DNA from: a virus
IMG/VR virus record: IMGVR_UViG_3300036814_000622
Coordinates: 1 to 43,565 of that record
Reading direction: 5' to 3' (one strand)
Length of the DNA: 43,565 bases
The notes under the pieces were generated by a model. It had not been told where the DNA came from. It was given only the letters and a program-made list of their open reading frames with translations, and did no database searches. Positions within the stretch are counted from its first letter, which is position 1. Each line of letters begins with the position of its first letter. The translations under genes were made by a program, and so were the position numbers. Of this stretch, positions 1 through 43,565 are shown one piece after another.

Positions 1-530
1 GCTATGACTACGTTTGGTGGGTTCATGTAGCCAGCTCCACTGTTTTTTATTTCTATGTCAAATATGTTGTTGAATGGGTTTTTGTTTTCCCAATCTTTAC
101 TTCCCATTCTTTCAGCCCAACCCTCTAGCTCTTTTGGCAAAGACCTTAGGAACTGTTTCTTCTCTTTTATGTTTCCCTTATCAAATCTACTGTCCCCTTC
201 TATTGATCGTATCATCTCTATGTCTAACTTAGCAAACTCGCCATTAATAAAAGAAGTTATCTCCTCTAGTCTAATTTTCTTAGCTTCGAGGCTTTTATCT
301 TTTACTCCGGTTTCGAAACGGAGTGCTTTTCTATTTCCTTCCGCTTTGCCCCAAGAGTAGTTTTGTAATTCTTCGTCTGTCAGGAAGAATACCTCGTAAT
401 CTTTGCCATAGGATTCGGGCGTAACTCTTAATTCAATTTCGATTCTCTCCCTTAGAGTCTCCTCGTCTTTAGGGTTGGCGAAAGCAACCTGTTGTCCCCC
501 CTTAAAATAAAGTAATACATTATTCTTCAT
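1..530 (-). CDS. Hypothetical phage virion protein, 3' end cut by window edge
   Basis: An open frame on the minus strand begins at an ATG at 530 and runs off the left edge, giving about 176 visible residues without a stop. It starts MKNNVLLYFKGGQQVAFANP. An AGGA lies about 8 nt before the ATG, and the gene starts 10 nt after the stop of the J-like gene, so it is probably translated from the same tail-tip transcript. The N-terminal 70 residues look like a small mixed alpha/beta domain and the middle is charged and helical. The visible end (NSGAGYMNPPNVVIA) resembles the glycine/tyrosine/proline beta-repeats common in phage fibre and structural proteins. Its place after J matches where lambda-like phages carry side-fibre or host-range genes. 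I do not recognise the family; a structural or fibre role is inferred from position and the last visible motif. Confidence 0.75.
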   Translation of the reverse strand, partial: MKNNVLLYFKGGQQVAFANPKDEETLRERIEIELRVTPESYGKDYEVFFLTDEELQNYSWGKAEGNRKALRFETGVKDKSLEAKKIRLEEITSFINGEFAKLDIEMIRSIEGDSRFDKGNIKEKKQFLRSLPKELEGWAERMGSKDWENKNPFNNIFDIEIKNSGAGYMNPPNVVI

Positions 531-540
531 ATCAATAATC

Positions 541-3500
541 CTATATTATCCCAATCATAAATTGGCGACCTTCTTCAAATAGCCACTTGTCTGCATCGCT
601 GACTTGCATTTTCACGACAACGCCGTCCTTCGCCTTGTATGCTTTCGCCTTCATACTAATATAGTCATTATTGTATGATCCGCCCCAACCACCACAGCAG
701 TTGCAGTCATGGTTCCAATCATTCCTAGAGAATGTTAATGGGTAAGTTAATCCTTCCGTTGGGTTAGCTTCATTCTCCTCTAAAAGTTCGCCTATGCTGT
801 CAATTTGTACGGTATCTATTTTCATTTGTTCGGGCTCGGCCATCGTGTTAAATTTACCCCTAGTCCCCTTACCAACTTGTGTGTTGTTCCACTGCCAAAC
901 CAATGAGTAAGTGTTATAGCTAAGTGCTCCTTCAAAAGCGAACTTCATGACAAGAATATATTCCCAAGACCAAGCGTATCCCCTATAACCATTCCCCGGA
1001 TAACCTAACCTAAGACAAGACGCGCCTCCGTCCGGTCCAAAAAAATCATACGGGCTATGACCCGGCTTTTCCCAGTAGTAATGTAGAGGTGGAGCAGTAC
1101 CGTGCCTTGGTCCAGCGTCCTTAACTGCCCTTGGGTGTCCCCATCCGTTGCCGTGGTGATCCCAGTAATACCCCATTGGCCTATATATAGTAAACGAAGG
1201 CATACTCATCATTATTTGAGTCTCTACTGATATGTTCTTTGGGTTTTCATTCATACCCGCTCCCCACCCATTCCATTCACCGATAATTAAAGCCTTCCAA
1301 GCTCCTTGGACAATATTAGCATCGATTGTTGCTGCCCTTGGTTCAATTCGCACGGTGTTGCTGGCGTTGCTGGCTATTTGTCCAACTGGGCTCATTGAAG
1401 CTGGAAATTCAGAGTCGCTTAAAAAAGCCTGATAAAGCTGGTTATCCAATTGATCACCAAATCCGACAGCAATGTAAGCTTGATCCGGTTTCCAGTTGAC
1501 CATTGAGATATCTACGCCTTTAGGGTTATTTGAGTTGTTAGTGAAAACAATCTTGTGGATATCATTAGCAGCAAGAACTTCGTCGTCAGATAAATCAAGA
1601 TTCCCGTCCGCATTGAACATTACTTCTGATATGAACAGAACCCCCATCATAGCGTCGAGGTTTCGCTTTTCATCGCTGGGTGTAAATAGTATTTTTACAT
1701 CACCATCGCTTGTTAACCATTGGTCAGAACACTCTGGCATTACGGTTGGGGCGATTCCATCAACTGGCTTCCCACATAAATCTACTTGATCGAATGGAGT
1801 GAGATGCCAAGTTTCCATAGCCGGATTTATTACCTGAAGAATGTCGTATCCTTTTGTGCTCGCTGCACCAGCGGTTGTAAAACCCCCAGAGGAAGATTCT
1901 CCTGTATTTGGTTCTAACGCTTCGACTACAAGGTCGAAGTTTCTGTATGGCATTGTGTTATTTGCGTGAGCAATCTCTATTTGTTTTCTAGCTGTAAGTT
2001 TATAAGACAACGCGGTAGATGCTAATCCAGTGAGAATTTCTGTGTGGAGGATGGTTAAAGATGGGTTATTCCCTGAGGAGGTCGGCCTGAATGTTAGTCT
2101 ATAGTCGAAAATGACGTGAGGGACAGTTCCAGCTACATCCATTGACCAAGTAAAGGTAGGCTCAACTTCATCGTGAACTCTTTGAAAAGTTGTACCAGCA
2201 GAAAGTTCGCTTTGGGTGACCTCAGTAGCACTAGCGATTGTAAGAGCCTTGATTCTCACATCGTGCATAGGATTAATGCCAACGATTTCTACGTATGGAT
2301 ACGTAGTGTTGTCCGCTGGGTTGACCCAATCTCCATGAGCAGAGGTAGGACTAGCTACTCCCAACCTATTAGCAGCATAAACCCTAAAGTAATATTTTCC
2401 GTTTTGCGTGGGGAAATATACTCCTGCTTGAGCAGAGATACTCATGCTTTGGTAAAAATACCTAGCATCTGGAATTGAGTCCAAAGCGACTGTCGCGCTT
2501 GGGTCTGTTTCAACAAAGTCGGTAGCAGCCCAAGGTGACCCATATTTGATATAAATTTGATAAGTATATACGTTTGTTACATCTCCGGGGATCACAGTAA
2601 AATCAATTTCAACCGAGTTTTCGGTGAGGTGATTCGTGGTTAAAATACATCCTGCGGGGGAAGAAACACCCACAGCTACAGGGTCTGTGTCAAATCCTTC
2701 TGTTCCGTCTATTCGATTGAATTTCTCTTCGTTATACTCCAGTGAAGTAATTACATATCTATTGTCTTCCTTTTCTTCGACATTTAATATTCTGTATTTT
2801 TCAAGCTTCTTTTCATTCTCTTCCGTCTGAGTGGCGGTTTGACCAGTTGGCTGAATCATCCATACGATCCCACCACCATTCCCGCGTTGCCCTTTCGTAT
2901 CGTAGTTGTCTATGTCAAGGCTCGTTGGTAGAAGGAGTTTCGTTCTCGTTATTCCGTCACTACCAGTTATTTGTAAGTGGGAGACCCCGCTAAAAGACTT
3001 GGTTTGGAGTTGCGATCTCCTTATATTGGGTATGTCTGTAGAGTTTATTCCGCTATTTCCCGATCCATCTTCTTGCTCAACTATTGTCGTATCGTATTGG
3101 AAAGTGGGAGTCATTATTGTAAGCTCGTAAGTAGCACCACCAGCCAATAAAGGAACTATAGTATCTAGAATGATTTCAGTACCAAGAGTGTTTATGGAGA
3201 AGGTTCTCCCCCCGTACCTTTTGACTGTTCTATTCGCGTCTGAAACGCTTATGATATCGCCCGGTCTCAATGCGACAGCCTCAAGTCCCGTTGCGAAACT
3301 GCATGTCTCAACATCGGTTTGCTCTGAGTATAGAGCCCACTTTCCAAATCTCTGGGCTTGCCCTCTTGAGGTGCACCCAACACCAGCTAATTCTAGTTCT
3401 CGAATCCCGTGTTTTCTTATTCCGTCAACATCTTCTACGTACTCGACCTTTTGCCTAAAGTTGTCCCTCTCGTCTCTATATTTAATTATGCAGACCGTAT

Positions 3501-5016
3501 GTCTAGATTTCTTTGCGCTAGTAGAGTAGGTAAAATCGCCATTCTCAATGTTGGCGTTTGTAAACGCTACCACAGGAATCTTTCCTCCTCTGTCTTGAGC
3601 AGCAAATATGGTATTTCCAGCGTAGTAAGTTATCCCTCTGAAAACGCTAGATAAATCGTTTATGACTTTATGAGCTTCATCTCTGCTCTGAATAAATGCA
3701 TTACATCTAAACCTTGGTTCACTTTTCCCGTACCCATCAGGAACCATCGTATCGCAATATTGAGCAATGTCGTATAAGGTCCACTTATCTATACTTTTAT
3801 CTTCTATGTGTTTTCCAAGACCGTATCTCTTATTTGTTAGCAGATCGTAGAAAATCCAAGCTGGATTATCGGTCCACTCTTTATCGACTTTAAAGTTACC
3901 TTTCCAATACGGGTTACTTACGCCGTCATATGCGTTACCATAAGTTTTGAGTATTGTGTTGTAGTCTGCGGGAACCTTTACCTTAATTCCCCTAACGTCA
4001 AACTGCCTGTCTGGTACTCTTTGGAAAAATTCAGAACTAAACCTTTGCTGGACAAGGGCTGAATGAGGGTAAGAGTAAACGTCTCCGTAAATCTCCGCTA
4101 TGCTATCTACGTAGGTCGTATTTCGTATTGTCGTCGTGAGGGTGTCAGCAGTCGTTCTTACAAGCTTTACCTCCCATCCGACAAAGCCCTCCTCATTTAT
4201 ATCTGGAAGATTCCTAAACATTACAACGCTTTGCTTTAGGTACGCGCTGCTCAGCTTACCAGTTATCTCAACCGTTTCATTGAAAGTCCAACCTTGTTCT
4301 CCTGCCCCAGTGTAGTTGTATACTTTTCTATAGTACGTCGAATAAACAACCGTGGTATCTCTTATGTCGCCGTACTCGTCCTCAACAGCCTTCTCTTGGT
4401 ACATGAGTTGAGCGATCTTGACCGTTATGGAGACGCCCTTGCACCTTACGTTGTTGATTCTATATTTTTTTGCGAATGTTTCATTATCTTCTCCACCGCC
4501 ACGAAGTCTTTCTCCTATTCCCCTATTGATTGTTAATGAATTATCCATCCCTAGTGCATCGGAGCCATCTGGACCCCCTGCGCCATAGATCACATCTACT
4601 TGTTGGTAGTTTAACTTTGGGGTAGTTTGCTTTGTTAAGATTGGCAGTTCATTCCATAACACTGACGGCAACCATCTGATCCCGTTACTGGCCCCTTGAA
4701 GGCCAATCTCTGCGAACCTTTTCTCTCTTACTCTAGTCCATCCAATGTTACCGTCAGTCCCTTCTCCTATGTACTCGGAATCAACGAGCCCATGAATCTC
4801 TCCTTCGCAAAGTAAATCTATAACCCTGTTTTCTGATATAGATACGGCCCTATCTATAACTACGCCATCTTTGTCTTTTTGCCCCGTTATGCCTTCGTCT
4901 GCTTCTTCGGGCGTTCGGTTTGCTCTAGTTGCTAATAATACAATCGGCGTTTTTTTACCGAAGGAGATTATTTCTCCGTGGTGTCTAAACGGCCTATGGG
5001 GGATTTGTATTTTCAT
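541..5016 (-). CDS. Tail tip attachment protein J-like (central tail fibre / host specificity protein)
   Basis: This 1491-residue protein matches the lambda gpJ family, which forms the central tail tip, binds the receptor and opens the path for DNA. The N-terminal part has the typical J opening (ENRVIDLLCEGEIHGLV, about residues 62-78). Around residues 390-480 is the classic block RYGLGKHIEDKSIDKW followed by AQYCD, EPRFRCN and a FRGITYYAG segment. From about residue 800 there are fibronectin-III-like beta domains (TTNHLTENSVEIDFTV and following). The C-terminal 500 residues are beta-rich with several Trp/Gly-rich stretches and a CNCCGGWGG motif, and are probably the variable receptor-binding end. 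The ATG overlaps the stop of the I-like gene by one base (TAATG), so translation is coupled. The order M-L-K-I-J is that of lambda. The family assignment is firm; the receptor is unknown. Confidence 0.93.
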   Translation of the reverse strand: MKIQIPHRPFRHHGEIISFGKKTPIVLLATRANRTPEEADEGITGQKDKDGVVIDRAVSISENRVIDLLCEGEIHGLVDSEYIGEGTDGNIGWTRVREKRFAEIGLQGASNGIRWLPSVLWNELPILTKQTTPKLNYQQVDVIYGAGGPDGSDALGMDNSLTINRGIGERLRGGGEDNETFAKKYRINNVRCKGVSITVKIAQLMYQEKAVEDEYGDIRDTTVVYSTYYRKVYNYTGAGEQGWTFNETVEITGKLSSAYLKQSVVMFRNLPDINEEGFVGWEVKLVRTTADTLTTTIRNTTYVDSIAEIYGDVYSYPHSALVQQRFSSEFFQRVPDRQFDVRGIKVKVPADYNTILKTYGNAYDGVSNPYWKGNFKVDKEWTDNPAWIFYDLLTNKRYGLGKHIEDKSIDKWTLYDIAQYCDTMVPDGYGKSEPRFRCNAFIQSRDEAHKVINDLSSVFRGITYYAGNTIFAAQDRGGKIPVVAFTNANIENGDFTYSTSAKKSRHTVCIIKYRDERDNFRQKVEYVEDVDGIRKHGIRELELAGVGCTSRGQAQRFGKWALYSEQTDVETCSFATGLEAVALRPGDIISVSDANRTVKRYGGRTFSINTLGTEIILDTIVPLLAGGATYELTIMTPTFQYDTTIVEQEDGSGNSGINSTDIPNIRRSQLQTKSFSGVSHLQITGSDGITRTKLLLPTSLDIDNYDTKGQRGNGGGIVWMIQPTGQTATQTEENEKKLEKYRILNVEEKEDNRYVITSLEYNEEKFNRIDGTEGFDTDPVAVGVSSPAGCILTTNHLTENSVEIDFTVIPGDVTNVYTYQIYIKYGSPWAATDFVETDPSATVALDSIPDARYFYQSMSISAQAGVYFPTQNGKYYFRVYAANRLGVASPTSAHGDWVNPADNTTYPYVEIVGINPMHDVRIKALTIASATEVTQSELSAGTTFQRVHDEVEPTFTWSMDVAGTVPHVIFDYRLTFRPTSSGNNPSLTILHTEILTGLASTALSYKLTARKQIEIAHANNTMPYRNFDLVVEALEPNTGESSSGGFTTAGAASTKGYDILQVINPAMETWHLTPFDQVDLCGKPVDGIAPTVMPECSDQWLTSDGDVKILFTPSDEKRNLDAMMGVLFISEVMFNADGNLDLSDDEVLAANDIHKIVFTNNSNNPKGVDISMVNWKPDQAYIAVGFGDQLDNQLYQAFLSDSEFPASMSPVGQIASNASNTVRIEPRAATIDANIVQGAWKALIIGEWNGWGAGMNENPKNISVETQIMMSMPSFTIYRPMGYYWDHHGNGWGHPRAVKDAGPRHGTAPPLHYYWEKPGHSPYDFFGPDGGASCLRLGYPGNGYRGYAWSWEYILVMKFAFEGALSYNTYSLVWQWNNTQVGKGTRGKFNTMAEPEQMKIDTVQIDSIGELLEENEANPTEGLTYPLTFSRNDWNHDCNCCGGWGGSYNNDYISMKAKAYKAKDGVVVKMQVSDADKWLFEEGRQFMIGII

Positions 5017-6131
5017 TATACTTCGTGGAGAATTTCGTCAGCGGGGTTTATAACTGTTACCGAGGCGTCAATTGTAGATATTTGTTCGCTGTTCGATGGA
5101 GTTTCGTGCGCTATAACGTTGTAAGAATCGTATGTTGATTCAAGAACGTATGATCCAATCCTCAGTCTACCGTAACATATAGGCACGGGGTTTCCTTCTT
5201 TATTGGTATTAACTATATTCGAAAACAAGTATGATGTTGCACCTTTTATTTCAATGTCTTTAGGGGGGTCCATAACCGGAGGCTTTGCGAGCATAGTCAT
5301 GATTCCTGCTGCCAATAGACCCGCGCCAGCCGTGAAAAGAGCGACAGCTACAAAAACATTTAAACCCGGAATAAAGGCTGCGAATATGAGAGCAGCACCA
5401 AGTATGATACCAAGAAGACCTTTGTTGTGAACCAAATAACCGTCAGCAAAGTAGTTGTGGTGTTTTTCAACTTCGATGTTAAAGGTGGTAACTAACTCTC
5501 CGTGCGCTGAAATACTTTCTATTGATTCTTCTGATCCGTCCTCGCGCATGAGTATGTCACCAATTTTCAACTCTCCAGCACTTACACAACCGCGAGACAT
5601 GACGTATACTGGGTGATTATCGGTTAATTTTATTTGGTTGTTAATGATTAAGTAGCCCTCAGTGTCCGAGTGTTCAAATGTTTTTGAGACCTCTGATTCT
5701 TCAAGGACGCCATTGGCTTCGTTATACGCCATTACCATGTCTCCCGCGATTACGTTCTCAATGTCCTTGCTCGACCCATCAGCCATAGAAATTTTAGTGC
5801 CCCCTAATAAGCACCCGGCTCCCTGTAAAACTGGTACTACATCGATTGTATCAAGTTTTTCGAACCTCATTACCAACTCAGATTTTTCAACATCCGATAG
5901 GTTTTCTTCGTTTATTTCTCCGTTCTCGTAAGTAACTAATTTTTCATTAATAAGAACTTGGTATTTTAGGTTCTGTTTGTCTTTAGATATGAGATGCTTA
6001 AAAAGCTTTCTCCTAGAAAGATACTCGATTGCTTTCATTGCCTCCCCGACAGTAGAAACATCAAGTTCCCATTCTGGGCCTACTTCTGCTCCTAGATCGC
6101 CATGCAGTCTGACTTTTGTAAAGCTGCTCAT
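5016..6131 (-). CDS. Tail assembly protein I-like, with inserted Hint (intein-like) domain
   Basis: The 371-residue protein is a lambda gpI-type tail tip assembly factor with a foreign domain inside. Residues 1-106 are the usual N-terminal ubiquitin-like part ending in the hinge VPVLQGAG. Residues 107-236 are a Hint domain: Cys107 opens it, TDNH (170-173) is the TxxH block B, and it closes with VHN (234-236). Residue 237 is Lys. Residues 237-371 resume the normal gpI sequence: the hydrophobic Gly/Ala-rich segment GLLGIILGAALIFAAF, then the SYLFSN..NTNKEGNPVPICYGRLRIGS block. Joining 106 to 237 restores a standard gpI hinge and a protein of about 241 residues, the usual family size. It lies between K and J with a 1-nt gap and a 1-nt overlap. 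Whether the insert splices, cleaves or stays is not visible from sequence. Confidence 0.9.
   Translation of the reverse strand: MSSFTKVRLHGDLGAEVGPEWELDVSTVGEAMKAIEYLSRRKLFKHLISKDKQNLKYQVLINEKLVTYENGEINEENLSDVEKSELVMRFEKLDTIDVVPVLQGAGCLLGGTKISMADGSSKDIENVIAGDMVMAYNEANGVLEESEVSKTFEHSDTEGYLIINNQIKLTDNHPVYVMSRGCVSAGELKIGDILMREDGSEESIESISAHGELVTTFNIEVEKHHNYFADGYLVHNKGLLGIILGAALIFAAFIPGLNVFVAVALFTAGAGLLAAGIMTMLAKPPVMDPPKDIEIKGATSYLFSNIVNTNKEGNPVPICYGRLRIGSYVLESTYDSYNVIAHETPSNSEQISTIDASVTVINPADEILHEV
5424..5813 (-). other. Hint / bacterial intein-like domain inside the gpI-like protein
   Basis: This marks the codons for Cys107 to Asn236 of the tail assembly protein. The 130-residue length fits a minimal intein or bacterial intein-like (BIL) domain with no homing endonuclease. 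Motifs seen: N-terminal CLLGGTKISMADG (block A), LTDNHPVYV (block B, TxxH), and VEKHHNYFADGYLVHN (blocks F and G, ending His-Asn). The residue after Asn is Lys (codon AAA at 5421-5423). Canonical inteins need Cys, Ser or Thr there, whereas BIL domains tolerate other residues. The flanks are GAG on one side and KGLLG on the other, within the glycine-rich hinge of gpI. Domain identity is firm; splicing activity is not established. Confidence 0.9.
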
Positions 6132-6132
6132 G

Positions 6133-6930
6133 TTATAAAAATTTCTTATGCCTAAGGGCTATATTTACTCTTTTTTTCCAAGAATGTTTTATGCTCTCTA
6201 CACGAGGGTATCCTTTAGGTGGGTGATGAAGAATTGATTCTCCTCCAAGATAAACTGCCATATGATAGATTTGACCATGAAGGTCCAATAAGAGCATATC
6301 ATATTTCTTAAGGACATTAGGATCAAACCCATCCGTTTCAATACCAGTTACGCAAGATATTGATTTGTACTTCTGGAACATTTCCTCAACCTTCTTATAG
6401 TCTATTCGCTGGCTTGGAACGTCAACCCAGTTTTCATCTCTGTTTTCTACTACGTTTTCTATATCTTTAGGTCCTGTATCGAATCCGTCTAATTCAATTC
6501 CTAGCTCTTCTTTGTAAAAATCGTAAATTACCGTTAGGCAATCATTATGTTTCATCTTAAATTCTTTAGTCCAAAAGGAACTGTTCGATTCGATTGGCTT
6601 GTATATATCGAATTCATCTGAGTCTACGATATACAAAACGGAATCAATTTTATGCCCGTCGCTCTGGTACTTGTCGTGTTCAGAAAAAGATTTAGTTGTC
6701 TCAGGGTGAGAATGGTACATCCCTAAAATTTTTCCAGATAGAGAAGCGCGTAAATAATCATGGGCAGATATTTCGAAGTGCTTTTCTTTGTTTTCGCTTT
6801 GGTTCGTGCATCTGATTGCTTTTACTTTACCTTTGTCGTCGTCATAGACGATTAAACCACAGCACTCTTTTGGAGTTTCCTCTAAAGAGTGACTCTTAAT
6901 CTCATCTTTTAACTCTTCGGATAGGTGCAT
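6133..6930 (-). CDS. Tail assembly protein K-like: JAMM peptidase plus NlpC/P60 domain
   Basis: The 265-residue protein has the two-domain layout of lambda gpK. Residues 1-112 are a Mov34/MPN domain with the complete JAMM zinc motif, H73-S-H75, seven residues, S83, two residues, D86, and a candidate Glu near residue 17-18. From about 125 to the end is an NlpC/P60 cysteine peptidase domain: the nucleophile is probably C131 in NDCLTVIYDFYKEE, the base H223 in GQIYHMAVYLGG, and a third polar residue around H235/H236. NlpC/P60 domains cut peptidoglycan peptides; in tail tips the protein is thought to aid tip assembly or local wall opening during infection. Its ATG is directly next to the stop of the L-like gene (0 nt). 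Both active sites look intact. Confidence 0.92.
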   Translation of the reverse strand: MHLSEELKDEIKSHSLEETPKECCGLIVYDDDKGKVKAIRCTNQSENKEKHFEISAHDYLRASLSGKILGMYHSHPETTKSFSEHDKYQSDGHKIDSVLYIVDSDEFDIYKPIESNSSFWTKEFKMKHNDCLTVIYDFYKEELGIELDGFDTGPKDIENVVENRDENWVDVPSQRIDYKKVEEMFQKYKSISCVTGIETDGFDPNVLKKYDMLLLDLHGQIYHMAVYLGGESILHHPPKGYPRVESIKHSWKKRVNIALRHKKFL

Positions 6931-7968
6931 CTATTTAATTCTTCCTAGAGCAGGGAACCCGCCGAATGGCAAGGCTGTTCGCAAATTTGGCTCGCTCCGT
7001 TGCCACCTATTTTTACAGCCTCTTACGGATTTACTGCATTGATCAGGGGTCCAGAAGTTAGTATTAGTAACATCAATTCCGTTGCATAAACCTCCAACGT
7101 TTACAAAATAGTATCTAATTCCACCCTTCTGCACATAAACAAAGTCGCCTGAATCATACTGGCTCGTGAGTGAGAATTTCCCCTTGTTCAGCATGGAAAC
7201 ACCAACTAGTAGGTCTGTGAATAGCACATCATCTATTGTGCTAACAGGAGGTGCAGAGCCCGGTAGAGTAGCATCACCGTGTATTTTTTTCTGGTCGTCG
7301 TCTAGGCTACTAGAATATTCATAAGAACAACCTTCTCCCCTATAAAACCACATGCACCTTTGCTGAATCATTACTCGCGCTGGAAGTCTTACATTCTCAA
7401 GGTCAAGAGCAGAATTTAATTGGTACTCCATTATGTTCTTATTCTCTTGGGTTATTCGTTCGACGAAGAATATATCCATAGGGAATTCCGCGCTCAAATC
7501 CTCCGAATGCTCAGGTGGGGTATCGTCGTCACCGAAGTTAGAACTGTCTATGTATTTAACTAATGTCCTTTGTCTTGTTACCTTTACTCCAGCAGCGTCC
7601 CCCAAAAGGCGGATTTGTGATTTCAGCAGACCAAGAGTCGGCACTCCATCATCTGACACGGAGAGTCTTAATTTCGGGGTAGGAAGAGAACCTTGGCTAG
7701 ATAGCTCAAACCCTTCGGCTTCAAGAGGTATAGCACTATATGTATCTCCTCTCCAAACAAGTGTCTGACGAGTTAAGAAGAGGTTATTGTGAAACCTAAA
7801 AATTCTTGAATTTAGATTCGCTTCCGTGGGTTGACTAATGAGGCCCTTATCAAATAGCAAGTCCGTCAGATCGAGCGTAAAAAAATGCAGTAAGGCTGAA
7901 GGATTAAGTGAGAATATCTCAGCGTTTAACCTTTTAACTGACGATTGAGCTTGGGTCTTGTTCATCAT
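6931..7968 (-). CDS. Minor tail protein L-like (cysteine-cluster tail tip protein)
   Basis: The 345-residue protein aligns by eye with lambda gpL along residues 20-220: NPSALLHFFTLDLTDLLF, VWRGDTYSAIPLEAEGFELS, GSLPTPKLRLSVS, VTRQRTLVKYID..NF and LPARVMIQQRCMWFYRGEGC. In gpL four cysteines bind an iron-sulfur cluster; the likely counterparts are C205, C214, C311 and C318. Between the two pairs is an insert of about 95 residues (220-310) ending in FWTPDQC and carrying C295. It resembles a small beta domain of the type often placed in tail proteins for carbohydrate contact. The protein is therefore longer than gpL (232 aa). The gene begins MM; either ATG could be used, and no strong Shine-Dalgarno sequence is seen. 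It lies 5 nt after the M-like gene. Confidence 0.9.
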   Translation of the reverse strand: MMNKTQAQSSVKRLNAEIFSLNPSALLHFFTLDLTDLLFDKGLISQPTEANLNSRIFRFHNNLFLTRQTLVWRGDTYSAIPLEAEGFELSSQGSLPTPKLRLSVSDDGVPTLGLLKSQIRLLGDAAGVKVTRQRTLVKYIDSSNFGDDDTPPEHSEDLSAEFPMDIFFVERITQENKNIMEYQLNSALDLENVRLPARVMIQQRCMWFYRGEGCSYEYSSSLDDDQKKIHGDATLPGSAPPVSTIDDVLFTDLLVGVSMLNKGKFSLTSQYDSGDFVYVQKGGIRYYFVNVGGLCNGIDVTNTNFWTPDQCSKSVRGCKNRWQRSEPNLRTALPFGGFPALGRIK

Positions 7969-7973
7969 AACGA

Positions 7974-8519
7974 CTAAGAAACAATAGGCAACTCTTCAAA
8001 GGATACGGAGATAGAATAGTTGTCAAAGAAATTATATGTACTGTTCCATTCTCTAGCTAAAAAAAGTTTTTCTTTGTCGTATGGTGGCTCAGGAGTGAAG
8101 AGGAAAGTTTCGTATCCGCCTCTTTCGTGAAGGAAATGGGATATCGCTTCGGTCTCGTCCTGAGTTCTAGTTTCAAAGCTAAGAGAAACAGACAATAGCA
8201 CGGTATTTATCCCGTCTTGCATTCTTTGCTCGTACCCATCACCCAGCTTTATCGATTTAACCCGTGGCGTGAGTTGGTTTGTCAGTCCGTAAGAAGGAGT
8301 CCATTCGAACTTCGGTCTGATGCTGGAGTCAGCAGCGGTTCCGTAGCCTCCCCAATTTACAGTATCCGCCTCTGGGTTCGTACTGACGCTATCGTGAGAT
8401 GTCAGGGCGTAAAAATAAGCTGGACTAGGGTGTCCAGTGAGAGCCCCTGTTCGTTTAACTACTGTATACAGGGGGTACGTACCCCCTGCCACCCATTCGT
8501 TTACGCTATAAACCGACAT
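7974..8519 (-). CDS. Minor tail protein M-like with N-terminal carbohydrate-module-like extension
   Basis: The 181-residue protein ends in a lambda gpM-type domain (about residues 68-181): FEWTPSYG, then SIKLGDGYEQRMQDGINT at 89-106, LSFETRTQDETEAISHFL, the FLFTPEPP segment and the closing YSISVSFEELP. This protein caps the tail tip next to the tail tube. The first 65 residues (NEWVAGGTYPLYTVVKR ... AYFYALTSHDSVSTNP ... NWGGY) are extra compared with gpM. They resemble the small Trp/Tyr-rich modules related to chitin-binding CBM5/12 domains that phage tails often carry. It is the first gene of the minus-strand cassette. A good ribosome site (AAGGA, about 6 nt before the ATG) supports the start. 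Confidence 0.9.
   Translation of the reverse strand: MSVYSVNEWVAGGTYPLYTVVKRTGALTGHPSPAYFYALTSHDSVSTNPEADTVNWGGYGTAADSSIRPKFEWTPSYGLTNQLTPRVKSIKLGDGYEQRMQDGINTVLLSVSLSFETRTQDETEAISHFLHERGGYETFLFTPEPPYDKEKLFLAREWNSTYNFFDNYSISVSFEELPIVS
8469..8488. repeat. Perfect 20-bp palindrome inside the start of gene M
   Basis: The sequence CAGGGGGTACGTACCCCCTG equals its own reverse complement over all 20 bases. It lies 31-50 nt inside the M-like coding region, close to the divergent intergenic region, and encodes part of the AGGTYPLY segment. It could act as a dyad operator or as a strong hairpin near the start of the tail-tip mRNA. Coding constraint alone could also produce it, since the Gly and Pro codons are GC-rich. 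Confidence 0.55.
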
Positions 8520-8597
8520 TTTTCCTTATTCCTTCGTTTAATTTACACATACTACAATTATTTTATGAAAAAAACTCCTAAAGTGTAATATAAATTA
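8520..8597. promoter_or_regulatory. Divergent intergenic region, presumed promoters for both structural gene sets
   Basis: This 78-bp AT-rich gap separates the minus-strand tail-tip cassette from the plus-strand fibre genes, so transcription must diverge here or enter from beyond. The minus side shows a clear Shine-Dalgarno (AAGGA) before gene M. The plus side has no clear ribosome site. It contains TATAAAT shortly before the ATG at 8598, reminiscent of phage late-promoter -10 boxes but too close to the start to be sure. I could not identify a convincing -35/-10 pair on either strand; the call rests mainly on gene orientation. Confidence 0.4.
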
Positions 8598-9470
8598 ATG
8601 TTTGATTTCAACAAAACTACGAGGCTAGGGAGAGGCCAGCAGCACGTATACCTCGACGGGGAGCAAGTCTCAGGGGTTCAAAGTTTTGATGTGAATTTTT
8701 CTGTTGCTGAGCAGCCAATAGTTCATTTGGGAATGAGCGAGACTAACTTCTTATCTAATGGCCCAAGAGTAGGGTCAGTAAGAGCAACCGCTTTCATGAT
8801 TGGGCATGATTACTTCATAAACTTGACAGGAGAAACTGGCTTTAACGGGTATCTGATAAAAGACAGTCAAAAAATCGATGATAATTTTAGTTTCGAGTCT
8901 GGTTACCTTACTAATTATAGCCAAAGATGCGCTGTTGGTGAAATACCTCAAATAAATGCTGCTTTTACAGTCTTTGGGAGGATTGGAAATCTAAGTCCGT
9001 TAGATTCTGATCAAATTGACACAGACTTGGATAATATACTGAATCAAACCAGCCCAACTCACGAACTGAAGCACATAAACGCTGGTTCTATTGAGATAGA
9101 CTTTAGCGAAGAGTTCGATCAAGACAGAATAACCGCCTATCAATTCGACATAATTCCTGAGCGACAGCCTCACTTCGTGTTAGGAATGGAATACCCCTAT
9201 AGGGTAACGACTAAATATCCGATTCAAGTAAATCTATCTATGTCTATAGAGCTTGCTAGGTTCCAGCCAAGGAATAATTACGACTACCCGTGTACCCCGG
9301 ATACCGGAAATTTCAATTTGAAACTTAAAGATTTTAACAACGATCAGGTCATTCAGGAGTATAATTTTGAAGACATGCGATTAGCGAGTCAGTCCTACTC
9401 AGCATCTGCTGGTGGTCCGCCCGTATTAGAGTTGCAATATAAATGTCTCTTACTAAATCCGGGTATCTAA
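8598..9470 (+). CDS. Phage structural protein, tail-tube-like fold suspected
   Basis: This 290-residue protein is the first of the plus-strand structural genes. I do not recognise a named family. It opens with a charged segment and then HVYLDGEQVSGVQSFDVNFS, the pattern (short strand, NG/DG turn, strand) seen at the start of tail-tube and related adaptor proteins. The rest is rich in beta strands, with conspicuous GYLTNYSQRCAVGEIPQINAAF and, near the end, VLELQYKCLL. There is no signal peptide or membrane segment. The next gene and the first 250 residues of the one after share the same layout, so the three may derive from one ancestor. It starts at ATG 8598 without an obvious ribosome site. 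A virion role is inferred from context and beta-rich composition. Confidence 0.7.
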   Translation: MFDFNKTTRLGRGQQHVYLDGEQVSGVQSFDVNFSVAEQPIVHLGMSETNFLSNGPRVGSVRATAFMIGHDYFINLTGETGFNGYLIKDSQKIDDNFSFESGYLTNYSQRCAVGEIPQINAAFTVFGRIGNLSPLDSDQIDTDLDNILNQTSPTHELKHINAGSIEIDFSEEFDQDRITAYQFDIIPERQPHFVLGMEYPYRVTTKYPIQVNLSMSIELARFQPRNNYDYPCTPDTGNFNLKLKDFNNDQVIQEYNFEDMRLASQSYSASAGGPPVLELQYKCLLLNPGI

Positions 9471-9512
9471 TCGTTTAAATTAGTGTAATTTTTCACAAGG
9501 AAAAAGGGAAAA

Positions 9513-10352
9513 ATGGTTTTCTACGACAATATAGATGTCGCGATAAATGGTTCTGGGATATTGGCCGAAAGTGCATCAATTTCTCAGGTCAACTATCTTG
9601 ACCCCGCCTATATTCTTGAAAAGCGGGGCGAAATGAGTCAGCCAGTTAAGGATTCAATTCGTTCGAAGATAGACATAGGTTATTTGGTTGAGGTTGATCA
9701 TGAGCCATCGCTTGGGATCGTGAATTCAATTAAACAGTTCAGAACGGATGATCACGACGCTAAACCCTTCGTAGTAGAGGTTGCGAATATATCTGGGAGT
9801 TTTTACCTAGAAGACTACCAACTAAGAATACAACCGAATCAGACAATAAAGGCTTCTGCCTCGTTCGTAAGCTACGATCCGCTTTCTGGGGATGTCTCGA
9901 CTAAACGTGTCGGCTCCGAAGCAATAAACTACAACCAAACAAATTCTCTTGCTCACGGGTGGACAACTTATGTTACCAATAGTGGAGTCGCTAGAGAGGT
10001 TCCAACTTACTCATTCGAGTACCAGTTTAGAGCGTCATGGAATCCAATTTACGCAATAGGGCGACCTTTCCCAAGGCAAGTTCAGTTGTTGAACGCTGGA
10101 GAAATGATAGTTATCACCAAAGATGACTACAAGCACGTACAATTTTCCGGCCAAAAAGCTGGAGATGCCTTTGCTAGTGAGTATGGTAATGATCTAGTAG
10201 TAGAGGCCGTCCGCTTAAATTTACTCTGTGATTCAGATACGGGCAAATGCTTACAGATAGGAATGAGCGGTGGAGTTATCGTTAATAGCAGACTTCAAGC
10301 AAACATAGGAGACATGGTTCGTAATAAGATAGGGATAAATAGGAACTATTAA
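9513..10352 (+). CDS. Phage structural protein, possible paralogue of the preceding gene
   Basis: The 279-residue product begins VFYDNIDVAINGSGILAESA, again a strand, NG turn and strand, and continues as a beta-rich chain. A mid-section (GSFYLEDYQLRIQPNQTIKASASFVSY) parallels the 'sG.l..y' region of its neighbour. No catalytic motif, signal peptide or membrane helix is visible. A strong ribosome site (AAGGAAAAAGGG) precedes the ATG. Its stop overlaps the next start (TAATG), so it is translationally coupled to the protease-containing protein that follows. The relationship to the neighbouring proteins is a by-eye impression at low identity and needs a profile comparison. Function is unknown beyond a probable virion component. 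Confidence 0.7.
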   Translation: MVFYDNIDVAINGSGILAESASISQVNYLDPAYILEKRGEMSQPVKDSIRSKIDIGYLVEVDHEPSLGIVNSIKQFRTDDHDAKPFVVEVANISGSFYLEDYQLRIQPNQTIKASASFVSYDPLSGDVSTKRVGSEAINYNQTNSLAHGWTTYVTNSGVAREVPTYSFEYQFRASWNPIYAIGRPFPRQVQLLNAGEMIVITKDDYKHVQFSGQKAGDAFASEYGNDLVVEAVRLNLLCDSDTGKCLQIGMSGGVIVNSRLQANIGDMVRNKIGINRNY

Positions 10353-13300
10353 TGGCTTTTTATACTTACAAAAACTGTAGAGTGAAGTTGAACGGAGAGA
10401 ATCTCTTCGTTACGGATGCTCAAATCCAAGAAAGAAGTACTAATACAGCCCAATACCGAGCAGCGAAAAGACATGCGTTTGAACATTCAGCCGATTCACA
10501 CATCGGTGGACAATTAAGGCTTCAATATTATCTCACCGGAGTTGACCCACTAAGGGAATACGTCACAAACGAGACAGGTGTTGTGTCTGGAAACTTTGGA
10601 GGACTTAGCTTTAACAGCGGGTACTTACAGTCTTATCAATTTGCTGCTACGCCAGCTAACCCAGTACAAATTCAAAGCACTATACTATTCTTTGATGATT
10701 TAAAAGGAGAATTTGCCCCTGTGTACGAAGCAGCGGAAGCGCAGGATTTTCTTAATTTTTCAGACGCAAGAGTTACAGACATCTCTGGTGTAGGAGATTT
10801 AGAAAATGTTCTTCAGGTCCAATATGGGTTCGACTCCGCTATTGAACCAGTGATGCTAGTTGGTCAGAAAACCCCTCACAGAATTCATTTCGGGAAGAAA
10901 AATGCTTCGATGTCGATAGACATTGATAACCTGAGTGGAGACTTAAGCATATCGGGTAATGATGCACAATTGTCAATATCGCTTAAAAAGGCTGGCAGCG
11001 ATGCTTCCATAGACACTTATGGTGTCAGGGGGATAATGAAGTCGAAACAAATTCAAGTTTCCGCGAATGAGCCTTTAAGAAGTAATCTTTCTATTAGGCA
11101 AGATTTCGTAAGCAAAGCACCAGAAGTAAATTCTTTTTCACCATCTTCTTTTTACGAGTACGACTACGTTACCATAGCCTGTAGTAGCGCAACTGAGGTT
11201 AGTCAGGTTTGTTTTGGTGATGTCTGTGTTCAGAAAAAGAAGATCAGTGTTTTAAGCGAAACCGGGGTGAGAGTTCAAGTTCCCGTGGGTGCTTCAAGTA
11301 CAGATAAGTATATCTCAGTTAACGGTCACGGTGGAGCCAGAAGATCCAGTTCTCCCTATAATCTTCTATTCGCACCGATGCGGATACACGATATTAAGCC
11401 AGCGAAGGCTGAACATGGGCAAGCGATAAATTTATTCGGACACACGAAGAATTACTTTGGGGGGGAAAATAGGTATGAAAGACTTACATATACGGGTCAA
11501 GCGCATCAGACCGTAATAATTGAAGGAAAGGACTTCAACCGGGTAGATGGAGTTTATTTCGGAGCGAATCATTACGCAGCGAACTTCAGGGTAATCCGAG
11601 AAGGAATCTATCGCCCCGGTACAATGTTCATGCCATTCCCCGATGCGAATGATAACATGCATTTTTCTCCGGCGTTAATTCAGGTAGAAGTCCCAGAGAT
11701 GGCAGACAGAGGAAAAGTTGTCGTTACGTCAAGCGAGAAAGGACAGACAGCTTCGAGCGTCTTTACGTTCACGCCATTCCCAAGGATAACAGGAATTTCC
11801 AAAAATCATGGAGCACCGGGTGAGGTAATAGAAATCTTAGGCACAAGCTTTTCTGATGTTACTGGCGTATATATGGGCGTGGAGCCTGATAAGTTTGGCT
11901 CAGCTAACGACGGAAAACAACAGATCGCATTTTCGATAAATAGTTCAAGTGGAATTTCAGCGACTATACCAGAGGGGCTATATCATGGAGGAATAAGAGT
12001 ATACGGGAAAGACCAATACGAGGAGGTAGGTGGGTACACAGAAGGGCAGACTCCGAAATATAGAATATATGTTGATGGGGGTTCAGAACAAAACATGCAC
12101 CAAGACCCAGTAATCACTGGATTTCAACAAAGCCCTTGGGCTATGGCTACTTGGGAATCTTTAGGTGATCCTTGGTCAACATTAAAAACCGCATGTACAA
12201 CCGCATTAGGCGGTACTCCTCAAACAGTAGACATTGGCTATAGCTTTTGTGAGGACAACGTGGGTATCAAGCTTAATTCTTACGATCCTGTCATGTACGG
12301 GAAAAGTCTCTTAAACGACAGCAACTTTATTAATTCCAGCGCGGATTCGAATATGCCTACCGTATTAGAATTCACAGGGCAAGTAGGAGAAGCCTTCGAC
12401 GAGTGGAAAGGGGTATTCGAACACGCTTTTCCGGGCCTAACTCTTAATTTCCTTAACAAAGGGATAGAGCAAAATGTCGAAGGTGGACCCGGACAAGCAC
12501 CGGGTGGTGGCGATGGGGGTGGTGGGGGTTATCCTTCGCCCGGTTTAGTTGGGTTAGACATAACCGAGCAAATGCAACCTTCTCCGGGTGGCTCATATGA
12601 TCTGACATCATCTGCCATATCAACAGCTAACATAGGAGATATCAGAATAGTCATGGCCCAATTAGACTCAGGGCCAGATGGGATTTTAGCTATTGCGTAT
12701 TCCCCTTACCAAACGTTGGGAAGTTTAGGTCACTTAGGTGGAGACATATTCTTAGATAAGTGGGAGCCGTGGACAACAGACGCAAAACTTGCAGGAGCAA
12801 AAGCAGCGGGCTACAACGCGAAAAGCATTAAGTATGCAGTTGCCCACGAAATAGGTCATTCGCTTGGGCTGGGTCATGACACTAACAGGGGATCACTATT
12901 GTATTCTCGTGTTCAAGGGGACGGTACATTTAGCTCGAATGTACCGAACGACTTATCTGGCAACTTAGCGGTAGTCGAGGCAATGAAAGTAATCTATGGG
13001 GAAGGGTACTATGATTTACCAGTTGATGTAACCGGAGGAATTTGCGGATCAGATGTATTGATCAGAGGGTATAATTTTCATTCTGGCATAATGGGAGGCT
13101 GTATAGATATAAAACATTGGTCTTCTTATGATATGCATATGAATTATCTTATTGAGAATCATGATGCTTACAGAGCTCAGTTTACCGAAGCGCAAGCAAC
13201 TGGGTGTTTTCTTTATGAGAACTATTCAACGATAGACACGACTACATTAAGCGGAATGATTCCATTAGAAGCGAAGCCGGGGATGGTTAATCTATTTCTA

Positions 13301-13465
13301 AGAGGAGAACATAGTCAGAATTGGAAGAGCCGAGTGATAGGGATAGACGGAGTAGACACCCCCTCAAATGAAATGTGGCCTTCAGGGAAAGAATTCGACG
13401 CTATCCCCCCGCTCGGAGTTATCAGTTCCATGTCTCCGGGGACAGCATTAATAATAGGTGATTGA
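10352..13465 (+). CDS. Virion protein with IPT/TIG domains and a matrixin-like metalloprotease domain
   Basis: This is a 1037-residue mosaic. Residues 1-255 resemble the two preceding proteins (VKLNGENLFVTDAQ near the start). About 255-590 holds three IPT/TIG immunoglobulin-like domains (e.g. RITGISKNHGAPGEVIEILGTSFS). About 610-880 looks like a zinc metalloprotease of the metzincin/matrixin type: AFDEWKGVF, a Gly-rich loop (about 710-735), GILAIAYSP, GGDIFLDKWEPWT (matrixin GGD.HFD-like), then HEIGHSLGLGH at 832-842. The three His and Glu833 of HExxHxxGxxH are all present. The usual Met-turn LMY reads LLY (RGSLLYSRV), so the structural Met is replaced by Leu. The C-terminal part returns to IPT-like beta sequence. 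The protein may sit on the tail or a fibre and cut host surface proteins, or mature the virion; both are inferences. Confidence 0.82.
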   Translation: MAFYTYKNCRVKLNGENLFVTDAQIQERSTNTAQYRAAKRHAFEHSADSHIGGQLRLQYYLTGVDPLREYVTNETGVVSGNFGGLSFNSGYLQSYQFAATPANPVQIQSTILFFDDLKGEFAPVYEAAEAQDFLNFSDARVTDISGVGDLENVLQVQYGFDSAIEPVMLVGQKTPHRIHFGKKNASMSIDIDNLSGDLSISGNDAQLSISLKKAGSDASIDTYGVRGIMKSKQIQVSANEPLRSNLSIRQDFVSKAPEVNSFSPSSFYEYDYVTIACSSATEVSQVCFGDVCVQKKKISVLSETGVRVQVPVGASSTDKYISVNGHGGARRSSSPYNLLFAPMRIHDIKPAKAEHGQAINLFGHTKNYFGGENRYERLTYTGQAHQTVIIEGKDFNRVDGVYFGANHYAANFRVIREGIYRPGTMFMPFPDANDNMHFSPALIQVEVPEMADRGKVVVTSSEKGQTASSVFTFTPFPRITGISKNHGAPGEVIEILGTSFSDVTGVYMGVEPDKFGSANDGKQQIAFSINSSSGISATIPEGLYHGGIRVYGKDQYEEVGGYTEGQTPKYRIYVDGGSEQNMHQDPVITGFQQSPWAMATWESLGDPWSTLKTACTTALGGTPQTVDIGYSFCEDNVGIKLNSYDPVMYGKSLLNDSNFINSSADSNMPTVLEFTGQVGEAFDEWKGVFEHAFPGLTLNFLNKGIEQNVEGGPGQAPGGGDGGGGGYPSPGLVGLDITEQMQPSPGGSYDLTSSAISTANIGDIRIVMAQLDSGPDGILAIAYSPYQTLGSLGHLGGDIFLDKWEPWTTDAKLAGAKAAGYNAKSIKYAVAHEIGHSLGLGHDTNRGSLLYSRVQGDGTFSSNVPNDLSGNLAVVEAMKVIYGEGYYDLPVDVTGGICGSDVLIRGYNFHSGIMGGCIDIKHWSSYDMHMNYLIENHDAYRAQFTEAQATGCFLYENYSTIDTTTLSGMIPLEAKPGMVNLFLRGEHSQNWKSRVIGIDGVDTPSNEMWPSGKEFDAIPPLGVISSMSPGTALIIGD

Positions 13466-13474
13466 TTTTTAAAA

Positions 13475-15880
13475 ATGGCACGAGGTTATATAAAAGGATT
13501 TAGGTTAGGGACCACTTCAGCGATGGACATGAAGTGCGCTGTTGCGTCTCGTCATATGTGCGGGTACTCAGAAACGGGTGTCAATATTGTATCCGTATCC
13601 GAGCACCCTGTGACTCGCTTGAGTTATGTTTATTTTGACTTACCCACGGGAGTACCTAATGGCCAATACGACGTATTTCTTACAACTAAAGCTGGTATTG
13701 TTTCTGGTCAATATTTTTTAGGTGGGGGGATTCAATATCTAGGAGACGCAACAGTAAGTGGGTTTGTCACCGACCCAAGCGGTATACCAAATACTTTCGT
13801 CACTATTACCGGATCAAATCTCGTAAACAAAACCGAGGATTACGTCGGCACAAGGTTATGGATAGATGATATCGAGTTGGCTTTTGAGACCGGAGATTTC
13901 GATCCTACTTGGAATAACCTAGCGACCTTTAAGATTCCGAGCCACTTCACGTTAAGCGGTGTCTCCTCTAAGTATGAGGATTATCAATCCAAAGGACTTG
14001 TCTCTTACGACGTAAAAGTAAGTAACAGGTCTGGTGTTTATCACACAGGAGATACTCAATATGATGTTATTCCACCGCCAACAATTTATGGCTTTAGCCC
14101 ACCATCTGGTAGTTCTGGAATCCAGATGGAGGTCAGCGGTGCGAACTTTATAAATGTTGATGTGATTTCCCTTGGCGGATCGTTTGATAGCGGTAACAAG
14201 CTCGTAGGTGGAGCCACTGGTATAATCTCTCACCCGCAAACTACCATTTCAAGTGGGTTAATCTCATTCGAAACTCCAGATTTACCATCTAAGTATCCGT
14301 TCTTTGTATTCGCTACGGGCGGGAATGCAAAATCAGAAAACGACTTTGTTTACACCCACACTGCCCCGACTATAAGTGGATTTGAGCCAGCAAGAGTAGG
14401 AAGAGGGCAAGTCTTACAGATATCTGGTGAAAGACTCGCGTCTACCGACAAGATAGAATTCTCTGGGGTAACTGGAACAATATCAGAATCATTCTTCTTC
14501 ATCAAAAATGCGGGTTTAGGGATAATACAAATCAACGTTCCGTCAAAAACTATAGACGGAAAACTTAGGGTTGTTAATGAAGGTGGCGAATCTCTCTCTC
14601 CTAATGCGCTAGATATAATACTTTCACCTGAGATAAGTGGAATAGCTAAGACGACTGCTGGGTATGAAGAATGGAATTCAATATCTGGATTAAACCTTTC
14701 GGGGTCCAGAGTTTTATTCGCAGGGATATCAGGAATGGATGTAGATGCTCTAAATTTGAGTTACGACCAAGATAATCATTTATCATTTCAGACGCCAAGG
14801 GAAATATACAGAGGTTACCCTCTCGTTGTTTCGGGCGAAGATGGGAAATTGGTATATAGCGAATATGATTTTGACCCACTCCCAACAGTCACAGGGTGGG
14901 ACAGCAGTAGACCGTTCGACGACTTTAACTACCAAATAGACTCAGACAGAATACTGATTACAGGAATAAATGCTTTTATTAGGAATGTCACCCACATTGT
15001 TGTAAGAGGCGAAGACCATAAGGGTGCTGGTTGGGCACTTAGTCAAATGACAGGAGACACTTCAAAATTCGTTATTCATGAGTCTATATATGCTTCAGGA
15101 CTACATTCATATAATACTGGGGTTACTGTGTTCAGCGGGATGCTTCCCTACGATACTGGGATCGGATTTTTTGGGACAGGAAAACTCGGACTTCTCTATA
15201 ATGAGCAGTTTAGGGACATAAACATCACGACCAGACACTGGAGCGGAACTGAAGTCGGACCAGACGGAAATGCTCTATGGGATTGGGCCGTAGATAACTT
15301 TGGGGATGGGTACTACGCCAGCGGAGGATACCTTCAGTTAGGGCTCTGGAATAAAGACAGAGGAACCAATGCTCCGGTGGTAAGAAATTTCATGATGCCT
15401 TCTCCGGTGATAACATCCTTTACTCCTGATTACGCATACGGAGAATACGATGGATCGAGTGTTCTACAGGAAGCTGCAAGTACGAAAATTGAAATAGTAG
15501 GAAAGGTTTTGGCAACCTCTGCAAGCATACGCATTAGCGGGTATGACTCCTATCCACTGACACAACTTTCGAAGGCGGGGATACCAGACAACGCTGGTCA
15601 TGTTTTCAACATATTAGATGACACAAGTGTAGAATTTTACGTACCAGCTACATTTAGTGGCTCTGGTCATTTAGTGATAAGAGGCGAAGATGGGCAAGAA
15701 GCCATTTCCTCTGGGATATTAAGGAATGTAAGACCCATAGTCATCTCTGGGTTTACTCCCTCAAGGGGAAATGAGCCGTATGATGTATATTCTATAATTG
15801 GAGACAACTTAGACTTCGCCACAAGTGTAAAGTTTGGTGACTTTACGGTTTCTGGTTACAATATAGTGAGGATATCTTAG
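13475..15880 (+). CDS. IPT/TIG-repeat virion protein
   Basis: This 801-residue protein is made mostly of consecutive IPT/TIG immunoglobulin-like beta domains. Their signature, a proline-containing opening strand then G..V.I.G.NF/L...V.F.G, is seen at PTIYGFSPPSGSSGIQMEVSG, PTISGFEPARVGRGQVLQIS, PVITSFTPDYAYGEYDG and PIVISGFTPSRGNEPYDVY. The last unit stops partway, ending in VKFGDFTVSGYNIVRIS. Such domains act as rigid spacers or glycan-binding decorations on phage tails. No enzyme motif was found. It follows the protease-bearing protein by 9 nt, and its unit style is that of the IPT region there, so the two probably belong to one assembly. No clear ribosome site is close to the ATG at 13475, so coupling to the upstream gene is likely. 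Confidence 0.8.
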   Translation: MARGYIKGFRLGTTSAMDMKCAVASRHMCGYSETGVNIVSVSEHPVTRLSYVYFDLPTGVPNGQYDVFLTTKAGIVSGQYFLGGGIQYLGDATVSGFVTDPSGIPNTFVTITGSNLVNKTEDYVGTRLWIDDIELAFETGDFDPTWNNLATFKIPSHFTLSGVSSKYEDYQSKGLVSYDVKVSNRSGVYHTGDTQYDVIPPPTIYGFSPPSGSSGIQMEVSGANFINVDVISLGGSFDSGNKLVGGATGIISHPQTTISSGLISFETPDLPSKYPFFVFATGGNAKSENDFVYTHTAPTISGFEPARVGRGQVLQISGERLASTDKIEFSGVTGTISESFFFIKNAGLGIIQINVPSKTIDGKLRVVNEGGESLSPNALDIILSPEISGIAKTTAGYEEWNSISGLNLSGSRVLFAGISGMDVDALNLSYDQDNHLSFQTPREIYRGYPLVVSGEDGKLVYSEYDFDPLPTVTGWDSSRPFDDFNYQIDSDRILITGINAFIRNVTHIVVRGEDHKGAGWALSQMTGDTSKFVIHESIYASGLHSYNTGVTVFSGMLPYDTGIGFFGTGKLGLLYNEQFRDINITTRHWSGTEVGPDGNALWDWAVDNFGDGYYASGGYLQLGLWNKDRGTNAPVVRNFMMPSPVITSFTPDYAYGEYDGSSVLQEAASTKIEIVGKVLATSASIRISGYDSYPLTQLSKAGIPDNAGHVFNILDDTSVEFYVPATFSGSGHLVIRGEDGQEAISSGILRNVRPIVISGFTPSRGNEPYDVYSIIGDNLDFATSVKFGDFTVSGYNIVRIS

Positions 15881-15899
15881 GAAAAGGTAAAAGGGGCAA

Positions 15900-18800
15900 A
15901 TGCCAAGTTACAACACAATTCTGTCGGGCGCAGTGCCGGGTTTAAGCCCGGTCCCTAAGGATGTTAATATCACCGTTAGCAACGAGCTTGGTAGTTTTAC
16001 TTTCGGCCCATTTCACATAAAAGGCACTGGTCTTTTAGTTGAAGGTGACACAAACATGTACGGCTCCCTTTACGTACATGAAGATTCAGCGACCATAGAT
16101 AATGGCCTAACTATCACCAGCGGAGATATTACCGTCCATAAGGGCGATATAAACATCGAAACTGGAGGGTTTTACCTAAACGGAATACCTTTAGAAGCCA
16201 CAATAACCTCTGGACCAAGGCAATCGATATTAAAGACAGGGTTAGCATTAGACCTTGACGCGACAGACTTAAATAGCAAGAAAGGAATTCTTGGGGGTGC
16301 GCCACAAAATTCTTGGACAGACCTGACTTACAAAGAGAATGATTTAGTTTTCTCTGGTCAAGGGATTGCTGATGCCAGCAACCTGAACACTTCACCGGAA
16401 TACGTCTTACACCAATTCAGGTTTAATGGAACTGGAGACTATGGAAGAGTTGCTTCAAGTGAGGACTTAGAACCGCAAAGGCTTAGTTACGGCTGTTACT
16501 TCAGGCCAAATATGCATGAAGGCTCAATAAACGCCAACTTCATTATGGGCAAACTGCTAAGTGGCAGTCAAGTAAGCTACGGTCTATACTACGCCCAGAA
16601 AGAGGTCTTATTCTCTCAACTGTTTTTTTCTGATGGAACGATTTCTCAAGTTCACGCAAACGAGGTAAAAACTGGGCAGTATCATTATGCGGTAGCTACT
16701 TGGGATGGCACGAATCATAACCTTTATATAAGTGGCATACTTGCTTCAGGAGACGCAGACCAAGGAAGCCCTCACGCTGGTAAGACGCTTAGGTACGACG
16801 CGCAAGATTTTGCTCTTGGGGCGCACACTGGAAGCCAAAGTAGCTTCACAGGGGATATTCAGTCAGCGCATGTATATGGTGGGGTAATTCCAGAGTACGA
16901 GATATTCACAAATTACAAAGCCCTAACCGAGGAAGTCTTACACAAAAATCTTCATCTATCAGGTGATGTATTTATCAATGGCCAGAATATCTATGACTTA
17001 GCCTCAGGCAACACATTCAATATTGACGGGGGAACTAACAGTATAACAGGGATGGAGATAAGGTCCATCACCATTACTGATAGCTCGGCGGGTGGGACCT
17101 ACAACATATCTGGCTACAACATTGGTCAAGTTCACAATATAACAAACATCAATAGCCCCGGAACAACCACCGTAAATGGAGAGGGTAACGATACGATTAA
17201 TATTAACGTAGAAGACTCTACGACGAATCTTACGGTTCACAACGAAGGCGTTGGTAGTACCGTTCAGTTTAAAAATTATTATGGTTCTAACGTTAACTCA
17301 AATATCAGTGGATATCTTTTCGTTGTTGAGCCCGGATCAGTAAACACGCTTTACAATCTCAATAAAGCTTTTATCGACGACAATAGTGGTCACCTCACTA
17401 TCGCAAACTCAGGGGAAGTTCAGATTAGTGGTAACAATATTATCTCAATTCAAGGTGGCAATAACGTAATAAGCGGTTCGATATCTGGGCAAGTAATAGT
17501 ATCAGGGGGCAATAATACTATTGGGCTATTTAACGCAATCGACGTTAAATTTATTTCTGGCGAAAACACAGTAATCAACTCTGGAACGTGTTTAATCACT
17601 GGTGGATTCATAAATGTCTACTCCGGTAACAACAATATAACTGGTTACAACATCAACTTAACCAATAGCATTGGCAACTTTACGGACTTGAATGTTCCTG
17701 TGAACGTAGAGACAAGTACTGTAACCGTTAATGATTCAGATTTAGTAAATATAACAGGTGGCCCTGTAAGCGTTTACGAGGGAACAGGGTCAATAGGTAT
17801 AGATGACAGTAACGTAACCTTTATTACCCAAAGCATTGGGGAACTTCATGTATCTGGACATCAGATTGCGTCGGGAGGTCACCTTACCTTAAACGCGGAA
17901 TCGGCTAGTGCCCCGTTCAGCGGGTTGAACATATTTTCTGGGTCTATATTTAATGCTGAGTCAAACAACACGATAAGCATAACGGGGGACGTTAATATAA
18001 GTGGTGGTAATAACACTATCCACCAAGGAAATATTACTGGTTCGGGTTACGACATAAGTAACCTTGTAACCATATCGGGGGGCGTTAATACGATTGACCT
18101 AGACGCTGGTTATGCTGCCGATTCAAATGTTGTGGTGTGGTACGGCAACAACGACATTGATTCCAATGGGACAATGACCGTTTACATAACGGGTAGCGGT
18201 ATTTTCAACGGGACCATGAGTCCAACGACAGCGAATATAACTGCTGGACCTTATGTATTTTTCCAAGACAACGCCGTATTGACTTCGGCTACGGTAACTT
18301 CTACTACAGGAATTATCACGATACAAAGTGGGGCTGAAATTAATAGCCTTACGATGAACGGCTCCAACAACGTAGCAAACATAACTGGTAATCAAATTAT
18401 ATACATAGATGGTTCAAGTACCATTTCTAACAGCACTTTCCTTAGCACGATTTTTACTGGCGATAACAATACCTTCAATTTCAATGATGAGGTAGGGACG
18501 GCTAAAATCTACGATTCGACTGTAGCCGTAAATGCCTCAAGTTCCACGTATAACCAATTTAGTGGAGGCCCCGGAAGTATTTGGACACTAAATAATGCAG
18601 GAGCAACCAACGTTAATACGAACCTCTATGACTCTACTGGCGTAGTGTTCAATGATAGCGACAATGCTTCAGTATACGACTCTGATGTCACCATAAACGA
18701 CGGAACCAACCAGTACTTCACTGGAGGTAACATAAGCATCCACACGGGAAACTATGCGGACATATACGATAGCACCGTATCCGTTGCAGCACATGGACTT

Positions 18801-21800
18801 TACGCTAGGGTGCTAGGTACGACCATAAGTGGTGGTACGAACTATGTATACGGCACAGACACTTTAGTAAGTGGTGGAGTGAATCTGATAACAGGTATGC
18901 ATCCGTCAATTCGTGGCGGACAAAATATCGTTACCGCATTAGGATCGTTTAATATTTATACTGGGAATGTTTATATAGACAACCCTAAGTTCAGCGAGAT
19001 CACAATGGCGAGTGGCGTTGATACTAAAATATTTAACTCTGGAGTGGTCAACATAGAGTCTGGAGTAGAAAACGTATTCGGCGGAATAAACATCATCGAA
19101 GGTTCAGACATTGAGAGACTTACTGGCTGGCACGTTCAGTTATTCAACAGTGATGTAGAGAACCAGTTCACGACGATGATGTTCCCGATGCAGTCAACTG
19201 GAACAACTATAATTTCAGGAGACTTCACAACGGGGGATGGACTGACTATTGAAACAATACGTAACTATGTAACTGGAGATGTTATCCAGATCATAAACGG
19301 AGTAAACTCAATAGACTTTGCGGATTACCAACAGAACACGGGAAGCCCAATACTATTTACCACATCGGATTATGCTGAGTCAGGTGCTCAGCAAAACTAC
19401 ATGTCGGGTGTTGATCTGGTAAGTATTTCAGGCGGTTCATCTAATATTTTCATTTACAATGCTAACGCACACGGAAACGCCCCTCACCAAATCAACATAT
19501 TCTCTGGTAACGATATTACCGTTGATATAGCTGATAACTCAGGAACGGTTACGCTGAGCGGGACCAACTTCACCATCAATCAAGGAACCAACACTGTCAC
19601 TGGGCAAACTATTACGGTAGATGGTGGCACTAACTACTTGATGAACGAGTTCAGTGGCGAAATTCACGTAAGTGGTGGCTACAACATAATTGGCGCAAGT
19701 GGAATCGATTTAACAATATCAGGCGGGACAAATTACATCACGGGTAGAGACTTTGAAATTCAGTATCACAACGATGTAACAGTACCAAGTGGCGCGAACG
19801 CTACGTTCAACACGAACACGATACTCAACCCAAACACAGTAAACATAACAGGCGGGAATTCACACACCCTCATAGCTTCTGGGGGAACAGGGTTCATAGG
19901 TGATGTAAGTATCGTCTCTGATACTGTTATCATCTACAACCCGACCCTACACCCCGGAGAATTGTACTTATCGGGTTCCAGTATCGAAGTACACGGAGGC
20001 ACTGAGAACTTTAAGAACTCTTTAATTAGCGGAAACATCACGGTCTTAAGCGGAACCAGCACAATCACTGCGGTAACGGGAGGGGCCAACATATACGACA
20101 GCATAGTAACCTTAGATGGTGGGTACAATACGCTCATTGTTGATTCGGGTGGACACATAAGCGGAATCAACTACGGAATAAATACTATCCACGGAAATGT
20201 TCCTTATATATTAAGTGGCGAAACACACATCGTTCAAACCAACGCTTCGGGTGCGACAGGAAGCAATATTATTTATGTAACAGGACAGACAAACATATAC
20301 GGCTCAGGAACGACTCATCTGACTAGTTGCGATGTAGACATTTACGGAGGCATAAACGTACTCACAGGAGACAATGTAGTATTTCAATCGGGTGCGAGTG
20401 CTAGGTTGGAACTAAGCACAGGGACAGCGAACGTATATAATAACGATCAAGTAATCATTACTGGCCACATAAGTACATTTAACGTACACGGGAATGATTT
20501 GGTAAATATGACGGGCCATTGGATAAGTGGCCAAATAAGTGTTACGGGAAGTGGCGTATTAAATATCACGAACGAATCGAATATTGATAGTATAAACACA
20601 AATACATTATCGATAACGAACTACTCTGGCGCAAACGCCTTAAACATTGTAACTGTTCCGTCTGGATCATTCTCATTCTCAGACATAGACACCGCCGTGA
20701 TAAGCGGAAGCAATGTGTTCGTGACAGGCAACAAAATTGAAATTTGGGGTGGTACTAGCTATATTACAGGAGTTGTCACAGGGATAGTTGAGGCAGAGGA
20801 AGTTACTCTTCATTTAATATCTGGGTCAGACGTTGATATCATAGGAGGCATCAACACGGTAATTAACTCCGGTATAGTCAATATGGGTGATCGCCCATCG
20901 GTAATCGGGGGAACCTTCTACCACACAGGGATAGTCGAAAGCATAGACAGGTTCGCTAATATAAACGCCTATAATAGTAATCTTCACGCTTCGAGCCATA
21001 ACACCATTAATCTTTATAGTGGCTTCGCGAGCGTCACGGGGGTTGATGGTAGCCAAGAAATAGTAAACGCCTACGATGGAACTGTCATTATCGCGATGGA
21101 GACGGGTAGAGATGCCGTAGTAACCGCGTACGATAGTTCACAAGTTTTCATAAGAAGTGGTATTTCTGGCGCATTTGTCGTGATGCGTGACGACAGTCAA
21201 TGCAACATTCTGTCTGGGAACATAAACAATATCAACCAAGGTTCTGGTTGGCTTAACGATATAAATATCAAGTTAAGTACGAACTACATATGGAGCACGG
21301 GAGTAACCACTCAAGCGGGAGCAAACGTAATTTACTCTGACGATGTTGACATAATTCATGGTTATAACTACTTCTACAATTTCTCAGGCGAGGCTGAAAT
21401 CAGCGGGTATCAAAACTGGTGGTTCGATTCTACGTGTCACGGGATTAGCGGATATGATAACGATTTCATCAACGGAACGAACTATGTTGAGGTCGGGACG
21501 AGGCACATCAACGATACGTTCTACACCACGGTTTACGAAACACACTATACCCAAGTCGCACGAACAGGTAACTTTTATACAATCACCCATAGTACCGGAA
21601 ATGTAATAACGGGAACTGGTGACATTACCATCTATGACTATTCTTCGAGGCCGTATCTAGACTACTCGACAACAATAGGGAAGACGGGAACGTTTATTGA
21701 TGTAACCGGAAGTGGGCATACAGTGACAGCATCGGGCGATGTCACAATCAACGACTATACTGTTACGTCCTATTACCCAGATAACGACTATTTCTTCTAC

Positions 21801-24800
21801 GACAAAACCGGGAATACATACTACGTAACCGGGAATACTGTGAATTTAGGTGGGGTAACCGGGGATGTTGAGTCTTACGTTGTTACCAACAACCAGAATT
21901 ATTCAGCTACCGTTAACATGTACGGGGCAAACGCGACGGTAACTGGCTCCGGGCAAACGACGGTCTACGATTACTCCAAGAACGACCATGAAGTTAACTA
22001 CAATATAATTGAGAAGTCTGGTGTATTTGTTGACCGTTCTGGTACTTTCGATTACTCGACTAACCATGTAAATATAGTTGAGAAGTCTGGCACGTTTGAT
22101 TACTCGACTAACCATGTAAATATAGTTGAGAAGTCTGGCGTATTCGTTGATAGGTCTGGTACGTTTGATTACTCCACTAATTACATTATTGATAAAACCG
22201 GAACCTACATAACCATTGAAGGAGACAACGATGGAACTATAACTGGCGAAGGGGATGTAACAGTATACGCGGGTACTTTCGTAGAAAAATCAGGAACGTT
22301 CATAACGGTAAGCGGAGATGAAAATGTAGTTACGGGCTCTGACGTTGCTGGGACATCGACTACAATATACGATTACTCAAACCATTACGATCAAACCGAG
22401 ACATTTAATATCGGCAAAAGCGGTACGTTCATAACGGTAAGTGGCAATGAAAATGTGGTCACTGGCTCAGGGTTAACTACTATTTATGATTACTCAAACC
22501 ATTACGATCAATCGGTTAACGTCGATATAACGGTAAGTGGTGACGAAAATATAGTCACTGGCTCAGGGGTAACTACTATTTATGATTACTCGAACCGTTA
22601 CGATCAAACCCAGACGTTTAACATCGACAGAAGCGGTACTTTCATTGACGTAAGTGGCACAGGGAATACCGTAGTAGGAATTTCAGGTTTAGCATCAGGA
22701 GCTTCAGGAGTAGTCACGATAAATGATTATACTACCCACAACACTGTTAGCTATGACAACAGAGTACTCGTAGATAAAACTGGTACGTTCATTACCGTCT
22801 CTGGCTCGAACATAACCGTTACTGGCTCTGGGCAAACAACGATCCATGATTACAGCACTACCTTAGTAGACAAGAGTAAGACCATCACTATTGACCTCGT
22901 TTCGGGATACCCAACGGGAATAGTATTTAATACGATTGGTAAGAGCGGAACGTTCTTAGAGGGAAGTGGTCAAACCTTGATAATCAGCGGATCAAATCAC
23001 ACGATTTGGGACTACAGCCAAACTACTGTTTATCCAGACTCAACCATCATCCAGTTAACTTCAGGTTTTCCAACTGGAGTATTTAGGGAAGATTGGAACT
23101 ATTTCCACATTGATATTAGCGGAGGTACTACATCTTTCTCAGGCGTCTCTGGGCTCATAAATATATCTGGCAACTCCATAAATCACATTCACGACGCAAA
23201 GGATATAGATATCTATAATCCGCAAGGCGTTACGATCAGTGGGGGGTTCAACCAATTTACCGGAACAAATGTTTGGATATACGATAGTGAAGATTATTTC
23301 CAAGTATTAGAAGGTGGGGTAGCGAACTTAAGCGAAAGTACCGCCAGCATAGGTAATAGTGGGGTCATTTACGTCACCTCTACCGCCGAGGGAGCGACAG
23401 TAATAAATAATACCGGATTCGTTGGGGTAACTGGCTTTGTAACGATACTCAGCGGGAACACCACCCACGTATCAGGAAGCGAAGTTACGATACATGACGG
23501 TTACAACATCATCAGTGGTAACGAGGAAGTAAATATCTATAGCGGTGAGGTTGTCATCACTGACGGCGACTTAATTAACATAACAAACCCATCTTCTCAA
23601 ATCACAATAGAGGAGTGTGACTTCGTAGATATCGATGCTACTGGGGCGGGTGTGAACTTAGTAGCTTACAATTCGAACATAGATATAACGAGTGGCACTA
23701 CCCATATATCTGGAGCCAACCCTGTAACAATAACGGGTGGCCTTAATAACTTAACTGGCTGCACGGTTACTATATACTCTGGCCTCCACAATGAGATACA
23801 TGATTCCACTGCATTCATCACTGGGCATATCATACATGTGTCGGGGGGCACGAGCACGATTACTGGTCATGATGTAACAATAAATGACGGCACTAACGTC
23901 GTTTCGGTCAGCGGTGGTATCACCAATCTCTTAAACGGAACAAACACAGTTGAAGTTGACACAATCAACTCCGTGACAGGCGGATTAAATACGTTCCATA
24001 TCTACGAGAGTGGCAATGTTCACATTCACTCTGGGGTTGACACTAACATCTATGCGACAGGAAACGACTCGACACGAATAGATTTCCATTTCAGTGGTAC
24101 TCACAACACTGACCCAACCACGAACATATACAACACAGTTACTGATTCTGGTAATTCGGATATTCATATCACCCAATATATTACAGGGGCCAATAGTTCC
24201 TACGCGCAACTTGGCATTCAGAATCTGAATATTACAGGAGGAAACGTGAGCTTTACGGGACAAGCTTACGCAGCAAGTCATGAGTACCCAGCCGTTACGA
24301 GTATTTCGAATTCGACTATAACGTCTACTTCCCAATTCGTAGATGAGATAACTACGCAAGACGCTAATTCAGTGTGGAACATTGACGGTCCAGTAATTGA
24401 AGCGGGTGCAATCTTAAGCGGTGAAATCCATCACTCCGCAAACGGCAACGTTAATGCTGTATACGGAGTAAATACGCTGACAAATTCAGTTAGTAGCCCA
24501 ATATCAGCAACAACCACTTTTGACGGAAACTACGTTGCTGACGGCGGTCACCTTGGAATCACAGGATCGGGCATAAACATTTACTCTGGAATTACTATCC
24601 AGAACATCATCACCGGAGATGGTCCCTTTGCTACGGGTGAATTTAACATAACCCAAGGAGTAAATACCCTTAACGCAGCGGGATCAACTTTCGTAAGTGC
24701 AGATAGAGTTGATAATGCTTACATAACCGGAGCCACAATGACGCTCCACTACTACTCCGGTAGCTCTGGCCAAAACTTTATCACTGGTTCCACGGTAAGC

Positions 24801-27800
24801 ATATACTCTGGAACAAGCTATATAACCGGAGGGATTGTAACTGTCAGCGAGAGCATTAATGACATCAAAGTTACCATTTCTGATGACGCCACAGAAAGCC
24901 TGATACTCACGAACAGTACCAACTACGTGTCAGACTCCGTTGCGTACATAACTGGTTCTGCCACGATAACGGACGGCACAAACTACGTCACTGGCGACGG
25001 GTCGGTAGCCAACATCTACGCATACAGCGGAACAATCAATAACGTCCAGCCCGTAAATAGTACGGTTAACTTCTCTGGCGATATTGATCAGATGATCGTC
25101 CACAATAATTCCGGTGGAGTAGTAAACATTACTGGAGCGACGGATGTAGACTTCTACTCTATATCAGGCGAGTACAATATTTACGGATCAGACGTAGACA
25201 TAACAAACGCATCAGAGAAAATCGCTATATCTGGTGACTTCAACACTCTTAGCATTGACACGGGCATATTCGAGAATTTCACGGGGACAATAACTACACT
25301 TAACCAGTATACGGGATATATACAGACCCTAAATGCAAACCACGGATCAATAGGAACAATAAATCTCACCTCTGATCTGGATATAACCTCCCAAATAATA
25401 ACAGGATCAGGGCACACTGTTATTAATAGCTCCCACTCTGATATACATAACTTCAATGTGGATGACTCGACTATTTCAAACTTGTACTTTGAAACGGGCG
25501 TTATAAATATCACCAGCAGCGGAGTAAACGACTACACCACGATAGGGAATATCTACGCGAGCGGAAGTGGGCAGTTCGACATAGATTATTTCACGGGAAC
25601 ACTAAATTACAATTTCACCAATGATCAGACAGTAGGAAGTGTTTCTGCTTACGCTGCTAACTATCAGAGTTCTGCAAGCGCATCAAACACTAAAGGTTCA
25701 TACGACAATAACTCGCAAGCATTAACTATAGAACAGTTTACGGGAACCGCGACTATAGATATGTCGCAGACCTATTCGCAGGGCGCGACTACGAGTTCCG
25801 CAGGATATGCCTCGAACGCTAGTGTCGCCTCCCCAAATAACAGTCACAGCAACTCTCCTGTAGATGTATCAATAACTAACCACGGGGATATTAACCTCCA
25901 CGCCACCTATTATAACCAACAAAGTCAATCCTCCTCCGCTGGTGGTTATCTTTCCACGATTAACAATGGCCCAATGTTAACTGGGGTAAATTACAGTTTC
26001 GGAATAACAGGCGGTAATATCAATATAACAGGTTCTCAAGTATCGGGCCGTTTCGATAACACCACGGTAGGAATAACCGGAGGTACGACCCATATCGTAG
26101 GAAGACAAGAAAAGAATTCCTATACAAACCAAACTCAAGTTTATGTAGACGATTCGGATATTCTGATCACGGACTCGAACGTAACACTTTCTGGAACACA
26201 ACCAACGTTATACGTGTCAGGAGGGGAAAACAATATCCATGCGGACGGTTTCCACATGGATGTAAATGCCGACGTATACGCGGACAACGGATCAAACATA
26301 ATTCTGACCGGAACATTTACCGGACAGTCGATTAACATAATTTCCGGTACTACATTTAACATAAATTCTACGGGAATAATTGAGTCGATAATACTTTCTG
26401 GTGGGATCAATAATATTTCTGGCGACGAATTAGACATATACGCATCATACGTAACAAACGCAGCTTTCAACAACGCATCGGGGAGTCAGGCAACTAACTT
26501 GTACCTTACTGGCCAAACGCCGATAATAACAAACTTCATTAGTGGCAACCTCAACGCAACCGGAACAAACTGGGAAGCGATTAGAATCAGTGGGGGTACT
26601 AACACCTTCTATGTAGCAACCGGACAAAGCATTTCCATCACTGGTGGCAATAATACGGTAAACGGCGGTACGGCTACAATCATTGGCAACATTGATTCGT
26701 TAGTCTTAAAGGATAGCCGAAATTATGTCACTGGCCACAACATCACCATTGATGGTGGCACTAACTACGCAACTGGGGAATACGTATACATCTCTGGATC
26801 GAACAACTACATAACGAATTCTGTCATAGACGACCTGAATGCATACGGTGGCGTATTTCACCTCTCTGGTAATACCGGAATTCAAATAACGGGACAATTC
26901 TTCACTGTTAACATTTCGGGGTACGACAACTCAGTTGTAAACATCACGGGTAAAGATTGCGGTTTCCACATCACGGGAACAGCCAACTTCTGGGACGCTA
27001 GAGACACAATCAATGTTGCTCACAGTACAGTTCACTTCCACGACCACGCGACGGGAGTTTACATAACGGGAGGAAATAATACCTTATACCTGAGTGGCTC
27101 AGAGGCTTTCATTGATCAATCGTTCAGTGTCTCAAGTATTACTGATTCCGTAGTAACGAACTACAATAATCTAGCGAACACGATTTACAACGGTAGCCTC
27201 TATGTAACTGGTAATTCTTCCAGTAACAATATTTACCTAAACCATAGCACTGGCAACATCGATTTCAAGAGTGCTTCTGGGTACATAATCGCATCGGGCG
27301 GGATAAACACTTTCAATAACGCTTCGGGCGTTACAGTATTCGACTCTGATGTTCGTATAAACGATAGCGACATTACCATAACTGGTAACATTGGCCACGT
27401 AAGTATTACTGGGGGCACAAACACTGTCAGTGGCGTCAACATTGGAATAACTGGAGGTGGCGTACTTCTGGGGGTTCACGGGGGAGAAGAAACAGACGTA
27501 CTTATCTACGATAGTGATGTCACGATATCCGGTACTTCTTATATTTCGGGCCACACAATATCTGTGACAAACAGGGAAGAAGGTAACACCTATATCCAAA
27601 ATCACGATGATCAGATCAACGTCTACTACAACCCAGAAAATAATAGCGGGGCCAAATTAGATGTTACAACCAATTCAGGAAGTCACGTTAACATTTACCA
27701 ATTCAGGAACCTTGAGAAACATACAGGTTCGTTTGTCGATGTTAACAGGATTGGTTCTTTTGGAGAAATTTATCAAAACGACAATGAGTTTACCGCCACT

Positions 27801-29261
27801 GTAGGTACTAACTATGGTTATGGGTCTTATTCCGTTGGGGATATATCAGCGGATGTTAATTACAACAATACCGGGTCAACGATATTAGAAGGAAATAATC
27901 AATTTATAACCAATATCACTGGCGGGGAAGTGACGGTCCACTCTGGGCCATACGCGAATCTAAATCAGGGCGGTAACACCTCGAACGGTTCATCTACCGT
28001 AACCTACAATAACGACTTTACGTGGACAGGAAACCTGACCTCTACCACAACGATAGATAACAGCACAGTTACGCTAACTGGAAACTATTCTCCCAACATT
28101 CACTCTGGGTGTCAGAGTATAAATTATTTACTGAACGAGACTACGCTTACCCTAACTAACCCAACTGGGTTCATTAACGGTACGATTAACAGCCTGTTGT
28201 TCACCGGGGACCAACTAAACGTCACCGGAAAAGTTACCATCACGAATGGTTCCAACATAACCACCAATAATACCCACATTGGTCACTACACCGACAGCAC
28301 AGTATCGATTATTGATACGAATATTGGCAACGACATAAATATTTACGGCGGTCTTACTCAGGTCCACGGCACTAACCCAATTACCTTCAATTTTGTGACG
28401 GGCGACTTACATGCCAACACCGTCATTGATGTTGATGACCCAAGTCACATTTTAGTCCAAGGCGATATCGTTCAATTTAATACGGGCGAGAATGGAACAA
28501 CTGGTTTCATGAAAGCCATAGCTAACTCCAACACTGGGACTGAGAACGTTGTTGGATTGGTTGTAGAAATCAGTGGGGGAGGATTTAAGTACGTCACTCA
28601 TGGAGAAACACCTTGGGGTTCGGTCACAGGGTTTAACTATGGCAAACCAATTTACTTAAGTGATACAACGCATGGGTTAATGACGACTACCAAGCCCACG
28701 ACTGCTGGAAGTATCGTTAAAAGGATTGGCACAGCAGTTAACCGGAAGATTGTGGTAAACATCGGAGATGATTCCAATATGGTTCCATTCAATCCGACTA
28801 ACACTGGAGCCCAGTTGATTGTTCCTGAGTTCTTTGGAGCACCAGAAACATCAAATACTGACCACCACTATCATCAGTTCATTGGGGCAGCGACGATATT
28901 TACATCGAAAGAACTAGACCTCACGCAAACGGCTACTCACACGATACATATTGACCAAGGGCAAAGGTTCTTCTGCGATGAATTTGGATTGATTATAACA
29001 GATAGCTCGGTAAGCCCCGTCCTTCATGGACCAAGGTTCCAAATGGGGATAAGTGGAGACCTAACTAATATAAGCAATCAGTATATTGTCCCAGCTATAG
29101 ACAACTCAATTCTAGCCCATGAGAGAATCAGGCTGGGATCGCCTAATGACACAGTGGGTGTAAACAATATAATAACATCAATAACAAGCGGAGCAACAGC
29201 GGGAACACTACATGGTAAATTCTATTGGAAAGGATTCACGTTACAAGAAGAGGTGGAATAA
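15900..29261 (+). CDS. Giant 4453-aa LamG plus beta-solenoid fibre/adhesin
   Basis: This single open frame of 13.4 kb fills almost a third of the window. Residues 1-100 are short beta strands. About 110-340 is a LamG/concanavalin-type sandwich (LDLDATDLNS, GCYFRPNMH, YHYAVATWDGTNHNLYISG, FTGDIQSAHVYG). From about 345 to 4175 the chain is a continuous run of short degenerate units rich in Gly, Ser, Thr, Asn, Ile and Val, such as ISGGTNTITG, VTINDGTNYVTG and NIYSG. It has very few Cys or Lys, as expected for a long right-handed beta-solenoid. A subregion (about 1880-2400) has a different longer unit with SGTFITVSG and TTIYDYSN. From 4175 come two globular ends: GDIVQFNTGENG ... GKPIYLSDTTHGLMT ... 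GTAVNRKIVVNIGD, then a last 150 residues with HHYHQF. No signal peptide or anchor is seen. It is probably a long virion fibre; exact placement is unknown. Confidence 0.88.
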   Translation: MPSYNTILSGAVPGLSPVPKDVNITVSNELGSFTFGPFHIKGTGLLVEGDTNMYGSLYVHEDSATIDNGLTITSGDITVHKGDINIETGGFYLNGIPLEATITSGPRQSILKTGLALDLDATDLNSKKGILGGAPQNSWTDLTYKENDLVFSGQGIADASNLNTSPEYVLHQFRFNGTGDYGRVASSEDLEPQRLSYGCYFRPNMHEGSINANFIMGKLLSGSQVSYGLYYAQKEVLFSQLFFSDGTISQVHANEVKTGQYHYAVATWDGTNHNLYISGILASGDADQGSPHAGKTLRYDAQDFALGAHTGSQSSFTGDIQSAHVYGGVIPEYEIFTNYKALTEEVLHKNLHLSGDVFINGQNIYDLASGNTFNIDGGTNSITGMEIRSITITDSSAGGTYNISGYNIGQVHNITNINSPGTTTVNGEGNDTININVEDSTTNLTVHNEGVGSTVQFKNYYGSNVNSNISGYLFVVEPGSVNTLYNLNKAFIDDNSGHLTIANSGEVQISGNNIISIQGGNNVISGSISGQVIVSGGNNTIGLFNAIDVKFISGENTVINSGTCLITGGFINVYSGNNNITGYNINLTNSIGNFTDLNVPVNVETSTVTVNDSDLVNITGGPVSVYEGTGSIGIDDSNVTFITQSIGELHVSGHQIASGGHLTLNAESASAPFSGLNIFSGSIFNAESNNTISITGDVNISGGNNTIHQGNITGSGYDISNLVTISGGVNTIDLDAGYAADSNVVVWYGNNDIDSNGTMTVYITGSGIFNGTMSPTTANITAGPYVFFQDNAVLTSATVTSTTGIITIQSGAEINSLTMNGSNNVANITGNQIIYIDGSSTISNSTFLSTIFTGDNNTFNFNDEVGTAKIYDSTVAVNASSSTYNQFSGGPGSIWTLNNAGATNVNTNLYDSTGVVFNDSDNASVYDSDVTINDGTNQYFTGGNISIHTGNYADIYDSTVSVAAHGLYARVLGTTISGGTNYVYGTDTLVSGGVNLITGMHPSIRGGQNIVTALGSFNIYTGNVYIDNPKFSEITMASGVDTKIFNSGVVNIESGVENVFGGINIIEGSDIERLTGWHVQLFNSDVENQFTTMMFPMQSTGTTIISGDFTTGDGLTIETIRNYVTGDVIQIINGVNSIDFADYQQNTGSPILFTTSDYAESGAQQNYMSGVDLVSISGGSSNIFIYNANAHGNAPHQINIFSGNDITVDIADNSGTVTLSGTNFTINQGTNTVTGQTITVDGGTNYLMNEFSGEIHVSGGYNIIGASGIDLTISGGTNYITGRDFEIQYHNDVTVPSGANATFNTNTILNPNTVNITGGNSHTLIASGGTGFIGDVSIVSDTVIIYNPTLHPGELYLSGSSIEVHGGTENFKNSLISGNITVLSGTSTITAVTGGANIYDSIVTLDGGYNTLIVDSGGHISGINYGINTIHGNVPYILSGETHIVQTNASGATGSNIIYVTGQTNIYGSGTTHLTSCDVDIYGGINVLTGDNVVFQSGASARLELSTGTANVYNNDQVIITGHISTFNVHGNDLVNMTGHWISGQISVTGSGVLNITNESNIDSINTNTLSITNYSGANALNIVTVPSGSFSFSDIDTAVISGSNVFVTGNKIEIWGGTSYITGVVTGIVEAEEVTLHLISGSDVDIIGGINTVINSGIVNMGDRPSVIGGTFYHTGIVESIDRFANINAYNSNLHASSHNTINLYSGFASVTGVDGSQEIVNAYDGTVIIAMETGRDAVVTAYDSSQVFIRSGISGAFVVMRDDSQCNILSGNINNINQGSGWLNDINIKLSTNYIWSTGVTTQAGANVIYSDDVDIIHGYNYFYNFSGEAEISGYQNWWFDSTCHGISGYDNDFINGTNYVEVGTRHINDTFYTTVYETHYTQVARTGNFYTITHSTGNVITGTGDITIYDYSSRPYLDYSTTIGKTGTFIDVTGSGHTVTASGDVTINDYTVTSYYPDNDYFFYDKTGNTYYVTGNTVNLGGVTGDVESYVVTNNQNYSATVNMYGANATVTGSGQTTVYDYSKNDHEVNYNIIEKSGVFVDRSGTFDYSTNHVNIVEKSGTFDYSTNHVNIVEKSGVFVDRSGTFDYSTNYIIDKTGTYITIEGDNDGTITGEGDVTVYAGTFVEKSGTFITVSGDENVVTGSDVAGTSTTIYDYSNHYDQTETFNIGKSGTFITVSGNENVVTGSGLTTIYDYSNHYDQSVNVDITVSGDENIVTGSGVTTIYDYSNRYDQTQTFNIDRSGTFIDVSGTGNTVVGISGLASGASGVVTINDYTTHNTVSYDNRVLVDKTGTFITVSGSNITVTGSGQTTIHDYSTTLVDKSKTITIDLVSGYPTGIVFNTIGKSGTFLEGSGQTLIISGSNHTIWDYSQTTVYPDSTIIQLTSGFPTGVFREDWNYFHIDISGGTTSFSGVSGLINISGNSINHIHDAKDIDIYNPQGVTISGGFNQFTGTNVWIYDSEDYFQVLEGGVANLSESTASIGNSGVIYVTSTAEGATVINNTGFVGVTGFVTILSGNTTHVSGSEVTIHDGYNIISGNEEVNIYSGEVVITDGDLINITNPSSQITIEECDFVDIDATGAGVNLVAYNSNIDITSGTTHISGANPVTITGGLNNLTGCTVTIYSGLHNEIHDSTAFITGHIIHVSGGTSTITGHDVTINDGTNVVSVSGGITNLLNGTNTVEVDTINSVTGGLNTFHIYESGNVHIHSGVDTNIYATGNDSTRIDFHFSGTHNTDPTTNIYNTVTDSGNSDIHITQYITGANSSYAQLGIQNLNITGGNVSFTGQAYAASHEYPAVTSISNSTITSTSQFVDEITTQDANSVWNIDGPVIEAGAILSGEIHHSANGNVNAVYGVNTLTNSVSSPISATTTFDGNYVADGGHLGITGSGINIYSGITIQNIITGDGPFATGEFNITQGVNTLNAAGSTFVSADRVDNAYITGATMTLHYYSGSSGQNFITGSTVSIYSGTSYITGGIVTVSESINDIKVTISDDATESLILTNSTNYVSDSVAYITGSATITDGTNYVTGDGSVANIYAYSGTINNVQPVNSTVNFSGDIDQMIVHNNSGGVVNITGATDVDFYSISGEYNIYGSDVDITNASEKIAISGDFNTLSIDTGIFENFTGTITTLNQYTGYIQTLNANHGSIGTINLTSDLDITSQIITGSGHTVINSSHSDIHNFNVDDSTISNLYFETGVINITSSGVNDYTTIGNIYASGSGQFDIDYFTGTLNYNFTNDQTVGSVSAYAANYQSSASASNTKGSYDNNSQALTIEQFTGTATIDMSQTYSQGATTSSAGYASNASVASPNNSHSNSPVDVSITNHGDINLHATYYNQQSQSSSAGGYLSTINNGPMLTGVNYSFGITGGNINITGSQVSGRFDNTTVGITGGTTHIVGRQEKNSYTNQTQVYVDDSDILITDSNVTLSGTQPTLYVSGGENNIHADGFHMDVNADVYADNGSNIILTGTFTGQSINIISGTTFNINSTGIIESIILSGGINNISGDELDIYASYVTNAAFNNASGSQATNLYLTGQTPIITNFISGNLNATGTNWEAIRISGGTNTFYVATGQSISITGGNNTVNGGTATIIGNIDSLVLKDSRNYVTGHNITIDGGTNYATGEYVYISGSNNYITNSVIDDLNAYGGVFHLSGNTGIQITGQFFTVNISGYDNSVVNITGKDCGFHITGTANFWDARDTINVAHSTVHFHDHATGVYITGGNNTLYLSGSEAFIDQSFSVSSITDSVVTNYNNLANTIYNGSLYVTGNSSSNNIYLNHSTGNIDFKSASGYIIASGGINTFNNASGVTVFDSDVRINDSDITITGNIGHVSITGGTNTVSGVNIGITGGGVLLGVHGGEETDVLIYDSDVTISGTSYISGHTISVTNREEGNTYIQNHDDQINVYYNPENNSGAKLDVTTNSGSHVNIYQFRNLEKHTGSFVDVNRIGSFGEIYQNDNEFTATVGTNYGYGSYSVGDISADVNYNNTGSTILEGNNQFITNITGGEVTVHSGPYANLNQGGNTSNGSSTVTYNNDFTWTGNLTSTTTIDNSTVTLTGNYSPNIHSGCQSINYLLNETTLTLTNPTGFINGTINSLLFTGDQLNVTGKVTITNGSNITTNNTHIGHYTDSTVSIIDTNIGNDINIYGGLTQVHGTNPITFNFVTGDLHANTVIDVDDPSHILVQGDIVQFNTGENGTTGFMKAIANSNTGTENVVGLVVEISGGGFKYVTHGETPWGSVTGFNYGKPIYLSDTTHGLMTTTKPTTAGSIVKRIGTAVNRKIVVNIGDDSNMVPFNPTNTGAQLIVPEFFGAPETSNTDHHYHQFIGAATIFTSKELDLTQTATHTIHIDQGQRFFCDEFGLIITDSSVSPVLHGPRFQMGISGDLTNISNQYIVPAIDNSILAHERIRLGSPNDTVGVNNIITSITSGATAGTLHGKFYWKGFTLQEEVE
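22050..22139 (+). repeat. 42-bp direct repeat, two identical copies, in the giant fibre gene
   Basis: The 42-base string at 22050-22091 recurs exactly at 22098-22139, a 48-nt period that keeps the frame (16-residue unit around YSTNHVNIVEKSG). A diverged partial third copy follows near 22165. In the rest of the gene the units are similar in protein but not in DNA, so this looks like a recent slippage or recombination duplication. Confidence 0.9.
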
Positions 29262-29264
29262 GCT

Positions 29265-32200
29265 ATGCCTAGAAGAAGAGCACAAATATTAACTACAGGA
29301 GTTGAAACCCTAGAAGGGGGTCAATTTGGAACCCAAGGTCCGCCCGGACCAACTGGCCCTCAAGGCCCCGGTGGAAATACTGGCCCTGTTGGGGGCACTG
29401 GTCCCGTTGGAGGCACTGGAGGTACTGGAGGTGCTGGACCTACAGGCCCTGCTGGTCTTGCTGGCTCTGGAGGTGATACCCAATCATACATAGCAGACCT
29501 GTCTAGCACTTCTGACGCTGATCCCGGTCTTGCAAAATTGAGGTGGAATAGCACGACTTTCACGGGGACTACCTTCATTTACATAGACAGGAATACAGCT
29601 TCCAACGATATGTACAGTTGGATTAATCACTTCGATGACAACTATACAAATTATGATTTCAGGGGCACTCTGAAAATATATAAACAAGCTAACTCGGATA
29701 AGTTCTGTTCGTTTAAGGTGGCTGGTGCGGTAACTTATGTTGGCTCTTACTTCAAGATTCCGGTCACAAATATTAATTATGGTGATAGCGATACTATCTC
29801 TAACGTGTTTTCGGATACCGATGGAATTTTCGTAACCTTCGTTGCTTCAGGCGCAGTTGGCGGGTTCGGCGGTAACAGTCAACAATATTCGTTCAGTAAC
29901 GTACAAACGGATTCCGACCCCGGATCAGGCTATCTTAGATTCGACAACCATCAGTCCGCAAATATATCAAAAGTCTTCATAGATGTTGAAAACTCCAGTG
30001 GCGTTAGTATGGAGGATTGGATTAATTCTTTCGACGACTCTGGTTCTGGCCTTGGTAATGTTAGAGGGCATTTAAGATTTTTCAAAAAAGACGAACCTGA
30101 AAAGTTCATCACGCTTAATGTAAACGGCGCAAACACGGATGTCTCAGGTTATATAAGACTACAAGTCATACATGTTGCATCATCTGCGATGTCGGTAACA
30201 AGTGTCTTTAGTAACGATGATCCAATAGTGGTAACTTTTGTTTCTATTGGCAATCAAGGTGATAGTGGTCCTACCGGACCCACGGGCGCAGCAAGTACGA
30301 TAGCTGGTCCCACTGGACCGACAGGCAATACAGGCAATACGGGTCCTACTGGTCCGACAGGAGCCACTGGTCCAATAGGAGCAAACGCTCTAAGGTACGC
30401 TTTCAATACTACAATTTCTGACGCTGACCCCGGAAATGGGAAATTGGCTTACGATAGCGCAACGATAGGTGACGTATCAAAAATCTTCGTAGACGATAGA
30501 AACTCAGACGGAACCCTTGTTGATAATTGGCTAGACACTTTTGACGATAGCACAAACCCCTCAAATCTAGGAGCAGTAAAAGTAGTTAAGCATTCGAATG
30601 CAGCGACTTTTGCGATCTTCAATGTCACGGGAGAGAGCACTTCAGCTTCTACCTACAGGACACTTCTTGTAGATCATGTCGTAAGCAATAGTTCGTTTTC
30701 TAATGCAGATAACGTAGTTATATCTTTTGATAGGGCTGGCGATGGTGGTGTTACTGGCCCTACTGGTCCAAGAGGACCGTCTGGTGGCCCAACAGGAGCC
30801 ACTGGGGCCATAGGACCAATAGGTCCCACTGGGCCTATTGGTATTTCAGGTATATCAGGGCAACTAGGTCCCACTGGGCCTACTGGTTCAATAGGCGGTA
30901 CTGGCCCTGCTGGACCTAGTGGTGGTCCGGTTGGCCCCACTGGTCCCACTGGTCCAAAAGGTGGCGGACAAGTTGGGCAAGTTCTTGGGAGTTCGCTTAG
31001 TGCTACATCAGGTAATAATACAAGTACCTACACGGTGGCAGTCCAACAGGCGATTACCCCCGTTAACACAGGGAACAAAGTTTTAGTCAATGGTAACTTA
31101 AACGTCAAAGTTAGTTATGATAATTACGCATACACTCCCGGCCAATGTTTCGCTCGGCTATACAGGGATGCCACTCAACTTGGTTTAACTAAGTCAATAT
31201 ATCAAGACGATGACACTGGTGAAGATACTTACGCAAGTCTGGCTTGGACATATTTAGATTCTCCAAACACAGTTTCAGCAGCAAATTATTATCTTAAATA
31301 TAACTGGGCAGGAACACAATCCGGTCCAGATAAGACTGATTTACTTGATGCTCAAATTACAGTCCACGAAATAGTTGGTTCTGGTGGAGGTGTTATTGGG
31401 CCTACTGGTCCCGGTGGTGCTTCTGGTCCTACTGGTCCCGATGGTGGTCCCGCTGGTCCTACTGGACCGGGAGGTTCCGCTGGTCCCGCAGGACCCGCTG
31501 GTTCTGCTGGTCCGACAGGACCATCTGGAGGTCCTGCTGGTCCCACAGGTTCCGCTGGTCCTGCTGGTTCTGATGGTTCTGCTGGTCCTACTGGTAATCC
31601 GGGTCCGGGGGGAGGACCGGGACCAACAGGTCCTACTGGTAATCCGGGTCCGGGGGGAGGACCGGGACCAACAGGTCCCGGTGGTGGTCCTGCTGGCCCC
31701 GCTGGTCCTACTGGTTCGGCAGGAGGTGCTGGTGCTACTGGTCCCACAGGTCCAACTGGTGCTGGTGCTGCTGGCCCCACAGGTTCCGCTGGTACTGCTG
31801 GCCCAACAGGTCCTGCTGGTGGTCCCACTGGTCCGAAAGGGGGATTCGGTGGAAACAGCGTTATCTATAGTTTTTACGATAGAACAGGAACAGCCTTTGA
31901 CTTAATAGACCCAACTAGTGGTTACATATATTTTGGCAGTAAGAAAACTTGGAAGTCGGTTACGGGTTTGTATGAAGCCGACTATATGTGGATACATGAT
32001 AGTGGACTGTATCAAACCAATAACAGTCCTTGGATATCTGGTTTAGATGATTCTTCCAACTCCGTAAAAGGTTCGTTGAGGATATTTAACGAGCTTGATT
32101 CTAGTCGATTCGCAACATACAACATTACTGGGGATGTATCTAACAGTGGAGATTATGGATTAACTGAATACTTCACTGTTCCAATTGATTTCGTATCTTC

Positions 32201-33857
32201 GTGCGACCAAACAGGAAAGTATGGTGGTCCATATTTCCCACATCAAACCACTGGAGTTTTCACTAGTGGAGACAGAGTTGTAGTTTCTTTTGCTAGGTAT
32301 GGAGACGCTGGTGGTGGAGGCTCCACTGGACCTACTGGCCCCGCTGGTCCTACGGGACCTTCTGGAGGACCCGCTGGTCCTACTGGACCCGCTGGTGGTG
32401 CTGGTGGTGCTGGTCCGACAGGTCCTACGGGTGCTGGTTCCGCTGGTCCGACAGGTCCTACTGGTGCTGGTTCCGCTGGTCCAACAGGTCCTGCTGGTAG
32501 TGCTGGTCCCACTGGACCCGGAGGACCCGGAGGTGGTCCCGCTGGTCCGACAGGTCCCGCTGGTGGTGCTGGCTCCGCTGGCCCCACAGGGCCTACTGGT
32601 GCTGGTGCTGCTGGACCTACAGGTTCCGCTGGTTCCGCTGGCCCCGCTGGTCCTACGGGACCTTCTGGAGGACCCGTTGGTCCTACTGGACCCGCTGGTG
32701 GTGCTGGTCCGACAGGACCTACAGGCGGTGGTGGCGGTGGAACCCCTGCTGGTAGCAGCTACCAATATCAATACAACAATGCTGGTTCATTTGCAGCGAG
32801 TAGCAACTTCGTTTGGGACAGCGTTATAAATCGACCACTTTCGTATAACTCGTATTTGGAAATTGGTAACGCTGGTTACCAAATGTGGAAAGATGGTAGC
32901 CCCGGAGTTTCTCCTTCGAAAGCTTTCAACGTAGGTATGACAGTCCCCGGAGGTAGCGTATCTAACAATTTCTTAATTTCTAGATATAAGGGGGGTAGTA
33001 GTTGGCATAGCGTAGCCTCGATTGATTACGACGGTGGACTATTCTCTGTAATAAGTGGGGCATCAATTGGAACGACATTAGATATAGGCCAAGTAGAATC
33101 AGGTACTAGTTCAAGTGTTCTGACGCTAAACGGGACAAGAGTTGAGTGGAAAGAGGAAGGCAGCGGTCCTTCTGGCGAGGCTGGTCCCTCTGGCGAGGCT
33201 GGTCCCTCTGGCGAGGCTGGTCCCTCTGGCGAGGCTGGTCCAAGTGGTGCTGCTGGTCCCGATGGTGGCGGTGGTCCTACTGGTCCTACAGGTCCTACAG
33301 GCCCCGGCGGTTATGGCCCCACAGGCCCCACTGGTCCCACAGGTGACCCTAGTGCAATTGGTGGACCCACAGGTCCCGCTGGTCCTACAGGCCCCGGCGG
33401 TTATGGCCCCACAGGTCCTGCTGGCTCTCCCGGTCCCGGTGGTCCTCAAGGACCCACGGGTCCCACGGGTGCAAAATATGCAATCGTAAAAGGAAGAGAA
33501 GAAGGCGTTTATGTTGGACTGACTTGTGTGGAAATGCCTGAGACTCGGTTCGATGACATTCTCGTCATTAACCCTATGGGGAATAAGGAAATGTGGGTTG
33601 GAATAGACCCAGAGTATATACATGTTTGCGAAGAGGGGTCGGTGAAGCCCATAAGTTATGTTCCTTCTGAGCCTTGTGTCTGCGGTATGAAAGTTGAGAA
33701 CAGTCAACTCTTTGTCAAAATAGAAGGAAATGCACCAGAGGAAATAGTCATAAAACTTTCTGGAATAAGAAAGGGTAAGAGAGACTCAAGGTTCGACGAA
33801 TTTACCGAAGAACAAGCCAACAGAAACAATAGTTTCTGGACTAGTTGGAAGGATTAA
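29265..33857 (+). CDS. Collagen-like fibre protein with repeated globular domains
   Basis: The 1530-residue protein alternates Gly-X-Y collagen segments with globular beta domains. Collagen runs lie at about residues 25-63, 335-370, 497-568, 705-861, 1013-1160 and 1298-1402, dominated by GPTGP, GPAGP and GGP triplets. Three or four of the intervening domains share one plan: Y.F ... DPG.G.L, a FIDVEN or DDRNS strand, W+NSFDD, a FAIFNV strand and V.FDRAGD.G, at about 66-200, 203-335, 375-497 and 861-1013. Domains at 570-700 and 1163-1297 are different. The C-terminal 128 residues ([19 protein letters not shown] ... EPCVCGM) are a separate cap. Collagen stretches in phages form trimeric, flexible fibre shafts. 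A GAGGTGG ribosome site precedes the ATG, and the gene follows the giant by 3 nt. A fibre role is a strong inference. Confidence 0.9.
31584..31673 (+). repeat. 45-bp perfect tandem duplication in a collagen segment
   Basis: Bases 31584-31628 are repeated exactly at 31629-31673, a 15-residue in-frame unit of five Gly-X-Y triplets ([15 protein letters not shown]). Identity at the DNA level shows a recent duplication. Confidence 0.93.
32337..32708 (+). repeat. 69-bp near-identical direct repeat pair in a collagen segment
   Basis: A 69-base stretch at 32337-32405 recurs at 32640-32708 with one base difference that changes Ala to Val. The copies are 303 nt apart and in frame, within the same Gly-X-Y segment. 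In-frame deletion between them would remove 101 residues, so fibre length could vary between virions' genomes. Confidence 0.85.
33165..33236 (+). repeat. 18-bp tandem repeat, four copies (GPSGEA)
   Basis: Four consecutive copies of ggtccctctggcgaggct encode GPSGEA units. Copies two to four are identical; the first has one silent change. Ends are at 33182, 33200, 33218 and 33236. It opens the last collagen segment and is a likely site of copy-number change by slippage. Confidence 0.95.
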
Positions 33858-33879
33858 TGAAATGCTTCAACAATAAAAA

Positions 33880-34284
33880 TGGTGGAGGCGAGGGGAATCG
33901 AACCCCTGTCTTTAAAACCATCTGCTAAGATATACTACAAGCATAGTCAGTGTTAATTTTCGTGCTTCATCACTGACAACTACACACGAGGTTGGAGGCA
34001 CTTTATTTATACTAGACACCTCACCCTTCCTAGTTTTTTTGCTCGTTATCGACGCCCTAGCTCCTTAACGAGCATCCAGAGTAGGACGGGTAGCTTACGC
34101 AGCTACAGCAGCTTCTTCAGCCCAACCAAACTTAGCGAGAATCGCATCAGCTTCGTCAAGTGAAGGAGCCATATCAACATTGTTATTGGCAGTTGAATTG
34201 CCTTGATAGTTTTTTAAAGAGGCCAACCATCATCCTCTGCTTGCAATCTTGCGTAAGGTCCCAAATCGAAACCAGTACGCCCCC
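33880..34284 (-). ncRNA. ssrA: Transfer-messenger RNA (tmRNA), one-piece type
   Basis: The 405-nt RNA rescues stalled ribosomes by acting first as tRNA-Ala-like acceptor and then as mRNA. The 5' end GGGGGCG (34284-34278) pairs with CGCCUCC before an encoded 3' ACCA (ending at 33880), giving seven pairs with one G-U. The conserved UACUGGUUUCGAU follows the 5' stem. The T-arm AGGGG-TTCGATT-CCCCT is perfect. PK1 is visible: GAGG/CCUC, and GAUGGUU with AACUAUC. The tag frame lies at 34190-34095. The gene is convergent with the collagen gene (22 nt away) and starts 15 nt after the stop of the last protein gene of the minus-strand operon, so it is probably cut out of that transcript by RNase P and 3' nucleases. 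No smpB gene is in the window, so host SmpB is presumably used. Confidence 0.96.
34095..34190 (-). other. tmRNA proteolysis-tag reading frame, 31 codons
   Basis: Reading from a GCC resume codon at 34190-34188 gives ANNNVDMAPSL, then DEADAILAKFGW, and ends AEEAAVAA followed by TAA at 34097-34095. The AVAA ending is a typical ClpXP/ClpAP degron. At 31 residues it is about three times the usual 8-12 residues, and has an acidic, helix-prone middle. The resume codon is inferred from the ANN start and position after PK1. Confidence 0.85.
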
Positions 34285-34299
34285 GTAAAAAGTCTTACA

Positions 34300-35019
34300 C
34301 TAGGCGGACGATTGTTTAACTTTCTTTATTCGTTCTATAAGCTCGAACGCCTTTATCTTAGGAATGTCCTTAATGTTCTCAAAATCACCAGCGTTTTTAA
34401 CCTTCTCCTCCATCATCTTTGTTTTAATCATTGAAAAGGTAACCTTCTTGTCTAGCATTATTTTTTCAAGAAGATAACATGGGTCGGTTTGATCAACTAT
34501 AATAGGCTGGGTTGATACTGCTGCTCCTATCTCCTCTTTGCCAACGATGTTAATCTTTAGAAAATTTCTAACACAACGAACGAATGCCCTATTTTCCGCT
34601 ATCGCTGCTAGGTAATACCTTGTAAAGCCATCAGTGTTGTCCAAGCTCGCATCAGCAAGAGCTTGAAATTTGATAGTCCTGCCCTCTGTTTCGTAATTCG
34701 GAATCCACTCAATTTCGCATGATGCCATCACGTATTCTGGGTTCGCTGTAACAACATTGTATTGGACATAATTATAGCCACGAATTTGAGCTAGTTCCTT
34801 TATACCGTTCAGCAGGATCAGTAAGTCCCTGTCTTGAAGATCGCTAACGTCAGTGCCTTTAGCTTTGTCTTTTGGCACGAGGTACTTTGAATCAATTAAG
34901 TCACGCCAGCTAATGCTCCCGTCTTCTTTAAATGAATAATCAACATGACCACTGTTTACTAGACCATTCTCGTCTCTTGTGATCGGTTTGATTTCGAAGT
35001 TGAATTCCATGTCGGACAT
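34300..35019 (-). CDS. Hypothetical protein, possible ssDNA-annealing/recombination protein
   Basis: The preferred start is ATG 35019 (MSDMEFNFEIK, 239 aa). A TTG at 35055, overlapping the upstream stop, would add 12 unlike residues (MTCLLRKCHYLR), and neither has a strong ribosome site. The middle is a beta-rich region (YNVVTANPEYVMASCEIEW) followed by AAIAENRAFVRCVRNFLKINIVGKEEI at about residues 150-175. This pattern of AExRA..R.VR..L.I..V..EE recalls phage proteins often placed in Rad52-like or other annealing groups. The C-terminus (about 190-239) has a lysine-rich helical tail ending IKAFELIERIKKVKQ, as in several recombination mediators. It is the last protein gene before the tmRNA, in an operon with the polymerase genes. 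The annealing idea is weak; the gene itself looks real. Confidence 0.7.
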   Translation of the reverse strand: MSDMEFNFEIKPITRDENGLVNSGHVDYSFKEDGSISWRDLIDSKYLVPKDKAKGTDVSDLQDRDLLILLNGIKELAQIRGYNYVQYNVVTANPEYVMASCEIEWIPNYETEGRTIKFQALADASLDNTDGFTRYYLAAIAENRAFVRCVRNFLKINIVGKEEIGAAVSTQPIIVDQTDPCYLLEKIMLDKKVTFSMIKTKMMEEKVKNAGDFENIKDIPKIKAFELIERIKKVKQSSA

Positions 35020-35051
35020 GCGGAGATAATGGCACTTTCGGAGTAGGCAAG

Positions 35052-36230
35052 TCAACCAACCTTTTCCAGTATCGAAAAGTATTCTAAGTCCACCCAGAAA
35101 TCATCACTATCAGTAACTGGATGAATTGCTGTAAATCCCTCGGTAGGGTTTCCTGCTTTTAGGTCAGCCCAACTCAAGAAGACTTTGCCCTCGCTTAGGG
35201 TGAACTTGTTCGACTTATAAAATAACTTTTTTATATCTCTCCCGCTCAACTCCTCTATGTCCGATTGCTTCTTGATTGGCTTTTCGTTGATGATAGCGTT
35301 GCAATCCATGTAGTTGATTTTCGCGTCACTCAAATCTTTACCTTTAAGAGTAGAAAGCATGATGTGCCTTATGTTCAACTCCTGAATGTCTAACACAAAT
35401 TGAGGGTGGTTAACTTTTTCAATGATATAAATGACCTCTTTAATCCTAGACCTAAATTGAGTCAGTATTTTTTTGCTGATTGGCTTGTCTGTTATGATCG
35501 ATACTGGGCAAACTTGCATTTGGCTAACTAAGTTCTCCTCATTGTAGTCATAGTCCATTCTCACTATCAGGGAATCTACTCCCAAGGAGGAAACATCCAC
35601 CACTGAATTTGGAATAGATTCTATTAGTCTTCTTCCAAAAGTGGGTCCCAAATATATCGTTTCATATGGAAAGTCGAAGTCTATACCTAGAAGCGAGCAA
35701 ACTGAACTGGCTATTTTTTCTGGCTTAATAGTGTTTATTGTTTTCGGGGATTCCTCTGTGGAAAACGAAGGCTTGTTGCCCTTTAGGTCGGGCATAAACA
35801 AAACATGATTTTCTGAGTCACCCCAGTAAGGCTTAGTGCAAGCAAGGTGATTCGAACTATAGAGGCAAACTATTTTCTTATCGTAAGCAGAGGCGACATG
35901 AGTAGGGAAACTATCGACACCAAGATGCAAAAGACCCCCTTTGATCAAATACGCTATTTGATTCATGTTTGTCTGACCAGCGGTGTATCCAGCACCAACT
36001 ATTTTCGGCTCATCTTTCGCTCCTATCTGGATTAGTCTAATGTTTTCCTTCTCTAATACGGGAAGCAATAAGTTCACCACCTCCTGCCAGTAGTCATAAC
36101 TCTTTGCTGGCTTTGTAAAAGGGTGCAGGGTTATGTACTTCTCCACGTTGAGTGGGAAAAACTTCTCGTACATATACGGTCTATCGATTTTTAGACCGCA
36201 GTTAGTGGCGTATGCTTCAACTAGGTGCAT
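35052..36230 (-). CDS. C-terminal half of GT9 (heptosyltransferase-like) enzyme plus unknown domain
   Basis: The 392-residue product begins in the middle of a GT9 fold. Its first 170 residues carry only the donor-binding half: KYITLHPFTKPAKSYDYW, NIRLIQIGAKDEPKI, AYLIKGGLLHLGVDSFPTHVASAYDKKIVCLYSS. The N-terminal half of the same fold is at the end of the preceding gene. Residues 180-392 are a second domain of unknown type (YETIYLGPTFGRRLIESIPNS ...; WADLKAGNPTEGFTAIHP near the end). The ATG lies within the upstream gene, 14 nt overlap, in the +1 frame. Either the two halves assemble as separate coupled subunits, or a +1 shift makes a fusion, or an indel has split the gene. GT9 enzymes move heptose or similar sugars onto lipopolysaccharide-type acceptors; here the acceptor is unknown. 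Confidence 0.82.
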   Translation of the reverse strand: MHLVEAYATNCGLKIDRPYMYEKFFPLNVEKYITLHPFTKPAKSYDYWQEVVNLLLPVLEKENIRLIQIGAKDEPKIVGAGYTAGQTNMNQIAYLIKGGLLHLGVDSFPTHVASAYDKKIVCLYSSNHLACTKPYWGDSENHVLFMPDLKGNKPSFSTEESPKTINTIKPEKIASSVCSLLGIDFDFPYETIYLGPTFGRRLIESIPNSVVDVSSLGVDSLIVRMDYDYNEENLVSQMQVCPVSIITDKPISKKILTQFRSRIKEVIYIIEKVNHPQFVLDIQELNIRHIMLSTLKGKDLSDAKINYMDCNAIINEKPIKKQSDIEELSGRDIKKLFYKSNKFTLSEGKVFLSWADLKAGNPTEGFTAIHPVTDSDDFWVDLEYFSILEKVG

Positions 36231-38172
36231 TTTCGTATTTTAAGTCTTTGTAAACTACCTCATCCTTGCCGTTGTGCATGTACGTCAAAAATCTTTGAGT
36301 TACTGCGTAAGGCAAGAAAGCTATTTCAAAATAACCCTTATGGTCACCTTTGCCTTCTAACCAAGTGATATTGTCCATTTGGGGTGTGTAGTTGATTCTT
36401 TTGTGAATGTGTTCGTTGCACAATAGTGCTTCGGAGAATTCAGGTTTACATGCCACATATAAATTGTAGTCTGGGTAAGTCTCCTTAATGGATTTAAATA
36501 GGCTGGTTGATAGAAAAATATCACCAATGCTTTCTGGCATTACGTAAAGTATCCTTTTCCCTTCGTCGTTTTTATCTAGCAAGTCAGAAAAGTCAACTTT
36601 CTGAACGTTGCTCTTCTGGTTCTCATCCATTGCCACTTTTCTAAAATACTGCTCGATGTCCTTCCTAGACATCCCCTTTTCCATTTCTTTCATCCAGTAC
36701 TTGTGGCCGTCATTCTTATCGTCAACGTCTCTCATCTTCAGGATGTTGTGGTACATCCATAGTAGCCATTCGGAATCGTCATCCATTACTGGTACGTTTA
36801 CATTCGGGTCTTTTTGTTCAACTTCGGGCTCTTTCTCAAAATCAAAATCAACAGGCTCACAGCTATCAAAAAAATCTTCAAGCTTCTTGCCGACAGCCTC
36901 TACAGCGTAGTTCTCAATTGTCCACTTTCTGGCCTTCAGCCCTGCATCGGCACGTTGCTTAGGCTTCATCCTGTACACTTTAGTAAGCTGTTTGCAGATT
37001 GAAGCTGGTGAAGTTTGAGCTTTCTTGAACTGAGTGCCGTGCTCTCTATACACAGTAAAGTCTAGAGCAAGTGACTCCGCACCCTTCTCGCACATTTCTT
37101 CCCCGCAGCTATAATTAGTAACAAGCGTTATTAGTTCGGTGAGCTTTGCTTCCTGAATAGGTATCTCTTGCCCTCCGCTAGTAAATGGGTGCGCGTATAC
37201 GTCCATTAAGTTGTATACTTCGTTTAGCTGCTTCTCGCTCACTCCCTCTGTCGTGTTTGTCGTAACAAGGCCATTCTCGTTATTGCAAACGGGACATCGT
37301 TTATCTTGGCCAACAAAGTTCCTGACAAAGTAAGATTTGCAACCTCGACAAACATAAGTCGTTAGTATTTCGCTCATGTCTACGCCATACTCGGAAGCAA
37401 GCTTGGGAATGTCCCATCCTTCAGAAAAGTGAGTATGTAAAAGCAATTTTGATTTGCCTTTGGTCTCTGGGCATCTTTCCTTGAACTTTTGGAAGCCCTC
37501 TAATAAGGAGTAGATAGTTTTTCTAAGTTGATTCCGAAACACGAACCCAACAATAAAATCATCTTTATCAATCCCATGAGCCTCTCTCAATTTTTTCTTT
37601 TCAGTGTTACCTATGTTAAAGAACCATTTAGTGTCAACCGCTCCATGTAGAGTTTTAACGTGCTTGTGCCCAAGTTCATGTAGGGCCTTCGTAGCAAAGT
37701 CGCTCCATATCCAATAGTTCTTTATCTTAGGTGCTTTATCTACTGCTGTAGGTAGTATTGGAAGTGAGTCAAGGGTAGTCCAGATAGCTGAGCTTATCTT
37801 GTTGAACCAGTTTTTATCTATGGAATAATCTACTCCCCAAATATCTTGGATACCAAGGTATACATCTGGTTTTTCCTCCTTAATCACCTTGTCCATCATA
37901 TGCGCCCCGTATCCAGCCATTCTTGCTACTGCTGGGTCTTGCTGTAGCATTTGAAGTTCGGCTTGATTGTCTGGCAAGCAACCTATTGACCTCCAAGGTG
38001 TTTTCTTGAGTGCTGGGGCTGAGTATTGAGTGCCTATGCAGTAGTGAACGATATCGTACTTACCTGTCTTAAATAAATACATCAATAAGGCTCTAGCGTT
38101 CCTGCCGAAACCTGTCTTAGCCATACTTGAATCAGTATGGATAAAGACTTTCAGTTTTTTCTTATCGCTCAC
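36217..38172 (-). CDS. Glycosyltransferase, GT4-like domain with zinc ribbon insert, fused to N-half of GT9
   Basis: The 651-residue protein starts at a GTG (38172), two nt after the previous stop, with AGGGGG about 12 nt upstream. Residues 6-430 are a GT-B glycosyltransferase of the GT4/GT1 type: KVFIHTDSSMAKTGFGRNARALLMYL, WSDFATKALHELGHKHV, NLMDVYAHPFTSGGQEIPIQEAKL. Inserted between the strands is a CxxC...CxxC zinc ribbon (C275, C278, C293, C296). A charged linker (430-535) leads to residues 539-651, the N-terminal half of a GT9 enzyme: GKRILYVMPESIGDIFLSTSLFKSIKETYPDYNLYVACKPEF. The GT9 fold is completed by the next ORF. It probably glycosylates a virion or host-surface component; the sugar may be supplied by the epimerase two genes upstream. 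Substrates are unknown. Confidence 0.85.
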   Translation of the reverse strand: MSDKKKLKVFIHTDSSMAKTGFGRNARALLMYLFKTGKYDIVHYCIGTQYSAPALKKTPWRSIGCLPDNQAELQMLQQDPAVARMAGYGAHMMDKVIKEEKPDVYLGIQDIWGVDYSIDKNWFNKISSAIWTTLDSLPILPTAVDKAPKIKNYWIWSDFATKALHELGHKHVKTLHGAVDTKWFFNIGNTEKKKLREAHGIDKDDFIVGFVFRNQLRKTIYSLLEGFQKFKERCPETKGKSKLLLHTHFSEGWDIPKLASEYGVDMSEILTTYVCRGCKSYFVRNFVGQDKRCPVCNNENGLVTTNTTEGVSEKQLNEVYNLMDVYAHPFTSGGQEIPIQEAKLTELITLVTNYSCGEEMCEKGAESLALDFTVYREHGTQFKKAQTSPASICKQLTKVYRMKPKQRADAGLKARKWTIENYAVEAVGKKLEDFFDSCEPVDFDFEKEPEVEQKDPNVNVPVMDDDSEWLLWMYHNILKMRDVDDKNDGHKYWMKEMEKGMSRKDIEQYFRKVAMDENQKSNVQKVDFSDLLDKNDEGKRILYVMPESIGDIFLSTSLFKSIKETYPDYNLYVACKPEFSEALLCNEHIHKRINYTPQMDNITWLEGKGDHKGYFEIAFLPYAVTQRFLTYMHNGKDEVVYKDLKYENAPS

Positions 38173-38174
38173 CT

Positions 38175-38735
38175 TTATACTACTCCCCCTTGGTCAACAC
38201 TGTATCCATCGGGCATTTTGTATTCCTTAGGCTTAATATATTCCTTTACGGTTTCGAGTAGGAAATTTTCCATCTCAAACTTAAGCAGTCTCCCTTCGGA
38301 AAAGTCGAATCCAATTCTGAAGAAATGTTTTTCGGGCTTAGATTTAACTACGGACAAAGAGAAGCCAGCTTGGTCTCCGACCTCTTCCCATTTTCCGGTT
38401 TTTTCGTTCTTCTTTGATTTCCGGTATGGCCCGAAGTGAATCGAAGACTCTTTACCGTTGAAGGTATGAAAGGCATCCCATTTTCTGTTCGTCTCTAAGC
38501 AGTCAACGATACCAGCTACTTCAACTCGATTAAGTTTAATTGTTACGGCATTTTGTTCGCCGTCTGCCATGATTCCGTTTTGTTTTTTGCTAGTATGGAA
38601 CTTTCCCCTCGATATTTTTGCGTCCCAAGATTTTTGCTTAACCATTGATAGCATTACGCCCTGTTTATCTTGAGCTAGTGAGAACGAACAAGCCGTGCCT
38701 TTGTTTTTCGGGGTGGGTTTATAAAACTGAACCAT
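38175..38735 (-). CDS. Hypothetical protein, 186 aa
   Basis: I do not recognise this gene. The protein opens VQFYKPTPKNKGTACSFSLAQ and is a beta-rich, basic chain (MVKQKSWDAKISRGKFHTSKKQ; VTIKLNRVEVAGIVDCLE; HFGPYRKSKK) ending in a helix (ENFLLETVKEYIKPKEY). The pattern of strands with lysines and an acidic-aromatic tail is like that of some small phage ssDNA-binding proteins, but no diagnostic motif is present. A strong AGGAG, 8 nt before the ATG, gives it a firm start. It overlaps the epimerase by 17 nt and precedes the glycosyltransferase by 2 nt. It could act in replication with the polymerase genes of the same operon or in sugar metabolism; neither is supported beyond position. Confidence 0.7.
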   Translation of the reverse strand: MVQFYKPTPKNKGTACSFSLAQDKQGVMLSMVKQKSWDAKISRGKFHTSKKQNGIMADGEQNAVTIKLNRVEVAGIVDCLETNRKWDAFHTFNGKESSIHFGPYRKSKKNEKTGKWEEVGDQAGFSLSVVKSKPEKHFFRIGFDFSEGRLLKFEMENFLLETVKEYIKPKEYKMPDGYSVDQGGVV

Positions 38736-39636
38736 TTTTTTTCTCCTGTATGTATGTTTCTAAATTCTTCTGAGGCTCGTAGCCAAACATTTCTTTAGAT
38801 TTAGTCAAATCAGCCAATGTATGCTTAGCCTCTCCCTTTCTATCTTCTATATGCTCGACATCTCCCCCTATCATACCAGCTATCTCTAATATTGTATAAC
38901 TTTTTCCGGTCCCGACATTAAAGACTTGGCCAAAAGCCCCGCTGTTTTGAGTCGTGGATGCAAGTATGTTCGCGTTAACGACATCAGAAACGTGAGTAAA
39001 ATCTCTAGATTGCGTACCGTCTCCCACTATTGTCATTGGCTTACCTTCTTCCTTAAGCCTAAGAAACAGCCCGATTACTGGAGCGTAATGGCCCTTTCTA
39101 GGCTCCCTATTACCATATACGTTAAAGTACCTTAAGATGACAGTCTCGACCCCGTAAATATGATAATACACCTTACATAAGTCTTCCCCTGCTGCTTTAG
39201 AAACCGAGTACGGATTAAGGCAATCCTTTACCATGTTTTCGCGCAGAGGAGGAGTGTTTTTGCACCCGTACGATGAAGACGTAGATGAATACACGAACCT
39301 CTCAACGTTGTACTCTCTGCAAGCCTGAAGAACGTTGCATGTACCAACGAAGTTTACATTACATGCCAATTGAGGCGCGTCTATTGTCGGTTGTATTCGT
39401 GCCTCTGCTGCTAGATGTAGAATAACGTCTGGCTCCTCATGCCTGAAGACCCACTTTAAAGCATCGTAATCGCAAATATCAATCGGGTAATTTTTAGAGT
39501 GTTCATTCCAGTAGAATTTCGAATTACTTTCTGCGGATTCATTGTCTACGCATACCGCCTGATGACCTTTTTCGATGATAGCATCGACTAGGTTACTCCC
39601 TATGAACCCAGCACCTCCGGTGACAAGATATTTCAT
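38719..39636 (-). CDS. NAD-dependent nucleotide-sugar epimerase/dehydratase (extended SDR)
   Basis: This is a 305-residue extended short-chain dehydrogenase. The N-terminal Rossmann motif GGAGFIGS is at 7-14, an acidic residue D31 follows the second strand (NAD rather than NADP), and the catalytic pair is Y143 and K147 in NPYSVSKAAGE, with the STSSSYG segment (118-124) supplying the Ser/Thr. Downstream, ILRYFNVYGNREPRKGHYAPVIGLFL and VGDGTQSRDFTHVSDVVNANILA are typical of UDP-glucose 4-epimerase, UDP-glucuronate 4-epimerase/decarboxylase and GDP-sugar enzymes. All catalytic residues are intact and the length is normal. It overlaps the polymerase stop by one base (TAATG). It probably supplies an activated sugar for the glycosyltransferases that follow. 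The exact substrate cannot be read from sequence. Confidence 0.92.
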   Translation of the reverse strand: MKYLVTGGAGFIGSNLVDAIIEKGHQAVCVDNESAESNSKFYWNEHSKNYPIDICDYDALKWVFRHEEPDVILHLAAEARIQPTIDAPQLACNVNFVGTCNVLQACREYNVERFVYSSTSSSYGCKNTPPLRENMVKDCLNPYSVSKAAGEDLCKVYYHIYGVETVILRYFNVYGNREPRKGHYAPVIGLFLRLKEEGKPMTIVGDGTQSRDFTHVSDVVNANILASTTQNSGAFGQVFNVGTGKSYTILEIAGMIGGDVEHIEDRKGEAKHTLADLTKSKEMFGYEPQKNLETYIQEKKNGSVL

Positions 39637-42311
39637 TATATTTTGTTTCCTTCTATTTCTAGAATCATGGAATCTATCTCTGCATCAGAAGTATTTTTGA
39701 TGTCATTAGGTATTTGGGAAAGCTTTGTATACACGCTCTGATCTTCTATGCCTATTACGTTAGCAAAAATAGCGTCTTCTTTTTTCACTCCCCTCACTAT
39801 CACGATGTTTCCCTTAGAGGGAAGCTTGCCACCGTTAATCTCCTCGCAGCTTCCCATCTGTCTTTCAAACATAAGGACAGTTACAACCCCAGTGTTATCC
39901 TGAACTTGAAGTCTTAAATATTGGTTCCCTTTCTTCGAGATTCCTTTGAAGTGCTCCAAGACAGTCCCGATAAAACAAACGTTGAAATCCACAGGCAAGT
40001 CTCTAATGGTCCTCAATTCTTCAAGCTTCGGTTGTTTGTTTATGAAAATTTCTCTTAGCGTTACGTCGTGGGTATATCCCAAGTAGGTTCTCTCGTAATA
40101 CCAATTTGCGAATTTTTCATTCTTACTGTTCTGCTTGTATATTTTTAGGTACGGGGTGTACTTCCTTCTGATCGTGTTCCTTCTTGACTCCTTAATCACA
40201 ACCTTATTATTTTCGTCTTTGAAGGTCGTCAACTTCCTGAGTATAGATGGGAGGTCGTAATCGTTTTCTTTGCCCATCGCAGCAACGAACCTTTTCTCTC
40301 TCGTGGTTAAGATTTTCCATAGCTGAGCCTCAAGAACCACCTGACTTCTGGATTGCTTGAATCCCTCTAATGCCCCAGCCTGTATTAACGAGGAAAGAAT
40401 TCCTATTGGTATTTTCGCCTCTTCTGCTGCTTCGAAAATTTCAAATTTGTTAGAATATTTATTCTTAAAATTCACTATCTTTTCGATGGATTTGTCTGAT
40501 ATCCCCTTAACAGACAACAGCCCAAAACGAATATTATCTTCCTCGATTGAGAAGTTCAGTTCGGATTTAACCAAGTGTGGAGGTAATAGCTCTACGTTAA
40601 AGTCATATAGTTCTTTATGAATTTTTGAAATTTCAGCTATGGGGTCCGGTTCGAACCTAGTCATTTTCAAAAGAGCCAAGAAAAACTCCTTTGGATATTT
40701 GAACTTCAAGAAAATGGTCATCGCGGAGAGGGTTGCGTAAGCAAGAGAGTGCGACTTATTAAATGAGTAGTTGGCCGAGTCCTCTAGTACTTTCCAAAGA
40801 ATTTTACCAATTTTAGGATCGAGATTATTCTGAATTACCTTGTCTTTAATTTTCTTCTTCCACTTCCTGACCTCTGAGACTTTTTTCTTACCGACGATTC
40901 GTCTCAGCATTTCAGCTTCATCAAGGCTGAACCCAATCTTGTGAGCCATCTGCATCATCTGTTCTTGGTACAGACAAACTCCTCCTGTCGTTAACAAGAT
41001 GTCATCGAAGAAGGGGTGAATTACATCGTAGGTTCCATTGTTCGTATAATTGGCGTACTGATCGACAAAAGCTAATGCTCCGGGGCGAGCAAGAGCCAGA
41101 ACAGCAGAAAGCTCTTCAACGTTTTTGGGCTTAACCTTCTGGCAAACCCTAAAGTTGGTGTCTGCCTCTATTTGAAATAACCCGTGAGGCGTTCTTAAGT
41201 CATATAGATTTTGATATATGATGGGATCGGATACATCAATGTCGTCCATCTTGATTCCGACCATACTGCATACGTCATCTACAACAGTGACGCTCCTAAG
41301 ACCAAGCAAATCCAACTTAACATTAAGTAAAGATGCCCAGTTCATGTCGAACCCAGATACTATGCTTTTATCAGAGGTCAATTCCACTGGGCAGGATAGC
41401 TCTAGTTCGCCATGAGACAGTAGCATACCTGAAGCATGTACGCCCTTGTTACGAATAAGACCCCTAAGCTTTAACGAGATATCGTAAACGTCTTTATTCT
41501 CATCGCACCATTCCCTTAATTCTTCAACTTCGTCATAAGCTACGCTCAAGTCTTGGACTTGGCCATATACTTTAGGGATTAGATTAGAGATTTGATTCAT
41601 CTCGGTCTCGTTTTTCCCAGCTATTGTTTTCCCACAGTCTTTAATTAAAATTTTGCCACTAAGAGTAGATAGGGTTAAAATCTTTGAAGTCTTGCCTACG
41701 AATTCTTTCTCAAGAAATTCTATTACTTTAGCTCTTTTGTAATAGCAAATATCGAGATCAACATCACACATCAAAGAACCATCTAAGTACGTAACTCCAT
41801 CCACTTCTTTTTTCTTCGCTCGTATTTTAGAGACGAACCTCTCAAAAAATAATCCGTACTTAACTGAATCTATCTTCGTAACGCCTATCAAAAACAGAAC
41901 TAAACTTCCCGCTGCGCTTCCCCTGCCCGGTCCAGTTGGTATCCCCTCTTTTTCGCAAAAATTAATGACTTTCCAAACTAGAAGTACGTAATCAATGAAC
42001 CCAAGTTCTTCTAAGGTTTTGAGTTCTCTATTGGCTCTATCCCCGTAGCTCTTAAATTCTTCAGAGTCTTTCTTGAGGCCCAATTTGCGAAAACCTTGTC
42101 GGCATAAAGCCTTTAGAAAATCTAGGTTAGTACAATCCTCGTCTACCTTCGCGTAGTGTTTTTCTGAATTTTGGATTTCAAAAGTCGGAAGTCTAACACC
42201 ATGCAAATTGAGATCGTAGTCAACTATGTTAGAAAAGAAACTGCTGACCGTCATCTTCGTCTCTATCTGTTTTTTTTCTTTTCTTTTTCTCGTAGAAGTG
42301 CTCGATGTCAT
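39636..42311 (-). CDS. dnaE: DNA polymerase III alpha catalytic core (C-family), lacking the PHP domain
   Basis: The 891-residue protein has the C-family polymerase palm, fingers and later domains: GIPTGPGRGSAAGSLV at about 123-138, the catalytic CDVDLDICYYKR at about 182-193 (usual PDxDxDF), LNVKLDLLGLRSVT carrying the third Asp, ILLTTGGVCLYQEQMM, VGKKKVSEVRKWKKK and FNKSHSLAYATLSAMT. A helix-hairpin-helix region (about 565-650) and an OB fold (about 765-860: GNQYLRLQVQDNTGVVTVLMFE) follow. Bacterial DnaE begins with about 270 residues of PHP domain; here the protein starts just before the junction LPTFEIQNSEKHY, and that part is missing. GGAGG 7 nt before ATG 42311 supports this start, which overlaps the 91-aa gene by 83 nt; ATG 42254 is the alternative. 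It replicates the phage DNA. Confidence 0.93.
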   Translation of the reverse strand: MTSSTSTRKRKEKKQIETKMTVSSFFSNIVDYDLNLHGVRLPTFEIQNSEKHYAKVDEDCTNLDFLKALCRQGFRKLGLKKDSEEFKSYGDRANRELKTLEELGFIDYVLLVWKVINFCEKEGIPTGPGRGSAAGSLVLFLIGVTKIDSVKYGLFFERFVSKIRAKKKEVDGVTYLDGSLMCDVDLDICYYKRAKVIEFLEKEFVGKTSKILTLSTLSGKILIKDCGKTIAGKNETEMNQISNLIPKVYGQVQDLSVAYDEVEELREWCDENKDVYDISLKLRGLIRNKGVHASGMLLSHGELELSCPVELTSDKSIVSGFDMNWASLLNVKLDLLGLRSVTVVDDVCSMVGIKMDDIDVSDPIIYQNLYDLRTPHGLFQIEADTNFRVCQKVKPKNVEELSAVLALARPGALAFVDQYANYTNNGTYDVIHPFFDDILLTTGGVCLYQEQMMQMAHKIGFSLDEAEMLRRIVGKKKVSEVRKWKKKIKDKVIQNNLDPKIGKILWKVLEDSANYSFNKSHSLAYATLSAMTIFLKFKYPKEFFLALLKMTRFEPDPIAEISKIHKELYDFNVELLPPHLVKSELNFSIEEDNIRFGLLSVKGISDKSIEKIVNFKNKYSNKFEIFEAAEEAKIPIGILSSLIQAGALEGFKQSRSQVVLEAQLWKILTTREKRFVAAMGKENDYDLPSILRKLTTFKDENNKVVIKESRRNTIRRKYTPYLKIYKQNSKNEKFANWYYERTYLGYTHDVTLREIFINKQPKLEELRTIRDLPVDFNVCFIGTVLEHFKGISKKGNQYLRLQVQDNTGVVTVLMFERQMGSCEEINGGKLPSKGNIVIVRGVKKEDAIFANVIGIEDQSVYTKLSQIPNDIKNTSDAEIDSMILEIEGNKI

Positions 42312-42504
42312 CGCTTTCCTCCATTTCTTTTGCTATTGTTGTGAAGACTGATTGCATGGAACGCAACGTATCGTCGTCCTTAATATCAAAAAACAAATCA
42401 GCCTTATCCTCCTCGAAACCTTTTCTTACGGTAACGACAAAGTAGCTTATATTATCTTTCGATAACTTTTCAGCAAAGTCAAAAACATGATCTAATGAGG
42501 CCAT
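42229..42504 (-). CDS. Small 91-aa protein ending in a clamp-binding-like motif
   Basis: This small gene lies between the exonuclease and the polymerase core. The protein begins MASLDHVFDFAEKLSKDNISYFVVTVRKG, has an alpha/beta middle, a very charged stretch (HFYEKKKRKKTDRDEDDG) and ends QQFLF. The last five residues fit the QxxLF pattern of beta-clamp-binding peptides (consensus QLSLF), placed at the C-terminus as in several clamp-binding polymerases. I do not recognise the family. A weak AGAAG lies before the ATG. The final 83 nt overlap the start of the polymerase gene in another frame, and the polymerase ribosome site (GGAGG) lies inside this gene. It may be a polymerase accessory factor linking the core to the clamp; that is inference. 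Confidence 0.72.
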   Translation of the reverse strand: MASLDHVFDFAEKLSKDNISYFVVTVRKGFEEDKADLFFDIKDDDTLRSMQSVFTTIAKEMEESDDIEHFYEKKKRKKTDRDEDDGQQFLF

Positions 42505-42527
42505 CTTCTAAATATACAGAGATCACT

Positions 42528-43166
42528 CTAAATCTCAATCATATACTTAAGCTGGTTCCAGACCTTTAAGTTTAATTGTAAATCTACGATTGCATCATGA
42601 AGGTTCTCGTAGTCATGCTGAATCCCAAATTGTTCGCCAAGGGCCTTAAGAGTGTTTCTCATCCCCTTTTTCCTCTTGTTAGACATTCTGTACTGATAGG
42701 CCAGCAAATCTTCTGATTTTTTATACGGAAGCTCCATCTTCACTCCTCTAGCGAGGGAGAGAGTGTCTATTACTTTCGGGGCTAAGTGGTCATGGCTTTT
42801 CCCCATCATCCTATACATTTCTATAATAAGATGGAGATCAAAATTCAGGACATTATGGCCTACAATATGGTCGGCTTCGTCTAACCATTTTTCTATCGTG
42901 GGGAAAATTTCACTTATGTGAATCGCAAGTTTATTGTACTTAGTTTGACTAAACCCAGTGATTCTAGCAGCCTCTTTGCTTACGTTGATTTCCCTGTCCC
43001 ATTTAACGTAAAAGTCTTTGCTGTCTATTGCTTCGTTTCCCTTCGCTTTAATCATTCCTACTTGCCAAGGAAGGTTTTTGCAGAAACTAAGACACAGATT
43101 TTCCGTCTCCAAGTCAATGAACACAAAGGTTTTCTCTTTATCAAATCTCAATAAGTCTTCGTTCAT
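42528..43166 (-). CDS. DnaQ-like DEDDh 3'-5' exonuclease (proofreading)
   Basis: The start ATG 43166 (212 aa) is chosen because AGGAGG lies 5 nt upstream; a TTG 78 nt earlier opens the same frame but would overlap the preceding gene with no ribosome site. All five DEDDh residues are seen: D18 and E20 in FVFIDLETENL, D110 in HNVLNFDLHLI, then H190 and D195 in HDAIVDLQLN. Length and pattern match the epsilon proofreading subunit and the exonuclease domain of PolC. It starts one base after the stop of the PHP-like gene and precedes the 91-aa and polymerase genes, so it is likely the proofreader of the phage replicase. Confidence 0.92.
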   Translation of the reverse strand: MNEDLLRFDKEKTFVFIDLETENLCLSFCKNLPWQVGMIKAKGNEAIDSKDFYVKWDREINVSKEAARITGFSQTKYNKLAIHISEIFPTIEKWLDEADHIVGHNVLNFDLHLIIEMYRMMGKSHDHLAPKVIDTLSLARGVKMELPYKKSEDLLAYQYRMSNKRKKGMRNTLKALGEQFGIQHDYENLHDAIVDLQLNLKVWNQLKYMIEI

Positions 43167-43167
43167 A

Positions 43168-43565
43168 TTACCTCCTATTTTTTTCCTTCCAGCTTTCCAC
43201 ACAGAACTCAGTTGAGGACATGTGGTCAAGTCTCGGTCTCTCAAGAGAACTTCTGTTATGTATACATCTAAAAGTTAAATATGCCTTAAAGTCTTCTCTC
43301 TTATGGTAGTAAATGCTTTTTGTATCTAAGGTCGAATACCCTTCGGCGTTCGCGTATGAGACTACAGACTTCTTTACTAGGCTGTCAAACGGCAAGTCGT
43401 TATCCTCTATGAAAAAGATAGGGTTTTTATCGGACAAATTAGGAAGGGCCATGCTGCCCTGCATCAGATTCCTGTATATGAAGGAGTCGTAGAACGGGAA
43501 GGCTATAATTAATGAATCATCAACGAACTCGTTAAGATAATTAAAGTCAATTCTTGGCCTATAAT
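43168..43565 (-). CDS. PHP-domain part of DNA polymerase III alpha as a separate gene, 5' end cut by window edge
   Basis: The frame is open to the right edge (131 visible residues beginning YRPRIDFNYLNEF) and stops at 43168. The visible segment reads like the second half of the DnaE PHP domain: DDSLIIAFPFYDSF, then FDSLVKKSVVSYANAEGYSTLDTKSIYYHKREDFKAYLTFRCIHNRSSLERPR, paralleling the DnaE helix, the ATNDVHYL..ED strand and the HD.L.CI helix, and finishing SSTEFCVESWKEKNRR, where DnaE reads DEFYLKSPEEM. It ends precisely where the separate polymerase core begins. The metal-ligand Asp/His of NDVHY read S and Y here, so the site may be inactive. No in-frame start can be placed inside the window with confidence. 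The assignment is by eye, from this segment and from gene order. Confidence 0.72.
   Translation of the reverse strand, partial: YRPRIDFNYLNEFVDDSLIIAFPFYDSFIYRNLMQGSMALPNLSDKNPIFFIEDNDLPFDSLVKKSVVSYANAEGYSTLDTKSIYYHKREDFKAYLTFRCIHNRSSLERPRLDHMSSTEFCVESWKEKNRR

What the first reader, a model, noticed from the sequence alone, without database searches (positions are those of the whole stretch)
39636..43565. Split replicative polymerase: PHP part, exonuclease and core in consecutive genes
The right-edge ORF (43168 to beyond 43565) reads like the C-terminal half of the DnaE PHP domain and stops where DnaE normally continues into the palm. A DEDDh exonuclease and a 91-aa protein follow, and then a polymerase core that lacks the PHP domain and begins exactly at that junction. 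The replicase thus seems to be divided into separate subunits with the proofreader encoded between them. Bacterial PolC has its exonuclease inserted in the PHP domain of a single chain; this would be a gene-level version of that layout.
Basis: partly seen in the sequence, partly recalled or inferred. Interest (0 to 1): 0.85.

Follow-up and report, generated by a model that had tools for sequence, protein, structure and literature searches.

The report
Phage replicase split into separate subunits
A large group of uncultured phages encodes its DNA-copying enzyme as three neighbouring genes - a dead PHP domain, a proofreading exonuclease and the polymerase core - although PHP and core are normally one chain, which makes the role of the puzzling PHP domain directly testable.

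Summary
The edge ORF is the C-terminal half of a stand-alone PHP-domain protein; complete orthologs are ~230-270 aa, match Pfam PHP, and fold like the PHP domain of DNA polymerase III alpha. The next genes encode a complete DEDDh exonuclease and (after a small accessory protein) a C-family polymerase core that begins where the PHP domain ends. In 211 related loci (about 110 lineages) the three genes always stand on one strand in the order PHP-exonuclease-core, PHP and core never fused. Twenty contigs of 68-203 kb hold exactly one PHP and one polymerase core. The split cores form one clade, apart from fused DnaEs.

The PHP metal site is lost in all 170 sequences checked, replaced mostly by conserved Lys/Arg, while the gene is under strong purifying selection. 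Best reading: a catalytically dead PHP subunit docks non-covalently on the core as scaffold; the trans exonuclease proofreads.

The PolC comparison is only formal: the parts are DnaE-type. The split has a precedent: Microbacterium cluster EF phages divide DnaE at the same junction, independently, with an intact PHP site and no exonuclease between. Physical assembly is inferred, not shown.

The parts
43168..43563 (-). PHP subunit gene, C-terminal 131 codons only (5' end cut by the contig end); PHP domain without metal ligands
43171..43176 (-). AGGAGG: last two codons of the PHP gene and likely ribosome-binding site of the exonuclease; PHP stop 43168-43170 is 1 base before the exonuclease ATG (43166)
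   Evidence: sequence
42528..43166 (-). DEDDh 3'-5' exonuclease gene, 212 aa, catalytic D18 E20 D110 H190 D195
42229..42504 (-). 91-aa small protein; homologs (66-105 aa) in about 25 of 110 lineages, between exonuclease and core; function unknown
39636..42311 (-). C-family polymerase core without PHP domain, 891 aa; palm GRGSAAGS at 129-136, invariant D183, D185, D334
41301..42119 (-). Palm/catalytic domain of the core (Pfam DNA_pol3_alpha PF07733)
40824..41288 (-). Finger domain of the core (PF17657)
40341..40595 (-). Helix-hairpin-helix domain of the core (PF14579)

Best explanation
This is a C-family (DnaE-type) phage replicase made from separate polypeptides. A catalytically dead PHP domain is produced as its own ~250-aa subunit, a DEDDh exonuclease as a second subunit, and the palm-thumb-finger-HHH-OB core as a third, from one gene cluster. 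The PHP subunit docks non-covalently on the core at the place it occupies inside ordinary Pol III alpha, stabilising the polymerase and probably helping to hold the exonuclease, which does the proofreading in trans. Shown by computation: identity of the parts, the junction, conservation, loss of the PHP metal site, intact exonuclease and polymerase catalytic residues, a single origin of the clade, purifying selection. Inferred: co-transcription, assembly, stabilisation, exonuclease recruitment.
For: Two pieces abut on one DNA-polymerase profile. PHP: Pfam, Taq DnaE residues 49-253 at E=2e-11, AF2 pLDDT 90 and pTM 0.88, and all 20 Foldseek PDB hits under 1e-3 are C-family polymerases, best 4iqj_C E=2.8e-11, TM 0.77. 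Core: AF2 pLDDT 84.6, matches 7pu7_A, 4iqj, 2hpi. 211/211 loci same strand and order, none fused; PHP-exonuclease gap at most 10 bp in 65 of 110 lineages and exonuclease-core in 72 of 110. One PF07733 and one PF02811 in each of 20 contigs. One clade, SH-aLRT 100. Metal ligands lost in 170/170 PHPs. dN/dS medians 0.043, 0.022, 0.028 for PHP, exonuclease, core. Barros 2013 (PMC3666897): loss of PHP ligands goes with a separate exonuclease, and the dead PHP of E. coli stabilises Pol III. An independent phage lineage broke DnaE at the same junction.
Against: No complex was modelled or measured; the tool folds single natural chains only. The exonuclease has no C-terminal tail of the kind with which E. 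coli epsilon binds PHP (it ends 17 residues after the last catalytic Asp), so exonuclease docking would need another surface. In some loci unrelated genes lie between the three (gaps up to 2.3 and 4.4 kb), so tight linkage is not obligatory.
Confidence: 0.8

Rival explanations
1. The PHP protein has been released from the polymerase and now does another job (for example nucleic-acid or phosphate binding through its new basic pocket), while the core works without any PHP domain.
For: The former metal site is replaced mostly by conserved Lys/Arg in nearly all of 170 sequences, which looks like a gained function; the PHP gene can be separated from the core by several genes.
Against: Gene order is kept in 211/211 loci, the loci without a PHP gene found are cut by contig ends, the fold matches only polymerase PHP domains, and PHP is described as present in all C-family polymerases and structurally integrated (PMC3666897).
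Confidence: 0.12
2. The pieces are rejoined into one chain by protein trans-splicing (split intein, as in cyanobacterial DnaE) or by RNA splicing around the exonuclease gene.
For: Some cyanobacterial polymerases are split by an intein (PMC3919608), and homing-type endonuclease genes sit between PHP and exonuclease in a few loci (HNH in L029, GIY-YIG-like T5orf172 in L019).
Against: Most PHP proteins end within about ten residues of the domain and cores begin a few tens of residues before the palm, leaving no room for intein halves; no intein or intron family hit; each gene has its own start and stop, and the intervening conserved gene is the exonuclease.
Confidence: 0.03
3. Assembly or sequencing artefact, or a decaying gene in a defective phage.
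For: The window ends inside the PHP gene.
Against: Same arrangement in 211 loci of about 110 lineages with PHP dN/dS near 0.04.
Confidence: 0.01

Closest known systems
Split DnaE of Microbacterium cluster EF phages (AnnaSerena, Crestdrop)
   Same: DnaE divided at the PHP/core junction into two adjacent genes: Crestdrop gene 56 (350 aa) covers E. coli alpha 1-269, gene 57 (766 aa) covers 318-882; about 36 Microbacterium phage records hit. Reported as two genes related to Pol III alpha that are typically one gene (PMC7302621).
   Different: Independent event: its core groups with fused actinophage polymerases, sister of Troll4. PHP metal ligands are intact, and no exonuclease lies between the two genes.
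E. coli Pol III core (alpha-epsilon)
   Same: Dead PHP, DnaE-type domain order, DEDDh exonuclease as separate subunit.
   Different: PHP is a covalent part of alpha; epsilon has a PHP-binding C-terminal segment that the phage exonuclease lacks; dnaQ and dnaE are not one cluster (general knowledge).
PolC of low-GC Gram-positives
   Same: PHP, exonuclease and polymerase core act together; exonuclease sequence lies before the core sequence.
   Different: Single chain with the exonuclease inserted inside PHP and the OB domain N-terminal to PHP (PMC3919608); sequence and fold of the phage parts are nearer DnaE.
Pseudomonas phage 14-1 and Escherichia phage ECML-117 type replicases
   Same: DEDDh exonuclease gene (PHROG 192, as here) directly upstream of the polymerase gene; PHP only weakly recognisable.
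   Different: PHP still fused to the core.
DnaE genes broken elsewhere: Rossellomorea phage phiT1, Enterococcus phage EF1
   Same: Phage DnaE in two genes; EF1 carries an HNH homing endonuclease between them.
   Different: Breaks lie inside the polymerase core (EF1 in the palm), not at the PHP junction.
Other split phage enzymes: Aeh1 NrdA, T4 topoisomerase gene 60, gene 43 of Aeromonas phages 25 and 44RR
   Same: Chains divided into subunits that must reassemble; split Aeh1 NrdA described as functional (PMC2988022).
   Different: Unrelated families; tied to homing endonucleases or untranslated inserts in single phages, not described as a state of a whole clade.

Membership tests
C-family DNA polymerase (DnaE-type) | Palm, finger, HHH domains with invariant catalytic Asp residues | tested here: met
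   Pfam PF07733, PF17657, PF14579; D183, D185, D334 and the GRGS motif invariant
C-family DNA polymerase (DnaE-type) | OB-like domain C-terminal to the HHH domain (DnaE order) | tested here: met
   residues 763-818 align weakly to Taq alpha 1029-1085; beta-rich segment 777-856 in the model. The Pfam OB hit alone is below cut-off
C-family DNA polymerase (DnaE-type) | PHP, palm, thumb and fingers in a single polypeptide (as stated in PMC3666897) | tested here: not met
   PHP is a separate gene in 211/211 loci. This is the unusual feature.
Polymerase PHP domain | PHP fold of the Pol III alpha type | tested here: met
Polymerase PHP domain | Metal-binding active site (catalytically active form) | tested here: not met
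   ligands replaced in 170 sequences
DEDDh (DnaQ-like) exonuclease | D, E, D, H, D catalytic set | tested here: met
   invariant in 16 aligned sequences; Pfam RNase_T E=4e-18
PolC | Exonuclease inserted in the PHP domain of one chain, N-terminal OB domain | tested here: not met
   separate genes, whole PHP upstream of the exonuclease, OB-like part C-terminal
Split-intein DnaE | Intein halves at the broken ends | tested here: not met
   no intein domain hits; no room at the ends
Functional multi-subunit replicase | PHP, exonuclease and core form one complex | not testable with these tools
   only single natural chains can be folded; no biochemistry

The most novel reading that the evidence does not exclude
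The free PHP subunit is a dedicated, evolved adaptor: its former metal site has become a conserved basic pocket that grips an acidic or phosphate ligand (exonuclease, core or DNA backbone), giving an exchangeable proofreading module on a three-part C-family replicase, with the 66-105-aa small protein as an optional fourth part.
Probability: 0.3. Interest if true: 0.78.

Novelty: new variant of a known kind. Interest (0 to 1): 0.63.

Why it matters
The PHP domain is described as present in every C-family replicase even when its catalysis is lost, and why is an open question, so far studied by point mutations that destabilise one large chain. Here nature has detached it, deleted its metal site and kept it through a whole phage radiation. 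The role of PHP can therefore be tested by simply adding or omitting a subunit, and the PHP-exonuclease link can be tested in a system without the epsilon tail. Two independent phage lineages breaking DnaE at the same junction also argue that the PHP/palm junction is a natural seam.

Tried and rejected
Clamp-binding motif: the window's 91-aa protein ends in QQFLF, which looks like a sliding-clamp motif, but none of the homologs listed keeps it and no beta clamp gene (PF02768) was found in 20 large contigs, so no claim is made. Introns: Rfam found none in the window or in three loci with interrupted cores. Contigs extending the window to the right: queries with the edge ORF and the exonuclease gave only relatives of 45-57% identity, so the window's own PHP N-terminus stays unread. 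Cultured relatives: no INPHARED record matched the exonuclease; PHP hits there are about 22-28% identical, and the polymerases looked at are fused apart from the split cases listed. Deep scan for fused members inside the clade: none among the loci recovered. The YerA41 polymerase paper was checked as a possible precedent and does not bear on it. Inter-protein coevolution was not attempted: about 110 lineages for ~1100 columns is too shallow.

Full report
What is in the window. The window is a 43.6-kb virus record (G000) with lambda-J-like tail genes, so it comes from a tailed phage. On the minus strand at its right edge lie, in order of transcription, an ORF open at the contig end (43168-43563), an exonuclease gene (42528-43166), a 91-codon gene (42229-42504) and a polymerase core (39636-42311). 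The core carries palm, finger and HHH domains and no PHP domain. On the PHROG 405 DNA-polymerase profile the edge ORF covers columns 155-292 and the core columns 298-1092, so the two are consecutive parts of one protein family.

Is the edge ORF really PHP? By itself the hit is weak (E=0.005). Thirty-three of the first 35 relatives fetched have a separate gene whose C-terminal ~130 residues are 34-57% identical to the edge ORF. Complete or nearly complete proteins (L029, L003, L036, L034) hit Pfam PHP at E 2e-8 to 3e-15, and the family profile hits Taq Pol III alpha residues 49-253 at E=2e-11 and PolC more weakly. AlphaFold2 gives pLDDT 90 and pTM 0.88 for the L029 protein. All 20 PDB matches under E=0.001 are C-family polymerases, not free-standing PHP phosphatases or PolX. 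The core model (pLDDT 84.6) matches M. tuberculosis, Thermus and E. coli Pol III alpha and, more weakly, PolC.

How general it is. Pattern scans of IMG/VR and one scan of GTDB genomes gave 221 loci with a core of this clade. 211 loci hold all three genes, falling into about 110 lineages clustered at roughly 93% identity. In 211 of 211 they are on the same strand in the order PHP-exonuclease-core, and in none are PHP and core fused. The rest appear to be cut by contig ends. PHP and exonuclease are within 10 bp or overlap in 65 of 110 lineages, exonuclease and core in 72 of 110. In the window the last two PHP codons are AGGAGG and the PHP stop is one base before the exonuclease ATG. Other genes (endonucleases, glycosyltransferase, carbamoyltransferase and others) sit between them in some loci. 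Twenty contigs of 68-203 kb hold exactly one polymerase core and one PHP domain each, so no full-length polymerase hides elsewhere in what is sequenced of them. A DnaB-type helicase domain was found in 20 of 20 large contigs, and a beta clamp in none.

Evolution. In a tree of 56 cores the 42 split ones form one side of a branch with SH-aLRT 100. The result holds when more fused phage polymerases are added. The most economical reading is one split at the base of this phage clade; the root was not inferred. Pairwise dN/dS medians are 0.043 (PHP), 0.022 (exonuclease) and 0.028 (core), so the PHP gene is kept by purifying selection and is not a remnant.

Chemistry. The exonuclease keeps all five DEDDh residues. 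The core keeps its catalytic Asp residues. The PHP has lost its metal site: in 170 sequences H12 is Lys (158), D19 Arg/Lys (169), E69 Arg/Lys (168), H83 Lys (168), D201 Ser/Thr (170) and H203 Tyr/Phe (151), while several fused relatives and the Crestdrop PHP keep the active set (E. coli numbering). Two further ligand positions fall in gaps and the His44 position may be shifted by one, so these three are less certain. The replacements are themselves conserved and mostly basic, so the pocket looks remodelled rather than left to drift. Barros et al. (PMC3666897) linked loss of PHP ligands to the presence of a separate exonuclease and showed that the dead PHP of E. coli still stabilises Pol III; the phage fits that rule.

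Mechanism. The most likely reading is a replicase assembled from separate chains: PHP subunit on the core as structural element, exonuclease as trans proofreader, perhaps held by PHP. The phage exonuclease has no epsilon-like C-terminal tail, so its docking must differ from E. coli. The assembly steps are inference; only single natural chains could be folded here.

Known or new. The literature describes C-family polymerases as having PHP, palm, thumb and fingers in a single polypeptide (PMC3666897) and PHP as universal though often inactivated (PMC12926913). Literature and record searches turned up one real precedent. Microbacterium cluster EF phages have two Pol III alpha genes (PMC7302621). 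They break at the same junction (Crestdrop gene 56 = E. coli 1-269, gene 57 = 318-882), with an intact PHP site, no exonuclease between, and within a different part of the tree, hence independently. Other phage DnaE splits lie inside the core (phiT1, EF1). Split phage enzymes that reassemble are known in T4-like phages (PMC2988022). So this is a new variant of a known kind: a whole clade with a dead PHP subunit and the proofreader encoded between PHP and core. The PolC analogy is only formal, since the parts are DnaE-like. The held library lacks most subscription journals, so an earlier report elsewhere cannot be excluded.

Noticed in passing
window 33880-34284 (-): Phage-encoded tmRNA gene (Rfam RF00023, 141.7 bits; ARAGORN tag ANNNVDMAPSLDEADAILAKFGWAEEAAVAA).
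   Followed up: partly
window 15900-29261 (+): A single ORF of 4453 codons in a block of large plus-strand ORFs (10352-33857), two of which (1037 and 801 aa) have no PHROG match; the giant ORF itself was not scanned.
   Followed up: no
window 42229-42504 (-): The 91-aa protein ends in QQFLF, resembling a sliding-clamp-binding motif, but homologs do not keep it.
   Followed up: partly
L186 4995-8042, L129 5974-8958, L024 6001-8599: Polymerase core ORF is interrupted (L186 near the GRGSAAGS region, L129 near profile position 504-573, L024 near residue 145); insertion elements or frameshifts, no Rfam intron hit.
   Followed up: partly
L034 4012-5367: The PHP gene carries an extra C-terminal domain of about 190 aa matching PHROG 18407 (unknown function).
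   Followed up: no
L029 3662-5128; L019 4492-5118: HNH-type and GIY-YIG-like (T5orf172) endonuclease genes lie between PHP and exonuclease genes, possible relics of the splitting agent or later invaders.
   Followed up: partly
L249 17137-17685 (Xanthomonas phage XacN1): A 182-aa ORF holds only a short piece of the Pol III alpha palm; two neighbouring ORFs tested show no polymerase match, suggesting a more fragmented DnaE in this jumbo phage.
   Followed up: partly
window 36217-39636 (-): Genes that read like a glycosyltransferase (36217-38172) and an NAD-dependent sugar epimerase (38719-39636) follow the polymerase core; judged by eye, not scanned.
   Followed up: no
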